From Brucepastera parasyntrophica (GTDB taxonomy: Bacteria > Spirochaetota > Spirochaetia > Treponematales > Treponemataceae), in NCBI RefSeq assembly GCF_022376835.1, contig NZ_CP084606.1, forward strand, positions 2,040,501 to 2,104,500: a DNA stretch of 64,000 nucleotides. Reading direction: 5' to 3'. The notes below the pieces were generated by a model. The model saw only the letters and a list, made by a program, of their open reading frames with translations. It was not told the DNA's origin and ran no database searches. This document shows positions 1 through 64,000 of this stretch, in pieces (position 1 is the first letter of the stretch; the number at the start of each line of letters is the position of its first letter). The translations under genes and the position numbers were made by a program.

Positions 1-1713
1 GCTGAAGTGAAACTGCTCGTATTCCGTACACGCATACAGTGTCCGCCTTGAGGCTCTCCGCCCTGATCCTGTTCCGGAAAATAAATCCTGTTCCATGAGC
101 GCCCTGTCATGGGCTTCCTTGGAGTATCTGCGGACATACCATTCCGGGAAGAAGCCTGGCTTTCCCTGCAGCAGGAAATCATATTTCAGATACTCCAGTG
201 CCAATTCCGCCGGAAAATCGGGAAAATGCTCTTTCTTATCTTTGATATATGCCGCCATGCAGGCAAAAGAATCCGCCGGCTTCCTCGGCAGGAAAATATC
301 CCCGTCAGGGTAAAACCGGACATTAAAAGATACCATGTCCCGGAAAAATGAAAAGGCATCGTTCCGCATGTTATCAAAAACAAGAAAGGAAATTGTTTTT
401 CGCATCAGGCCGGAATTATACCAGCTTTCAAGAATATATTCGGTTTCCTTAAGCAGAATTAAATGGCTGTACGGTAAATCGGGAGTCGCCAGTATTTCAT
501 AGGGGGGTGTTTCAGACCAGAGAAATCCGGAATCGGAACGGACAATGTCTTCCATCGGTGATCCGCTCAGGATTTTGAGGAATCCAAGCTGGAGTATGTC
601 GGCGCCGAGAGAAAAAGCATAGTTAAAGGAGGCTGCAAAACTTTCGAGATTTTCTGCGGGGAGGCCCGCGATCAGATCTATATGGGTATGAATGGTCTTT
701 GGTATGCGTCTGATTTTTTCCGCGAGAATGGCCGGATGGGCCGGGCGGCCTACGATTTTCAGGGTTTTTTCATTTATACTCTGTATGCCGATTTCAAACT
801 GAATAGCACCGTGCGGTACTTTTTCCAGTACAGCGAAAGCTTCCTCTGAAAGGGATTCTGCGGCGATTTCAAAATGAAAAACGGTCTTGCCGTTATGGTT
901 TTCCGCGATATATGACCAGATTTTCAGAAAGCGGTCAGGTTTAAGATTGAATGTGCGGTCAACGAATTTCACAAGGGGAAATCCTGAATCCATAAAATAG
1001 CTGATTTCAGACAAAACCCGCTCAAACGGATAATAGCGGACACCGGTATCCCTCGCTGAAAGGCAGTATGCGCAGGAATACGGACAACCCCGGCTTGATT
1101 CATAATAGACAATCCGGTGAGCAGGATCAAAATCCATACGTTCGGAAGTATATACAAAAGGAATCCTGTCGAGATTTTCAATCGGCGGCCTGGTTCCCCC
1201 AAAACAGATGGCAGAATTTTCCGTTCCGCCGGATATGCGGGTGTATACACCGGGAATGTTACCCAGTTTTTCCAAAACTGTTCTCTTGTCAGTCTGTGGA
1301 ATAGCGTCGGCAGCCATATCCGCAAATTCCGTAAAAGTCTGTTCGCCTTCGCCTGATAATATAAAATCCGTTTCAGGTGAATCCGAAAAGGTTTTTTCCG
1401 CGGCCCAGGAAACTTCAGGCCCTCCAAGGCCTATAAGAGCCGAAGGCAATATTTTGCGGATATCGGATACCACCCGGAGGATAAACTGCCGGTTCCAGAT
1501 ATAGGTTGAAAAAATTACAATATCAGGACAGACAGAATAAATATCCTTGACTGTTATTTCAGGGAGCTGGTTAATGTTCCACTCTTTGAAGATTATTTCA
1601 GTCTTTTTTTTCCGGACAGAGGATGACCAGGTATCGGCATAGGCCTTCAGAAGGCGGATGGCAAGATTGGTCTGAATATACTTTGCATTTATGCCGGCAA
1701 GCAGTATTCTCAC
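1..1713 (-). CDS. B12-binding radical SAM protein, DUF4080 type (3' end beyond window)
   Basis: The frame is open from a GTG at 1713 to the left window edge (571 codons), so the C-terminus is missing. The N-terminus (GINAKYIQTNLAIRLLKAY) fits a B12-binding Rossmann domain. A radical SAM cluster motif GCPYSCAYC places the three cysteines at about residues 210, 214 and 217. The later part, rich in aromatic residues, matches the DUF4080 tail of this family as I know it. Such enzymes bind a 4Fe-4S cluster, SAM and cobalamin; the substrate cannot be read from sequence. No Shine-Dalgarno precedes the GTG. TATCTT lies 7 bases upstream, so the start may be leaderless, but the -35 is poor. The opposite-strand frames in this stretch are shadows. 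Confidence 0.85.
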   Translation of the reverse strand, partial: MRILLAGINAKYIQTNLAIRLLKAYADTWSSSVRKKKTEIIFKEWNINQLPEITVKDIYSVCPDIVIFSTYIWNRQFILRVVSDIRKILPSALIGLGGPEVSWAAEKTFSDSPETDFILSGEGEQTFTEFADMAADAIPQTDKRTVLEKLGNIPGVYTRISGGTENSAICFGGTRPPIENLDRIPFVYTSERMDFDPAHRIVYYESSRGCPYSCAYCLSARDTGVRYYPFERVLSEISYFMDSGFPLVKFVDRTFNLKPDRFLKIWSYIAENHNGKTVFHFEIAAESLSEEAFAVLEKVPHGAIQFEIGIQSINEKTLKIVGRPAHPAILAEKIRRIPKTIHTHIDLIAGLPAENLESFAASFNYAFSLGADILQLGFLKILSGSPMEDIVRSDSGFLWSETPPYEILATPDLPYSHLILLKETEYILESWYNSGLMRKTISFLVFDNMRNDAFSFFRDMVSFNVRFYPDGDIFLPRKPADSFACMAAYIKDKKEHFPDFPAELALEYLKYDFLLQGKPGFFPEWYVRRYSKEAHDRALMEQDLFSGTGSGRRASRRTLYACTEYEQFHFS

Positions 1714-1770
1714 GGATAGTAAGATAGCATATATCCGTCAGGTATGTAAGTTGATCATTTAAAACCAAAA

Positions 1771-1893
1771 ACCCTTCTGAAAAGTCCAGGTACACTACGG
1801 CACAAAAACCGGCTGCCTACCGCTGCTTCCTTCCGGATCTGACGGGGTTTGGAAGAGGTTTTTTGCATAGGACCTGGACATTCCGGAAAGGTC
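1771..1893 (-). ncRNA. ffs: Signal recognition particle 4.5S RNA
   Basis: The minus strand carries the SRP hallmark GATCCGGAAGGAAGCAGCGG, the conserved symmetric and asymmetric loops bound by Ffh. The ends pair as a long helix: GTCCAGGT near the 5' end with ACCTGGAC near the 3' end, extended by CCTTTC with GAAGGG. A T-rich stretch follows the 3' arm. Length (about 120 nt) and the absence of an Alu domain fit the short bacterial type. The ends are set by the helix and may be off by a few bases. It lies just downstream of the tRNA cluster on the same strand. Confidence 0.9.
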
Positions 1894-1964
1894 TTCGGTG
1901 TACAGGTTTTTCTTTGCTGTCCGGAAATCCTGTTTTTGATCTCCAGTCAGCCCGAAAACTTTGC

Positions 1965-2124
1965 GTTAGCGGAGAGAGGGGGATTCGCTTTCCGGTCGTG
2001 GACATCGTGTCCGCTCCCTGCAAGCCACCTTCGCTCCCTTCCGGCGGCGTCCCTGCCGCCTCTTCCTCCCTTCGGTCGGCGGGAGCTTCGTTTCGAATCC
2101 CCAGCCATCTCAAAATAGTCCTGT
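1965..2124. repeat. Hairpin element flanked by duplicated tRNA-Ser 3' end, copy 1
   Basis: The 23 bases at 1965-1987 (acceptor 3' arm, T-arm and flank of a tRNA-Ser) recur at 2125-2147 as the true 3' end of tRNA-Ser(GGA). Between them is an insert of about 110 bp bounded by GGGGATTCG and its reverse complement CGAATCCCC, both T-arm sequences. Inside are two hairpins, GTGGACA-tcg-TGTCCGC and GGCGGC-gtccct-GCCGCC. A close relative lies at 2790-2900. The layout resembles att duplication at a tRNA gene, but no integrase is present, so mobility is inference. Confidence 0.7.
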
Positions 2125-2127
2125 GTT

Positions 2128-2216
<89 letters not shown>

Positions 2217-2279
2217 AAAAAATTACTGGATAATAATAAACTTCGGGAACCCCAGCCGGAACCTTTCAGTTTTTGCGTT

Positions 2280-2366
<87 letters not shown>

Positions 2367-2404
2367 AGAACAGAAAAAAATACAGGGCTGCGTTTTTTTC
2401 CGTG

Positions 2405-2431
2405 TTAAAAAAGCTGTCTCTCAAGACAGCC
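2405..2431 (-). terminator. Rho-independent terminator after tRNA-Arg
   Basis: Minus strand GCTGTCT-TGAG-AGACAGC followed by TTTTTT directly after the tRNA-Arg 3' end. It should end the upstream tRNA-Ser/Arg transcript and separate it from the two downstream serine tRNAs, which then need another promoter or read-through. Confidence 0.85.
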
Positions 2432-2435
2432 CGTA

Positions 2436-2509
2436 TGAGACTAAGAGGATTCGAACCTCCGGCCTTCAGATCCGCAATCTGACGCTCTATCCAGCTGAGC
2501 TATAGTCTC
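2436..2509 (-). tRNA. tRNA-Arg(GCG)
   Basis: Minus strand GAGACTA ... TAGTCTC plus discriminator A. Anticodon arm TCAGA-TTGCGGA-TCTGA gives anticodon GCG, reading CGC/CGU. Most bacteria use ACG (edited to ICG by TadA) for this box, so a genomic G34 is notable. The cloverleaf is otherwise standard (74 nt). CCA is not encoded. Confidence 0.9.
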
Positions 2510-2571
2510 GAAACAATGTAATATGCGCAAAAAAGGTCTGAACAACATCTTTCAGACAAAATCTAATTTTC

Positions 2572-2659
2572 CGGAGCAGGGGGGATTCGAACCCCCGGTA
2601 CCCTTTCGGGGTACAACTCCTTAGCAGGGAGCCCGATTCAGCCGCTCTCGCACCGCTCC
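2572..2659 (-). tRNA. tRNA-Ser(GCT)
   Basis: Minus strand acceptor GGAGCGG pairs with CTGCTCC, discriminator G. Anticodon stem GCTCC-CTGCTAA-GGAGT gives GCT (AGC/AGU codons). It has a long serine-type variable arm and an intact T-arm. Confidence 0.95.
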
Positions 2660-2705
2660 AAAGGATTGCTGTATTATAGTGTTACTCGGCAAGTCAGGAA
2701 CAGAA

Positions 2706-2966
2706 AGGACTCCGTTTCGAATCCCGGCCAAAACCAGACCGATATAACAATTCCATTTTAAATTGTTATATCGGAGCAGGGGGGATTCGCTTTCCAGTCG
2801 CGGACATCGTGTCCGCTCCTTCCAAGCCGCCTCCGTCCTCTTCCGGCGGCATCCCTGCCGCCTTTTCCTCCCGTTGGTCGGCGAGGACTCCGTTTCGAAT
2901 CCCGGCCAAAACCAGACCGATATAACAATTCATTTTAAATTGCTATATCGGAGCAGGGGGGATTCG
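2706..2966. repeat. 84-bp direct duplication enclosing hairpin element, copy 2
   Basis: Bases 2706-2789 recur at 2884-2966 with one indel and one substitution. Each copy runs from an element tail (ggactccgtttcgaatccc) through a spacer palindrome (GATATAACAAT / ATTGTTATATC) into the 3' end of a serine tRNA. Only the right copy continues into a full tRNA (2949-3033). After the left copy the tRNA body is replaced at 2790 by the same hairpin insert as at 1988, with perfect hairpins GCGGACA-tcg-TGTCCGC and GGCGGC-atccct-GCCGCC. The left unit is itself headed by the tail of a further, missing element. Confidence 0.75.
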
Positions 2967-3033
2967 AACCCCCGGTACCTTTCGGCACAACGGTTTTCAA
3001 GACCGCCTCCTTAAACCGCTCGGACACCGCTCC
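2949..3033 (-). tRNA. tRNA-Ser(TGA)
   Basis: Minus strand acceptor GGAGCGG/CTGCTCC, discriminator G. Anticodon stem GCGGT-CTTGAAA-ACCGT gives TGA (UCA codon and wobble). Long variable arm. It is the first gene of the cluster, 15 bases downstream of a good promoter. Confidence 0.95.
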
Positions 3034-3047
3034 ATAATACGTCATCA

Positions 3048-3076
3048 ACAATATCTGAATTATTTTTCGATGTCAA
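3048..3076 (-). promoter_or_regulatory. Promoter of the tRNA cluster
   Basis: Minus strand: TTGACA (3071-3076), 17-base spacer, TATTGT (3048-3053). The predicted start, near 3041, is about 8 bases before the tRNA-Ser(TGA) 5' end. Confidence 0.75.
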
Positions 3077-3283
3077 GGCTTAAAAAAGGCTGTTTGCCAA
3101 TCACGCGTCAGGGTAGAAAGACCGGTTTAATATTCCACCGCTTGCTGCAGGGGAGGGTTCATTGAAAATTTCCTGCCAGGCCTGTATTGCACCCTGAAAA
3201 CCGGCCTCCTCTTACACTGGTTTTTTTATCAGGAAAAGTGTATTATATCCTGTCGTGAAAAACCAACGCAGGGGATTAAAGGC

Positions 3284-4150
3284 ATGAAAGCATACTTGGA
3301 TATAGTTGAAAAAGTACTGAAACTTGGTTTCAAAAACAGCAACCGTACCGGTATTGACGCTTTAACAATTCCGGGAGCCTTTTTTGAACATGATATGAAG
3401 GAAGGCTTTCCTCTTTTAACTACAAAAAAAATACCTTTCCGGCTGATATCTTCTGAACTGGAATTTTTCATAAAAGGAATAACCGATAAAGAATGGTTAC
3501 GGGAAAAAAACAATCATATCTGGGATGAATGGTGCAGTCCGGATATTGTCCCCTATGGAACCAGCGAAGAAACCAAAAAGCTTATGGAAGAGGAAAGGGA
3601 TTTAGGCCCGATATACGGCTGGCAATGGAGGCATTTCGGCGCGCAATATGCTGCATATAATGAAAAACCTTCAGGGAAGGGTGTCGATCAATTACAGAAC
3701 CTTGTTGATAAGCTGAAAAACCGCCATTACGACAGAAGGATGATTGTCTCCGCCTGGAATCCGGTTGATATCGACAGAATGGCTCTCCCGCCCTGCCATT
3801 ATTCGTTTCAGATAACCGTAATTAGTAACCGGCTGAATTTACTCTGGAACCAGAGGTCTGTAGATGTTGCCCTCGGATTGCCGTTTAATATTGCCAGTTA
3901 CGGATTACTGCTTCATTTGCTGGCTATTGAAGCGGGTCTTGAGGAAGGAAAATTGATAGGTTTTCTTGGAGATACGCATATCTATGAAAATCATATAAAG
4001 GGGCTGGAATCGCAGCTGGAAAGGACCCCGTATGCATTGCCTTCTATAAAAACCGATTGGCAGGGTTCACTATTCAACTGGAAATATCCGGACACTATTG
4101 TGGAAGAATATAACAGCCATCCTTCAATTAAATTTGAAGTAGCGGTTTAA
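3284..4150 (+). CDS. thyA: Thymidylate synthase (ThyA)
   Basis: Makes dTMP from dUMP using methylene-tetrahydrofolate, releasing dihydrofolate that the next gene recycles. The 288-residue product is collinear with bacterial ThyA: the phosphate-binding region near NSNRTGIDAL, the GWQWRHFGAQY block, and the nucleophile at C171 in LPPCHYSFQ, followed by LWNQRSVDVALGLPFNIASY. Start ATG 3284 is preceded by a purine-rich site (caggggattaaaggc). It sits 9 bases upstream of folA, an operon that couples dTMP synthesis to folate regeneration. Nothing unusual was seen. Confidence 0.97.
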   Translation: MKAYLDIVEKVLKLGFKNSNRTGIDALTIPGAFFEHDMKEGFPLLTTKKIPFRLISSELEFFIKGITDKEWLREKNNHIWDEWCSPDIVPYGTSEETKKLMEEERDLGPIYGWQWRHFGAQYAAYNEKPSGKGVDQLQNLVDKLKNRHYDRRMIVSAWNPVDIDRMALPPCHYSFQITVISNRLNLLWNQRSVDVALGLPFNIASYGLLLHLLAIEAGLEEGKLIGFLGDTHIYENHIKGLESQLERTPYALPSIKTDWQGSLFNWKYPDTIVEEYNSHPSIKFEVAV

Positions 4151-4159
4151 GCGGAGACT

Positions 4160-4645
4160 ATGTTTGCCATGCCCAAAATAATAATTATTGCTGCGGTTTC
4201 GGAAAATAATGTTATCGGAAAAGACGGGGCTATCCCCTGGAATATCAGGGAAGATTTACAGCATTTTAAACAGCTGACGACCGGATTTCCCTGTATTATG
4301 GGCAGAAATACGTACCTGTCTCTTCCACGGAAACCGCTTCCTAACCGGCCAAATATCATTATTTCTTCAACACTGAAAGATGCCCCGGATGGGGTTTTTA
4401 TCTTTACCTCATTAAAAGAGGCGATTTCTTCCTTTGATACATACGAAAAAATATTTATCTGCGGCGGCAGTTCCATCTATAAAGAGGCTGTAACTATCGC
4501 TGATGAAATTGAATTAACCAGAGTACATGGTATATATGAAGGCGATACCTTTTTTCCCGTGATTAATATGGATGACTGGGACGAAGTCAATACGATAAGG
4601 CACACCGGGTTTTCCTATATCACTCTGCGAAGGAAAAAACAGTAA
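4160..4645 (+). CDS. folA: Dihydrofolate reductase
   Basis: Reduces dihydrofolate to tetrahydrofolate with NADPH. The product (161 residues) shows the family blocks: IAAVSENNVIGKDGAIPW at the N-terminus, the acidic folate-binding residue in REDLQHFKQLT, MGRNTYLSL for NADPH, and FICGGSSIYKEA. ATG 4160 follows a GGAG only three bases away; an in-frame ATG at 4169 (MPKIIII) would give better spacing and is an equally good start. It is co-transcribed with thyA. Confidence 0.96.
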   Translation: MFAMPKIIIIAAVSENNVIGKDGAIPWNIREDLQHFKQLTTGFPCIMGRNTYLSLPRKPLPNRPNIIISSTLKDAPDGVFIFTSLKEAISSFDTYEKIFICGGSSIYKEAVTIADEIELTRVHGIYEGDTFFPVINMDDWDEVNTIRHTGFSYITLRRKKQ

Positions 4646-4735
4646 TTACCTTGAGAGTATGGAAAAAGAATAAAGCTGCAATCAGTGGCGGAAACAGGCG
4701 ATTGACTTGGAATATGCACAGAATTGCTGATTTTA

Positions 4736-4808
4736 TGGAGAATAGGGGATTCGAACCCCTGACCTATTGATTGCGAACCAATCGCTCTACCAACTGAGCT
4801 AATTCCCC
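4736..4808 (-). tRNA. tRNA-Ala(CGC)
   Basis: Minus strand GGGGAAT ... ATTCTCC, discriminator A. Anticodon arm ATTGG-TTCGCAA-TCAAT gives CGC, reading GCG. T-arm GGGGTTCGAATCCCC. 73 nt. The base after the discriminator is T, so CCA is not encoded. Confidence 0.94.
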
Positions 4809-4818
4809 GATTTGTCAT

Positions 4819-4847
4819 ATAATAAATCAAAAAGAATTTGATTTCAA
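4819..4847 (-). promoter_or_regulatory. Promoter of tRNA-Ala(CGC)
   Basis: Minus strand TTGAAA (4842-4847), 17-base spacer, TATTAT (4819-4824). Transcription would begin about 4 bases before the tRNA 5' end. It is divergent from the TATACT at 4854-4859 that serves the following lipoprotein gene. Confidence 0.7.
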
Positions 4848-4873
4848 GGGGATTATACTGCTAGAATGAAAAT

Positions 4874-5365
4874 ATGAAATATTCCAGATTACTTCTTCTG
4901 TGTTTTGTTTGTTTTCCCGCTCTTGTTCTTTCCGGCTGTGTCCTGCTCCCGTCAGAAAAGCCGGACCGGACCATTTCGGACCAGATAAGCGGGAAAGAAT
5001 GGCTTCTGGCCGGTTACAGTAACGGGAATATTTTTATTCCCCTGGAAGCTGATCATGGAAGCAGGGCAGTGATTGAGTTCAATGCCGACGGTACGCTGGA
5101 AGGCGATACCGGAATTAATGAATTTTCAGGGCAGTGGACTGTAAAAGCCCGGCGGACCGACGGGTCTGCGCCCGTGTCCATTTCCGTTGGAGATATAACC
5201 GACCCTCTCGTTCTGAATGAAACAGCCTCAAAATTCGAGCAGGACATGCTCAGGGGCTTGAATTCCGCTGTACGCATGCAAACCGGCACGGATTCATTCA
5301 CACTCCTCAGTGATGAAGACACAATTCTTCTTTATTTCATTTTCCGCGGCGACAGCCTGTTCTGA
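4874..5365 (+). CDS. META-domain (HslJ-like) lipoprotein
   Basis: A 163-residue predicted lipoprotein. The signal peptide MKYSRLLLLCFVCFPALVLSGC ends in lipobox LSGC, and the mature chain fits the META/HslJ fold: KEWLLAGYSNG, then FNADGTLEGDTGINEFSGQW and a C-terminal beta strand. META proteins are envelope proteins linked to stress or novobiocin resistance in other bacteria; the role here is unknown. A TATACT at 4854-4859 lies 14 bases before this ATG and no Shine-Dalgarno is visible, so the leader would be very short. The upstream ATG at 4866 is followed at once by a stop in its frame. It converges on pfk with a 10-base gap. Confidence 0.8.
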   Translation: MKYSRLLLLCFVCFPALVLSGCVLLPSEKPDRTISDQISGKEWLLAGYSNGNIFIPLEADHGSRAVIEFNADGTLEGDTGINEFSGQWTVKARRTDGSAPVSISVGDITDPLVLNETASKFEQDMLRGLNSAVRMQTGTDSFTLLSDEDTILLYFIFRGDSLF

Positions 5366-5375
5366 ATCCGGGCTG

Positions 5376-6752
5376 TTACTTTTTGCTGTTGCTTTTCTTG
5401 ATGCTGTTCTGCATAAAAGCCTCGCGGTCATTTACCATAAGAATGGGCTGGCCTGTAGCGTCCAGGGTGTCCCTCCACAGCGAACCTTCGGGATCAACGT
5501 AATTTCTCTTGCTGATAACCACATTGATTGGGAGATGCACAAATTTATTGTGGACCAGCCCCATGATCAGTTTGGTTTTCCCTGCCATTGCCGCGTGGAC
5601 TGCGTTGTTGCCAAGCCGTTCACAGTAAATTGAATCAATAGGAGCTGCGGGCGCTGAACGGATCTGGTAACTCGGATCGATATATTTCAGATTAATATGC
5701 ATATCAATGCTCTTGAAATATTCCTGCATGCGGTCCCGGAGAAATACCCCAATATCGGACAGTTTTCGGTTACCGGAATCATCGGTGCCGCCTGCGGACT
5801 GCATAAGGTCCTGTCCCGCCCCTTCGGCAACAACAATTACCGCATGGTGCCGCCGTTCGAGCCGCTTTTTCAGGTGTTCAAGAAATCCGTTCGGCCCGTC
5901 CAGTTCAAAAGGCACTTCCGGAATCAGGACAAAATTTGTTTCGTGGCTGGCGATTGCCGTATGGGTGGCTATAAATCCGGATTCCCTTCCCATGAGTTTA
6001 ACCAGGCCTATGCCATTTATCTGGGAATGGGCTTCCATGTGGGCGGCCCCGACGGATTCGGTCGCTTTTACTACGGCCGTATCAAAACCAAAGGATTTCT
6101 GTATAAAAGAAAGGTCATTATCAACGGTTTTCGGAATACCGACAACTGAAATCTTCAGGCCGCGCCGTTCGATTTCCTCGGCGATTTCAAGTGAACCGCG
6201 CTGCGTTCCGTCTCCGCCTACAATGAATATGACGTTTATATTGAGCTGCTCTATGGCGTCCGCGATTTCAATAACCCGGTTTCCGCCTCCCCGCGAGGTC
6301 CCCAGAATGGACCCTCCGCTTTTATGACAGTCGTCGACAAAATCAGGATCAAGCGGCTGTATATTGAAATTATAATCAGGCAGAAAGCCTTTAAATCCGA
6401 AACGTATACCGCTGATCCGCTGGACACCGTAGCGGTTCCACAGGCATCTTACAACGGCCCTGACCACATCGTTTATACCGGGACACAGACCTCCGCAGGT
6501 AACAATCGCCGCGTGAACATGACTGGGATTAAAGTAGATTTTTTCCCTGGGGCCCGCCTTTTCCAGCAGCTCCGACCGTTTTGAAGGGCCTACCACTTCA
6601 TCCATGGTGGTATCAACACGGTAACGGATAAATTCATTTTCAGTTACATAATTTGCGATAAAATCTCCTTCAACATTGGACAATTTTATCGGTGAAGGGA
6701 CCTTACAGGGTCCGAGTGTTGAAATTGAAAAATCGTATTTTTGGGTATCCAT
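5376..6752 (-). CDS. 6-phosphofructokinase, long plant-like type
   Basis: Phosphorylates fructose 6-phosphate, the committed step of glycolysis. The 458-residue protein has [17 protein letters not shown], where GGDG rather than GGDD suggests ATP instead of pyrophosphate as donor, and [10 protein letters not shown], the catalytic aspartate loop with the lysine typical of long plant-like and pyrophosphate-type enzymes. [10 protein letters not shown] and VVAEGAGQ also match. Donor choice is inference and needs assay. The N-terminal extension of about 70 residues fits spirochaetal homologues. A GGAGG stands 7 bases before ATG 6752, and a -10-like TATACT lies at 6789-6794. It is divergent from the NifU-like gene. 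Confidence 0.92.
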
Positions 6753-6923
6753 GGAAAGTCCTCCAAATCTTTTCTCTGTACTTATAAAAGTATAGCAAAT
6801 AAACCCACGGAAGAAAACTTCTTTCTTGCCATAAACCCCTTCTTTCCGCGGAAATTCGTCTCTGCTGTTATTTTACCATGCAAACGCCCCATATGCTTGA
6901 CCCGGCAGCCGTATCCCGGGTAT

Positions 6924-6940
6924 CTTCTATAATATAGAAG
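6924..6940. promoter_or_regulatory. Palindrome between pfk and nifU-like gene
   Basis: CTTCTATA-a-TATAGAAG, a perfect 17-base palindrome in the divergent intergenic region. It contains TATAAT (6928-6933), about 55 bases upstream of the nifU-like start, so it may be a -10 box covered by an operator. No -35 of quality was found. Confidence 0.4.
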
Positions 6941-6988
6941 GGCTTTCAAAAATACATTTTGAGGTTCTTCAAATGGAGAACGTATCGT

Positions 6989-7210
6989 ATGGAAGAAGAA
7001 ATAAAAAAAGCACTGGATGAAATCCGGCCCCAGCTTCAGGCTGACGGCGGCGATGTAGAGTTTATTTCCGTCTCTGATGACGGTCAGGTAGCGGTCAGAC
7101 TTACGGGGGCCTGCGGTTCCTGTCCGATGGCAACCATGACATTAAAAATGGGCGTAGAAGCCCACCTGAAAAAAACAGTCCCCGGAGTAACCGAAGTTAT
7201 TCAGGGTTAA
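6989..7210 (+). CDS. NifU C-terminal-domain Fe-S scaffold protein
   Basis: A 73-residue NifU-like domain that carries or transfers Fe-S clusters. It has the diagnostic CGSCPMATMTLKMGVE with the CxxC pair, preceded by IRPQLQADGGDVEFISV and ending in VPGVTEVIQ. The start at 6989 (MEEEIKKALDEI) is preferred over the upstream in-frame 6959 because GGAG at 6975-6978 is suitably spaced and the domain begins there. It lies 6 bases upstream of the radical SAM gene ygiQ, whose product needs 4Fe-4S clusters, so co-expression makes sense. Confidence 0.92.
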   Translation: MEEEIKKALDEIRPQLQADGGDVEFISVSDDGQVAVRLTGACGSCPMATMTLKMGVEAHLKKTVPGVTEVIQG

Positions 7211-7216
7211 TCCCGT

Positions 7217-9016
7217 ATGAACAGGACTTCATTTCTTCCTGTTTCAAGGGACGACATGATGGCGCGGGGCTGGACTGAATGCGATTTTGTATTCGTTACA
7301 GGGGACGCCTATGTCGACCATCCCTCATTTGCGGCCGCGCTGCTTGGGCGGCTGCTTGAGTCCGAAGGATACCGGGTCGCAATACTGGCCCAGCCGGAAT
7401 GGAAGGGGCCCGGGGCGGAAAAAGATTTTCTCCGTTTCGGTATACCCCGTCTTGCCTGGCTGGTAAGCGCGGGGCCATGGATTCAATGGTATCCCATTAC
7501 ACAGCCAATAAAAAACCCCGTTCATCCGATTCCTACTCTCCCGGCGGCAAACCCGGCCTGCGTCCGGACCGCGTATTACTCGCCTATACGGCAGTGATCA
7601 GGGCTGTAAGCAAAAAGGTCCCCGTATTAATCGGGGCATTGAGGCCTCGCTCCGCCGTTTCGGGCATTACGATTACTGGTCAAATACCGTTAAACACTCT
7701 ATCCTGCTCGATACAAAGGCCGACCTGCTTATGTATGGCATGGGAGAGCATTCAATTATCGAAGCAGCCGCCCGGCTCAGGGAAGCTGCGGAAAGGGGCT
7801 GTGAAAATCCCGATTTGCGGGGGATCAGGGGAACAATGTGGCGGACCGGGAAGCCGGCGGACATTCCTTCCGGGGCTGTTTTTCTTCCGTCTTTTGAGGA
7901 AATCAAATCCGATGTACAGGCATATTGCCGCCACTTTGTTCTGCAGGAACAAAACGCGGACCCCTTCAGCGCGGCTTTGCTTGTGGAAAAAAGCGAGGAA
8001 CGGTATGTTGTGCAGGAACCTCCATCCATGCCGGTAAAAACGGAGCTTTTTGACCGGATAATGGAATTGCCGTATACCAGGGAATGGCACCCTGATTATA
8101 CGGAGGCCGGAGGGATCCCGGCTCTCGCGGAAGTACAGTTTTCACTTACAAGCAGCAGAGGCTGTTTCGGCGCATGCGCATTCTGTGCGATAGCCTTTCA
8201 TCAGGGAAAACTTATTCAGACAAGAAGCCCCGAATCCCTTGTCCGAGAGGCGGAAACATTGACGACCCGCCCTGATTTTAAGGGTTTTATCCATGATGTC
8301 GGCGGACCGACCGCGAATTTCCGGATTCCCGCCTGCAAAAAGCAGGCAGCGCAGGGGTCCTGCCGCGGCAGGCAATGTCTCGGTGCGGAACCATGCCCGA
8401 ACCTCAGTCCTGACCACGGCGAGTATATCTCTGTCCTGAAAAAAATACGGACTGTTCCCGGTATAAAAAAAGTATTTATCAGATCCGGCCTGCGATTTGA
8501 TTATATTATGCTTGATCCTGAAGGAAAATCATTTTTGAGGGAGTTGTGCGAGTTCCATATTTCAGGCCAGCTTAAAGTTGCCCCTGAGCATTCTTCCGAC
8601 AGGGTCCTCAAACTCATAAGAAAAAGCAGCAATGCGGTATACCATTCATTTGAGAAAGCTTATGCCGCAATGAACCGGCAGCTTGATAAAAAACAGTATC
8701 TTGTTCCCTATTATATAGCGGGTCTGCCGGGCGCGACGATTGAGGATGCGCTGCATACCGCGCTTGAGCTGAAAAAAGCGGTTTTGTACCCGACCAGGTG
8801 CAGGATTTTTACCCGACGCCGGGAACCCTGGCGACCTGCATGTATTATACCGGCCTCGATCCGTATACAGGTGTGTCAGTATATATTCCGCGGGGAACCC
8901 ATGAGCGCAGTCTTCAGAGAGCCCTTTTGCAGTTCAACAGAAAGGAAAACCGCAAACTGGTTGCGGAAGCGCTCCGTCTTCTCAAACGGGAAAATCTGTC
9001 TTCGTTTTTACGATAA
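7217..9016 (+). CDS. YgiQ-family radical SAM protein, three apparent frameshifts
   Basis: Four reading-frame pieces align end to end with the UPF0313/YgiQ family. Piece 1 holds FVTGDAYVDHPSFAAALLG, piece 2 HYTANKKPRSSDSYSPGG, piece 3 LLDTKADLLMYGMGEHS, the cluster motif SSRGCFGACAFC and KVFIRSGLRFDYIMLD, and piece 4 DFYPTPGTLATCMYYTG. The breaks fall at GGGG 7471-7474, GGGG 7633-7636 and AAAAAA 8772-8777; adding one base to each run restores a 600-residue protein with no stop. The conserved protein sequence on both sides of each break argues against decay. The function of the family is not well established. It is co-oriented with the NifU-like gene and converges on the chemoreceptor gene. Confidence 0.88.
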
Positions 9017-9035
9017 CCGGAAGGTAGCTTCCGGT
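9016..9035. terminator. Hairpin between convergent ygiQ and chemoreceptor genes
   Basis: ACCGGAAG-gtag-CTTCCGGT, an 8-bp perfect stem starting at the ygiQ stop codon. It lacks a T tract on either strand, so it is a weak terminator or an mRNA-stabilising hairpin. Confidence 0.45.
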
Positions 9036-9051
9036 CCCCGCATATAAAATC

Positions 9052-11156
9052 TTATTCCGGACTATCAAGTATCGTGTATGATAAAAGATTTTTATCTATT
9101 GAGCTTAATTCTTCGGTATTGCGGATAACAAGCAAAGATACTTCTGCGGACTGGTCCCCAATATCCCGGAGAATACTCTGTATGGTTTCCATTGCATTTA
9201 CAAGATTTTCCGTCTGGCGTTCCGCTTCCTGCATTTTTGTTACAAGCGCATCATTTCCTTCTTTCATATTATGAAATCCGGTAAAAACAGCCCCCGAACT
9301 TTCCGCAAGTTCATTCAGTTTTCCCGATACCGCGCCGCTCAAATTTGTCTGTGATTCTATAAAGCCGGACATTTCCATGAAATTTGACTTTACACTTGAA
9401 ACATGTTCAACAATCCGGGAAAAAGCCGCTTTAGTGATATTTGAAAATTCAACCACTGTTCCCATGGATTGTATAATCTGCCTGATAACGGCGTTTACCT
9501 GTTCGGATTGAATCCGGGTTTTTTCCGCGAGCGCCCGGATTTCTTCCGCGACAACGGCGAATCCCTTGCCCGCGGCTCCCGCGTGAGCCGCTTCAATTGC
9601 CGCGTTCATGGCCAGGAGATTGGTTTGGGCGGTAATGGAGGCAATAATTCTGTTCGTTTCCAGCAATTGTTCAGAACTCTGCGCTATTTCCTTTATCTGT
9701 ATTATAACCTGATCAAGCTGTTCTTCCCCCTGAGCGGAACTGTCGGAAAGTTCCGTCATGTTTGCAGCCGAGGTCCGGCGGACATTTTCTATATTGCTGA
9801 CACTTTCCAGAAGGCCGTTTAGCTTGTCAGATGATTCTTCAATATTATGAATTTGCGTGGTGACAATATTTTCAAAGTTATGGATGTCATTTACATTTCC
9901 GGTAATAGCCGTTGCGGTTTCACGTATTATAGCCTGCTGCGTGTCTATGGAATCTGTCATGGCCTGTATTTTTCCGGTGATGAGTTCAGTGGAGAGGTTG
10001 CTCATCTGAATATTGGATTCCGTTTGGTCCGCAATCGTTTTCGCGGAAACGAACTGCCGGCGGATATCCTTGATTATACCGGACACGGTCATGGTTATCT
10101 GTGACAGGCTCTTGCTTAAACTTCCTATCTCGTCATTTTTTGCATACGCAAAAGAAAGGGAAAAATCACCGTCGGCTATCCGGGACATGGTGCTCTGAAG
10201 CCGGGAGAGCGGCTGAAGAATACGGCTGATAAAAATATTAAAAATTATGAATATAATAAGAATAACTAAAAGCATTGTCAGAAAAACTCCGGTTGTCGCG
10301 GTATCCAGCACCATGCCGAAGGTAATGGGAGTATACAATAAAAGATACCAGTCAAGGCTCTCTATATATGCCAGAACATATTCGGTGTTATTTACGGAAA
10401 AACTTTTTGATGCCTCTGAAGAGAGTTCCGTAGTTCCGGAAAGAAGCGTTTCCACCGCAGAAGCCGGAAGAATATCCGTTATAAGGGCTTTTTTACCGAC
10501 AAGGGCTTTATCGCGGGCGCCGGTGATTTCATTCATCGGGTTAAACAGGTAGATTGATATAGTATCTTCAATCCCGGCATAAACCGATTCTATAAAATCG
10601 TCCAGAACAATACCTGTTCCGACGACCCCTATCGGCCTTTCGTTTTCAAATACGGGCGCGTTAACCCATAATAAGGTCTGTCCAAGATTGGGATTATAAT
10701 TGATGTTAAAATTATATACTTCGGTTTCATACATGGTCATGTTATACCAGTACTCCTGCGGATCTTCAGGATCGAGAGTATATATATAGGTATCGCCGGA
10801 GTAAAATTTCCTGTCGACATCATTTATCCAGAAAATATTGTCTCCTGAAAAAGCCCGCCTGTAACCGGCAATTTCCTCAAACGCCAGTTCTTCCAGTTCC
10901 CGGTTTCCGGGGTACAAAAAATAACGCTTTATGAGCGGGGAGTCGGCCATTTTCAGCGCAGTAGCAATTTCAGTATTAACTGAAGACGAGAGGTCCATTT
11001 CCTTGATTTCCGCAATCTGGATGAGCTTCTGCTTATAAGAATCACTCGTTATTTTTTTGCGGAAAACATATACGCAATGGAAGATCCTATGAGGATAAAA
11101 AGAAAAAAAATGACAGAGAAAAGTATCATCTTGTTTTTAAAAGTGTTTGTCCGCAT
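9052..11156 (-). CDS. Methyl-accepting chemotaxis protein, one apparent frameshift
   Basis: Senses a periplasmic ligand and controls CheA. The true start is ATG 11156 ([20 protein letters not shown], first membrane segment) with AAGGAG upstream. The frame breaks at an A7 run (11052-11058), and one added A joins it to the rest for 701 residues. The order is: membrane segment, periplasmic dCache-like region of about 240 residues, second membrane segment near [20 protein letters not shown] ([20 protein letters not shown]), and the signalling hairpin tip with [20 protein letters not shown] followed by [15 protein letters not shown]. No C-terminal CheR-binding pentapeptide is seen. The ligand is unknown. 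Confidence 0.92.
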
Positions 11157-11612
11157 AACAGAACTCCTTGTTATACACAGTTTTGCCCATTCCGGTTCCG
11201 TTTGGATGGATAATTTATACAATTTGTTATAATTATTATCGCCCCGATTATAAAATAAAGATAGGTGATTTGCGGGAATTTTATAATTTTCTGCAGTTTT
11301 ATGGTAATATATTATGAGTGAAAAGCGGTATTTGCATTTTTCTGAAATATATATCGTTATCAGCGTTTTTTTGCGGTTTTTTCTGCTTGTTTGATGCGTA
11401 ACAGGGCATACTTACTTGAAGACGTTCTCCGTATGTGTTATTTTCAATAGTGAGGCTTCCCGGGAAAGACGGATTTTACTTTTAACCATGCCATTTATAC
11501 TTTGGGCACCTTAAAAACAATCCGTGAATCAGAGATTTACTTACGGCTGAACCTTCTGATACGCAGTTCTCCAGAATCCCCGAATACCATTTTACTAGTG
11601 AAAGGATGCAGT
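11157..11612. other. Intergenic region between divergent chemoreceptor and slyD genes
   Basis: AT-rich, with TATAAT at 11228-11233 and several other -10-like hexamers on both strands. No coding frame with recognisable features and no RNA gene was identified. It should hold the promoters of both flanking genes. Confidence 0.5.
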
Positions 11613-12130
11613 ATGACAATAGCAAAAGACAGTGTCGTCAGTATTGAATATAAACTGACTGACGAAAAAAATGAAGTTCTCGATTCATCCGATGAACTGG
11701 GACCTCTGGAATACCTGCACGGGCATAATAATCTTATTCCCGGGCTGGAAAAAGAACTGACCGGTAAAAAGGCCGGGGACCATTTTTCCGTTACAATCCC
11801 CCTGAAGAAGCTTACGGACCCTATCAGGAGGAACTGGTTGTCGAAGTCGACAAATCGGCTTTCCCTGATGATGCGGAAATTGAAGAAGGCATGCAGTTTG
11901 AGGCGAGCAGTCCGCAGGGATCACAGATTGTTACTGTGGTAGAGGTCAAGGATTCCAAGGTTGTTATTGACGGGAACCATCCTCTTGCGGGCGAGACCCT
12001 TCATTTTGATGTGACTGTTGTTTCCGTAAGGGAGGCGACAGAAGAGGAAAAGCAGCAGGGCCTGAACCAGGGCTGCGGCTGCGGCGGCGACTGCGGACAT
12101 GAAGAATGCGGTCCTGACGGCTGCAATTAA
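11613..12130 (+). CDS. slyD: SlyD-like FKBP peptidyl-prolyl isomerase, one apparent frameshift
   Basis: Folding helper with a proline isomerase domain and a metal-binding tail. ATG 11613 follows AAAGGA. The first piece (MTIAKDSVVSIEYKLTDE ... LIPGLEKELTGKKAGDHF) breaks at CCCCC 11798-11802. With one C restored the chain continues PPEEAYGPYQEELVVEV through the IF domain and returns to DGNHPLAGETLHFDVTVV, for 172 residues. The tail has six cysteines and two histidine/acid clusters (CGCGGDCGHEECGPDGC), the type that binds nickel in SlyD. A perfect terminator follows. Confidence 0.92.
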
Positions 12131-12141
12131 CGGGACCAGTG

Positions 12142-12176
12142 ATATTAAAACCGGCAAAGTCTGCCGGTTTTAATAT
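12142..12176 (+). terminator. Terminator after slyD
   Basis: ATATTAAAACCGGCA-aagtc-TGCCGGTTTTAATAT, a 15-bp perfect stem with the T tract inside the descending arm. It starts 11 bases after the slyD stop. Confidence 0.8.
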
Positions 12177-12199
12177 ATACATCGTATTTGATTCCGCCT

Positions 12200-13264
12200 A
12201 TGACAGCGGCCGACGGAAATAAAAGACCATATAAAAATGACGCCCTTATTACCAGGCTCGGAGGGCTGTGTTTTTTCCTTTCAACAATTGAATATATTAT
12301 TCCGAAGCCGCTCCCTTTTTTCAGGCTTGGGCTGGCAAACCTCCCGGTTTTGCTTGCAGTTGATATACTTCCATTCCCTTCATACTGCCTGCTGATTCTT
12401 ATCAAGATTTTTGGCCAGGGACTGATAAACGGTACTTTCTTTTCATACATTTTTCTGTTTTCTATCGCCGGGACTGTTTCATCAGCTCTGATTATGTTCT
12501 TTGCGAGAAAAATTCTGCGGAATTCCGTTTCATATATCGGCCTGAGTGTTTTGGGGGCGCTTGTTTCAAATATTATACAGCTGCTTCTTGCAAGGTTGAT
12601 TATTTTCGGCGAAAGTACCAGGGTTATCGCGCCTGCCTTTATCGCGGCTGGAATCATAACAGGCGCCCTGCTTGGATTTTTTGCGAATATTTTTGCCGGA
12701 AAATCTTCATGGCTGAAAGCTTTTTCCGTGGTTCCCGCCGCGGACAGCGAAAAGGACCAGAAAAAACCGGAAAACAAAACGGTTCCGGGCGGCTGGTATA
12801 GCCGGCCTGTTTTTCGGCTTGTAACCGGGGCGGTCTGTCTGCTTGCCCTGCTTTTTTCAGGGAATATATACGTCCGCGCCGGAATTCTTGCGGTCAGCAT
12901 TGTACTTCAATTAGCGGACCGCTCCCGCATCCGCTGGATTCCCGCCATTGCGGTATCCGCCGGCGTAGTGTTTTTCAATTTGCTGGTTCCATTCGGAAAA
13001 ATTATCGCAGAACCATTCGGCCTGCCTCTGACGGAGGGAGCCTTGATGGCGGGTATAACAAAGGCGGTCATTCTGCAGGGAATGGTTTTTCTTTCGCGCT
13101 GGATGCTGAAAACAACATTGAAGCTTCCCGGAAAATTCGGCCGCCTTATTTCGGAATCCTATGAAGAATTCGGCTTGTTGCTTAACAGTGAAGAGAAATT
13201 TGATATAAAAAATCCCGTTTCGAGTATTGACAGGATACTGAATACTGGCGGGGAAAGACTGTAA
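12200..13264 (+). CDS. Gx transporter / heptaprenyl diphosphate synthase component I-like membrane protein
   Basis: A 354-residue multi-pass membrane protein. The N-terminal half has the family signature FFRLGLANLPVLLAVDIL followed by LLILIKIFGQGLINGTFFSY, matching proteins labelled Hpre_diP_synt_I/Gx transporter, which resemble ECF transporter substrate subunits. A charged linker (AADSEKDQKKPENK) leads to a second block of about four hydrophobic segments resembling a CbiQ-like energy-coupling region, and the cytoplasmic tail is charged. A fusion of substrate-binding and coupling parts is possible. ATG 12200 is chosen over an in-frame TTG at 12188; neither has a clear ribosome site. The substrate is unknown. 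Confidence 0.7.
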   Translation: MTAADGNKRPYKNDALITRLGGLCFFLSTIEYIIPKPLPFFRLGLANLPVLLAVDILPFPSYCLLILIKIFGQGLINGTFFSYIFLFSIAGTVSSALIMFFARKILRNSVSYIGLSVLGALVSNIIQLLLARLIIFGESTRVIAPAFIAAGIITGALLGFFANIFAGKSSWLKAFSVVPAADSEKDQKKPENKTVPGGWYSRPVFRLVTGAVCLLALLFSGNIYVRAGILAVSIVLQLADRSRIRWIPAIAVSAGVVFFNLLVPFGKIIAEPFGLPLTEGALMAGITKAVILQGMVFLSRWMLKTTLKLPGKFGRLISESYEEFGLLLNSEEKFDIKNPVSSIDRILNTGGERL

Positions 13265-13276
13265 AAAACAGTTTTT

Positions 13277-13927
13277 CTAAACCGTCACCCGTTTAAGGCC
13301 GTCCGAGGCTTCCTTATAATCAGGGCGCAGTCTGAGGGCTCTCTGATATGCGGTCGCGGCGCCTTCCCTGTCGCCGACATTTTCCCGCACCGTTGCGAGA
13401 CGGTACCACCACAGGGACATTGCCGGTTCAAGATAAACAGCGGCGGTATAGGCTATTTCGGCCCGGTTAAAGGAACGGTTCAGCCGGTAAATCTCACCCA
13501 CAAAAAAATAGGCTGTGCTGATTCTTTCGCCGCGGGGCGCCGCATCAATATACCGCTCCATATTTTTAAGGGACTCCTTATAATCTTTCAAGTAAAAGTA
13601 CGCTTCCCCTAAAGTTTCAACAACCCTGTGATCGGAAGTAATTTTGAGGGCTTCCTGACAAATGGTGACAGCCTCGCTGTATTTTTCCATGCGGACCAGG
13701 GCCCAGCCGTAAATGGTGTAGGCGTCCATATTTCTGGGATTTACCACCAGATCCTGTTTGCAGACTTCAATAGCTTCGTTATATATAACAACAGCATCCG
13801 CCATTCTGTTTTTTGCCTCAAGTTCCCTTCCCTGACGGTACAGCTTGAGGGCGTCAGGTTTTTCCTGAGCGGCAGCTGAAAAAAGCGCCAGTAAAAAAAG
13901 GGCGGCAATGCCTGTACGTAATTTCAT
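13277..13927 (-). CDS. Exported TPR protein
   Basis: The 216-residue product starts with a signal peptide (MKLRTGIAALFLLALFSAAAQ) and then consists of about four to five tetratricopeptide repeats, for example NMDAYTIYGWALVRMEKYSE and PAMSLWWYRLATVRENVGD. It is probably a periplasmic protein-protein interaction scaffold. ATG 13927 is preferred to the in-frame TTG at 13942, because the latter only adds MHSID before the signal peptide. TAGTAT ends 4 bases before this ATG, so the mRNA leader may be absent. It converges on the Gx transporter gene with a 12-base gap. Confidence 0.8.
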   Translation of the reverse strand: MKLRTGIAALFLLALFSAAAQEKPDALKLYRQGRELEAKNRMADAVVIYNEAIEVCKQDLVVNPRNMDAYTIYGWALVRMEKYSEAVTICQEALKITSDHRVVETLGEAYFYLKDYKESLKNMERYIDAAPRGERISTAYFFVGEIYRLNRSFNRAEIAYTAAVYLEPAMSLWWYRLATVRENVGDREGAATAYQRALRLRPDYKEASDGLKRVTV

Positions 13928-13981
13928 ATCTATACTATGCAACGTTTTCCGCTATTTATCAAGTATTTTATACGGCGTCTT

Positions 13982-15342
13982 TCAGTTCCTGAAACTGTGA
14001 ATCGGGGCGGGAATGCGTCCCCCGCGGTTTACAAAATCCGCACATGAAAAACGGTTTACCGGCATAACCGGCGCGCCTCCGAGAAGCCCCCGAATTCAGC
14101 CCATTCTCCGGCTTCTTTCCCGGGTACCGGGATAAGCCGTACTGCGGTAGTTTTGTTATTCACCATGCCGATAACCAGTTCATCCGCGATAATACCGGAA
14201 ATCGTTTCAGCAGATATCGAACCGGGAACGGCAATCATATCCAGTCCCACGGAACAGACACAGGTCATAGCTTCCAGTTTTTCAAGAGTGATGGAACCTG
14301 CCCTGACTGCCGCGACCATCCCCTCGTCTTCGGAAACCGGTATAAAAGCTCCGGACAGGCCTCCCACACTGGTTGAAGCCATAACGCCGCCTTTTTTTAC
14401 CATATCGGTGAGCAGCGCAAGGGCGGCGGTTGTTCCGGGCGCGCCTGCAGATTCAAGCCCCATTTCTTCCAGTATCCGGGCGACGGAATCGCCTACAGCC
14501 GGAGTCGGCGCGAGGGAAAGGTCCAGAATGCCGAACGGGACTCCCAGCCGTGCGGCGGCCTCTTTTCCGACAAGCTGGCCCATTCTTGTTATTTTGAATG
14601 ACGTCTTTTTTATCCCTTCAGCAAGCTCATTGAGCGGAGCTCCCCTGTAGTGTTCGCAGGCGGCTTTTATGACTCCAGGACCGGAAACCCCAACCGAAAG
14701 AACCGCTTCTCCTTCTCCGGGGCCGTGAAAGGCTCCTGCCATAAAAGGATTGTCCTCAGGAGCATTGCAGAATACAACCAGTTTTGTACAGCCGATGCCG
14801 TCCCTGTCTTTTGTAGCTTCCGCAGTGTCCTTGATGATCTCTCCCATTTTCCGGACCGCATCCATGTTAATGCCGCTTTTTGTCGTTCCCAGATTGATGG
14901 AGGAACAGATACGGTTTGTTTCCGCGAGTGCCTGCGGAATTGACTCAATAAGATTCCTGTCCCCAGGAGTCATGCCTTTTTGGACCAGCGCTGAAAATCC
15001 CCCGATAAAATCAACTTCGAGTTCGGAAGCCGCTCTGTCAAGAATACGCGCCCAGGGAACAAAGTCGGTATCCCCGCTTGCTTCTGCAATCAGGGCAATG
15101 GGTGTAACCGCTATCCGTTTATTAATAATCGGTATGCCGAATTCCGCCTCTATGTCACGGCCAATGCGGACAAGGTTTCCGGCTGTCTTCATCAGCTTAT
15201 CATAAACCCTGCGACGGGACTCTTCCCCGGAATGGCTCGCGCAGTCACGGAGGGAAATCCCCATTGTAATTGCCCTGACATCGAGTTTGTACTGCATAAA
15301 CATGTCGACGGTTTCTTTTATCTCGGTAGGTGAAAAAATCAT
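13982..15342 (-). CDS. PFL (UPF0210/DUF711) family protein, one apparent frameshift
   Basis: As sequenced, the frame stops at 14056 after ...[13 protein letters not shown]. Adding one G to the run at 14087-14091 instead gives [11 protein letters not shown] and then [17 protein letters not shown] to a stop at 13982, which is the ending I expect for this family; repaired length is 453 residues. Earlier family blocks include [20 protein letters not shown] and [19 protein letters not shown]. The enzymatic function is unknown. It is translated 15 bases after the ACT-domain gene upstream; the UPF0237-UPF0210 pair is conserved in many bacteria and probably works together. Confidence 0.9.
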
Positions 15343-15357
15343 ATATGTTTGTCCTGC

Positions 15358-15627
15358 CTATATCCGGTTCATTTCCGAAAATACTTTTTCATGCATTATG
15401 CTGATATTTACTCCCAGTTTTTCACCGAGTTCGGTCAATGCCGTTTTATTTTCCTGAATAGGTATTGTACTTTTTGAAAGATCCGCGACCATCATCATGA
15501 CAAAATATCCCGACAGGATTGTCTGTGAAATATCCACAATATTTATCATGTGTTCCGAAAGATATGCGGAAACTTTCGCAATTATTCCGACATGATCAGT
15601 TCCGACGACTGTTATTATTGCATTCAT
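15358..15627 (-). CDS. ACT-domain protein (UPF0237)
   Basis: An 89-residue single ACT domain (MNAIITVVGTDHVGIIAKVS ... VDISQTILSGYFVMMMVADL), the fold that binds amino acids or similar small ligands. The paired PFL protein is the likely partner. The start ATG 15627 has a strong ribosome site (GGAGGAG, 5 bases away). It is first in the two-gene operon. Confidence 0.93.
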   Translation of the reverse strand: MNAIITVVGTDHVGIIAKVSAYLSEHMINIVDISQTILSGYFVMMMVADLSKSTIPIQENKTALTELGEKLGVNISIMHEKVFSEMNRI

Positions 15628-15964
15628 ATGCTCCTCCAGTACTCTTCCGCCTACCTGGCGGTCACTATGGCGGTGTTTATTTTTGACTTTTTGTTTGTCT
15701 TATGCGGCCAAACGGAATCCGTTTAGTTACTGTATACCATCTTTTGCAATATTACTACAATATTTTGTACTTTTTCTTCTATAATAATGTTATTGTATAA
15801 CAGGTTTATGTTTTACATAATCGTATCCGCCGGTGCGTATTTTTGTGGTCAGTAATGTCCTGTGAAGAAATCATATATAGACGGAAAATATTTTCGGACA
15901 GGGTAATCCAAAAGAAGGCCTGGCCGGGTTTTACATTTTTTTATGATATCGTGTGTATGGTTTT
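15628..15964. other. Intergenic region upstream of the ACT/PFL operon
   Basis: No coding frame with supporting features was found. It must carry the promoter of the minus-strand ACT/PFL operon on its left side. Its right end runs into the overlapping hairpins at 15965-16030. Confidence 0.5.
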
Positions 15965-16030
15965 ATAAATTGATACACATGACAGAAATTCAATGTGTAT
16001 CAATTTATATTTTTATACACATTGAATTTC
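15965..16030. repeat. Two overlapping, mutually exclusive hairpins (ACACAT family)
   Basis: Hairpin A: 15965-15980 pairs perfectly over 16 bp with 15993-16008 (core TGATACACAT / ATGTGTATCA). Hairpin B: 15985-16000 pairs perfectly over 16 bp with 16015-16030 (core CAATGTGTAT / ATACACATTG). They share 15993-16000, so only one can form at a time. Hairpin B reaches into the stop codon of the minus-strand methyltransferase. It belongs to the ACACAT/ATGTGT palindromes seen at 45.5, 47.2 and 55.3 kb. Confidence 0.75.
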
Positions 16031-16847
16031 AGCTGCTTTTTTCCGCAATAATGAACATAACATCTTCGGATGTAAAATTGCTCGAAGTAATCAGGTCCTT
16101 TTCTACAGTTTTTACTGAAAATCCGTTTTCCTTCATGAAGGCAGTAATATCGCTTTCCTCATAATACTGGTCCCAGAGGATATACTCTTTAACTTTTCCT
16201 GATTCCTGATTGGCTATAAAATATCTTGTGCCGATGGCATTTGCTTCGTCAAAAAAGCGGACTTCTTCCATAATAAAATGGGGGCTGGCGCTCCAGAAAT
16301 CTCCTCCATCGGAAATCTCCCAGCTCTCGGTTTCCTTTTTTATATCCCGCAAGCCTTTTCCGAAAACATCAAAAATAAATACTCCGCCGTCAGTCAGAAC
16401 ATCTCTGATTTTTCGAAGTACTGTTTTCTGCTCCTGCGGAATTAACGCTCCGAAATCACAGTATATCATTATCACAGCGGCATATGTTCCGGCAATAGTC
16501 TCTTCAAGATAATTGCCATACCTGTATTCCGTCAGGGACTCCGGACCCTGGTGTTTTTGGGCATACTGTATGGATTCCCTGTTAACATCTATCCCGGTGA
16601 CATGGTGTCCGAGTCCGGCCAGATCATTCGCGTATAAGCCCGGACCGCAGCCCAGATCAAGTATTGTTGACCCGGGAGCAATACGGGAGTTGATCCACTC
16701 AATTGTTTTTTTTCTTGTTTCACTGTTCCTCGATGCCCCGTCGGAAGTATCGTCCAGATGGGATTCGAGGAGGTTTTTTGAGATATAAGGGTCTGTCCAG
16801 ATTGTGTCAGCGCTTCTCTGAAACAGGGACAGGTTTTTTGCGTACAT
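16029..16847 (-). CDS. Class I SAM-dependent methyltransferase
   Basis: The 272-residue product has motif I in STILDLGCGPGLYANDLA, an acidic motif II residue in VTGIDVNRES, and a motif III/IV region around VIMIYCDFGALIP, giving a Rossmann methyltransferase of small-molecule type. The N-terminal IWTDPYISKNLLESHLD is typical of an uncharacterised bacterial group. Start 16847 (MYAKNLSLFQ) is chosen over an upstream in-frame start at 16928 that overlaps the preceding gene; the gap to the HlyIII stop is only 2 bases, so translation is likely coupled. The substrate is unknown. Confidence 0.85.
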   Translation of the reverse strand: MYAKNLSLFQRSADTIWTDPYISKNLLESHLDDTSDGASRNSETRKKTIEWINSRIAPGSTILDLGCGPGLYANDLAGLGHHVTGIDVNRESIQYAQKHQGPESLTEYRYGNYLEETIAGTYAAVIMIYCDFGALIPQEQKTVLRKIRDVLTDGGVFIFDVFGKGLRDIKKETESWEISDGGDFWSASPHFIMEEVRFFDEANAIGTRYFIANQESGKVKEYILWDQYYEESDITAFMKENGFSVKTVEKDLITSSNFTSEDVMFIIAEKSS

Positions 16848-16849
16848 AA

Positions 16850-17518
16850 TCAAAAGCTGTAATAGATCGAAAAATAATGCAGGATGGTACCCGCCAGTAC
16901 AAAAAGGTGCCAGATAGGATGCGACCACGGGACTTTTTTGAGAAGATACACAACAGCGCCTGCCGTATAGGTAATGCCTCCCGCAAGCAAAAACACCCAG
17001 CTCCGGTTGGAAACCGCCGCCTTGAGCGGATCAGCGGCAAAGATAATAATCCAGCCCATTATAATGTATAAAAAAACGGAGGCGAGACGCAGTTTTTTCC
17101 CGAACACGGAATACAGGGCAATACCTGTTATGGCAAGTCCCCAGATCAGGCCGAATATCCACCAGCCGACCGACCCTCTCAGCGCGGTCAGGCAGTAGGC
17201 GGTATAGGTCCCCGCGATAAGGACAAAAATTGCCGAGTGATCGAGCCTTTCAAAAACGGGATAGGCCCTGGTAAGCAGGAGCGAATGATACAGCGTACTC
17301 ATTGCATACAGAAATATCATGGCAAAGCCGTAAATACTGAAGGCTGTGACATAGTACCCGGTCAGACCTTCCGGGGCCTGGGTAGCGGCTTTTGCGATCA
17401 GAACGACTGTGCCGGCAATCGCAAGTCCTGTTCCGATCCCGTGGGTTATTGCGTTCGCAATTTCTTCTCCCAAATGATAAGGTTTTGGTAACTCATGTTT
17501 TGGTTCAAATTTTTTCAT
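16850..17518 (-). CDS. Hemolysin III / PAQR family membrane protein
   Basis: A 222-residue seven-helix membrane protein of the HlyIII/YqfA group. The metal-site motifs are present: EEIANAITHGIGTGLAIAG early, STLYHSL and RLDHSAIFVLIAGTYTAY in the middle, and SHPIWHLFVLAGTILHYFSI at the end. PAQR relatives are thought to be zinc-dependent hydrolases acting on lipids; the bacterial role is uncertain. AGGA is 7 bases before ATG 17518. It is followed within 2 bases by the methyltransferase. Confidence 0.93.
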   Translation of the reverse strand: MKKFEPKHELPKPYHLGEEIANAITHGIGTGLAIAGTVVLIAKAATQAPEGLTGYYVTAFSIYGFAMIFLYAMSTLYHSLLLTRAYPVFERLDHSAIFVLIAGTYTAYCLTALRGSVGWWIFGLIWGLAITGIALYSVFGKKLRLASVFLYIIMGWIIIFAADPLKAAVSNRSWVFLLAGGITYTAGAVVYLLKKVPWSHPIWHLFVLAGTILHYFSIYYSF

Positions 17519-17557
17519 CGGTTTGTCCTGAATAATCGGTATTATCTGGTTAGACAG

Positions 17558-18349
17558 TTAAACACCCTTGCTGGTTGCAGGGGCGTTTTGTCCGGCGCTT
17601 ATTTCGTACAGCAGGATTCCGGCTGCTACGGAAACATTCAAACTGTCCAGCTTTCCTTCCGTCCGGATTGATACAAGCAGGTCGCATTTTTCCCTGAGAA
17701 GACGAGATATGCCGCTGCCCTCGCTGCCCATTATTAAAACGGCTTTTTCCGCAAAGGAAATTTCCTCCAGCCCAGTTCCCCCGGCGTCCGCGCCGTAGAT
17801 CCAGAAGCCGGCGTTTTTAAGCAGCTCGGTAATACGGACAAGATTTGAAACCTGCGCAAGCGGTACCCAGGAAGAGGCGCCCGCGCTTGTCCTGGAAATA
17901 ATTTCAAAGTCGCCTGCGCTCCGCCGTTCCGGAAGAATGACCAGATCCACCCCGAACTGGTCGGCGCTCCGGATGATCGCGCCGGTATTATGAGGATCGG
18001 TTATTGAATCGAGAATAAGAACCAGCGCGCTTTCCCTGTCCGCAAGCTCCCTGATACGGTTTTCCGCGTTAAGTGAGACCGGCGTCTCTTCAGTTTCCAG
18101 GACAAGCAGAAGCCCCCTGTGGTCACGGAGCGCGGGCGGAAGCCCCTCCGCGAGCCGGTCAAGTTCCCGCGCGTCAGTTTTTTCCGGCGGGATTCCCGCT
18201 TTTTCAGCCGCAGCTATAATCTGTTTAACGCGGGGTCCCGGCGAACTGAAAAGAATGCGGATTTTCCGCTTATTCCCGTCTTCAGGAACTTTTTTTGCAA
18301 GAACCCGGATTTCTTCTTCTATGGCGTGAAATCCAGTTATAACTCTCAT
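17558..18349 (-). CDS. rlmB: 23S rRNA 2'-O-ribose methyltransferase RlmB-like (SpoU/TrmH family)
   Basis: Methylates a guanosine ribose in 23S rRNA (Gm2251 in E. coli). The 263 residues contain an N-terminal RNA-binding substrate domain beginning MRVITGFHAIEEEI and the SPOUT knot motifs LDSITDPHNTGAIIRSADQFG (split by family as motif 1), LIMGSEGSGISRL (motif 2) and DSLNVSVAAGILLYE (motif 3). The start codon overlaps the stop of the upstream nuclease by 4 bases (ATGA), so the two are translationally coupled. A tRNA-modifying paralogue cannot be excluded. Confidence 0.9.
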   Translation of the reverse strand: MRVITGFHAIEEEIRVLAKKVPEDGNKRKIRILFSSPGPRVKQIIAAAEKAGIPPEKTDARELDRLAEGLPPALRDHRGLLLVLETEETPVSLNAENRIRELADRESALVLILDSITDPHNTGAIIRSADQFGVDLVILPERRSAGDFEIISRTSAGASSWVPLAQVSNLVRITELLKNAGFWIYGADAGGTGLEEISFAEKAVLIMGSEGSGISRLLREKCDLLVSIRTEGKLDSLNVSVAAGILLYEISAGQNAPATSKGV

Positions 18350-19754
18350 AATTCGTATGTTTCACCGTATTTGACAATACGGGTATTGAAAAAACCGTTC
18401 TCTTCCAGGTGGTCCTTGAATACGACCTGTACGTCAGGCTCCCCGTGGACAAGAAAAATCTGTTTGAGACGGGAAGTGTCCATTGACTGCAGCCATTCAG
18501 TCGCTTCCTGATAATCGGCGTGGGCGCTGAATGCGTTGATTTCCGATATTTCAGCGCGGACTGTATGCCATTCGCCCATAATTTTCACTTCGCGTTCACG
18601 GTTTTTAATTCTCCGTCCAAGGGTATGATCGGCCATAAATCCGACAAGCAGTATTTCCGTGGTAGGATTGCTGATATTATTCGCCAGATGATGAACAATC
18701 CGGCCCGCTTCACACATGCCGTCCGCGCTGATGATGACCATGGGGCCGCTTTTATTATTCAGCGCCTTTGATTCATCCACACTGGTTATGAATTTCAGGG
18801 AATTAAACCCGAAGGGATTTTTATGATGTTTCAGAAAGGCCTGATGAGTCGCCTCATCATAGCACTCCTGGTGTATCTGGAAAATGCTGGTCGCGTTGAC
18901 AGCCATCGGGGAATCAACATAAATGGGAATTTCCGGAATGATTTTCCGGTCGACAAGTGTATGAAAATAATACACCAGTTCCTGTGTACGCTCAATGGCG
19001 AAGGCGGGAATAATCATTTTTCCGTCAGTTCTGGTTATTTTTTTGTGATTTCCGCAAGCTTCGCAAGAGCGTCTTCCGCTGTTTCATGAAGTCTGTCTCC
19101 ATAGGTGCTTTCCAGAATCATATAGTCAACCGGAGGAAGCAAATCGGGATCGCGAATAATAGCCTTGTGTTTGCGGCCGAGGTCTCCTGTATAGGCGACT
19201 TTCACCTCCCTTCCTTCCTTGTCATTAATTGTCAGAACCGCCATTGATGATCCCAGAATATGGCCCGCGTCAAAAAATTCCAGCAGGATATTCGGAGTAA
19301 TATAGGTCGGGCGGTGATAGGAAACGGTAACAATCTGGTTAACTGTTTTTATAACATCGGACTCATTAAAAAGGGGCTTCCAGGTAAAAGTTTCTCCCTT
19401 TTTGGCTGCCTGTTTTCCCAGATATTCCGCGTCACGGGCCTGAATCCGGGCGGAATCCATCATTATCAGATTCGCCAGGTCCCGGGTCGCCGGAGTGGCG
19501 TAAATATTGCCGGTATACCCGTTGATTCCAAGCATGGGCAGGAGTCCGGAGTGGTCGTAATGAGCGTGTGTCAGCACGACGGCATCCAGTTTATCTGCCT
19601 GTACCTCAAATTTCCGGTTTTTTTTGTCAGCTTCAGCCCTTCTTCCCTGAAAAGCGCCGCAATCAATAAGAACTGATCTGCCGTCAACTTCTATTACATG
19701 TTTTGAACCGGTGACTTCTTCTGCTGCCCCAAGCGAATAAATAGTAATACTCAT
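18346..19754 (-). CDS. Metallo-beta-lactamase/beta-CASP RNA exonuclease, one apparent frameshift
   Basis: Two pieces form one 469-residue protein once the T7 run at 19038-19044 gains a base. Piece 1 is the metallo-beta-lactamase core, with LTHAHYDHSGLLPML (HxHxDH) and DAGHILGSSM. Piece 2 is the beta-CASP part, with IIPAFAIERTQEL, IISADGMCEAGRIVHHLA and INAFSAHADYQEATEW, ending in the RMMBL-type histidine VHGEP. It is predicted to degrade or process RNA, and lies in an operon with the rRNA methyltransferase. The unambiguous start (MSITIYSLGAAEEVTG) is 6 bases after a -10 box and has no Shine-Dalgarno. Confidence 0.92.
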
Positions 19755-19760
19755 GGGAAA

Positions 19761-19789
19761 ATGATAGTCTGATTACCTCTATTCTGCAA
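19761..19789 (-). promoter_or_regulatory. Promoter giving a leaderless nuclease mRNA
   Basis: Minus strand TTGCAG (19784-19789), 17-base spacer, TATCAT (19761-19766), then TTTCCC and ATG. Transcription should start at or within one base of the start codon. Confidence 0.65.
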
Positions 19790-19840
19790 GAGGCGGTATT
19801 GTAATTTTACGATTACGATACCGTCAGAGGTTTTAATCTC

Positions 19841-19869
19841 CTGACAAGCTTTTTATTTCAGTGTATAAT
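19841..19869 (+). promoter_or_regulatory. Promoter of the DUF2804 operon
   Basis: CTGACA (19841-19846), 17-base spacer, TATAAT (19864-19869). The predicted start near 19876 lies downstream of the in-frame GTG at 19861, which excludes that GTG as the translation start. Confidence 0.75.
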
Positions 19870-19890
19870 ATACAAACACCGAGGTCCTTT

Positions 19891-20943
19891 TTGTATAAAA
19901 GAGAAATAACACCGCCGCCCGATGCGCCGGTAAAGGACGGGAAAGCCCAATTTGGTACTTTTTCGGGACCTTTTAAGAATTTCGATATCCGCGGGTTAAA
20001 ACATCCCTTCGGGAGTCTTCCCATTCCTCAATTTCTTACCAACTTCCGGGTCAGGGGAATGGTGCGCTTTTTATTCTGCAGTGAAGAAAATATTGGTGAA
20101 ATAGAACTTTTTATGGGCGGGTTTTTCGGATTTATGGAAACTACCCTCTGGAACCGGCGGACAAAAAAACGTATCGCATACCGGAGAATGCTCGCGCCCC
20201 GGTCAATACGCATGCCGCATAATTTATTCAAAAGTATTATTGCCTGCCGCTCCCACAGCCGTTTTGTCAGGATCAATATGAGGCTTTACAAAAAGGTCAT
20301 ACACGCGGATTTTGATTTCCTTGGTTCCGACATACGTCCTCCCTGCGAGGCCCGCCTGGCAATGAACCTTGATGGTCCCGGGACCGCTGAAATCGCAACC
20401 GTAGTTCCCTATGAAATCAAGAGACGGTGCAAGGCTTCATACAAGGTCACCGCCCCCTTGCACGGACGCATGACTACGTTTTATGATGATTACAATCTGT
20501 CGGAGCAAACCAGTGTTGGTTTTTTTGAAATAACCGAGGCCTATCTTTCGCTGCGGACAAAGCTGAGCATGCTGAACGGATTCGGTATGCTGGACGGAAA
20601 AGTTGTTTCCTTTTCATTATCAAATTCAACTTCCCGTGACGATTACCGCTATAATGAAAATGTGCTTTTTGTTGACGGGAAGGCGTATCCCCTGCCGCCG
20701 GTAAAAATAACCCGCCCTTACGGGGTCGAAGGGCAGTGGATAATACAGGATACCGAAAGCATGATAGATCTGGTTTTCACTCCGGTATCGGACAGTCCCA
20801 GAAAACTGAGTATTGTTATTCTGCGTACCGATTATCATACGGTATACGGCACCTTTGAGGGTGTTTTGCTGACCGGTGATAATAAAAAAATTGTATTAAA
20901 AGACTACCCGGGAATCGGAAAGAAAATATTACTGCGAATTTAA
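19891..20943 (+). CDS. DUF2804 domain protein
   Basis: A 350-residue soluble protein matching the DUF2804 family by its layout: REITPPPDAPVKDGKAQFG at the start, a beta-rich body, YKVTAPLHGRMTTFYDD in the middle, and a final TDYHTVYGTFEGVLLTGDNK leading to a short C-terminal strand. The function of the family is unknown. TTG 19891 is chosen as start because GAGG lies 6 bases before it and the promoter -10 box covers the only upstream alternative. It is followed after 9 bases by a gene of unknown function on the same strand. Confidence 0.82.
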   Translation: MYKREITPPPDAPVKDGKAQFGTFSGPFKNFDIRGLKHPFGSLPIPQFLTNFRVRGMVRFLFCSEENIGEIELFMGGFFGFMETTLWNRRTKKRIAYRRMLAPRSIRMPHNLFKSIIACRSHSRFVRINMRLYKKVIHADFDFLGSDIRPPCEARLAMNLDGPGTAEIATVVPYEIKRRCKASYKVTAPLHGRMTTFYDDYNLSEQTSVGFFEITEAYLSLRTKLSMLNGFGMLDGKVVSFSLSNSTSRDDYRYNENVLFVDGKAYPLPPVKITRPYGVEGQWIIQDTESMIDLVFTPVSDSPRKLSIVILRTDYHTVYGTFEGVLLTGDNKKIVLKDYPGIGKKILLRI

Positions 20944-20952
20944 GGATAGGAT

Positions 20953-22692
20953 ATGTCGGAATATTACATGAATCCAGAGGTTGATTTTACACCAAAAAAA
21001 CTCCCCGTTCCTTCAGAAAAGGAACTTCAGGCAATAAACCAATTGATGGCCGATAAAAAATACCGTATAAAGGTCCCGGCTTCGTTTTTGCACACGGATA
21101 AGAGCGATAAGATAAATCCCGAATTCATCCTCTATATGCTGAATGATTATCTTGGTCATGTCCAAACCTGTGTAGCGGCGACAAAAAAAATGTTCCCTCT
21201 GGATAATACCGGCGAATTTTTCAAAAATCTGGAGCATCATGATTCATTTGCCCGGAAAACAATACAGGTTATCCTGAATATTGATGTCAGAAGCCTTAAT
21301 GCTTTGCTTGTCAGGCTTCAGGCAAACCCGAGGGAAGTAACGGTATCACAGCTGGAACCCTTTATGAGAATCCTGTTCCGCTCTCTTATCCTCATATACT
21401 ATCTCGGGGCCGGCGGGGTCATTGAACAGTATCAGGCCGTACACAGCTTTATTTTGCAGGAAATCATACCGGCTGACATGAGCGCCTTTCAGGCAAATAC
21501 CAGCCAGGCCATGGAAGAGTGGCGGTATGTTTTTGAAAAGGTTATACCTGCTCTGTATCCGCTTGTCCTGCGCATGAGCGTTCCTGTAATGCTGTCTTCT
21601 TATGATCTGTTTTATAAAAACGGTTCAAAGGTACTGGAGTGGCTGGACGTTGATCCGAAGACTGTGCTTTTTCTCCAGAAAAAGGAAGCCGTCTTGAAGG
21701 CCCAGGTTTCTCCGGAAGACGAAGAGAAAAAAATGGTTATGCCGGTTGAGGTAGAAGAGGGAATTAAGGTTCTGGAAGACCTTTTCCCGGAAGCGGGATG
21801 GAACAAACTTGAAACGATGCCTGATTTCTGCGCTTACTTTCAGCCTATTCTGGAATTCAGGGACGCCTTTACCCAGCTTTCTCCCGGAAACCCTCTCCAT
21901 CAAACCATGATACTGTTCTGGATCCTTGAATATCTGTTTCAGGCACTCCGGCTTGTCCGGTTTGACCCGATGACAAATCTGCCTCCCGAGGACTCCGAAG
22001 ATTCCATCGACCGGATTCTGGATGAATGGATCCTGTATCAGGAAAATATTTTTGACAAGAATTTCAGCGATGATCTGAAGGCGTACACCAATCAGATTTA
22101 TGCCCAGCCCGATTACAATAAAACTCCGTACGGGAGCCGGATGCTGTCAAATATGTTCACCCTGATCAAAGTCGTTTTTCTTCCCTACCTCGATATACGG
22201 ATGTACGGGACATCCAAGCTGCAGGACGATGACAGGCTTCCTCCTTTTTATACGAGAGTCGCCCGGCTGAAGCAAATGCTGGAATATCATAATAAAAATA
22301 TCCAGAAGGCGTTATCATACGGTGAACCGAACCCGGAAGCATCCATAACAGGGATTCAGAATCCCTGGAAAATTTATAATTTCACTATACCGAATTCCGT
22401 TTCGAGGCGGCTGGATGCCCTGTGCGGCGGAAAAACATCAAAGACAAGAACGAACGCCCTTTTGATCCAGTATACCCTGAAAATCCTGAATGTACTTAAC
22501 TGGTGGATTAATGACAGCAACAGCTATGCGTACCGGAATGTGCCGCCGCCGCTGTACAGGGTTATAGAAAACGGAAGTACGGTTCCAGCTTTTGGCGTCA
22601 CACCCCGTACGGATGTTGATGAAATTTTCAAAAAACATTTACGCGAACGTATGGAAGCCGCCGGCGGTACGCCGGTAAACAAAGCGGAATAA
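20953..22692 (+). CDS. Conserved hypothetical protein (579 residues)
   Basis: I do not recognise this family. The protein is mostly alpha-helical by composition, has no signal peptide or clear membrane segment, and carries aromatic-rich stretches such as ILFRSLILIYYLGAGGVIEQ and HQTMILFWILEYLFQALRL. A proline/glutamate linker (LPPEDSEDSIDRI) splits it in two, and the C-terminus is charged. AAGGAT is 7 bases before ATG 20953. It lies 9 bases after the DUF2804 gene, so the two probably share a promoter and a task. It is probably cytoplasmic. Confidence 0.75.
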   Translation: MSEYYMNPEVDFTPKKLPVPSEKELQAINQLMADKKYRIKVPASFLHTDKSDKINPEFILYMLNDYLGHVQTCVAATKKMFPLDNTGEFFKNLEHHDSFARKTIQVILNIDVRSLNALLVRLQANPREVTVSQLEPFMRILFRSLILIYYLGAGGVIEQYQAVHSFILQEIIPADMSAFQANTSQAMEEWRYVFEKVIPALYPLVLRMSVPVMLSSYDLFYKNGSKVLEWLDVDPKTVLFLQKKEAVLKAQVSPEDEEKKMVMPVEVEEGIKVLEDLFPEAGWNKLETMPDFCAYFQPILEFRDAFTQLSPGNPLHQTMILFWILEYLFQALRLVRFDPMTNLPPEDSEDSIDRILDEWILYQENIFDKNFSDDLKAYTNQIYAQPDYNKTPYGSRMLSNMFTLIKVVFLPYLDIRMYGTSKLQDDDRLPPFYTRVARLKQMLEYHNKNIQKALSYGEPNPEASITGIQNPWKIYNFTIPNSVSRRLDALCGGKTSKTRTNALLIQYTLKILNVLNWWINDSNSYAYRNVPPPLYRVIENGSTVPAFGVTPRTDVDEIFKKHLRERMEAAGGTPVNKAE

Positions 22693-22951
22693 ACAAAATC
22701 CGTTTTTTTATGCAGAATGTTGCGTTTTTTTAAAAGCTGATATACTATGAGTCCGAAATACCCGTAATTCCGGGTTTTCATATAAAAAGTATAAAATTCT
22801 CTATAATTTAAATTTATTTTTCACAATTTCTTGCACTTCATTCCGGCCGGCCATGCTTTCCGTATCCATGGCCGCAAATTTATTTAAATGTATTCCTGCA
22901 GGAATAACAATATTTATGGATCAAATAAAGTTTTATCAAGAATGAGTTTTA

Positions 22952-23684
22952 GTGAAAAAGTTGCTTATTGTAACAACATGTGTGTGCGCAGTGATTATTG
23001 GCTGCTCATCCGGTTCGGCGGTGAAGGATGTCTCTGCTGTTTCCCCGCTTGGAATCGTTTCCCTGACATCAAATGATGAAATTCTCTGGAATGATAAGGA
23101 AAAAACGTCATCCGGACTTTTGGGATTTGCAATTGATAAGACTGTCCAGGAAAAAACGGCGCTGAATTAAGCGCCCTGTTTGCGCGGCCTGATAGACTTA
23201 TCAATGATGCCGAACAGATATTCAGGGACACCTTAACTGCAACGGGTCTCGAATTTATTGATAAGGATGTTATTGTTACATCAAATACATACCATTCAGT
23301 AAAGGAATGCAAGCTCGCGGCTGCTTCAGCTATTATCCGTGCGGATGATTACAAGGTTGTCGGCAGGGACGGAAAATTTTTACAGCAGCTTGATGAAGAA
23401 ACTGGTATAAAAGAAAATCTTTATATTACATTTACTTTCAATAAAAAAATGAGTTCCGGACTTGGAAAAAATGGTACTATGGGAGTATATGTTACTTTGC
23501 AGGCGGACCTTTTGAGTTCTGCGGGGAAAAAACTTGTCTCGAAAACGTATACCGCGATAAGCGATACTGCCATTGCTGCCGTAGCCGGCGCCTTCGACTA
23601 TCAAAAACTCATGGATTATTCCCCGAGGCAATCACAAAAGTCTGTAATTCCTTTGCAGGAGAATTCGTGCAGCAGAAAATGTAA
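22952..23684 (+). CDS. Lipoprotein of unknown function, two apparent frameshifts
   Basis: The start is GTG 22952 with signal peptide MKKLLIVTTCVCAVIIGCSS (lipobox VIIGC). The frame breaks at A6 23151-23156; one added A continues GAELSALFARPDRLINDAEQ and onward. A second break at CCCC 23631-23634, repaired the same way, gives EAITKVCNSFAGEFVQQKM and a stop at 23684, for 244 residues. The mature chain is mixed alpha/beta with no family I can name; KKLVSKTYTAISDTAIAAV is near the C-terminus. It is likely anchored in the inner or outer membrane. No clear ribosome site is visible. Confidence 0.72.
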
Positions 23685-23726
23685 TTTAAATTACTATTAT
23701 CCATACATCGTTTTGAGAAAATTCAG

Positions 23727-23779
23727 CATTTGGGAACACCGGACAAGCAGCTTCCGGGTTTGCGGCCCGGCCCCAAATG
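23727..23779. other. Structured intergenic hairpin
   Basis: CATTTGGG (23727-23734) pairs with CCCAAATG (23772-23779) and encloses an inner CCGGG/CCCGG stem. It lies 43 bases after the lipoprotein stop and may protect or end its mRNA; there is no T tract. The rest of 23685-24173 holds no gene that I can support. Confidence 0.4.
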
Positions 23780-24009
23780 TTGTACTGAAATCTGAATTTA
23801 TACATATCGCCTTATTTGTTATTCTGAACTGTCCCGCTTAAGTATATCGCTTCCTGCTGTAGTCAGGTTTTTTCGTAAGCTTTTCTCTGAATAGGGTTCA
23901 TGCCGGTTAATCATAACAATACGGCGGTTCCGGAAAAAAACAGGACCTTTTCCAGTTTTTTCATTGTGCGCTTGTCATAGGCGAATCCGTATGTCCGGAC
24001 ACGGTCAAA

Positions 24010-24070
24010 CCGGCCAGCCAATTCCACGGGAGAACAAAATACCCGGCCGAACAGCCGTTGGGTATTTTAT
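24010..24070. repeat. Partial copy of the MITE-like element
   Basis: CCAATTCCACGGGAGA followed by AAAATACCC ... GGGTATTTTAT matches the right end of the element at 46.7 kb (CCAATTCCACGGGAGA, AAAATACTCCGC ... GCGGAGTATTTTAT). The left end is absent or too diverged. The terminal hairpin could also serve as a terminator. Confidence 0.6.
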
Positions 24071-24173
24071 CTTCTTCTGTTCCGTTTTTACATCATTTGG
24101 TAAAGGGAGCTCCGAAAGATAATTTGATTCACGGCAATAATTTTCTTTGTCCATATCCGTTCTGAAATTCATT

Positions 24174-24986
24174 TTATTCAGCGGGTCCGGACGGTCTCTT
24201 TTCGTGAACAAAGGTATAGCGCGCAAACCAGTAACGGCCGATGAACCGGCTCATAAAAGCCTTGAATTTCCATTTCATCAGCATAACAATTGTATGCGAA
24301 CCCCTGTGTATGCGGCGCAGGCAATGGGTCACCAGTTTCTGCGGAGAAGCACCGTGCAGAACTTTTACCCTGGCCCCATTGGATGCCACCTTGGCAAATT
24401 CAGTATCAACAGGTCCCGGGCAGAGGGCGCAGATAAATATTCCGGAGTCGGCTGTTTCGGCGGCAAGGGCCAGGGTAAAACTGAGTACATAGGCCTTTGT
24501 CGCTCCGTAGACGGCGAAATTCCCCAATGGGGCGAAAGCCGCGAGACTCGACACATTGATAAGTATGGATCCCCTGTCCATACAGGGTATGGCGGCATGG
24601 CAGAGACCGGTCAGGGTTATGACATTGAGCTGTATCATTTCGAGCTGCCGGTCAATGGATGTCTCCATGAATGTTCCGTATGTTCCGAATCCCGCATTAT
24701 TGACCAGCGTATCGATAACGAATTCGTTATCTCTTTTTTTTTCTTCTTCAAGAAGAGCTGTAAAACTGCGGACCCCGCCGGTACCCGTAAGATCAACAGG
24801 GACCGTTCTGACTGTAATCCCTCGTCCGGAATCCCGCGCGTTTATTTCTTCCGCAAGCGCCTGGAGTTTGTCTTCTCTGCGGGCAAGCAGCCAGATTTCA
24901 TCAGCCGTCCTTGCTTCGGCCAGCTGAAAAGCAAACTCCCTTCCAATGCCGGAACTGGCGCCGGTCACGATAATTATCCGTTTCAT
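24174..24986 (-). CDS. Short-chain dehydrogenase/reductase
   Basis: A 270-residue classical SDR. The NAD(P)-binding motif is VTGASSGIGREFAFQLAEA, with LVNNAGFGTYG, a catalytic serine in LINVSSLAAFAP, and YGATKAYVLSFTLAL (YxxxK) following. The arginines after the second strand (LLARREDKL) suggest NADPH. The C-terminal FKAFMSRFIGRYWFARY region may form a membrane-associated helix. The substrate is unknown. The start is fixed by the motif at residue 8. A -35/-10 pair ends 6 bases before ATG and no Shine-Dalgarno is present. Confidence 0.93.
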   Translation of the reverse strand: MKRIIIVTGASSGIGREFAFQLAEARTADEIWLLARREDKLQALAEEINARDSGRGITVRTVPVDLTGTGGVRSFTALLEEEKKRDNEFVIDTLVNNAGFGTYGTFMETSIDRQLEMIQLNVITLTGLCHAAIPCMDRGSILINVSSLAAFAPLGNFAVYGATKAYVLSFTLALAAETADSGIFICALCPGPVDTEFAKVASNGARVKVLHGASPQKLVTHCLRRIHRGSHTIVMLMKWKFKAFMSRFIGRYWFARYTFVHEKRPSGPAE

Positions 24987-24992
24987 GATGCA

Positions 24993-25021
24993 AGTGTAGC
25001 CGTTAAATCCTCGCTTGTCAC
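24993..25021 (-). promoter_or_regulatory. Promoter giving a leaderless SDR mRNA
   Basis: Minus strand GTGACA (25016-25021), 17-base spacer, TACACT (24993-24998), then TGCATC and ATG. Transcription should begin at the start codon. Confidence 0.6.
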
Positions 25022-25079
25022 GGCTATTTTCCGGGTACAGGGACCTTCACACCCGGCGCGGAATTTCTGCAGACACAAA

Positions 25080-25129
25080 AAAACCGGCGACTGTTTTCTG
25101 TATAACAAAATACAGACATTCACCGGTTT
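25080..25129 (-). terminator. Terminator of the membrane-protein gene
   Basis: Minus strand AAAACCGG ... CCGGTTTTTTT with an inner CTGTAT/ATACAG stem. It starts about 27 bases after the stop of the gene at 25156. On the plus strand it has no T tract directly after the stem. Confidence 0.65.
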
Positions 25130-25155
25130 TCCGTATGCACGGCGCTTACAGCGGT

Positions 25156-25773
25156 TTATACGTTTTCACAGAGAGTTTTGTAAATATATGCCTGCACCCC
25201 GATCATCACAAAAAGAATCACAATGATGAGCGCGATTGAAAGAATGGCCGCAACCGCACTCGGAAGAAGATAGAAAATGCAAAGCGCTATACATGCCACT
25301 ATACAAACAATGAATTGGGCAAGAAAGATAGTGCCTTTATAACCATAGGTAAGCTTGTTGCTCAGCGTGATGGCTTCGGTCGGATTTTTTTCCTTGTCTA
25401 CGGTAAGAAGCAGGGCAAGGCTCCACGCAAGTGAAATTACAATACCCGGTATTATGAAAAGAGCGGTTCCTGCTGCAACCCCTATTCCCACAAGACCGCT
25501 TGCGAGAAAATATTCTCCCATATATTTCCGGTACTGGGGATTGAAAATTTCAGTCATGGAAATCGGTTCGCCTTTTCCGGCCTTTGCTACAATACCAATA
25601 GCCATACCAATTGTCGTTCCGATATTGATATACGGAATGATAAGGGAAGGTATCCACAGGATTGTGTTAACCAGAATGGGTCCGAAATTCTGCATTCCGA
25701 TACCGATCCCTTCTTTCAGGATACTTCCGACACGGAGTTTTTTCTCCGCAACAGTGTTTTCTGTGTCACTCAT
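25156..25773 (-). CDS. Multi-pass membrane protein of unknown function
   Basis: A 205-residue protein with an N-terminal cytoplasmic stretch (MSDTENTVAEKKLRVGSILK) and about five hydrophobic segments, including FIIPGIVISLAWSLALLLTV and SIALIIVILFVMIGVQAYIY. It resembles DUF975 or glycerophosphodiester-phosphodiesterase membrane-domain proteins in spacing, but the match is loose. Start 25773 is chosen because AGGAG lies 7 bases upstream; an in-frame start at 25854 only adds a basic leader. No role can be assigned. Confidence 0.7.
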   Translation of the reverse strand: MSDTENTVAEKKLRVGSILKEGIGIGMQNFGPILVNTILWIPSLIIPYINIGTTIGMAIGIVAKAGKGEPISMTEIFNPQYRKYMGEYFLASGLVGIGVAAGTALFIIPGIVISLAWSLALLLTVDKEKNPTEAITLSNKLTYGYKGTIFLAQFIVCIVACIALCIFYLLPSAVAAILSIALIIVILFVMIGVQAYIYKTLCENV

Positions 25774-26181
25774 AACAATTCTCCTCTTTATTCTGTACTG
25801 AATTGCCATTTTTCGAGTAATCAGCTCCAGCCGGTAAACCGGCTGTCCTTTCATGGGCAGCGGGCAATTCTGTATAACACATTCTATACACAGAGTACGT
25901 GAATTGTCAAAGAAAATATATTTCCGTGAAAAATAGTGAAAATTTACATTATTACGATTGGCTATTCATTAATTTGACAGTATTTTGTATGTAGGGATTT
26001 TGTCCCTAAAATAAAACAGGGAATTAGCGGGCGTAAGAATGTAATTGCAGTGAAAAATGTGGATCTGACGGATGTCAGCTGCCGGGTTATCCGGTTCTGC
26101 AGGAATTTTGCTAATTTTTATATACGGACATGCCGATAATTACCGAGGAAAAAGATTTGTTTTAAGTTAAGGGGTCTAAGA
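25774..26181. other. Regulatory region upstream of the surface cluster
   Basis: It contains TTGACA at 25974-25979 without a well-placed -10, and a small palindrome TAGGGA-ttttg-TCCCTA at 25992-26008 that could bind a regulator. No coding frame with supporting features was found. It must hold the promoter for the Ig-repeat gene at 26182. Confidence 0.4.
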
Positions 26182-29100
26182 ATGAAGAAATATTTATTTA
26201 TATGTATATTTTCTCTTTTATCAGTAATGATGCTTTTTTCTTCCGGTAAAAAAGATACAACTGAGGTCCCCGTAAAAAAACTTGACAGCTGGCATGAGAC
26301 CCTTGATATCTCCCAGAAAAAACCCGGTAAATATAATATTCTTATTACGGCAACAGACCTTGCCGGAAACCAGGCTTTTGAAGGCCCCTATAATATATTT
26401 ATTGACCCTGAATCCGACCTCCCCGTTGTCCGCATAACCAATCCGCTTGAAGATATGCGTGTTCCCGGAAATCTGAATATAGTCGGTACCTGTATAGACG
26501 ATGACGCAGTCGCCTATGTTGAGTTGTATTTTGACGGAGATGAAGAAAATCCCGTCCGCGCCGAGGGTACGGAATTCTGGTCCTATTACCTGGATACAAA
26601 CAATCTGTCCGAAGGAAAGCATACCATAACCGTGTCCGGAACCGATATATACGGTGTCAAGGGAAGGCCGTATTCCGTCTCATGGAATCTTGACCGTGAA
26701 CGGCCCAATACGGAAATACTGACTCCGGGAATGGGTGTTCTTGTTTCAAGCAAGTTTTCCATTTCCGGTACCGTATATGACGGAAACGGAATAAAGGAAC
26801 TCTCCTATTCTCTTGACCGGGGAAGAACATTTACTCCGGTGCCTATAAAATATGACAAGAAAAACGATACATGGACATTTGATGTCACAATTATAACAAA
26901 GAATATGCCTGACGGACCGGCAGTGTGCTGGTTCAGGGCCGTGGACGGCCAGGGTTCCTCCGGTATAACCACCTTCCTTTATTTTGTCGACAATACCAAG
27001 CCGGAAGTGGGCTTCATTTCGCCTGAAGACAATGAAGCCGTAAACGGTATTTTTTCCGTTGCGGGATACGCCACCGACACTATCGGAATCCGCTCTCTGT
27101 CCTGGCGGATCGGCAAAGAAACCGGAGAGTTTGAAATCGTTAAAGGGAATCCGTACTGGGTAAAAGAAATTGATGTACGGGACCAGAAAATCAGAAACCT
27201 TACAGTTGATATTATTGCGACTGATGAGGCCGGCAACGTTACGACTGCTTCAAAAAAATACTGATAGATCCGGCGGCTGATGTTCCTGTCCTGACTATTA
27301 CATCACCGGAACAGAATGGCGTTTTTGCCGGCGAGGTTGTGGTAACCGGATACGCTGTTGACGACGACGGCATAGCGGAGGTTTGGTATTCCTTTGATAA
27401 AGGAGTTCCCGTTCAGCTGGAATCCTCCGGTGTTTTCTGCATAACAAACCACGCCTTAAGCGGCGGAACCCACACCGTTGAGATATGGCCTGTCGATATT
27501 CATGGCGTAAGAGGAGACACGGTTTCGCGTACCTTTAATGTAACCGGAACGGTCCCTCTGATTACTGTTAATGCAATAGGTGACAGTTATTCTTCAGTCG
27601 ATCCCGAAGCCGGGCAGGTTTTTACCGCGTCAGTCTTTTCAGACGCCGGACTCAAGAGTGTTTCCTACAAGGTCGGCGACGGGGCGGAAACTCCTGTTAC
27701 CGTCAGAAGCGGCAGCAGGGATGCTTCCATCAGTATTCCGGTAGCGGCAAATATGCCTTACGGGCTGGTGTCCGTTGAAATAACGGCTACCGATATTTTT
27801 GACCGCGTAACTGAAAAGAAAACTTCTTTCCATGTCAGGAATCTGCATATCCCGCACGGGAGTCCTCCTGAATGGTCCAGCGACACGCTGAAGGTTTCTG
27901 CCCCGGTAACACTTTCCGATTCGTCGTCAGGAACGGCGTCGGTATCACTGGAGCGTCTGCTGCCGAGAGATATTCCTTTTTCAAACGGCGCAATGGTTAC
28001 TCTGGCCGGACCGAATGCTCCGAGAGAAAAACGCATAGACGGCAGTATTGTTTTGAGCATTGATACGCCGATCCAGATCAATGAAATACTGTGGTCAATA
28101 AACGGCAGCCCTGATTCAAAAATTTCCGCGCGCCGTATTGATAGTTCTTCATCCCTGTATGAGGCGAGCATTCCCCTTTCAGCGACGCTGCCCGCGGGAT
28201 GGACAACAGTTACCGCCACCATAACACTGAAAGATCTGACCAAGCTGACCGTGTCGGGCGGCTTTGCGGTTATCAGGCCCATTCCTGACGCCGGCATTAA
28301 TGATGATGAACAATTTGTCTGGAATGTGCTGCAGAGTACTGCCGGCAGTATTTCCATTATCGGAACAGACGGGGTTTCGGGCTTCTATAATGCAAAAAAT
28401 GACCGGACCGCGGCGTCCGTAAGATTTGAACAGAATATTACGGGGATGCAGGCCGTTCTCGAAGGAAATACCGTACGCATTACCGGCGTAACTGATGGTG
28501 AATATAAAGGTGTGGCTCTCATTATTACCGATGACGCCGGCGCGGCTTTCAGAACCCAGCCCGTGGATTTCTTTGTTAATTCACTGGATCCCACCCTTAT
28601 TATTGAAAGCTGGGAACGCCCGGTCTGGCTCCAGGACGTACTTCCGATAAGAGGCTCCGCAAGCGATGGTCTGGGGATAGCGAGTGTTGACTATTCCTTT
28701 AACCGGGGCGAAACCTGGGTTCCCCTGTCCGGCGCCAACTTTAACCAGCGGATAGATATTACCGCCCTTCCTGACGGACCGCTTGAACTGCATGTCCGGG
28801 CTACAAACAGGGCAGGCCGTTCAACAACCAATATTTATATGTTTATAAAGGATACGACTCCTCCGGTGGTAGAAGTTGTTCTTCCCGAACCCGGCGATGT
28901 TGTAAACGGCAAAACCCTTATGGCTTTCCGTTTCCTGGATGACCATCCCGTTGTTTCGGCTTATTATCATAAACCCGGAGAGGACAGCAATCCTTCGCTC
29001 TGGATTCCCCTGGAATTGTCGTCAATGACAAATTGTTATGTCGGAACACCTACCATGCCCATCCTGGACAATATGGTTTTCCGCTTTAAAGACGCCGCCG

Positions 29101-31304
29101 GGAATGAAACCGTAATGTCGGAATACTTCTTCACTATAGACAGCGCCGGAGACTTGCCTGTTGTTGAAATCCATCTCCCGGAAGAAAATGAAATTATCCG
29201 TAAGGACTTTGTTATTTCCGGCGTTGTATATGATGATGATCAGGCCGCGAAAATTTTCTACAAAATAGACAACGCAGCATATACTGAAGTTGAAATCGAA
29301 CACAGTTTCTCGATACCCATAAAGCTTTCTTCACTGACGGACAATGAACATATCATAACCATGTATGCTGAAGATATATATGGCGTACGCGGAGAGGAAG
29401 TGCAAAGGACTATCAGGGTTTCCCTTGAAGAACCAAAAGCGGAAGTTCTTTCACCTACTTATGAAACAACGACCCGCGGAGTTGTAAGTATACTTGGTAC
29501 CGCGTCGGATAAAAACGGCATTGATAAAGTCGAAGTTTCCCTTGATAACGGTAATACATTTAATCTGGCTACCGGAGCGGAAATGTGGGAATACCGGTTT
29601 GACAGCCGGGTTATTCAGGACGGTACACATGTTGTCTTTGTCCGTGTCTATGATAAATATGAAACAACAGGGCTGTATTCGAGTTTGATTAATATTGATA
29701 ATACAGCTCCCCATATACAGCTCGAATTGCCTCTGGACGGCGGCCGGGTCGCGGATGCATTGTTTGTGTCCGGCCAGGCGCTTGACAACATCTCCCTTGA
29801 ACGGGTTACCGCAAGGATAAGCAACCTTGATTCGAGGCAGCCTGCTGTATCGGCAAATCTGAGCGAGATTGAAATTGAAAGCGATATAATTATCAGCAGG
29901 GTTATAGATATCACCACTTTGCCGGAAGGATTCTATAATATGGAACTGCGGGGGTATGACCGGGCAGGCAACATTACCAGGGTTTCACGCAACTTTGAAG
30001 TGAACCGTGGTCCGGACCGGAACCGTATTGACTTCCTGTATCCCCTGAACGGTGAGAATGTCCAGGGTGTGTTCAATCTTTATGGAAGGGTCGTTTCGGA
30101 AGATCCTGTTAATAATCTCCTGTTATATGTAGACGGTGTTGATGTCGCTGCTGCCGAAGTAACTTCATCAGGCTATTTCAAGTTTACGGTCGGCCCGGAA
30201 ATGATAGCGGACGGTCTGCATTCGCTGCTGGTAAAAGCCCTGATTGCGGGAGAACGGGTTATCAATTCTGAAGAACGGGCTGTCAACTATAAAGCAAATG
30301 GTCCCTGGATAACAATTGATAACTTCACTATGGGTGACTTCGCGATCGAACGTCCCTGGCTTATGGGTACTACTGGGTATTCATTCACTGAGGAAGAAAT
30401 CATAGCGCTCAACTCAAAGGAAACAACAAAAACGGAGAAGGCGGAACTGCAGCGCAAGTCCCTGAATAAAGTTGAAATAAGTTTTGATAACGGGAAAACA
30501 TTCCTCAAGACCGAATCAGGAAAGAAGTGGCGCTACCGTATTGAAACCGGCGACATGGACGAAGGATACCACTTCATGATTGTCAGAGCGACAATGAATA
30601 ACGGAGAGGTCGCAATAACCCGTTCAATCATACAGATTGATAAAACAAAACCGTCGATTATGCTTATCGCGCCGAGCGAGGGCGGAAGGTATAATAATGA
30701 GCTGGAATTCTCAGGACTCAGTTCTGACGATGTGAAACTGGATTCGGTAGTTCTTTCGCTGCGTGCCGGAGATAAATCAAGATACGCGATTCCTTCCTTT
30801 ATTCAGGGACTCTATTTTGACTGGCATGTATGGGGCGGAACCCTGTATGACATTGGCGTCGGGTTAACCTTCTTTGATAATAACGTTAAGGTCCAGGCCC
30901 AGTTTGGACAGTTTACCACGCGCCAGAGGGAACTGTTTACTGACGCCAATATGCGGTACGGCGGAAATGTTTTCGGATTCAAGCTTCTTGCCAACGTTGG
31001 ATATATACCAATGGACTTCTTCTTCGGACCGGATCTTTCCTGGCTGTCCGCGACTATAGCAATAGGAGCGAACTTCTCCATATTCACGGAATCCCAGAGC
31101 GGACAGCCGCAGATACTTTCGGCGGTTCTTGCCCAGCTGGAATTCCCCAGAGTAACATTGCCGAAGCGGACAACATTCCGTATCTTCTCGTTCTATACGG
31201 AATTCCAGCTGTGGTTTATTCCGACAGACGTTAATGTGACAGAAGTTGATATAAATTCTTTACTTCCGCATATATCGTTTGGTATACGCATGAACGTATT
31301 TTAA
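26182..31304 (+). CDS. Ig-repeat surface protein with C-terminal beta-barrel, one apparent frameshift
   Basis: Two frames join at the A7 run 27252-27258 to give 1707 residues. A signal peptide (MKKYLFICIFSLLSVMMLF) is followed by about fourteen Ig-like modules of 90-100 residues with repeated signatures such as GTVYDGNGIKELSYSLDRG and GTASDKNGIDKVEVSLDNG, each ending near ITATDLAGN or VRVYDKYET. The last 190 residues change character to alternating aromatic strands (YFDWHVWGGTLYDIGVGLTF, FHSIFGIRM-like end HISFGIRMNVF) with a terminal phenylalanine, typical of an outer-membrane barrel. The protein is probably anchored by the barrel with the Ig stalk exposed. AAGGGG precedes ATG. It is first in the surface cluster. 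Confidence 0.85.
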
Positions 31305-31313
31305 TTGAATCAG

Positions 31314-31345
31314 AAAGGCTTACCTGCTGAGGGTAGGCCTTTTAT
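31314..31345 (+). terminator. Terminator between the two Ig-repeat genes
   Basis: AAAGGCTTACC-tgctgag-GGTAGGCCTTTTAT, a 10-bp stem with one G-U pair and a short T tract. It suggests that the giant lipoprotein gene has its own promoter or depends on read-through. Confidence 0.55.
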
Positions 31346-31405
31346 ATCTGGTACCGTATTCAAAATGTGGTATTTGTTTTGTACTTGAGGGAAAGAAGGG
31401 GTCAT

Positions 31406-34400
31406 ATGCAGAAAATAACAGCGCGGAAACGAATCATCCTGGCGGTGATAGGAATCATGAGTTTAGCCCTTGTCCAGTGTGAAATAGGGCTGGGTGATTC
31501 GGTCGATACGAGTGCGCCTGAATTAACGATAGATTACCCTGCGATAAACAGTATCGCGCGCGGCGACCTGGTGGTATCCGGGAAAGCGTGGGACGAAACA
31601 GCGGTAGACCGCGTAGAAATAGTATTACAGAACAGCAGCGGAGTAAAGCAGTGGAGCGGAACGGCGCATCCTGACAGCACGCGGCGGTGGACGGCGAATA
31701 TACCGAACACGCGTGCGGCTGACGGGAGTGTGCCGTTTGCGGACGGACAGTACCGGGTAGTGGCGACTGCAGTAGACACGTCGAACCGGAAGACATCGGT
31801 GACGGTGCCGTATTATCTGGACAACACGCCGCCTTTGGTGGTAATTTCGCGGCCGTCAACGTCCGGGCCGGTAAAAGCTGACCCATATGGGGACGATCTG
31901 GTATTTTCTGGGACATTGTGGGATGAAAACTCATGTGCTGAAATGGAAGTGGTATTTTACCAGGACAATGGCGGCGTAATGAGTGAGGTTGCGCGGTACA
32001 GCCAGACAAATGTCCCGAGTGACTGGAAGCTGATAATCCCCGGGGACAAAGATGACCCGACGTCCGTATTCGGGCAGCTTGCTGCCGGGATGACGGGAAG
32101 TGAGGGAGCGCGGGAATTGTATTACACGCTGCGGGCGGTAGACAACGCGCAGGAGTACCGGGGTCCTGGAGAAACGGTGGCTGCGGGAAATGAAACGGAC
32201 CAGGTCTATATCTATGACAGTATACTCGCGTTATTGCCGGACGGAGAGAAGTTCCCGTCATCTGAGGCGCTTGCGTCGCTGGTGTACGGAAGTGAAACGA
32301 TGGTAGCCGGGATAAGCGAGGACGATCTGACGGGTATAGGACTTCATTCGTCTGAAGTGGATACCAGTACGAGCGGAAAGTTTTCGATAGATCCATATAA
32401 CAAGAACCCGAATGTGAGCATATTGCAGTGGACGCAGTATGTGGGGAATAATTTTGCGACTGGGTATACGTCGAACAAGATAGGAGCGAACCAGTATATC
32501 TCGGTAACGATAGAGCCTGGACCAGACGGAGTGGCGATAGATACGAGCCGTGTGTATGTGACGATGCGGCGGAGTACTGACGCTGATCCTGACCCTGATG
32601 AGGTACCGAGCGGGGAGACGAACCGGATACCCCTGAAGAGATCACGAGTAATGGACAGACGAGAATAATCAATTATGAAATAAATGCGCAAAAGGGGCGG
32701 TGGATATTGCGGGTAGACGCGGTGGACCGCAGCGGGTATACGACGACGCGGCGGGACAGTATGAGTCTTGCGTACCGAGATGACCATTATGGAGAGTTTG
32801 CGTTTGAAATAAACGGGTCTGCGCCGAAGGTAGAGGATGTAAGTACGCCGAACGGGAAGGTGAATGGAAAGATAAAGCCTGACGGGAGCGGGAAGTTTGA
32901 TATAGTAGTGACGGCGAGTGACTATGACAGTGAAACGATCAAGATAAGCGCGATCCCGGTGGATGTGAGCGGGAATGAGCTTGGCGGAACGATAGAGGTA
33001 ACGGCGAACTATAATAACCCCGGACTGGGAGAAGATGATCCGTTTACATTCAGCCATACCTTTACGGTGACGGCTCCACTTGAGGATGAGAAGGTATACT
33101 ACCGGTTCCAGGTAGATGACAATATGTACAAGCAGCGGACGACGACGTATTCGTTCCAGACGGACACGACGGCGCCGATACTGCGGAGTGTGACGAGGCC
33201 GCCCTTGGTGGACCGCGGCGGCGAGATGTGGGCGATACTGCAGGAGAGCGGGGTCACGATAGAGGGGTATTCCGACAATGATCTTGAGTCGGCGCAGCTG
33301 TGTTACAAGAAGGATGGGGCGGCGGCTCCTGTAGAGGGAGACAGTGCGTGGGCGACGGCAGATGTACCTGGGACGACGAATGTGGAGGGGTATAAGCTGT
33401 TCAAGATATCGATGGCGCTTGACAATGAGACGTCGACGAAGGAAGGGATATACACGATATATTACCGGCTCGCGGATGACACGGGACTGTACGGGGACAT
33501 TGGGGTCCTGTGCAAGGTCTTTATAGACAAGGGCGCGCCGGCGTTCTCTGACATGACGATAACACCGTCCGGAGGGAGTGCGGCAGCCATAACGTCCGGA
33601 GCTATAGTGTACCAGAACGGGAGCTATACGATAGCGGGGAAGGTGACTGACGGGAATGGGGTCGCGAGTGTTGGGGCGACGAAGAACGGCAGTGACATCA
33701 CGCTGACGCTGGGCACTGACACCGAGATGGAAAAGACATTTACGTATACACTTGGTTCAGTAGAAGGCGGATCTCAGGCGTATATCTTCCAGGCGGAAGA
33801 TGAGGCGGGAAATACAACCGAACTGAGATTTACGGTATATGAGGATGTTACCCTTCCGGTAATAGAAATTACAAACCCGGGTACGGATAATACATATTTT
33901 GATCATGTTAATCCAAGACTGTCCGCTACTATGTATGATGAAGATTCCGGTCTCCAGACTGTCCGGTACCGGGTATACGCAGATGGTACAGCCCCGAAAC
34001 CTGCCTGGACAAGCGCCAGCGCAACGGGCGTGCTGAATATATCCGATTTTGCGGCGACCTGGGAAGGTTTGACCTATTTTGATGTTGAAGCAACAGACAG
34101 GGCCGGAAATACAAATACGGTAAGCCGGAAGTTTTATATAAATACCGATATACCTTCCGTAACAATGAACTTTTATGTAGGAGCTGATTTAAAAGACCCT
34201 GATACGAATAATACCCATAATTTGCCGGGAACATATACGGTAAAAGGAACCGTAGCCAGCAGCATCGGGGTGCAGGACCTTCAGCTCACTGAAAATACCG
34301 TAACCCAGACAATAACCCGCACTGACGGAAACTGGAATATGGACGTTTCCGGAAAAGAAGACGGCGTATATATCTACACAGTAACCGTTTCCGATATGGC

Positions 34401-37400
34401 GGGGAAAACCCGCAGTGCCACCAAGACTGTGAGAATAGACACTACGGCGCCCCAGCTGACAATAGACGCACCGGTCAATGGTGAGTCAACCTCAAGCACA
34501 ACATATAACATTGAGGGTACTGCCCGTGACACAGGCGGTGTCGGAATTGACTCTTCTACAGGCGTTCAATACAGCCTTGATAACAGGACCTCCTGGACTG
34601 CCGCACCCATTGCGACTGGCGTCAAATGGGAAGCAACGGTTGATCTGGGAGCCACCAAGGGACTGCGTACGCTGATTGTACAGGCAAAGGACCTTGCGGG
34701 AAATACAAGTGAAGAAACCGTACAGTTTTATTATGATGCCGCTCCTCCCGTATTAACAGAAACAGCTGTCAATACAACGGATACAAAGTATATACAATCT
34801 TCACAGACTCTCTCCTTTGGAGGTTCGGTAAGTGATGACTGGAAGCTGGCCGATACGAATGCTTTGACTGTATCTGTAAATAGCGGTGCAGCCTCTGCGA
34901 TTACTCCAAGCGGCGGCGCCTGGACCTATACTTTCAATCAAAGTCTTGATCAGACCGACGGAACCTATCCCCTGGTCTTTACAGCTACAGACGGAGCGGG
35001 AAAGAAAACCACCGTCACCCGGAATGTAATGGTGGACAGTACTGATCCCGATATAACTGTAAGTACCGATCTGAGCGGCTGGTTCACAACAACACCGGTA
35101 AATATAGCCGGAACCGCTTCGGACAGCGGCAGCGGAATAGAAAAGATCGAATATTCAACTGATAACAAAGCCAACTGGCACCAATTATCCGGAACCACAA
35201 GCTGGAACGGAACGGTAACAGTCAGCCACAGTGACAGCAATGTTGTATATATACGGGCAACCGACCGCGCGGGAAATTATAGTGAAGCGACAAGAACCAT
35301 TAAGGCGGACTTTGTTAATCCTGAACTGACAATAACAAGTCCTGATGGAATGGTAGTAATTAACGGCAGTCAGGACCTGCCTATAGAAATTACCGCAAGC
35401 GACTCGGGCAGCGGTCTTAATTTCACAGGAACAAATACAATAACGATAAAAGTCGGTTCAACCGATTTCACCGCGCCGGATGCTGTTGCAGCATATGACG
35501 GGACGGCCCTTCTGTGGAAGGCTACGGTTCCGTCAGCCAAATTATTGGCGGCCACACAAAAGATTGTGTATGTTCAGGCGGAAGATCAGGCCGGGCGGAC
35601 TTCAATGAGAAACTTCCAATATCTTTTGGATACAACGCCTCCGACCGCATCAATTGTGCAGCCTGAAGCAGACACCAAAGTTAATAAAACCATGGTGGTG
35701 AGCGGAACAGCCAGCGATACCAACGGGTTAGGTTCTGTTAAAGTACAATTGCAGACAAGCGGTGACACCTGGAATGATATCGCGGAATTTACCGGCACGG
35801 CCGGTTTTAACTGGACAACATCGGTAGATACAACTGTATATAACAACACGGCTACTCCGTCGTCAGCCAAACTCCGGGTTATCGCAGCTGACAGCGCGGG
35901 AAATACATTTACAACTTCAGAGCGGGCAATAACAATCGATCAGGATTCAGACCGGCCTGAAATCCGGCTGACGAATATAACTGCGGCGGATTCTACCCTG
36001 AAAATGACTGCGCTGGTGTACGGAGCGGTCACTGACGACGACGGGACCATTCCGGCGGGACAGTTCCTTATCTCGACTGACGGCAAGGCCTGGGACGCAG
36101 GAGACAAGGAGTGGACAGCACTGACGCTTTCAAACGGCATGTTCAGCTATAATGCAGGGGCGGATGGCTCAAAAACACTCGATTTCAAAGTAACGGATGC
36201 ACAGGGTACAGTATTCACAACGGGTAACACCGCAGGAGACCTTACCCGTCCTAAAGTCTATTACGCAAACGCTGCGGATGAAACGGACTATGTGAGCACA
36301 ACCGTGACCTTCAGGGTCGACACCAAGACACCCGATATCCATCCGGATATATATATCGATATTGATAGCAGCGACGGATATTTCACGGATAGCACGGACC
36401 TTGCCGACGCGAACAAACTGACGAACGGTATGGTCTTCGGCGGCGACAAGTCGAAGTTTGCCCTGTGGGCAATGGCCAAGGACGCAAACGATATCCAGAG
36501 CATTGTCATAGAGATCGACGGAACAGAGTATACGGCGGTCAAACAGGACCGTGGTGCCGACCTTTCCTGGATGGAGGCGAGCAAGTTTGAAGGGTATGAA
36601 ATATTCATAACCAGCGAAATAGATATATCTGCGGTGTCTTCCGGCCGGCCGACGGTCACGATTATTGTAACAGATAATTCCGAGCTTGAAGCGACAGCTT
36701 CACGGCAGATAGTCATAGACCATACTGCGCCGACAGTCTCGTTTGTATCCCATGCGGACGGGGCGCAGGTAACCGGGGACATCATTGTCCGCGGAACGGT
36801 CGATGACGGGAACAACAGTTCAGGAGTTTCGACAGTCCAATGGAAGATCGGTAAGGGCGTTGATGAGAGCACGCCTCCGACGGACCTGGATCAGGCCTGG
36901 AAGAGTGTGGAAGGCTCGACTGTATCATGGAACGTAAGCTTCCAGGATGGCAGGTCAAATGGAAGTATCTCGGACTATGGAAATGACACCTACGGGACAG
37001 ACGTCGGAGCGGGACTGTACCGCGTGCCGCTGTGGATACGCGCGACTGACGCTGTAGGTAATGCCGAAAACTACCGGCTGTATCTGAACATTGATCCTAA
37101 TGGCGACAAGCCGACCGTCGCGATGACTTACCCGACAGACGGGGCGGTCCTCGGAGGCGCAATCCGTATCTTCGGAAGCGCCACTGACAATGAATCGGTC
37201 GACTCGGTCTGGATGCGGATCTATGACAAGGACGGCAATATATTCACGGGCTGGGACAACAGCGGTGAAGGGAAACAGGTCAACGGCACCACGTCCTGGA
37301 ATATAGTCATCAATGAATCGGTCGGCGGTAACCCCGGCGAGTTTGACCCTGACGCGGACGAACAGCGTGAAATCCGCATCAGTGTGCGGTCAAAGGACAA

Positions 37401-40400
37401 TGCCGGAAATTACAGCAGCTGGAGCGACTACATCACGGTATACATAGATAATGATTTGCCGCGAATCGGCGCGTCCTCTCCGCTGCGTCTGGTGCAGTAT
37501 GAAAATGCAGACGGCACTGGAGCGGAAGTGGCTGAAATGGACTATGTGTCCGGCATGTGGATGCGGGGCGCCTGGTACCTGGTCGGAAGCATTGAAGACG
37601 ACGGCGGCATTACCCGGATCAATATATCGGGGAACGTGAACGCGGTCCTTGATGTGGATAGTCCGGGAAGCAATAATAACGCCTCATGGTTTACGACACG
37701 CGGGGCGGTTATAGAGACATACTATAACTATGACATGAAGGTACCGGTCAGCGGAGTTGACGGACAGACGGGAACGATTACGTTTACGATTAATGTGCGT
37801 GACGGCAGTTCTCCGGCCCAGACTGTGTCACAGGTGATAACCCTCAAGTATGACAACAAGGCGCCGACCATGGTGTCCCTGAAGAGCGGTTCATCTGACG
37901 GAAGTGAGATAAACAATACCACGAATCCGGTGATACAGAGTAATAACGCGTATACCATCGGGTCCAAGGTCACTGAGGACGGCAGCGGATTCAAGCGCCT
38001 CGCGTTCTACTTCGAACGCGCGGGGAACCGGCTGTATGATCCGATGCTGGACAAGACGAATACGCATAACCGGATAGACATAATGTCCTCTGATGTCGAG
38101 TTTGTGGACGGCCTGTGGCGCCTCAAGATGACGGTAACACGTCCGACCGAGGACTCCCTTGACGCTTCGGGCGTCTTGGGCAACGCGAGCATCAGGGTCG
38201 GCGGACTCGTGAGGATCGGCGGTGTTGACCGGAGGATCTCTGAGATAACGGGAACGACGGTCAAGTTTACCCCGAGTGTCAGCACCAGCTATACGGACGC
38301 GTCCTTTGCGTACGCGCAGGTGGTTGATAACTTCCAGCTTGAGACCGGGACCTGGGTTAACGGCGTGTGGACACCGACGATTGACGACGGCGATGGTATG
38401 CCTGAGTCAATTGTGAAGATCGGGACAGAATACAGCTGGGACGCGTCAATTAATTCGAAGAACATCCCTGACGGGCCGATAACGATTTATGCGGTCGCCT
38501 ATGATGAGGCGGGAAACCACAGTGTGTATTCGGTGGCGACGAGTGTGCTGAATAACCGGCCGCGGCTCGCGAAGGTCAATGTGGGAACTGATCTGAATGG
38601 AAACGGGACGTTTGAGGCATCCGAGATGAAGAGTTACAACGCGGTGACCGAGGATGAGGCGGTGGCGATACTGAATATCGCGTACAGTTCCGCGAATCCG
38701 TACTATATCAAGAGTGATATGGCGGTGACCATGGACATAGTGGGCGGGAACGGGACGCTGAAATACTTCTGGACGTATAACGGCGCGGCCGCGGCTGCCT
38801 GGAACGGGACGACGTATCCGTCGAGTCCGGTGACGGGAACTGAGGCATCGCTGCAGAGCTTTACCCCGCTGATGGTGGGCGGAGACGCGACATACCTGAA
38901 TGCGGTGGTCATAAGTGCAAGTACGATGGATGCCATGGATGATATCCTGAAGCTGTTTACCTTCTCGGTATGGGACAGTACGGATGAGACTACGCCCGGT
39001 ACGGACAGCCAGTGGGCGCTGTTGAATGTGCCGGTGCACGTGGATGTTGTCGACACTGACGCCCCGGTAGCGGTTATAGATGGATTCTACTGGAAGAGCA
39101 GTACGGACAACTCGCTGTACAATAACTCGAAGGACAACGGACACATAGAGCTGGGTACGGTCCCCGCTGTTTCCGGAAAGATAAGCATACGGGGTTCCGC
39201 TTTCGACAATCAGCGGCTCGGCGCCCTGTGGATGCGGATTGACAATTTTACCTTTACGGCGGGAAGCAGCCTAGCTTCCGATAAAAACCAGTTCGGATTT
39301 GCGGCAAATGGGACTAACAGCGCAACAGGAAGCAATAATTATTATACTAAGCTTGCCGAATATGATATCGCCGGCAGCAAATGGGTAACTATTTTTGACA
39401 GCATGACTGACGCGCAAAAAGAGGCCCATTGGGATGCAAACGGCTGGCTGTTCACGCTCAGTGATCCTGACGGCATTACCCATGACGGCCATTCCATTAC
39501 CTGGCAGCTTGACTGGGACAGTTCTAAAGTCACAGGCGTAGCAGCGGCAAATATCGGCGTCCGGGTAATAGCGGAAGACTCCAGACCAACCGTCGCCAAC
39601 GCTTCTTCAGAGGTCAGAAATGACAGTGCGGTTGAAGCGGAAAATAATGTGCCCGGGTATGCGGTAGACGTTGTACCCTATATCACTGTTGTTAAAACCG
39701 GTCTGTCGTCGCTAAAAAGCAATAATCCTTCAGTCTATAACAGGACGGCTCTGGGGTATTATCCGGTGAACTCGACTGAAATAATTACGATATATGGATT
39801 CAATCTTAGTGGAGCGGTAGTGACAGGTTCTACTGTAACACAGATTACCGGCGGCATTACGATTCCGGCGGCAAATCTCACATCAGGGGAGCTGCCCCTG
39901 ACGGTAAACGGAATATCCCTTCTGAACAACAGTAACGATAATACCGCGGAATATAACAAGCAGTCGAACGGCGATAATAATCTGCTGCTTACGGATGATG
40001 TTGTGCTGGATGTGTGGCAGTTCGACAGTGAGGCGGCAAGGCCAATAAGCGGTATGATTGAGCAGCCGGTAATGAAAATAAATCCTGTTACGGGGACTAT
40101 CGGATTTGCTTTTGTGAATGGTCCGCTTTATTTTAGTATGGGCGGTACCGTAGGCGGAACGGAATATTCTTCGAATTATTGGATGGGAAGTTACGACTTT
40201 TTCACCTCAGTCGAATTCACGTATGATACGCTTGGTTATTCTTACGGCAGCGCCGCAGGTGGTGACATTAACTCTGCTTCGGCCGATAAATTCCAATTTA
40301 TGACGAGCCGTTGGGGACGCGCAGGGACCGGACAGAATGGATCATATGGGAATACCAATTCTTTGAGATTGGAATCTATCGGGCAAACGGATTCCTCAGG

Positions 40401-41433
40401 CACCATTATTTTTGATAAGCAGCGTATCAAGTCTCCTGTTTTCGCAACGGCGGTTCACGGAACTTCAACAAACGTGTACCTCGCGTATTACGATAATATA
40501 AACGATGAGATACGATTCAAGTACGGGAATATCAATTCGAATACATATGGCAACTTTGGCAATTTTACCGATTATGATACTGCCGGGCTGCCGTATGTAT
40601 ACCGCAACGCAACAGTCAGTATGATTGCGGGAAATGCCACCGGTCGTATTGCGGGTGAATATGTGGCAATTGCAGCCATTTCTGCAGAGACTGCTGCCAT
40701 TGACGATGTTGTTGTCGCGGTGTGGTATGACGCTACCAATAGATGTCTTTGGTATACGTACAATGATACGCCTACAACAAATCGCAATGGTACTGTTAAC
40801 GCTGAAGGCTGGTCTACGCCGGAACGTGTGTTTGACTCAGATATGGAAAATGCGGGGGAATATTGTCAGATCATGGCGGATAAAGACGGTGGTATTCATA
40901 TTGCCGCTTACGATCCGTCTAATCTGGATTTGGTGTATGCGTATAGGAGCCGGTACGATGCTTCCGGGTTTGATACATGCGTAGTTGACGGATACGGTGT
41001 TGTTGGTTCCAATCTTACATTGGATGTTGCGAAGGATAGCGATAATAACTGGATTCCATACATCGGTTACTATGCGACTTCCTGCGTAAAGCCAAAGTAT
41101 GCGTATAAGGTTGACACTTCGGCAAACGCTCCTGCCGGTTCTGAAGGAGAGCGCTTTACCGGTGCGTGGGAAGTAACAGTATTGCCAACGGCAAATCAGA
41201 TTCCGTTAGGCAGTCAGGGTATCAATAAAATGAATGTTGCCGTCTGGAAGAACAGCTCAACCTGGGTGCTGGAAAACTCCATAACAGGAACAAAGGCCGG
41301 CGCGCATAGCGGCGCCGGTTACACCGCAACTTGCTGGGATCGTGTTTATGGCAACGGCACGAACAACCCAGTGATGGGATACGCTATCCGTGTGGGTACC
41401 AATGGCTATATAGAAACGGCGCAGAAAAAATAA
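31406..41433 (+). CDS. Giant Ig-repeat lipoprotein (3342 residues), one apparent frameshift
   Basis: Start ATG 31406 with GAAGGGG upstream. The signal MQKITARKRIILAVIGIMSL ends in lipobox ALVQC, so it should be a lipoprotein. The frame breaks at CCCC 32630-32633; one added C gives RIPPEEITSNGQTRIINYEI and joins both parts. The body is a long array of Ig-like modules (GTASDSGSGIEKIEYSTDNK, GTVDDGNNSSGVSTVQWKIG). Near the end are an IPT/TIG-like module (ITIYGFNLSGAVVTGS) and a C-terminal region of BNR-like propeller strands (IHIAAYDPSNLDLVYAYRS). It is probably a surface adhesin or scaffold. Codon use changes in blocks along the gene. A strong terminator follows. Confidence 0.85.
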
Positions 41434-41461
41434 CGGAAAAAGAAAATAACAGATAAATAAT

Positions 41462-41496
41462 AAAAAAGCCCTGCAAAACCGCAGGGCTTTTTTGTT
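41462..41496. terminator. Bidirectional terminator
   Basis: AAAAAAGCCCTGC-aaaac-CGCAGGGCTTTTTTG, a 13-bp stem with A and T tracts on either side, so it can end transcripts from both the giant gene (+) and the solute-binding gene (-). Confidence 0.92.
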
Positions 41497-41512
41497 TTAG
41501 CATTCAGGAAAA

Positions 41513-42761
41513 TCAGTACCCATAACCTTCCGCTAGCAGATAATTGCGGATCATCTGGGCAAACTGTGTCCGTTTCGCGGGGTCCGCAAAAGCGGCTATC
41601 CCTATTTCAGGAAGCGGCTGCTCCGAAGCTGCCGCGTAATACCGGACATCATCAGCCTGCCTGTCAGGCGCTTCGGCGTTTGAATTGACCGGGGCCAGTC
41701 CGCTCAATTCGGAAAGTTTTTTTGACCGTTCTGGTTAACAAGATAATATAAAAAATCCTGGGACTTTGCATTTGCCCGCCGCGAAGGAAGCATCCCTATA
41801 ATGGGCGGGGCGGTAATTCCTCTCGGGGAATCCCTGTCCGCGGGAGGCACCGCTGTCGCGGTATACCGTTCAATTGTACGCTGGGGAACACTCCTGTGGG
41901 TCAGAAGGGTCATAAAAACAATGTCCGCCAGGTTATCGCCCATGAGGCCTTCCACAGCCCTGTCATTAATGCGAAGCCATTCAGGGTGCAGGATATTATT
42001 ATTTTTGAGCTGGATAAGTAAATCAAGAACGTCCCTCAGACTGCCGATATCCGTATTCTGTACCGATAACTGCAGATCCAGCAGGTCCGTAAAAGCCGTA
42101 TCCTGTTTCATTGCTGCAACAAGAGCCTGCCAGCCGCTGACTGTACAGTATGATTCCGTCAGAGAGCCTACAAGAAACAGCAGATCAGAATCCTTTGCTC
42201 CCGCGCAGATAACAGGACGGAAAGAAGGCTTCTTTATTTTTTCTGCGGCGGTAATCAAATCATAAATGGTCTCCGGTTCCGCTATTCCGTTTTCGCGGAA
42301 GGTTTGTATATTATAGGCTACTTCAAAATGATTTAAAATAACCGGAAGCGCATAACCTGTCCCATTATAAAATCCTGCCCGCTGTATCGCGGACGGCATA
42401 AGCATAAACTGGCTCCTGTCCGGCTTTTTAACCCGGGCCGCAATTTCAGAAGCCGCTTCCCCCTGAATGGCAAAAAGAAGGGAAATCTTTTTATTTTTAT
42501 CCAGATTCTGTTTCAGGGACAGCGTATTATCAAGAGTGAGAAAGGATACCTTTTTCTGCCCCTCAAAATAGTCCGCAGCCATTTCCGTTATAGCTTCCTG
42601 AACGCGGCCCGGGACCCTGTAAAAGGCTATAACCGTCTTTGAGAAAAAACCAGCAAAAAAACTATAATGAAACAGATACAAACTGCCGATATTATAAAGA
42701 AAGGTATAAAAAAAGACCGTTTTTTTGAGGTTTTCCCTGAATTTGAAGGAAGTATTTTCAT
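41513..42761 (-). CDS. Membrane-anchored solute-binding-like protein, two apparent frameshifts
   Basis: Restoring one base in A7 42655-42661 and in T7 41717-41723 gives 416 residues. The repaired N-terminus (MKILPSNSGKTSKKRSFFIP, then a hydrophobic helix) is an uncleaved anchor or signal. The rest resembles a family 1 extracellular solute-binding protein: QRAGFYNGTGYALPVILNHF with VAYNIQTFRENGIAEPETI, a helical middle, and a C-terminal PEIGIAAFADPAKRTQFAQM. No ABC permease genes are nearby, so a transport role is uncertain. It reads away from the surface genes and shares their terminator. Its -10 lies 7 bases before ATG. Confidence 0.72.
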
Positions 42762-42768
42762 AGGTAAA

Positions 42769-42797
42769 AGTATACCATATGAAAGATTTATTCTCAA
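42769..42797 (-). promoter_or_regulatory. Promoter giving a leaderless solute-binding mRNA
   Basis: Minus strand TTGAGA (42792-42797), 17-base spacer, TATACT (42769-42774), then 7 bases to ATG 42761. There is no Shine-Dalgarno. Confidence 0.6.
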
Positions 42798-42902
42798 TCA
42801 GTGGTTTGGTGTTTTTATTTACTTAATATGGCTTGTCTTGAAAGGGCGGGTTTAGTAAATTAGAGATGGGATAATGTAAATTTGTTTATTATGGAGAACT
42901 AA

Positions 42903-44000
42903 ATGAAGAAGTCTATCCTTCTTTTTCTATCATTATTTTTTCTGCCTCTGGCAGTTTCTGCCCAAACGGCGGTGCCGGATGCCGTATACAGGCAGGTTGA
43001 TGATGCTTTTCTTGCGAGTTCCCCTGAAGTTTTAACCGACGTACTGTCCAGATATACAAAAAACGCTTGGTATTATCGTGTGGAATCATATGTTCTGAAA
43101 AAAGCGAGGCAGCTTGTTCTGCAGAACGAACTTGATCAGGCAAGGAATGTGACGCTTTCCGTCATAGACAATAATCTGGATAATCAGGAAGCGGTTGAAC
43201 TCTATCAGTCAATAGCGTCCGCTATTTCACGGCGGGATGAAATAGCGAAACGTGAAGCGGAACGGGCCGCGATCGAGTCATTCAGGCAGCAGGCCGAAGA
43301 AACGAAAATCCGGCAGGAAGCCAGTAAAACCTATAAAACTGTTACCAATACAACGTCCGGACAGAGGATTTATCTGGACCAGAATTTTAACCAGCAATAC
43401 CGCACCGTAACCTGGGATTTCATGATCGGACTCGCAAATATTAATTATCTGTATGATACGAATGGTCACCATTTCAAGTACGGTCTCAGCGCGAACGGAT
43501 CGGTGTATTACCATAATGATTTCCTGACCTTTGGCGGCGAAATTTACGGGGACGCAATGGTCCTCACCTTCCTGGGCTCGGACGATTCCTTTAACTGGTC
43601 GGCGAGCGGGGTCCTGACAATAGCTTTCAACAAGGTAAGCAAAAATATTTTCCTCCGTGCCGGATACGCGGTTTTCGGGCTGGATACTACTGTAAACGAT
43701 ACGGTTGAAGGGCGGATGTTTATGTCTCCCGTTATTGGTCTCGGCCTTCATAAAGTAAAGCTCGGCGAATCGGGGCAATTCAAGCTGGCCGCGGATTATT
43801 ACCCGCAGCACCTTCTTAATGATGATATTAATTTTGCAATGGGACTCGAGGCGTCGATAACATTTGTACTCACACAATTGCAGAACTTTAATATACATTT
43901 CCAATTTGGACTCAGGGATACCATTATAATCCACAATAGTGATGGATTCAGAAATGATGCAAGGCTTTCCGTAGCCTTTGGAGTAGGAAATTATGAATAA
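42903..44000 (+). CDS. Exported coiled-coil protein with beta-barrel-like C-terminus
   Basis: A 365-residue protein with a signal peptide (MKKSILLFLSLFFLPLAVSA), a helical domain, a short coiled coil (RRDEIAKREAERAAIESFRQ), and about 210 residues of alternating strands (YRTVTWDFMIGLANINYLYD, FKLAADYYPQHLLNDDINF, LRDTIIIHNSDG). This looks like an outer-membrane barrel with a periplasmic helical arm. I do not recognise the family. GGAGA is 7 bases before ATG. Its last 8 bases overlap the next gene, so the pair is translated together. A periplasmic link to the membrane protein that follows is likely but unproven. Confidence 0.72.
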   Translation: MKKSILLFLSLFFLPLAVSAQTAVPDAVYRQVDDAFLASSPEVLTDVLSRYTKNAWYYRVESYVLKKARQLVLQNELDQARNVTLSVIDNNLDNQEAVELYQSIASAISRRDEIAKREAERAAIESFRQQAEETKIRQEASKTYKTVTNTTSGQRIYLDQNFNQQYRTVTWDFMIGLANINYLYDTNGHHFKYGLSANGSVYYHNDFLTFGGEIYGDAMVLTFLGSDDSFNWSASGVLTIAFNKVSKNIFLRAGYAVFGLDTTVNDTVEGRMFMSPVIGLGLHKVKLGESGQFKLAADYYPQHLLNDDINFAMGLEASITFVLTQLQNFNIHFQFGLRDTIIIHNSDGFRNDARLSVAFGVGNYE

Positions 44001-45426
44001 TAAAATGAAGAGCTTTCTGTGTGTACTTGTCTGTTTATTTGTTTCCGTATCGGTTTTTGCCGAAGATGAACTGGTAACAAGATATATGCAGGCCGCAAAT
44101 AACCAGTTTTCCGAAGGGAACTATGAAAGGGCGTTCACGTATATCAATAATGTTCTGTCCTTTTATACTGAATCAACAGTTCCGGGAAATGTGGTTGTCG
44201 CCGCCGAATTGATCTATTATACATACCTTACGCAAATCCGCGACACAAGAAATTATACGGCCTTTGCCAAGTTCAAGGAAAAACTGATCGAGTATCCCTA
44301 TGTCGGGAGCGAACGGATCCGGCGGACCGTAAATGTTATCAATACTCAGGAAATGCAGGACACAACCTGGGGTTCCGATCCCGCAAGCGCCTATGTGTCG
44401 CCGCCTGCCGGCCTCAGCGCGGAAGAGGTTAGGAGTATATTTAAAAATGCTCTTGATGAAGTCGACTCAAGAACAAACGACAGAAATGAAGAACTGAAAA
44501 ATGAGTTGATTACCGCGATTAAGGAAACGGACGGTACCGTATCGCAATATATAGAAGACCAGAAAACCACAACAAAAAACAACCAGCTGCTGTTTACGCT
44601 GATCATAGGCTTTTGCGTTGCCCTTCTGGTTGGCTTTATAATTTTTATCATCCATCTGATTGTGTCCTCGCGGCACGCAAAACAGCAGAACGCGAAAATT
44701 GTTGAGGCGCTGAAAATTGCCTTCCAGGTTCCGGCCCGGCAGTCCCTCGCGTCTCCGGGTATTGAGTCCCTGCCTCCTCCTCCGGGATCCGGTGAAGAAA
44801 ACCTGAAAGTTGTCGAGGGAAGCAACACGAGAACAGACATTCCGCCGGAATCCGAAACGGAAGAAGAAAAACAGGAATTTGACGCCCTCATTCAGACCTG
44901 CCGTGAGGTTGGTACACAAATTGATTATGTTACCGGCAGAAAAAACAATTCGAAAAATGTCGCCGAATTGGTATATAAGCTGGCCATTGAAATGGGCGCG
45001 AGCCAGTATGAAGCGATGGTTTATTACTCGGTCGCTCTGGTCTATGATATAGGTTTCCTGGGCGTAAACCCGAATCTGCATTATGAAAAGAAACTGAACC
45101 AGGACCAGAAAAATGAAATCCGCAACCATGTCAGATACGCGGTTGAAAGGCTGACCTTTGTTCCTGAACGGTTCAAGCATGTTTTCATTGACGGCGTGTT
45201 TATGCACCATGAAAATATGGACGGATCAGGGTATCCTGACGGACTTACCGGTTCAGATATTCCGTATGTCGCGCGGCTTCTCCGCGTCGCCGAATCATAC
45301 ATCGCGCTTGTTTCAAAGCGTGTGTATCATGATATAAACGATAAGGAATCGGCCTTTGAAAAGCTCAGGGAAATGCCCAACATTTACGATTCCGAAATTG
45401 TAGGCGCCCTTGAGAAAATCATTTAG
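43993..45426 (+). CDS. Transmembrane protein with degenerate HD-GYP domain
   Basis: 477 residues. A signal peptide (MKSFLCVLVCLFVSVSVFA) leads to a helical, TPR-like periplasmic domain (RYMQAANNQFSEGNYERAFT), a membrane helix (LLFTLIIGFCVALLVGFIIF), a proline-rich linker (ESLPPPPGSGEE), then an HD-GYP domain. The GYP part is intact (HHENMDGSGYPDGLTGSDIP), but the HD motif is VALVYDIGFLG with Y for H and F for the usual K, and VADxFDALTSDRPYR has become VAESYIALVSKRVYH. It probably lost phosphodiesterase activity and could bind c-di-GMP as a receptor. Start ATG 43993 has AGGA 5 bases upstream and overlaps the barrel gene. Confidence 0.82.
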   Translation: MNNKMKSFLCVLVCLFVSVSVFAEDELVTRYMQAANNQFSEGNYERAFTYINNVLSFYTESTVPGNVVVAAELIYYTYLTQIRDTRNYTAFAKFKEKLIEYPYVGSERIRRTVNVINTQEMQDTTWGSDPASAYVSPPAGLSAEEVRSIFKNALDEVDSRTNDRNEELKNELITAIKETDGTVSQYIEDQKTTTKNNQLLFTLIIGFCVALLVGFIIFIIHLIVSSRHAKQQNAKIVEALKIAFQVPARQSLASPGIESLPPPPGSGEENLKVVEGSNTRTDIPPESETEEEKQEFDALIQTCREVGTQIDYVTGRKNNSKNVAELVYKLAIEMGASQYEAMVYYSVALVYDIGFLGVNPNLHYEKKLNQDQKNEIRNHVRYAVERLTFVPERFKHVFIDGVFMHHENMDGSGYPDGLTGSDIPYVARLLRVAESYIALVSKRVYHDINDKESAFEKLREMPNIYDSEIVGALEKII

Positions 45427-45429
45427 AGG

Positions 45430-45459
45430 AAAAGCCCGGAAATGCTCCGGGCTTTTTTA
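45430..45459 (+). terminator. Terminator of the surface cluster
   Basis: AAAGCCCGG-aaatgct-CCGGGCTTTTTT directly after the stop codon of the HD-GYP-like gene. It ends the operon. Confidence 0.9.
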
Positions 45460-45480
45460 TTCGTCTGAGGGCTTTCTTTA

Positions 45481-45505
45481 TTCTTACACATACTAATGTG
45501 TAAAA
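45481..45505. repeat. ACACAT-family hairpin
   Basis: TTACACAT-acta-ATGTGTAA, an 8-bp perfect stem 20 bases beyond the terminator. It is related to the hairpins at 15.97, 47.2 and 55.3 kb. Confidence 0.75.
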
Positions 45506-45603
45506 TATCCGGTTTGCGGAAAAGAACAGGCGGAAAAATATGCAGGTCATTCCGAACATGCTTTACTGCAGAGACCTGATATCATTGTTTTAGGAGGGAG
45601 CGG

Positions 45604-46488
45604 ATGCAAAAATGGCTCCTGATTCTTGCCGCTTTTTTCTGTATTTCATGCGGCGCCAAAAAACAGGCTCCTGTTTCTCCGGAATACGGTGAGGCTATGA
45701 GCCCTGAAAAATCCGGAATTTTCAATATGGGCGGAATCCCCCTGACGCCGGCTGATTTTCAGGAATTGATATGGCTTACAAACTGCAGCGTTACAGATGA
45801 GTATACTGTGCCGGTTATTAATAACAGGATAACCGATCTTGACGGCGCCGGTCCGATTTACCGTCCTGTTGAAAAAAACGATATACAGCTTTCCTCTTCT
45901 TATCCCGGTGTGGATATTTTTCTTGAAAAAGATATCCAATTCCATGGCAGCCTCAGGCTCATTGCAAAAAACAGTCTCGGCAGTTATGAAAAGGACATAA
46001 GCCTGAATGAAATGTACGCTTTTGACGAACCTGAAAATCTGTTCGGGTTTTATTCAAACGCGGAATTTGAAAATAAATTCTGGCTCGATGACGGCGGAAC
46101 CTGGGAATTTACGGTCATGTCGGGTGGTTTGGAGCTTGTAAAAAAACAGCTTGAAGTGCCTCCCGCCATAAAAGTTTTCGTGGAAAAATTTGATAATACT
46201 CCGTTCATCATTAACGATACAAAGGAAGCCCGGATACAGCAAAAATATACTTTCAGATGCAGAAAAACCGATGCGGATATAATCGTAATGTATTATACTC
46301 CAAATTATTCGGTATATTATCCGGTCCTTTACCTGCTTCCCGCCGTTTCCGGAGATATGGTTGAAATAAATATCTCGTGGCTGGATGAAAAAATAAAAGG
46401 TGTTTACCATATAATTCCATACAGGCTCCAGGATATGCCGGACGAAGTAAAAACAATGGCCGTCTTTGATTTTATACAGGTGAACTGA
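45604..46488 (+). CDS. Lipoprotein of unknown function
   Basis: 294 residues. Signal MQKWLLILAAFFCISCGAKK with lipobox CISC. The mature protein is mostly beta by composition (DIQLSSSYPGVDIFLEKDIQ, KYTFRCRKTDADIIVMYYTP), and I recognise no family. A strong ribosome site (AGGAGGGAG) precedes ATG 45604. It has its own transcription unit between the surface cluster terminator and the split DUF1232 gene. It could be an envelope partner of the cluster, but only position suggests this. Confidence 0.72.
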   Translation: MQKWLLILAAFFCISCGAKKQAPVSPEYGEAMSPEKSGIFNMGGIPLTPADFQELIWLTNCSVTDEYTVPVINNRITDLDGAGPIYRPVEKNDIQLSSSYPGVDIFLEKDIQFHGSLRLIAKNSLGSYEKDISLNEMYAFDEPENLFGFYSNAEFENKFWLDDGGTWEFTVMSGGLELVKKQLEVPPAIKVFVEKFDNTPFIINDTKEARIQQKYTFRCRKTDADIIVMYYTPNYSVYYPVLYLLPAVSGDMVEINISWLDEKIKGVYHIIPYRLQDMPDEVKTMAVFDFIQVN

Positions 46489-46566
46489 AAAACACCCGAA
46501 AAGAACGGAACCATTATCCGCCCGGCATGGAACCTTCCGGCTGATGGATGTTATCAATTTTATTAT

Positions 46567-47109
46567 ATGTTAATGCGGGGGCTGCGTATAAAACTCAGGG
46601 AACGGGCGAAACAGCTTAAAACGGATATTCCCGCCGTATTTATTCGAGGCGAGGGTTTATAATACCCCACTGTTTTGCGGCGGTTTTAATAACAACCTAT
46701 AAAAACGTTTGTTTTTGTAGGTTCCACGGTGTTAAACCCGAGACCAATTCCACGGGAGAGAAAAATACTCCGCTGCTCTGCGGCGGAGTATTTTATTTGC
46801 GCTGAAAAAAAAAGAAACCCCGCTGCCCGCGAAAATTTTTGCCGCGCTTACTGTGGTATACGCGTTATCGCCGGTTGATCTTATTCCTGACTTCATTCCT
46901 GTACTCGGCTATCTTGATGATCTCATTCTGCTCCCCTGCTGATTGCCCTTACGGTAAAGTTTATCCCACGGGAATTGTTCGCGGAATGCAGGAAGGAATC
47001 CGAGGGTTTATGGGAAAACGGCAGACCGAAGAAATGGTATTATGCGCTTCCGGTAATATTTGTATGGCTTGCCATTATGCTGCTTGTCCTGAAAGCCGTT
47101 CTGGCATAA
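46567..47109 (+). pseudogene. DUF1232 (YkvA) gene split by a repeat element, plus a frameshift
   Basis: The N-terminal part reads MLMRGLRIKLRERAKQLKTD to IPAVF at about 46640, and the C-terminal part resumes after the element with ALKKKETPLPAKIFAALTVV and the family signature SPVDLIPDFIPVLGYLDDLI. Removing the element between two TATTT copies joins them in frame as AVF-ALKKKETPLPAK. A separate CCCC break at 46933-46936 (one C restored gives LLPLLIALTVKFIP) is probably sequence error, but the insertion is not. DUF1232 proteins are small membrane proteins of unknown function. The end at 47109 is followed by hairpins. Confidence 0.82.
46636..46796. mobile_element. MITE-like element, copy 1, inside DUF1232 gene
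   Basis: It begins at TTTATTCGAGGCGAGGGTTT and ends with hairpin AAAATACTCCGC ... GCGGCGGAGTATTTT. TATTT occurs at both junctions and may be the target duplication. Related ends occur at 52.2-52.4 kb (TTTATTCGCGGCGAAGG, GCGGAGTATTTTATTT) and the right end at 24.0 kb. It contains no coding frame, so any movement would need an enzyme supplied elsewhere. Confidence 0.72.
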
Positions 47110-47156
47110 GACGCGGAAGAAACCTTTATTGTTTTCGGACCATGCCCGGCCTGTCC

Positions 47157-47229
47157 GGTTTTTACACATAGCAGTGTGTAAAAACCCCGGACGCCGGATA
47201 AACCTTACACATTGTTATGTGTAAGGTTT
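47157..47229. repeat. Two ACACAT-family hairpins between DUF1232 and purU
   Basis: First: GGTTTTTACACA-tagcag-TGTGTAAAAACC, 12-bp perfect stem (47157-47186). Second: AAACCTTACACAT-tgtt-ATGTGTAAGGTTT, 13-bp perfect stem (47200-47229). They fill the gap between convergent genes and end 8 bases before the purU stop. They could act as terminators for both. Confidence 0.8.
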
Positions 47230-47237
47230 AAGTCCTG

Positions 47238-48089
47238 TCATTCAATAATGAAGGTTCTTTTATTGTACAGAAAGATACTGTGGTTCAGATAACGCCGGAT
47301 CGCCTCGACAAGGACGCGGCGCTCAACATCCTTTCCCATTCTGATGAATTCGTCAACCGAGCACATATCGGTAATGCGGATAACGTCCTGGAAAATTATC
47401 GGCCCCTGATCAAGGTCTTCAGTGGCAAAATGGGCTGTTGCTCCTATGATCTTTACACCCTTTTCCCAGGCCTGGTGGTACGGCTTCGCACCTTTGAAAG
47501 CGGGCAGAAACCCGTGGTGGATATTGATCAGGCGCTTGTCCCAGTGCTTGCAGAACTCCGGACTCATTATCTGCATATACCGGGCAAGGACAACCAGGTC
47601 AACATTATACCGGGCAAGAATATCATTTACATCTTTTTCATATTCAGCCTTGCCCCTGGCAGTATCAATCTGGAAAAAAGGTATATGAAATGATGACGCA
47701 ATATGGGCAAGGTCCGGATGGTTTGAAATAATAACAGGGATTTCACAGTCAAGTTCATCGTCCGCATGTTTCAGGAGAATTTCATAAAGACAGTGGCTGG
47801 GTTTTGATACAAGAATGCCCATTCTGGCCTTGTTATTATTATTAAAGAGCCGCCAGTCCATGGCAAACTGTTCCGCTATCTTTTCAAATTCAGCCCTGAA
47901 AATTTCTTCCGTGAAAGACGGGTTTCCGTTAAACACAATCCGGCAGAAAAACATATTAATATCTGTCGCCGTATACTGGGCCAGATTGAGAACATTTCCG
48001 CCCATTCTGAAAACACCGCCCGTAATAGAGGCGATAAGTCCCGGCTGGTCCGCGCAGGAAACTGTCAGTGTAAAAGTGTTATTTATCAT
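47238..48089 (-). CDS. purU: Formyltetrahydrofolate deformylase
   Basis: Hydrolyses 10-formyl-tetrahydrofolate to formate and tetrahydrofolate, balancing one-carbon pools. 283 residues: an N-terminal ACT domain (FTLTVSCADQPGLIASITGG), then the formyltransferase fold, with ARMGILVSKPSHCLYEIL, the catalytic asparagine/histidine block LINIHHGFLPAFKGAKPYHQ, and GATAHFATEDLDQGPII. TATAAT at 48098-48103 stands 8 bases before ATG, giving an almost leaderless mRNA with no Shine-Dalgarno. It converges on the DUF1232 pseudogene. Confidence 0.96.
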   Translation of the reverse strand: MINNTFTLTVSCADQPGLIASITGGVFRMGGNVLNLAQYTATDINMFFCRIVFNGNPSFTEEIFRAEFEKIAEQFAMDWRLFNNNNKARMGILVSKPSHCLYEILLKHADDELDCEIPVIISNHPDLAHIASSFHIPFFQIDTARGKAEYEKDVNDILARYNVDLVVLARYMQIMSPEFCKHWDKRLINIHHGFLPAFKGAKPYHQAWEKGVKIIGATAHFATEDLDQGPIIFQDVIRITDMCSVDEFIRMGKDVERRVLVEAIRRYLNHSIFLYNKRTFIIE

Positions 48090-48097
48090 ATGAACAG

Positions 48098-48103
48098 ATT
48101 ATA
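48098..48103 (-). promoter_or_regulatory. -10 box of purU
   Basis: TATAAT on the minus strand, 8 bases before the purU ATG. The best -35 (TTGATG at 48119-48124) has only a 15-base spacer. ATAGTGAAA overlapping the box resembles half of the palindrome at 48256-48276. Confidence 0.5.
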
Positions 48104-48199
48104 GTGAAAAATCTATTTCATCAATGGACCTGTCTGATAAGGGAAAACTGTATTTCGGGATATTTCCGGCCGGTCTTGAGATATACTCCTTTAAGTTAC

Positions 48200-48241
48200 G
48201 TTTCTGATAAAAAGAATTAGCCAATTCTTTTTATCAGAAAC
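48200..48241 (-). repeat. Long hairpin followed by TTAAAGGAGTATA, copy 1
   Basis: GTTTCTGATAAAAAGAATT pairs perfectly over 19 bp with its complement across loop agcc. On the minus strand it continues with AACTTAAAGGAGTATA, as in the copy at 58050-58103 on the plus strand. Here no gene starts after the AAAGGAG; in the other copy it provides the ribosome site of rsmE. Confidence 0.75.
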
Positions 48242-48255
48242 ATGTAGAATCGGAA

Positions 48256-48276
48256 ATAGTGAAATAATTTCACTAT
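48256..48276. promoter_or_regulatory. Palindrome, candidate operator
   Basis: ATAGTGAAAT-a-ATTTCACTAT, a perfect palindrome in the purU-kinase intergenic region. Half of it recurs in the purU promoter. Confidence 0.4.
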
Positions 48277-48310
48277 AAAAGCACAGCCGCAAGGAGGAAA
48301 ACGGCTGTGC
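48277..48310 (-). terminator. Minus-strand terminator-like hairpin
   Basis: Minus strand GCACAGCCG-ttttcctccttg-CGGCTGTGC followed by TTTTAT. A transcript entering from 48310-48490 on the minus strand would end here, yet no convincing gene lies there, so a small RNA antisense to the kinase leader is possible. The rest of 48104-48477 shows nothing else. Confidence 0.5.
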
Positions 48311-48477
48311 CTGATCGTAAAGCTTAATGCTGCATCCTTTTACAGTGTATTCCATTATTCCGGCCGGCGCAACAAGTTTTTTCAGACAATGCGGTTTTCC
48401 GCAATATTCCGCGGTCTTTGCCGGTATAAACGGTGTGCATCCTGTCTTTATTCTGTACAAAGGTCCCGTCCCGGTAA

Positions 48478-48483
48478 TATAAT
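48478..48483 (+). promoter_or_regulatory. -10 box of the hybrid kinase gene
   Basis: TATAAT 7 bases before ATG 48491, with TGTACA 18 bases further upstream as a weak -35. No Shine-Dalgarno is present, so the mRNA would be leaderless. Confidence 0.55.
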
Positions 48484-48490
48484 ACATACT

Positions 48491-51400
48491 ATGGACAGCA
48501 GTTATAAATATATGGATTCCGCCTTTTCTTCATTTGCCGGGTCCCTCGTTGAACTTGCCTCTGACGGTTTGCTGATAATTGATTCAGCGGATACAATCCG
48601 GCAGATAAACCGGGAAGCCTGCAGATTACTGTGCGGTGATGAAAAACTGGAAGCGGCGGGGCGGAATATATATGAACTGATTCCCATACCGGCCATAAAA
48701 CGGCTTATGCAAACCTGTATCGGAAAACTGGGACAGCAGCAAAAACTTGCCGAAACCTATTCAGTGGAAATTGAGGAAACCGGACAGTTTAAATGGTTTC
48801 ATATCAGGGCCGGGAATTTCGCCGGACCGGACGGATTCCGGGGCCTTATCATATCCGATGTTACTGAAACGTATTTTCCCGGACATATTCTGGGTACTCT
48901 CATGTCTTCCTTTCCGGGCGGCGTACTTGTCTTTGACAGGATGATGCGGATTACGCTTGCCAGTGAATCAATTGCAAAATACTGCGGTTATGATTCGTGG
49001 AGGGACCTTACCGGCCTTCGCGTTGACCAGCTTTCGATCGATGTACAGCCGGTCGAGAAAATGCTGGCAAAAGCAATTCTTACAGGGGAACCTGCCCGGG
49101 AAGTCGTGCATGTCCATAACCCCGAAACCGGTGTCCGCTGGTATTACGAATATCTCAGGTGCATACAGTCGGATTCCGGAATTTTCGCTTATCTGCTGAC
49201 TATAATGGATATTACAAGGGAAATAAAGCCGCAGGCTATTCTGGAATCCCTGATGGATTCCTCCTCGGATTTGATGGCCATTATTGATCCCGGAGGAAAT
49301 CTGGAATTCGTTTCTCAGACAATGGCTTCCATGTTCGGGCACGGAGACTGGCGGAATCTGGTCGGACAGCCCGCGGAAACCGTTTTCCGCAGGGAGAAAA
49401 AGACCGCGCGTTTTTCCAGGGAAAATATGCTGGAAAGGATCGATACAACGTACCGGGATACTATCTGCATAAAACAGAACGGAAGGGATTCCGTTCTGAA
49501 TTACCAGATTGACAATCTGAATTATCATGATGAAAATTTCGGGACAGTAATTATGGCTTCAAATATTACCGATCTGGTAGAAGCGAGGGAGCATGCCGAA
49601 TCGGCAGTCAGGGAAAAGTCGGCCTTTCTGGCCAATATGACACATGAACTCCGCACGCCCCTGAATGCGGTCCTCGGAATGAATGAACTTATTTCTTTCA
49701 CGGAACTGTCGCCGCTCCAGCGCAAATATGTAACTCATATCAGATCGTCGGCAAACCATCTCATGTCGATCATTACCGATATTCTTGATTTTTCCCGGAT
49801 TGAAGCCAACCGTATTGAACTGTCGCCGGCCGAGTATAACCTGACTGATCTCATTCAGGATGTTATCAATTTTATTGTGGTCGCCGCGACGGAAAAAGAA
49901 CTGTATGTTACCGCCGATATATGTCCTTCAATCCCTGTCTTTCTGATTGGCGACAGCATCCGTCTTAAACAGATTCTTATAAACCTTTTAAATAATGCGG
50001 TCAAATTTACACCGACAGGCGGTGTAAGTCTGTCCGTCTCCTGCAAAAATAATAGCCGCGGCAGCGGCGGAATTACCCTTATTTTCAGGATTCAGGATAC
50101 GGGAATAGGTATTCCTGAAGAAAAGCAGGCGAACCTTTTCCGCCGTTTTATGCGTATTGAAAAGGAAAATGCGTCTCCGGTGGAGGGTACCGGTCTTGGC
50201 CTTTCAATCTCCCAGGGTCTTGCCCAATTGATGGACGGGACCATCTCTCTTGAAAGCTCCGCGGGGAGCGGGTCAGTTTTTACCGCAGACGTAAAACAGC
50301 AGGCTGTTCCCGGATCTCCTCCGCTGGCCGATTTTTCATTTGTGAAAAACTCAGAACCTCTGTCCCTTCTTGTCTTTGACCGGTGTGAACCGGTGCTGCA
50401 GTCGATTTTCTCGATGGCTGAATACGCGGGTATATCAGCTGAAATATGTTCCGACGGAAATATCTTCCGGGAAAAACTGGCGGCCGCGCCATTTAAATGG
50501 ACCCATGTTATTTTTGAGTACAGTACCGGGTATGAAATTGCCAGGGAATTCGCGCAAACGTACAAAAAAGTCCGGTGGCTGGGCATGCTTCTCGATTCGG
50601 ACCTTTTTGAAAAGGAAAACAGATCCGGTATCGACTTTTTATTTAAGCCTTTGCTTGTTTCCACATTTGCGCAGTTTATGCGCGGCGAACACGTTGATTT
50701 CAACATAACCGATAAGGATACACCGGGAACACCTCAGGTCCTTCCGGTGTATTTCCGGGCAAAAGATACCAGGATACTCGTTGTGGACGACAATATTTTA
50801 AACCGGAAACTTGCCGAGGAATTCCTTCAGATCCTGAACATACATACAGACGAAGCGATTAACGGCAGGGACGCCCTGGAAAAAATCAGGAAGAACAGAT
50901 ACGACCTTATTCTGATGGACCACATTATGCCCGAAATGGACGGGGTCCAGGCGGTCAGGCATATAAAGAGCCAGCCTGAATACGCAAAGATTCCCGTTAT
51001 TATGTTAACGGCAAACGCGGGCGGGGAAAGCAGAAATGAATTCCTGGATGCCGGAGTGCAGGATGTCTTGGCCAAACCGCTTGTTTTTGAAACTTTTTCC
51101 GCCTGCCTGAAAAAATGGCTGCCCGCTGAAAAAAAAGTGTATACCCATGACGATCCCGGCGCCGGAAACGAAAAAAACGCTTCCGCTAAACCTGAATGGA
51201 TATACGGACTCGACCGCGCGAAGGGTATAGAATGTACCGGTTCCCTGGAAAACCTGAAAAAAATGCTGGAAATTTTCAATCAGACCAGTGAAGGGATGCT
51301 GGAAAAACTTGAAACGGCGAAGGTTTCCGGGAATAAAAACGATTTCAGAATAGCGGCCCATTCTCTTATAGGAACGGCCGGCTGTATAGGCGCGAGGGAT

Positions 51401-51538
51401 TTGCCTGAAGACGCCCGGGAACTGGAACAGGCTATTCTTAATAACCAGACCGAAACCGTTGAAAAGATATATCCCCGGGTCCATGACAATCTCCGGAAAA
51501 TAGTTGATGCCGTAGCGCAGTATTGTCAAACAATTTAA
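48491..51538 (+). CDS. Hybrid sensor histidine kinase with PAS domains, receiver and HPt
   Basis: 1015 residues, cytoplasmic by sequence (no membrane segment). Order: three PAS-like domains (about 15-380, e.g. LASDGLLIIDSADTIRQINR), HisKA with H385 in FLANMTHELRTPLNAVLGMN, ATPase with LLNNAVKFTPTG, DTGIGIPEEKQANLF and GTGLGLSISQGLAQLM, a receiver-like region without a clear phospho-aspartate (about 600-730), a true receiver with D810 in YDLILMDHIMPEMDG, and an HPt domain with H957 in IAAHSLIGTAGCIGA. It is a phosphorelay in one chain; its output partner is not in the window. Start ATG 48491 is fixed by the promoter; an upstream in-frame start at 48389 lies before the -10. Confidence 0.93.
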   Translation: MDSSYKYMDSAFSSFAGSLVELASDGLLIIDSADTIRQINREACRLLCGDEKLEAAGRNIYELIPIPAIKRLMQTCIGKLGQQQKLAETYSVEIEETGQFKWFHIRAGNFAGPDGFRGLIISDVTETYFPGHILGTLMSSFPGGVLVFDRMMRITLASESIAKYCGYDSWRDLTGLRVDQLSIDVQPVEKMLAKAILTGEPAREVVHVHNPETGVRWYYEYLRCIQSDSGIFAYLLTIMDITREIKPQAILESLMDSSSDLMAIIDPGGNLEFVSQTMASMFGHGDWRNLVGQPAETVFRREKKTARFSRENMLERIDTTYRDTICIKQNGRDSVLNYQIDNLNYHDENFGTVIMASNITDLVEAREHAESAVREKSAFLANMTHELRTPLNAVLGMNELISFTELSPLQRKYVTHIRSSANHLMSIITDILDFSRIEANRIELSPAEYNLTDLIQDVINFIVVAATEKELYVTADICPSIPVFLIGDSIRLKQILINLLNNAVKFTPTGGVSLSVSCKNNSRGSGGITLIFRIQDTGIGIPEEKQANLFRRFMRIEKENASPVEGTGLGLSISQGLAQLMDGTISLESSAGSGSVFTADVKQQAVPGSPPLADFSFVKNSEPLSLLVFDRCEPVLQSIFSMAEYAGISAEICSDGNIFREKLAAAPFKWTHVIFEYSTGYEIAREFAQTYKKVRWLGMLLDSDLFEKENRSGIDFLFKPLLVSTFAQFMRGEHVDFNITDKDTPGTPQVLPVYFRAKDTRILVVDDNILNRKLAEEFLQILNIHTDEAINGRDALEKIRKNRYDLILMDHIMPEMDGVQAVRHIKSQPEYAKIPVIMLTANAGGESRNEFLDAGVQDVLAKPLVFETFSACLKKWLPAEKKVYTHDDPGAGNEKNASAKPEWIYGLDRAKGIECTGSLENLKKMLEIFNQTSEGMLEKLETAKVSGNKNDFRIAAHSLIGTAGCIGARDLPEDARELEQAILNNQTETVEKIYPRVHDNLRKIVDAVAQYCQTI

Positions 51539-51558
51539 TTTTTTGAGGAGGCCGCGTG

Positions 51559-52068
51559 ATGCCTGATACAAAACTCCTTGATTCTGCCCGGAGGCAGCTT
51601 GGAGCTTCTTTTGCCATGCTGGAATATCATGTTGAAAACTGTCCTGACGATTTATGGAATACCTCAAAGGCCGGTTTTTTATTCTGGCAGCAGTTATTGC
51701 ATACAATCGCCGGGATATTTTTCTGGATGAGGGACGGAGACCTTCCCTTTAATGAACCCTTCCCGGACAGAAAGGTGTATCCCGAACTCGAGGGTATTCC
51801 TGAAGATTTGATTACGCGGCAGGAAATGAAGGAATATTGCGCGGAGGCGAAAAAACAGGCGGAAGCTTTCTTCGCGGGAAAAGATGATCCCTGGCTCGCG
51901 CAGCCTTCCGCGATATACGGGGAAATCATAAATCTTGACGCGGTCTTTATGCAGATCCGCCATATTCAATATCATGTCGGACACTGCGACGCCATCTTAC
52001 GCGAAGCCGGAAGGCCGGTGGGCGAGTGGCAGGATTACTACGGCCCGCAGACTGATTCCGCCGGATAA
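51559..52068 (+). CDS. DinB-family protein
   Basis: A 169-residue four-helix DinB-like protein. The three metal-ligand histidines fit LLHTIAGIFFWMRDGD and QIRHIQYHVGHCDAILREAG. DinB proteins are often thiol-dependent transferases or uncharacterised stress proteins. ATG 51559 follows GAGGAGG; it lies 20 bases after the kinase gene and is probably co-transcribed. Confidence 0.85.
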   Translation: MPDTKLLDSARRQLGASFAMLEYHVENCPDDLWNTSKAGFLFWQQLLHTIAGIFFWMRDGDLPFNEPFPDRKVYPELEGIPEDLITRQEMKEYCAEAKKQAEAFFAGKDDPWLAQPSAIYGEIINLDAVFMQIRHIQYHVGHCDAILREAGRPVGEWQDYYGPQTDSAG

Positions 52069-52108
52069 AATCCTGATCCCGAAATCTGTCCCGGAATATG
52101 TGCGCCTT

Positions 52109-52155
52109 CTATCGTATAGTGATACGATAGCCGATACGATGGACTATCGTATCGG
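52109..52155. repeat. Tandem hairpins with interchangeable arms
   Basis: CTATCGTAT-agtg-ATACGATAG (52109-52130) and CCGATACGAT-ggact-ATCGTATCGG (52131-52155). Because both use the same core (ATCGTAT/ATACGAT), the first left arm can also pair with the second unit. It lies 40 bases after the DinB gene and is probably its transcript end. Confidence 0.6.
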
Positions 52156-52215
52156 CCTGATCTCCGGTTAACCCTGCCGCCTGCTGACGTCGCAGCGTAA
52201 ACATGTTGTCAGATG

Positions 52216-52372
52216 CACTGCGGTTTGTTTATTCGCGGCGAAGGCTTAATCAGCCTGCGGCTGGTTCTGTAAGGTATGTAATGGCCGCTACCGCGACCTG
52301 CGAATACCCCAGACCAAAGGTCTGCAGCTCTTCGAGCTGACTGCTCTGAAGCGGAGTATTTTATTTCCATGT
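52216..52372. mobile_element. MITE-like element, copy 2
   Basis: Ends match copy 1: TTTATTCGCGGCGAAGG at the left and GCGGAGTATTTTATTT at the right. The middle has diverged or been replaced (GACCAAAGGTCTGCAGC hairpins). It truncates or abuts a small open frame to its right. Confidence 0.6.
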
Positions 52373-52498
52373 TATATCTTTATTTATCGTTTCTATATAT
52401 ATTTCTAAACTTTCTTTCTCATATTCAGCAATTAATTTATAGAAATCTTCTTTCTCATTTTCCCGCTGCCATTTTTCTATTGCATCAAGATATTTCAC
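52361..52498 (-). CDS. Short open frame ending in the MITE-like element
   Basis: Possible 45-residue peptide from GTG 52498 (VKYLDAIEKWQRENEKEDFY ... TINKDITWK), highly charged and helical, from AT-rich DNA unlike its neighbours. Its stop codon is supplied by the right end of the MITE-like element, so it may be a gene cut short. It overlaps the EAL gene end by 14 bases. Expression is unproven. Confidence 0.3.
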   Translation of the reverse strand: MKYLDAIEKWQRENEKEDFYKLIAEYEKESLEIYIETINKDITWK

Positions 52499-53744
52499 CC
52501 GATGCTGTTCTGATTGCTTCTTCAAGGAAGTCTATGCACAGAATATACTCCCGCTCCGGATGTTCCATTTTTACGGAAAAGGTCCGGCACAGATTTCCCG
52601 AAGCCAGAGACAGGTATACATCGGTAAGATATTGCTGCACACCAAGGGCTTCGAAGCAGATGTAATAGGCTTTCAGGGAGTGGTTGGAACCTTTTTTTGC
52701 CGGAGAAAAAATGCAGGGCAGCGATTTTAATGAGAAAAATGATGAAAAAATTGTTTCCGAAAGCTGGGTCCCCTGGGCGTCCAGAAGATAAATACATTCG
52801 ATTTCGGGATTTATGGCAATAAACTCCTGGAAAACCTGTTTCATTGAATCAAAATTGTCCGGATTTATCTGCTTAACGAGCCAGTCCGCGAGGATTTTTA
52901 CATCTCCGGTAAGCCTCCGCTTTGAACGCAGCGAGGCGAGAGATGATTTATGAATATAAGACCGCATTTCGTCTATTGTTTCCAGGGTTTTTTCTTCCAG
53001 CTTTTGCAGATTCGGAGACGGTTTCGCTATCGCGAAACCCTGAAAAAGATCGACTCCCAGCAAATGACAGGTTTCGATTTCTTCAAGGGTTTCAACGCCT
53101 TCGGCAAGACAGAGGGAACCTGTCATTTCCGCAAGCAAATGGATTGACTTCAGAATGGACTGCCGGTAACTGTCATGGGCGATCCCTGAAATGATATTGC
53201 GGTCAATCTTTATAATATCGGGATGGATTTGAATAAGCCGTTCGAGATTTGAGTGTTCGCAGCCGAAGTCATCGATAACAATCAGAAAGCCCGAATCCCT
53301 GTAATGGTTTACAAAGTTTATCAGATCCATGACGGACTGGGCCCGGGACTCAATCAGTTCAAGACCTATATAATGGGGGTCAAAGCCCATTTTGTTGGTC
53401 ATAATGTTGATGTGGGGCCTTTCCGTATCACTGGAACTGATTATTGCCGTGTTAATATTCATGAACATGAGTGCGGTTGATTTGTTTTTGAATGTACTGA
53501 ATGTTTCAAGAGCTTTTTTCTGGCAGAGTCTGTCCAGTTCGACGGATACGGTTTCTTTTTCCGCCCTTTCAAAAAGCTGCGCGGGCTGGATCAGGGTATC
53601 GGTTTCAGGGACCACGCCGCGCACCAGGGCTTCATAGGCAAAAATGGTTCCCGTTTTCATGCTTACAATGGGCTGAAAGTAGGTTGTTATGTGTTCGTTT
53701 TCTATAATTTCCTGAAGAACAAAGTCAGTACACGATTCAATCAT
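52485..53744 (-). CDS. EAL-domain c-di-GMP phosphodiesterase
   Basis: 419 residues. The EAL domain comes first: FQPIVSMKTGTIFAYEALVRG, GLELIESRAQ, VIDDFGCEHSNLERL, DIIKIDRNIISGI, LAEGVETLEEI and FQGFAIAKPSP, so the metal and catalytic residues appear intact. The C-terminal 170 residues (NPDNFDSMKQVFQEFIAINP, CIYLLDAQGTQLSETIF) resemble a PDC/cache-like sensor without membrane anchors, known from similar EAL proteins. It likely degrades c-di-GMP in response to a cytoplasmic signal. TATACT lies 9 bases before ATG. It is the only clear c-di-GMP enzyme here, together with the degenerate HD-GYP protein. Confidence 0.93.
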   Translation of the reverse strand: MIESCTDFVLQEIIENEHITTYFQPIVSMKTGTIFAYEALVRGVVPETDTLIQPAQLFERAEKETVSVELDRLCQKKALETFSTFKNKSTALMFMNINTAIISSSDTERPHINIMTNKMGFDPHYIGLELIESRAQSVMDLINFVNHYRDSGFLIVIDDFGCEHSNLERLIQIHPDIIKIDRNIISGIAHDSYRQSILKSIHLLAEMTGSLCLAEGVETLEEIETCHLLGVDLFQGFAIAKPSPNLQKLEEKTLETIDEMRSYIHKSSLASLRSKRRLTGDVKILADWLVKQINPDNFDSMKQVFQEFIAINPEIECIYLLDAQGTQLSETIFSSFFSLKSLPCIFSPAKKGSNHSLKAYYICFEALGVQQYLTDVYLSLASGNLCRTFSVKMEHPEREYILCIDFLEEAIRTASGEIS

Positions 53745-53969
53745 AGTATGCTAAGTATAACAGCTTTTTGTTTACTCGTATATACCAAAAATTCAGATTT
53801 CGAACTAAACACGGGCCGGTTTTCCGGGTTTTTACTTTGTGAAAATAAGGCGGGCTGTCCGGTTGATACTTGTGCTTCAGTGGCTATATACTTTCAGATA
53901 AGCAGTATTATATGTGTTTTTCAGAGGAAGCTGTCTGAAAGGCATTGACTTTAGAGAGGATACCGATAA

Positions 53970-54734
53970 ATGAAACTGGGAATAATCGGGGCGGAGAAAC
54001 AGGAAGTTGATTTACTGGTCAAGGCCCTTTCCGGGCCGGAAGGGGCCGCCAGGAAACGGAAAGCGGGTGCTTTTGAGTTTTTTGAGGGGAATCTGCGCGG
54101 GTGTCCCGCTGTTGTCGTTCTCAGCGGGATCGGCAAGGTGAACGCTGCGATCTGTACCCAGACCCTGATCCTCAATTTTAATCCTGATTATATTATCAAT
54201 ACGGGATCGGCGGGAGGGCTTGCGGCGGGTCTTGCCGTACTCGATATGATTGTTTCTGCGGATGCTGTGCAGCATGATGTTGATGCCGTCTTTTTCGGTT
54301 ATAAACCGGGCCAGGTACCGGGGACCGGTTCACCATTTTTCACGGCGGATGCTTTCCTGAGAAAAGCCGCTCTGTCCGCATTCGGGAAAGTGATGGATTC
54401 GGAATCTTGCAGGGCCCATATGCGGTTACCGGAAGGGACTTCACCGAAGATTATTGAAGGGCGCATCGCTTCCGGGGATGTTTTTGTTTCGGCCGCCGAC
54501 ACCAGGAATAAAATAATTGATCTGTTTCACCCTGCCTGTGTTGAAATGGAGGGCGCCGCGATCGCACAGGTATGCAGTGTAAACAGTGTGCCTTTTGTTA
54601 TTCTCCGCTGTGTTTCCGATCTCGCGGGGGAAAACGCGAATATGTCCTATGAAAGTTTTTCCCGGTTTGCCTCGGACATAAGCGCCCATGTAGTAATGGC
54701 AATTGCGGAAGGATTGAAGGAGGAACAGAAATGA
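53970..54734 (+). CDS. mtnN: 5'-methylthioadenosine/S-adenosylhomocysteine nucleosidase
   Basis: Cleaves adenine from SAH and MTA, providing S-ribosylhomocysteine to LuxS. 254 residues with VVVLSGIGKVNAAICTQTLI, NTGSAGGLAAGLAVLDMIVS, VEMEGAAIAQVCSVNSVPF (the catalytic glutamate) and LRCVSDLAGENA. AGAGGAT is 7 bases before ATG. Its stop overlaps the luxS start by 4 bases, so the activated-methyl cycle enzymes are coupled. Confidence 0.95.
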   Translation: MKLGIIGAEKQEVDLLVKALSGPEGAARKRKAGAFEFFEGNLRGCPAVVVLSGIGKVNAAICTQTLILNFNPDYIINTGSAGGLAAGLAVLDMIVSADAVQHDVDAVFFGYKPGQVPGTGSPFFTADAFLRKAALSAFGKVMDSESCRAHMRLPEGTSPKIIEGRIASGDVFVSAADTRNKIIDLFHPACVEMEGAAIAQVCSVNSVPFVILRCVSDLAGENANMSYESFSRFASDISAHVVMAIAEGLKEEQK

Positions 54735-55204
54735 AAGAATCCAGGAATGTTGAAAGTTTTGCGCTCGACCATACCAAGGTCAGGGCGCCCTATGTCCGTC
54801 TGGCGGGAAAAAAAACCGGACCGAATGGAGACATTGTTACCAAGTTTGATATACGGTTTTGCCAGCCCAACGAAGAGTTCATGACTACCGGAGGTATCCA
54901 TACACTTGAACATCTGATGGCGGAATATATCCGGGATGAAATCGACGGGGTTATTGATCTTTCTCCCATGGGATGCAGGACCGGTTTTTATTTTACCGTT
55001 TTCGGCGGCCGGGATGAAGAATATATCGCGGAAAAAATAAGGAATGTTCTGGTAAAGGTGGCCGCCTGGCCGGAGACAGAAGAGGTCCCCGGCGTTGATC
55101 CCGTAATGTGCGGGAATTACCGGGATCACAATCTTTCCGACGCAAAAGCCTGGGCCGCGAAATGGGTCGAAGGAATAGACAACAAGGGCTGGCAGTGTTT
55201 TTGA
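54731..55204 (+). CDS. luxS: S-ribosylhomocysteine lyase (LuxS)
   Basis: Makes homocysteine and the AI-2 precursor DPD. 157 residues with the metal motif HTLEHLMAEYI (HxxEH), the third ligand H129-region NYRDHNL, and the active cysteine in LSPMGCRTGFYF. GGAGG is 8 bases before ATG. Second in the pfs-luxS operon. An array of hairpins follows. Confidence 0.97.
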   Translation: MKESRNVESFALDHTKVRAPYVRLAGKKTGPNGDIVTKFDIRFCQPNEEFMTTGGIHTLEHLMAEYIRDEIDGVIDLSPMGCRTGFYFTVFGGRDEEYIAEKIRNVLVKVAAWPETEEVPGVDPVMCGNYRDHNLSDAKAWAAKWVEGIDNKGWQCF

Positions 55205-55250
55205 CAAGCCTGTCCCATGTATGCCTTCCTGTTCCGGGACAGGAAGAGGA

Positions 55251-55403
55251 TTCTTACACATAGCAATGTGTAAGAAATATAAGTTTTACACATCATATTG
55301 TGTAAAACTTATACTCTGTATATTTTGGTGTGCAGAATTTGTCTCTGTTTACACATGCTTATGTGTAGAAATTCCATATTTCACACATTATGATGTGTAA
55401 AAA
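55251..55403. repeat. Array of four ACACAT-family hairpins between luxS and ALDH genes
   Basis: TTCTTACACAT-agca-ATGTGTAAGAA (55251-55276); ATAAGTTTTACACA-tcatat-TGTGTAAAACTTAT (55279-55312, 14-bp stem); TACACAT-gctt-ATGTGTA (55350-55367); ACACAT-tatg-ATGTGT (55383-55398). They fill the gap between convergent genes and contain no coding frame. They may be bidirectional terminators or protein sites. Confidence 0.85.
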
Positions 55404-55435
55404 CCGGGACGGTAAATACCCTCTTTCTCTGTCTG

Positions 55436-56836
55436 CTAAAAAAACTTCCTGAACTTTTTATATTTGCCGGCAAACGGCGCGTAACGCAGCGGCACATCGA
55501 GTCTCAGGGATTTTTCGATAACAGGCTTCATCCGTGAAAAGGTTTCAAAGCTGGTTTTGCCGTGATAGCTTCCGATGCCGCTTTCACCTGTTCCGCCGAA
55601 GGGTAGTGAATGCGAGGCTATATGCATGACCGTGTCATTTATACAGCCGCCTCCGAAGGGTATCAGGTTCAGGAATCTTTTTGCCTGTTTTTTGTCTGTC
55701 GTAAAAATATACAGGGCAAGCGGCCGCGGACGCTGGAGGATAGTATTGATTATTGCGTCTTCATCATTCCATGTAAGGATGGGGATGACCGGCCCGAATA
55801 TTTCTTCTTCCATAACCTTGTCCGTCCAGGAAGTCCCTTTTATAATTGCCGGTTCAATGCGCAGGGTGTCGGGATCGGAACGTCCTCCGGTAACCGTATG
55901 GGTTTTCCGGGCGTCATCGATAAGTCCGGTAAGCCTGTCAAAATGGTTCCGGTTAATAATATGCGGGAATTCAGGGTTTTTGTGCGGCTCCGCGCCGTAA
56001 AACTTTTCAATATATTCCTGCACCTTTGAAATAAAGGTATCCTGAATATCTTCATGTACGAGGAAATAATCAGGGGCAATGCAGGTCTGTCCGGAATTGA
56101 TGCATTTCCCCCATGCCGCCCGTTTCGCGGAAAGATCAATATTCGCGGTTTTGCCGATAATACAGGGGCTTTTCCCTCCCAGTTCCAGAGTAACCGGCGT
56201 CGGGAATTTCGCGGCGCTTTCCATTACAAATTTTCCCACGGTAGTGCTGCCGGTAAAAAAGATATAATCAAAGTGCTGTTTAAGCAGGTCCTGATTAACG
56301 TCCCTGCCTCCTCCGACCGCGGCTATATATTCCGGAGGAAAGGTTTTTCCGATAAGGTCTATAAGGACCTGGGAGGTGGCCGCTGAATACGCCGACGGTT
56401 TTATGATCGCTGTATTGCCCGCGGCGATCGCGCCGGCAAGCGGGGTAAGGGTCAGCTGGAGGGGATAATTCCACGGCGACATGATAAGGCATACTCCATG
56501 CGGATCATGATATACCTTTGCCTTTGACGGAAAGTTGAGCAGCCCCGCACTCCTTTTTGAGGCCTTTGTCCAGCGGGAAACATTTTTTATCATCTGTTTT
56601 ATTTCCGTCGATAAAATCAGGATTTCCGTTGAGAAGGATTCAAAATCGGATTTCCCGAGATCTGTCCGGAGCGCTTCCAGAATCTGAGGTTCGTATGCGG
56701 TCAGCGCATTGTACAGTTTTTTCAGATTTTCAATTCTGAATGAAACAGGCCTTGTCGCACCGCTGTTAAAAAAGGAACGCTGCATGGCTACCAGTTCGGC
56801 TGATGCTGCGGGACCGGATGATTTTCTGTCTGTCAT
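55436..56836 (-). CDS. Aldehyde dehydrogenase (class 3-like)
   Basis: Oxidises aldehydes with NAD(P). 466 residues: MSPWNYPLQLTLTPLAGAIA, FTGSTTVGKFVMESAAK, LELGGKSPCIIGK (catalytic glutamate region), and NSGQTCIAPDYFLVHED with the catalytic cysteine; FGGTGESGIGSYHGKTSFE ends the domain. The C-terminus YAPFAGKYKKFRKFF resembles class 3 enzymes acting on fatty or aromatic aldehydes. The ATG overlaps the stop of the aminopeptidase gene by 4 bases. Substrate unknown. Confidence 0.93.
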   Translation of the reverse strand: MTDRKSSGPAASAELVAMQRSFFNSGATRPVSFRIENLKKLYNALTAYEPQILEALRTDLGKSDFESFSTEILILSTEIKQMIKNVSRWTKASKRSAGLLNFPSKAKVYHDPHGVCLIMSPWNYPLQLTLTPLAGAIAAGNTAIIKPSAYSAATSQVLIDLIGKTFPPEYIAAVGGGRDVNQDLLKQHFDYIFFTGSTTVGKFVMESAAKFPTPVTLELGGKSPCIIGKTANIDLSAKRAAWGKCINSGQTCIAPDYFLVHEDIQDTFISKVQEYIEKFYGAEPHKNPEFPHIINRNHFDRLTGLIDDARKTHTVTGGRSDPDTLRIEPAIIKGTSWTDKVMEEEIFGPVIPILTWNDEDAIINTILQRPRPLALYIFTTDKKQAKRFLNLIPFGGGCINDTVMHIASHSLPFGGTGESGIGSYHGKTSFETFSRMKPVIEKSLRLDVPLRYAPFAGKYKKFRKFF

Positions 56837-57957
56837 AAAATATCTCCAAAGGGTGCGGCAAGGACGCCGTTTTTTTCGATTACAATATTTTTACCGTTCG
56901 GGTGGTTTACCGTAATTGTCGGGTTCCGGACCAGGCAGTCCAGATGAATCATTGCTTCCGCGTCGTTATCATAGTTGCTGCCTATGGCAAAATGACAGGT
57001 ATGAAAAGCCTTTTCATCTTCCAGCATATTTCCGCTGATTTTCGCGGCCGGGTTCAGACCGATGCCGAGTTCTCCGAGTCCCCTGGCGTTTTCCGCGTAT
57101 GACTCGCCTTCGCCTTTCCCGAGCTTTCCTTCCGCTTCAAATTCCCTGGCTTTTTTTTCACCTTCTTCAATTGAATTGCGGAGCAGTTCGGCTTCCTTTC
57201 CCCCGCTTATTCCGGTAATATAGCCCTGCTCGAAGACTACCTTCACCGGTGTTTTTGTTATTATATCTCCGCTGTTAAGGCTGATTGATCCGTCAAACAC
57301 AATAACCCCTTCGCTTTTTCCGGGAAGCGGGCTGATAAAAACTTCCCCCGCCGGGATATTTCCTCCGCTCCCGCCTTCGGTAAAATTACCGTCATCGCTC
57401 ATGGGGAGGCGGCCGGTAACCGGTACCGTTATGTCGGTTCCTCCGGGAGCCGTTACCCTGATGGATTCAGCGCCGGTCATTGCTTCGCAGATAGCCGCAC
57501 ACCGTCTTTGCAATTGTTTGTAATTTATGCCGGCGGTCCGCCGGAACATGTCCACCGTAATTCCGGGAGTCCAGATTGCCCTGAGCGTTTTTTTCTCATC
57601 CATCAGATAATGGAAAATATGATCGATTTTCCGTCCATCTGCTCCGATAAAAGGTTTGCCGATATGCTCGCGGTCTTTCCCCATCTTGTTGCCCGAAATT
57701 GAAGCACAGACTTCCGGATTTGAGCCAAAGGCGGCAAGCGCGCACTGGTTGGCAAAATCGAGCTGGGTTTTTTCCGGCTGTATTACAATGGTTGCTTCCG
57801 CGCCGATTTTCAGGGCCGCGTCATACAGGGCTTTGCTTATTTGATGTACATCTTTTTCACTGTTGGTGAGAATTAAAAACTGTTCCCCTTTTTTCAGACC
57901 GAGGACTTCGGTAATAACAATCTGTGCGGATTGAACAATGCTGTGTGAATGCTTCAT
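56833..57957 (-). CDS. M29-family (thermophilic) aminopeptidase-like metallopeptidase
   Basis: 374 residues. Metal-ligand segments fit family M29: GGNIPAGEVFISPLPGKSEG, ELGIGLNPAAKIS and HTCHFAIGSNYDNDAEAMIH with LDCL. The N-terminal domain (LGLKKGEQFLILTNSEKDVH) is the nucleotide-like fold seen in this group. It should trim N-terminal residues from peptides in the cytoplasm. Start ATG 57957 comes 6 bases after a -10 box. It is first in an operon with the aldehyde dehydrogenase. Confidence 0.88.
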   Translation of the reverse strand: MKHSHSIVQSAQIVITEVLGLKKGEQFLILTNSEKDVHQISKALYDAALKIGAEATIVIQPEKTQLDFANQCALAAFGSNPEVCASISGNKMGKDREHIGKPFIGADGRKIDHIFHYLMDEKKTLRAIWTPGITVDMFRRTAGINYKQLQRRCAAICEAMTGAESIRVTAPGGTDITVPVTGRLPMSDDGNFTEGGSGGNIPAGEVFISPLPGKSEGVIVFDGSISLNSGDIITKTPVKVVFEQGYITGISGGKEAELLRNSIEEGEKKAREFEAEGKLGKGEGESYAENARGLGELGIGLNPAAKISGNMLEDEKAFHTCHFAIGSNYDNDAEAMIHLDCLVRNPTITVNHPNGKNIVIEKNGVLAAPFGDIL

Positions 57958-57963
57958 ATATAA

Positions 57964-57992
57964 ATTGTATTACCGCCGGTGTTAAAAGTCAA
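57964..57992 (-). promoter_or_regulatory. Promoter giving a leaderless aminopeptidase mRNA
   Basis: Minus strand TTGACT (57987-57992), 17-base spacer, TACAAT (57964-57969), then TTATAT and ATG. Good match to a sigma-70 promoter with no room for a leader. Confidence 0.72.
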
Positions 57993-58005
57993 ACGTATCT
58001 GATAT

Positions 58006-58035
58006 ATAGTCAAATAATCCAGATTATTTGACTAT
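58006..58035. promoter_or_regulatory. Palindrome between divergent aminopeptidase and rsmE genes
   Basis: ATAGTCAAATAATC-ca-GATTATTTGACTAT, a 14-bp perfect stem with a 2-base centre, 14 bases upstream of the aminopeptidase -35. Its shape (tiny centre, AT-rich) suits an operator more than a hairpin. Confidence 0.5.
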
Positions 58036-58049
58036 TTCCGATTATAAGA

Positions 58050-58103
58050 GTTTCTGATATAAAGAACTAGTTAATTCTTTATATCAGAAACCTAACTTAA
58101 AGG
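58050..58103 (+). repeat. Long hairpin followed by TTAAAGGAGTATA, copy 2
   Basis: GTTTCTGATATAAAGAA (58050-58066) pairs over 17 bp with 58075-58091, then AACTTAAAGGAGTATA follows. The copy at 48190-48241 (minus) has the same design. Here AAAGGAG is the ribosome site of rsmE, so the hairpin forms part of its leader. Confidence 0.7.
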
Positions 58104-58117
58104 AGTATAGTCTGGAT

Positions 58118-58843
58118 ATGAATATCATTTTGTTTGAAGATATTCCTTTTTTTCCGCGGAATGACGAGCGTTATCAGCATATAAAAAAAATTCTGAAAAA
58201 AAACGCGGGGGATTCTTTTTTTGCGGGAAAGGTCAACGGCGACTCCGGAACTGCCCGGATTACGGAGTTTGATGAAAAGGGATTGACATTCGAATTTATA
58301 TCCGAGCAGCCCTGCCGTCCGCTGTATCCGGTAATTCTCGTAATCGGGATTCCCCGGCCCATCCAGCTCAAACGGCTGCTCCGCGATGTTTCCAGTCTCG
58401 GTGTTTCCGCCGTATATTTGACCGGGACGGAACTCGGTGAAAAATCCTATCGTGAGTCACATTTATTCAATACCGACGCGGTACGCACAACCCTGATTGA
58501 GGGAGCGATGCAGTCCGGGTTTACCGCCCTGCCTGAATGCGAAGTTTTTCCGTCAGTAGCCGGAGTAACCGGCGGCATCGCGGAACGTTTCGCGGAAGCA
58601 GTGCCTGTTCTGCTCGATACGGTTTCTCCTGTCTGCACGCTTAATGATTTTAAGCTGCCCTCGCTTTCGGAAGCAAAGCCCCTTATCCTTGCGGTTGGCA
58701 GCGAGCGGGGCTGGACGGGCGCGGAGAGAAATCTTTTTTATTCCGCGGGTTATACGGTTTGTTCAATGGGGCCGAGAATTCTGAGGACGGAAACAGCCGC
58801 TGTTGCGGGCCTTGCTGTTATTCTCGCAAAGATTTGGAGCTAG
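58118..58843 (+). CDS. rsmE: 16S rRNA m3U1498 methyltransferase RsmE
   Basis: Methylates U1498 of 16S rRNA. 241 residues: an N-terminal PUA-like domain (FPRNDERYQHIKKILKKNAG), then the SPOUT knot with LILAVGSERGWTGAERNLFY and GPRILRTETAAVAGLAVI. The start follows an AAAGGAG 15 bases upstream, which is rather far, so the hairpin context may matter. Divergent from the aminopeptidase gene. Confidence 0.92.
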   Translation: MNIILFEDIPFFPRNDERYQHIKKILKKNAGDSFFAGKVNGDSGTARITEFDEKGLTFEFISEQPCRPLYPVILVIGIPRPIQLKRLLRDVSSLGVSAVYLTGTELGEKSYRESHLFNTDAVRTTLIEGAMQSGFTALPECEVFPSVAGVTGGIAERFAEAVPVLLDTVSPVCTLNDFKLPSLSEAKPLILAVGSERGWTGAERNLFYSAGYTVCSMGPRILRTETAAVAGLAVILAKIWS

Positions 58844-58933
58844 CAGAAATGTATATTATTTTCTGCTATACTATATTTGAAGTAACTCAGGGAAGGTTTA
58901 AGACCGCTTTGCGATTTTAAAAGGAAGGATAGT

Positions 58934-59719
58934 ATGAATCAGGATCAGATAAAAGATATGCTGCTCGGACTGGAAGATACCGGGCTTGAATTTTCAATAA
59001 CAATGACAGGCAAAAAGAGCCGCAAGGTAAACGGCCTGTACAAACCCGAAACTCATGAAATTCTTCTGCACAACAAGAATTTTGATGATGAAAACCAGCT
59101 GATATATACCGCCATACATGAGTATGCCCATCATCTCCAGTGCGAACTGAACGGCGGTCTCAATACGGGCCGCGCCCATACCGCGGCCTTTTGGGCCTGT
59201 TTTCATGATTTGCTGGAAAAAGCGGAAAAGAAGGGGCTGTATAAAATCGGTGTGGAAAAATCGGATGAACTTAAAGCCCTTACGGAAGAAATCCGTTCCA
59301 AATATCTGGCGGAAAACGGCCGGCTTATGAATGAGCTCGGGAAGCTCCTGACGCGGGCCCATGTGCTGTGCAGGGAGGCCGGCATCCGTTATGAAGACTA
59401 TATCGACAGGATTTTATGCCTCCCGCGTTCAGCTGCAAAGACCATGGTCAGAGTGAGTTCCCTGGATGTTAATCCTTCTCTCGGGTACGAGGCAATGAAA
59501 ATTGTTGCTTCACAGAAGACCCCGGAAAAAAGGGCCGCCGCCGAACAGCAGTTCCTTTCCCAGCGCAGTCCCGATACCATAAAAACAAATCTTTCCCGGA
59601 AAGAGGAAAATGACGATCCGAAAACCAAACTTGAAAAAGAAAAAAAGAGGCTGGAAAAAACAATCGCCCAGCTTACTGCCCGTCTTGAACATGTTGAACA
59701 GTCGCTTGCCAGCATATAG
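58934..59719 (+). CDS. Cytoplasmic HExxH metalloprotein of unknown function
   Basis: 261 residues. A zincin-like motif TAIHEYAHHLQCEL (HExxH) lies at about 63-67 after GKKSRKVNGLYKPETHEILL; the C-terminus is a coiled coil (KTKLEKEKKRLEKTIAQLTA). There is no signal peptide. It resembles the SprT/WLM type of metallopeptidases only in the motif, and I do not recognise the family. GGAAGGA precedes ATG. A strong terminator follows. Confidence 0.75.
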   Translation: MNQDQIKDMLLGLEDTGLEFSITMTGKKSRKVNGLYKPETHEILLHNKNFDDENQLIYTAIHEYAHHLQCELNGGLNTGRAHTAAFWACFHDLLEKAEKKGLYKIGVEKSDELKALTEEIRSKYLAENGRLMNELGKLLTRAHVLCREAGIRYEDYIDRILCLPRSAAKTMVRVSSLDVNPSLGYEAMKIVASQKTPEKRAAAEQQFLSQRSPDTIKTNLSRKEENDDPKTKLEKEKKRLEKTIAQLTARLEHVEQSLASI

Positions 59720-59733
59720 GCAAGGTCTAACCG

Positions 59734-59785
59734 AACGCAGGCCCGCGAACGATCACTTCGTTCGCGGGCCTGCGTTGTTTTTCTT
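59734..59785 (+). terminator. Terminator after the metalloprotein gene
   Basis: AACGCAGGCCCGCGAACGA paired with its complement across tcac, then TTGTTTTTC. A near 19-bp GC-rich stem with a T tract. Confidence 0.9.
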
Positions 59786-59808
59786 TTATATACAATAAAT
59801 ACTTTGAT

Positions 59809-61214
59809 TTATTGACTTATCTGAAAGTCCTTCCAGCCTTCGGCGCTTTGGTAAGCAGCGAGCGAAGCCGCAGGCACAGTGAGGGTGATAAAGCTTTTGT
59901 CCACATTGCTAAATACCGAGTGGTGAAGCGCCGGAGGCCTTGCGGCATTAATCGTAATTTCCATTATATCTTTGCAGTTAGCAAACGCGTAATTTCCAAT
60001 GCCGGTAACACGCCTGCCGATGGTGATTTCTTCCAAAGCCCCTACGCCGCTGAAAGCATTGGCCGGTATCCGCCGTACCCGGTCGCCGAAGACAACTGTT
60101 GACAATACCCTGCAGTTGGCAAAAATACCGGAGCTGGTAAAATTATCGCAATTTTCCGCGTTGAAATAGACGGTTCGCAGCCGGGTACAGCCCGCGAAAA
60201 CCCCATCATACATTTCAGTAACATTTTCAGGAATCGTGAGTGATGTTATCGCGGTATTGCGGAATGCCGCGGCAAATATTGTGCTTACTCCGCTTCCGAT
60301 GGTTATTGAAGTAAGGTTGGAGCAGTTATCAAAGGCGGAGTTCCTGATGATAGTTACAGTATCGGGAATAGTTACTTCCCGCAAACTGCTGCATGCCGTA
60401 AAAGCCCTGCTTCCAATCTCGACGACATTGCTGCCGAGGGTAAGGGATGATAACTGGATACAGGCATGAAAGGCGCTTTCACCGATATGGGTTACCCCCG
60501 ACCCGATAGTTACCGTTTGTACGCTCTTCTGTCCAAAGAAGAGGAAATTGGGAATGCGCCGTACCGTATCGCCGAAAATAACGGTTTTTAAGGCGTTGCA
60601 GTTTGTAAAGGGTTTATCGCCCGTAATTACCAGGTCCAGCACATTTGCGGCATTGTAATACACAGTAGTTAAGCGGGTGCAGTCGGTAAAAGAACCATCC
60701 GCAACTTCAACAATCCCCTCGGGGATGGTGATGGAGGTCAAGCCGCTTTTCTGGAAGGTTCCCCAAGGATTTTGGTAAGGCCGCTGCCTATTGTTACGGA
60801 GGCAAGGGCGCTGCATCCGGAAAAGGCGCTGTTGCCCAGGACGAGGACGCTGTCGGGAATCACGACAGCCGTTAAGGCTTTGCAATTCTCAAAGGCCCAG
60901 GAGCCGATTCTGGTTACGGTATTGGCAATGGTCACGGATTGCAGGTTGGTATGACTATAACCGTTGAAGGAATGCCTGCCGATGGCGGTGATGCCGTTTT
61001 CTATTACCACGCTGGTAATGTTGAGTTTATGGGCATTCCACGGCGGATTATCGAGAGAGATGACATCAGGCATTTCCCCGGTGCCGCTGATTGTCAGCGT
61101 CCCGCCGTTAAATTTCCAGGTCAGATTGTTGCCGAAGCTGCCGCTTTGGGCAAAGGCATTTTGAGCTAAAATTAAGAAAATAAAAAGAACAGTTCCTATA
61201 ATATGTTTCTTCAT
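59809..61214 (-). CDS. BspA-type leucine-rich repeat protein, one apparent frameshift
   Basis: One G added to the run at 60761-60764 joins two frames into 468 residues. A signal peptide (MKKHIIGTVLFIFLILAQNA) is followed by a short beta domain (NLTWKFNGGTLTISGTGEMP) and about fourteen LRR_5 repeats of 23 residues, e.g. LTSITIGSGVSTIFAAAF and LREVTIPDTVTIIRNSAF. BspA-type proteins of oral treponemes bind fibronectin or fibrinogen and mediate adhesion. The ending VPAASLAAYQSAEGWKDF is typical of the family. AGGAGG precedes ATG. It is probably surface-exposed or secreted. Confidence 0.92.
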
Positions 61215-61357
61215 AAGAATTTACCTCCTGTCAACATACACTATATCTATTATATTGCTTTTGTCCACCGCCCTGATAGGCGATAGGATATATTATTATG
61301 TTACATCTGCTTCATTTGAATTTATTCTCCGGCCATTTCAAAAAAACGGCGCCTAAC

Positions 61358-61385
61358 TTGCTGTTTCCTGTATGTATGGTATAAT
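61358..61385 (+). promoter_or_regulatory. Promoter giving a leaderless exported-protein mRNA
   Basis: TTGCTG (61358-61363), 16-base spacer, TATAAT (61380-61385), then 7 bases to ATG 61393. An upstream in-frame ATG at 61372 lies before the -10 and cannot be the start. Confidence 0.65.
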
Positions 61386-61392
61386 TGCCAGT

Positions 61393-61869
61393 ATGAAAGG
61401 AAAGACCATTTTAGCGGCGGTTTTTGTATTCGGCTTTTTTTTCCGGATATGGGGCCAAAGCGGATACATACCCCCGAATCCTGTTGCCCCGCCTGCCATA
61501 ACTCCGGTTGCGCCTCCTGCGGTTCCGTCAGTTGCCCCTCCGTCACCTCCGAAAATAACACCTTCGCCCCAGCAGGCCGATTCCGGAAAAAAGCAGGAGC
61601 AGAAAAAAACAACCGGCACAGACGATGCCGCGGCTCTTTTATCACTTATCAATCCTGATGAAAACAGCGGCGCTCTGCTTCAGCTGCTTCAAAACCAGGA
61701 CGACGATTCTTCAATATCAAATGTACTGAATGTGCTCACGGGAAATACAAAGCAGAAAAAAGATTCTTCTCTGACTGACCAGCAAATCATAGACCTTCTC
61801 AAGCAGATTCTCGCGCTCCTCGAAGAACAGAAAAAAACGGCTGATCCCGCCCCGGCTGAAACACAGTAA
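61393..61869 (+). CDS. Proline-rich exported protein of unknown function
   Basis: 158 residues from ATG 61393 with a clean signal peptide (MKGKTILAAVFVFGFFFRIW). A proline-rich stalk (NPVAPPAITPVAPPAVPSVA) leads to a lysine-rich linker and a helical end (LTDQQIIDLLKQILALLEEQ). It is probably periplasmic or cell-wall spanning, like a TonB-style linker without a membrane anchor. I recognise no family. It precedes the next exported protein by 66 bases. Confidence 0.7.
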   Translation: MKGKTILAAVFVFGFFFRIWGQSGYIPPNPVAPPAITPVAPPAVPSVAPPSPPKITPSPQQADSGKKQEQKKTTGTDDAAALLSLINPDENSGALLQLLQNQDDDSSISNVLNVLTGNTKQKKDSSLTDQQIIDLLKQILALLEEQKKTADPAPAETQ

Positions 61870-61935
61870 ATTCTTCTTCTCTTTTACTTTAGTGCGCCGT
61901 GAAGCGTACCGATAAGCTAGATACAGGAGTCTTTG

Positions 61936-62955
61936 ATGAAAAATATACGGGTTCTTCCTCTTCTTTTGCTGTGCATTTCTCTGGGAGGAATGGTATATGC
62001 CGAAACAAATTCCATGATTATGGACGGGACAGACAAGTCGGGCAGCAGATTCAATCCGCTTTTCCCCTATGCCTTAACATGGAAGGGCGCGGCGGAAATG
62101 GCGGAACTCCGGGCAGCCAGTCTGGTTTCCGTACCCACCTATGAAGAATTTGTTGAACGCAATAAGGAATCTCCGAGGCTCCAGTCTGTTCTTTTGAATA
62201 ACGATATTTTTGCCCTGTACGGAAAACCGGGCGCGCGCACCATGGGGATACTCGGTCAGTATCCAATTGATGAAATAGAAAACATAATGAATGATTTTGT
62301 CCGGGTATATGATGTGGCAAATGGCAGAAGAGGAATTATCCCGGCCTTTTATATAATTTTCGGGACCTGCTGGCCGGAAGGTGACATCGGTATTACCCCG
62401 GACAGGGTTATTAAACAGTATATTGAATTTGCCCAGGCCCGAGGCTGGTATGTTTTTCTGGACCATCAGATCGGTAAATATACAGTAGAAAGCTCGATGG
62501 AAAAAATGCTGCCGTATTTAAAATACTCCAATGTACACCTGGCCCTGGACCCTGAATGGCGGACTACAAAGCCGATGCAGGAAATCGGCTCGGTTTCCGG
62601 GGAAGAAATAAATACCGCCCAGAAAATGATGCAGGACTATCTTGTTGAACACGGACTCCCGGGCCGGCGGATGCTTGTGGTCCACCAGTTTAAACCGAAA
62701 ATGATTGCCAACAGGCCGGCGATAAAAACGGATTTTGAGCTTGTTCAGCTTATTCACTGCGCGGACGGTATAGGCTCTCCCGCGCTGAAGAAAAATTCAT
62801 ACGCGGCAAATGCCTATGCAGAAAACATGCCGCTTAAGTCCTTCAAGCTTTTTCTTGAGCCAAAGGTTGAGGGCGCTATATATGATCAGCCTCTCATGAC
62901 TCCGGAAGAAGTCCTCAGTCTTGACCCCCGTCCGTACCTTATTATGTACCAGTAA
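61936..62955 (+). CDS. Exported protein of unknown function
   Basis: 339 residues. Signal peptide MKNIRVLPLLLLCISLGGMV ends at VYA, and the mature chain has alternating helices and strands with AFYIIFGTCWPEGDIGI, WYVFLDHQIGKYTVESSMEK and NVHLALDPEWRTTKPMQEIG, which could form a TIM-barrel-like fold; an acidic pair in LDPEW might be catalytic. I do not recognise the family. AGGAG precedes ATG 61936. It may form an operon with the proline-rich protein. Confidence 0.7.
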   Translation: MKNIRVLPLLLLCISLGGMVYAETNSMIMDGTDKSGSRFNPLFPYALTWKGAAEMAELRAASLVSVPTYEEFVERNKESPRLQSVLLNNDIFALYGKPGARTMGILGQYPIDEIENIMNDFVRVYDVANGRRGIIPAFYIIFGTCWPEGDIGITPDRVIKQYIEFAQARGWYVFLDHQIGKYTVESSMEKMLPYLKYSNVHLALDPEWRTTKPMQEIGSVSGEEINTAQKMMQDYLVEHGLPGRRMLVVHQFKPKMIANRPAIKTDFELVQLIHCADGIGSPALKKNSYAANAYAENMPLKSFKLFLEPKVEGAIYDQPLMTPEEVLSLDPRPYLIMYQ

Positions 62956-63058
62956 AACAGCTGTAAAACAGATCGGTCTCTTTTCCGGTTTTTCATACGG
63001 GTATTTTCCGGAAAAAAATTTACATTCTACTATTTATATAAAATCTTTCTCCTTTTGC

Positions 63059-63084
63059 CCCGAAAAAATTGAGATTTTTTCGGG
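63059..63084. terminator. Hairpin between exported protein and MscS genes
   Basis: CCCGAAAAAAT-tgag-ATTTTTTCGGG, an 11-bp perfect stem with T6 inside the descending arm. It is a plausible terminator for the gene ending at 62955. Confidence 0.55.
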
Positions 63085-63182
63085 AATCGGGTATATTGGT
63101 ATAAGCAATCAGAAATTTTAATAATTTGTGTGCAGGCCGGACAAAGGCATATCCCGAAAATAAACCGGAGGTAATTCTGTAA

Positions 63183-64000
63183 TGAATCTCATTCATTTAT
63201 TTGAAAGATGGATGGCTCCCTTGTATACTAATCTTTCAATTACAGAATCGGCGCAGGGAATTATTAATTATATTCTTTCTCTTGTCTGCCTTTCGGCCCT
63301 CGCTTTTATATCAGGGAAGTTTTTCAGATTTATCTCCGGAAAAATTATCGGCAGGACTGTTGAAAAAACCCGCGGCAAGTGGGATGACTATATGCAGCAG
63401 AGCGGTTTTTTTTCCCGGCTTACGCGGCTCATAACTCCTATTATTGTGTATCTGATTATACCGGTTTTTTTGCCGGTGGAAAACATGGTAACCGAATTTA
63501 TAAGACGATGTATTGTCGCGTATATTTTCGGAAATGTAGCTTATACACTCGCGGCCTTTCTTGACGGTATAAACACAATTTATCAGGCTTCGAACGGGGA
63601 AATGGCCAGGCAGAAGCCTATCAAGGGTTATCTGCAAATGATAAAAATTTTCATTTATATCATTGCCATAATCCTGATTATTACCGCTGTTATGGATGTT
63701 TCACCTGTCGGTATTCTCAGCGGACTCGGGGCCATGAGCGCCGTTCTGATGCTGGTCTTTAAGGATTCAATTCTCGGCTTCGTTTCCAGTATGCAGCTTT
63801 CTGCAAATGACATGGTACGGATCGGCGACTGGATAGAGATGCCCAAGTACAATGCGGACGGTTATGTTATTGATATAACGCTCCAGTCCATTAAAGTGCA
63901 GAATTGGGATAAAACCATTACGACTATCCCGATTTATGCCCTGATTTCCGACAGTTTTAAAAACTGGCGCGGCATGAGCGATTCCGGCGGCCGGAGAATA
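63183..64000 (+). CDS. MscS-family mechanosensitive channel (3' end beyond window)
   Basis: The frame is open from ATG 63183 (GGAGG 9 bases upstream) to the window edge. Four to five membrane helices are seen, including NIIYIIAIILIITAVMD-like IFIYIIAIILIITAVMDVSP, then the pore helix and beta domain: ILSGLGAMSAVLMLVFKDSI, FVSSMQLSANDMVRIGDWIE, and VIDITLQSIKVQNWDKTITT. This fits YbdG/MscM-type channels, which release solutes under osmotic downshock. The C-terminal domain is missing. Confidence 0.92.

Follow-up and report, generated by a model that had tools for sequence, protein, structure and literature searches.

Two catalytically dead c-di-GMP receptors that act on large adhesins have been studied so far, LapD and DvhD, and both are held to signal from the inside of the cell to the outside (PMC13090378). 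In Desulfovibrio vulgaris, the HD-GYP pseudo-enzyme DvhD takes the place of LapD and controls large adhesins (PMC13090378; PDB 9RBZ, 9RC0; 2026). It binds c-di-GMP without metal via L577, K582, Y621, M646, R650, Y652, Y523 and E668, and the stabilisation by c-di-GMP was weakened in the variants R650A and Y652A/R653A (PMC13090378). In the active HD-GYP phosphodiesterase PmGH, three irons are held by E185, H189, H221, D222, H250, H276, H277 and D305, and K225 is needed as well; the exchanges H189A, H221A and K225A essentially abolished the activity (PMC4159591). In treponemes, c-di-GMP signalling has been little explored, and we found no treponeme receptor described in the literature that links c-di-GMP to the outer membrane.

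The window analysed here, a stretch of 64,000 nucleotides from Brucepastera parasyntrophica (genome G000, a spirochaete genome of 3.24 Mb with 88% completeness, whose family group includes Treponema), contains two overlapping genes at 42903-45426, which, judged by their sequences, are a conserved trans-envelope unit of spirochaetes. The unit consists of a degenerate HD-GYP protein, named the receptor in the following (P0001), and its predicted outer-membrane partner:

42903..44000, + strand: partner, 365 amino acids, with signal peptide, periplasmic helices including a long helix, and a 10-strand outer-membrane barrel (structure model)
43993..45426, + strand: receptor P0001, 477 amino acids, degenerate HD-GYP inner-membrane protein (open reading frame, Pfam, AlphaFold2, orthologues)
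43993..44064, + strand: predicted signal peptide of the receptor, residues 1-24 (hydrophobic N-terminus, end SVFA/ED; helix 3-20 in the model)
44065..44370, + strand: periplasmic helical-hairpin domain of the receptor, residues 25-126 (AlphaFold2, pLDDT of about 90-97 over most of it)
44371..44580, + strand: variable periplasmic stalk of the receptor, residues 127-196 (length varying among species together with the barrel of the partner)
44581..44664, + strand: membrane helix of the receptor, residues about 197-224 (sequence and AlphaFold2 model)
44860..45423, + strand: HD-GYP domain of the receptor, residues 290-477 (Pfam HD_5 and VIA structure comparison)

Pfam and AlphaFold2 bore out the initial annotation of 43993-45426 with regard to the single membrane helix and the cytoplasmic HD-GYP domain. 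HD_5 matched residues 317-469 (E=1.5e-22; 80.6 bits vs. a cut-off of 27.2), the modelled fold gave VIA Z values of 22.9 to PmGH, 22.0 to PA4781 and 20.2 to DvhD, and the resemblance to the HD-GYP structure of DvhD was also found by sequence (E=8e-11). AlphaFold2 placed a signal helix, the hairpins (26-126), a long helix (143-244) that includes the membrane span, and the HD domain (290-476), with a linker of approximately 40 disordered residues (about 245-285) between the membrane helix and the HD domain. This linker carries the motif LxGxxDLY...LRSAGSS...ALPxPE, which is conserved across Treponema and may represent a docking segment. The exported domain had been called TPR-like; Pfam returned no TPR match for P0001, so that this name is based on the helical hairpins of the model. 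Pfam matches to dCache or PAS were equally absent, as were GGDEF and EAL domains. Residues 26-122 gave middling helical matches to 14-3-3 chains (Z 9-9.6), which we took as uninformative. The most conserved part of the receptor is the HD domain, with a mean majority fraction of 0.66 vs. 0.36-0.49 elsewhere.

Relatives of the receptor were gathered by a profile scan of genome contigs; a scan of the contigs with the single sequence returned no relatives, and none were found in the viral contigs and phages searched. Conservation was counted over 85 distinct, aligned members of the family, part of which had been picked by the patterns [GSC]RKNNSKN or [MKC]HHEN[MIL]DG, so that the counts for both motifs are inflated. 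Genomes found by similarity only showed the same YD and HHEN pattern, and the four most distant ones keep RKNNSKN partly. The following segments are decisive for catalysis and ligand binding:

44938..44958, + strand: RKNNSKN replacing the E185/H189 metal-ligand segment (R 85/85, K 80/85, N 81/85, N 79/85, S 80/85; inflated by the pattern-based selection)
45040..45057, + strand: VYDIGF replacing xHDIGK, i.e. H221 to Y (84/85) and K225 to F (83/85)
45205..45237, + strand: HHENMDGSGYP, kept, with the family form HHENxDGSGYP (H405 and H406 85/85, likewise inflated; tyrosine of GYP 79/84)
45319..45330, + strand: RVYH, corresponding to the c-di-GMP contact motif R.Y[R] of DvhD (R650, Y652, R653; role in DvhD from PMC13090378)

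P0001 contains HHENMDGSGYPDG, has YD in the place of HD and F in the place of K225. Among the PmGH metal ligands, D222, H250, H276 and H277 are kept in P0001 and invariant in all 85 family members; E185, H189 and H221 are missing, and E takes the place of D305. Throughout the family, A, V or another residue stands for E185, and the position of D305 is occupied by E in 76 and by D in 9 of the 85 members. Hence, the residues of an active HD-GYP-type c-di-GMP phosphodiesterase (H189, H221, D222, H250, H276 and H277 plus K225) are incomplete in P0001, and the initial reading of a degenerate site, with YD for HD and other metal residues missing, was correct; full metal coordination, which would speak against that reading, was not found. 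The HD-GYP domain of the receptor is thus best described as a conserved putative pseudo-enzyme. Because the same substitutions are fixed throughout the family, the predicted loss of catalysis is ancient and maintained and does not represent decay.

To place this loss in evolution, we used a tree of 25 family members, 15 HD-GYP proteins from related spirochaete genomes, PmGH and DvhD. The 15 paralogues have the HHE motif without exception (15/15), and [LV]HD[IV]G is present in the 12 of them with a recognised pattern. The receptor family forms a single clade with a support of 100/100, and DvhD, PmGH and the canonical spirochaete HD-GYPs fall outside, which argues that the catalytic loss of the family is, as far as the tree tells, separate from that of DvhD. 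A member from Brevinematales (L094:10007-11476) keeps the histidine of the HD motif (LVHDIGFL) and has F for K225 and RKNTSRN; it could be an intermediate. The reduced genome G019 of the family (1.1 Mb) has neither receptor nor barrel nor the C-terminal domain of the neighbouring Ig protein described below.

Most of the positions that contact c-di-GMP in DvhD are kept, and therefore binding of c-di-GMP by the receptor is likely. Among the 85 members, the position of L577 is L in 82, that of K582 is K in 58 and R in 16 (K/R 74/85), that of M646 is L in 70 and M in 11, that of R650 is R in 84, and that of Y652 is Y in 74 and F in 9; the position of Y621, the tyrosine of GYP, is Y in 79 members. 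R653 corresponds to R in 78/85 and to R or K in 81/85 members, with H in P0001. E668, Y523 and the bridging P567 are not retained in the family, the positions of Y523 and K520 being read by hand from the P0001-DvhD alignment, as DvhD is shifted there in the multiple alignment. It must be mentioned that the activity of PmGH hardly changed when its recognition residues R314 and K317 were exchanged (PMC4159591), hence the conservation of recognition residues alone is a weak proof of binding. The presence of GGDEF cyclases was also considered as a test for the ligand; it is uninformative, since nearly all genomes have them (194 of 195 family genomes, with 16 matches in the Brucepastera genome).

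The overlap of the receptor gene with a gene for a barrel protein, noticed initially, amounts to 8 nt (42903-44000 and 43993-45426). In its structure model, the partner has helices at residues 26-143 and ten strands at 169-363 with high pLDDT; VIA gave Z 17.9 to pOmpT and 16.8 to OpcA, and the protein is predicted to form a closed antiparallel outer-membrane beta-barrel. In raw counts of genomes, the Fisher statistics of which ignore phylogeny, a full-length receptor was found in 76, the barrel partner in 77 and both in 74 of the 195 family genomes. Thus, 74 of the 76 receptor genomes have both genes, which therefore do not occur independently of each other, and in 73 of these 74 genomes they are adjacent on one contig and one strand with a median gap of 8 nt. 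Profile comparison of the periplasmic helical domains of both proteins aligned the signal-peptide region and the first helices alone with a probability of 62%, from which we do not claim common ancestry.

A further connection came from the stalk of the receptor, measured as the residues from the helical domain to the membrane. It comprises 65-434 residues (median 90) where the partner has a full barrel (67 loci), and only 14-26 residues in four loci in which the middle gene encodes a signal peptide and the helical domain alone (L121, L122, L124 and L125). Stalks of 47 and 43 residues were seen in L111 and L119, respectively, where we found no middle gene upstream, and L127 is an exception with a long stalk and no adjacent partner. 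The stalk is shortest where the barrel of the partner is missing, which suggests that receptor and partner touch across the periplasm, a contact newly proposed here. The four short-stalk loci group in the family part of another HD-GYP tree; hence the correlation reflects one to three evolutionary events. One receptor variant of 830 amino acids (G027:C46:11659-14133, L044) has a very long repetitive coiled-coil insertion in its periplasmic part.

The initial annotation had placed the pair downstream of two giant Ig-repeat genes (26182-41433) and close to an intact EAL phosphodiesterase. The surroundings comprise:

26182..31304, + strand: Ig1, an Ig-repeat array with a conserved C-terminal domain and an apparent frameshift near 27254 (Pfam Big_7; intact orthologues of 1756-2082 amino acids)
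30657..31301, + strand: Ig1C, the C-terminal domain of Ig1, 215 amino acids, probable outer-membrane domain ending with ...NVF (conservation among relatives)
31403..41433, + strand: Ig2, giant Ig-repeat lipoprotein with the lipobox ALVQC and an apparent frameshift near 32640-32707 (intact orthologues of 3269-4994 amino acids)
41704..42681, - strand: gene for a solute-binding-like protein, which separates the pair from the Ig genes (weak SBP_bac match; syntenic in several relatives)
52485..53744, - strand: EAL phosphodiesterase (Pfam EAL, E=5.8e-49)

The positions were right; however, each Ig gene is split by an apparent frameshift in this assembly. Moreover, the gene at 41704-42681 intervenes on the reverse strand, therefore the four genes do not form one operon in the window. 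The intervening gene is fast-evolving, neighbours the barrel gene in synteny in several genera and has no clear transporter partner that we could see. The EAL gene exists as described; we rejected it as a part of the module, because it is a neighbour only here and in one close relative. Elsewhere in the window (1781-3034, - strand), an SRP RNA lies beside a cluster of four tRNA-Ser genes and one tRNA-Arg gene. The frameshift in Ig1 sits at an A7 run, and relatives have intact single Ig open reading frames; moreover, a DUF4015 gene of the same genome (G000 C1:2312405-2313423) is split over two frames. Several split genes together with the completeness of 88% suggest indel errors of the assembly in Ig1, Ig2 and the DUF4015 gene, the alternative being slippage.

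Ig1 and Ig2 have Sec-type N-termini, and their Pfam matches are of the Ig type only. Ig1C, with an identity of 53-67% across the family, gave no Pfam or PDB match. It was found in 72 of the 76 receptor genomes vs. 61 of the 119 other family genomes (133 of 195 in total); it lies at most 2.6 kb upstream of the pair in 40 of the 72 genomes with both, and more than 6 kb away or on another contig in the other 32. In many Treponema, Ig1 is followed by the genes for the barrel, the receptor and DUF4015 in this order, at distances between a few nt and some tens of nt, and gaps of few nt between the stop of Ig1 and the start of the barrel gene recur across Treponema loci. The DUF4015 gene (putative glycosyl hydrolase) comes after the receptor at 44 of the 76 loci, and directly after Ig1 at loci that lack the pair (L131-L135, the 3' end of L137, and L140). 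Of 247 genomes from the whole phylum, 45 have Ig1C, 17 match the receptor profile and 10 have the barrel, so that Ig1 is also found across the phylum in genomes that lack the pair. As many as 38 of the 133 Ig1C genomes lack any match to the receptor HD family, so Ig1 has no need of the receptor, and the Brevinematales contig L094 has the pair with no Ig gene in approximately 9 kb upstream. Hence, receptor and barrel form the core unit; Ig1 is often found near them, but it is separable.

Taken together, we propose that the cytoplasmic HD-GYP domain would bind c-di-GMP without cutting it, and that binding would alter the receptor dimer. Through the membrane helix, the change would reach the helices in the periplasm; these would hold the periplasmic helical domain of the partner at the outer membrane, and this contact could tune the assembly, anchoring or display of Ig1. 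Such an inside-out control would follow the logic of LapD and DvhD and work without a periplasmic protease. For the whole chain, from a dead HD-GYP dimer that senses c-di-GMP to the barrel protein and Ig1, we see the chances as evenly balanced, with the receptor step better supported than the Ig1 output. The disordered linker, which differs from the rigid stalk of DvhD, makes a rigid-body transmission doubtful according to the model. A still wider view is put forward tentatively, with the balance somewhat against it: the family would be a second class of dead HD-GYP receptors for c-di-GMP, evolved independently and widespread in spirochaetes, which contacts an outer-membrane barrel directly from the inner membrane, needs no protease and controls giant Ig-array surface proteins.

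The alternative with the most weight concerns the output. The barrel/HD pair could have another task in the envelope and merely share a conserved neighbourhood with Ig1, as might be expected from the 32 genomes with distant genes and from G003, where the pair is absent and a DUF4015-type gene directly follows Ig1. Nevertheless, the near-complete co-occurrence (72/76) and the recurrent gaps of few nt in Treponema speak against an incidental link, and we consider it rather unlikely. Somewhat less probable is a signal in the opposite direction, in which the barrel and the periplasmic helices sense surface contact or the state of the envelope, the HD domain responds by sequestration of c-di-GMP or recruitment of a cytoplasmic partner, and the Ig protein is the input and not the output. 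Anatomy and gene linkage fit such an outside-in path equally well, and the flexible linker with its conserved motif before the HD domain resembles a docking segment; however, LapD and DvhD are held to work the other way (PMC13090378), and no downstream cytoplasmic effector is conserved beside the genes.

The two remaining alternatives concern the HD-GYP domain itself. If the protein were a constitutive tether between both membranes, with the HD-GYP domain as a dimerisation module that has no role for nucleotides, the dependence of the stalk length on the barrel and the very long coiled-coil stalk in one lineage (the 830-residue variant) would be readily understood. But a scaffold is not expected to keep the nucleotide contacts R443, Y445, Y414 and L368 so strictly, nor should its HD domain be the best-conserved part of the receptor, so that we regard a mere tether as improbable. 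A still-active phosphodiesterase would need an altered mono- or binuclear metal site made of D222, H250, H276, H277 and E434, for which four ligands are kept with a conservative E for D305; in PmGH, E185A and D305A merely reduced the activity, and E185 is naturally missing in a whole HD-GYP subgroup (PMC4159591). Against this stands the replacement of the residues essential in PmGH, H189, H221 and K225, in essentially all members, and related genomes possess HD-GYP paralogues with intact motifs, which makes residual activity very unlikely. Inside-out control by a dead receptor is therefore the reading that we prefer.

If it is true, dead HD-GYP receptors for the control of the envelope arose at least two times, in DvhD and in the spirochaete family, and a c-di-GMP receptor can reach the outer membrane by direct contact spanning the periplasm and not through a protease. 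As the pair is often encoded next to a giant surface protein, it may relay a signal from the cytoplasm to the cell surface. The receptor family represents a concrete candidate with mutable residues in dozens of Treponema species, including the cultured T. bryantii and T. porcinum.

Compared with the active enzymes PmGH, PA4781 and other HD-GYP phosphodiesterases, the receptor shares the fold, four of eight metal ligands and the GYP motif, and differs by the loss of the equivalents of H189, H221, E185 and K225. Bd1817 from Bdellovibrio, an unconventional relative, is inactive as well; it keeps a binuclear metal site and is without the GYP tyrosine (PMC4159591), while the receptor shows the reverse. 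With LapD/LapG/LapA of Pseudomonas fluorescens it has in common the logic proposed above, in which large surface proteins are acted on by a dead inner-membrane receptor for c-di-GMP. However, it lacks the degenerate GGDEF-EAL and LapD_MoxY, both features of LapD, and whereas LapG cleaves LapA, a large secreted adhesin, no BTLCP protease of the LapG/DvhG type (PF06035) was detected in the 195 family genomes (0/195; the positive control was found in Caulobacter), so that such a protease in the system was rejected. Of the Lap-like control by an HD-GYP receptor suggested in the initial annotation, the dead HD-GYP domain, its kept contacts, and the linkage to the barrel and often to Ig1 stand; the Lap mechanism does not, given the missing protease, the missing LapD-type GGDEF-EAL part and the Ig1 genes that occur without a receptor. 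Hence, Lap/Dvh logic may apply, and the mechanism cannot be the same, since there is no BTLCP protease and the EAL gene is not conserved beside the pair. The idea had been presented as possibly new; with DvhD (PMC13090378), Desulfovibrio already provides a precedent for a dead HD-GYP receptor that controls adhesins, and what distinguishes the spirochaete family is its apparent separate origin and its different partner. Like DvhD, the receptor is a catalytically dead HD-GYP protein that sits in the inner membrane and has a periplasmic domain; of the canonical site, L577, K582, Y621, R650 and Y652 are largely conserved, and large surface proteins are the suspected output. Unlike DvhD, its periplasmic domain is helical instead of dCache, a PAS domain is absent, and a flexible linker takes the place of the rigid stalk; a BTLCP protease is missing, and the partner is an outer-membrane barrel protein. 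The metal site was also lost differently, with YD...HHEN in the receptor and SQ...MNE in DvhD, and the receptor family is a separate clade. Altogether, we judge the spirochaete system, whose ligand binding and output we infer, to be an independently evolved, protease-free variant of LapD/DvhD-type control.
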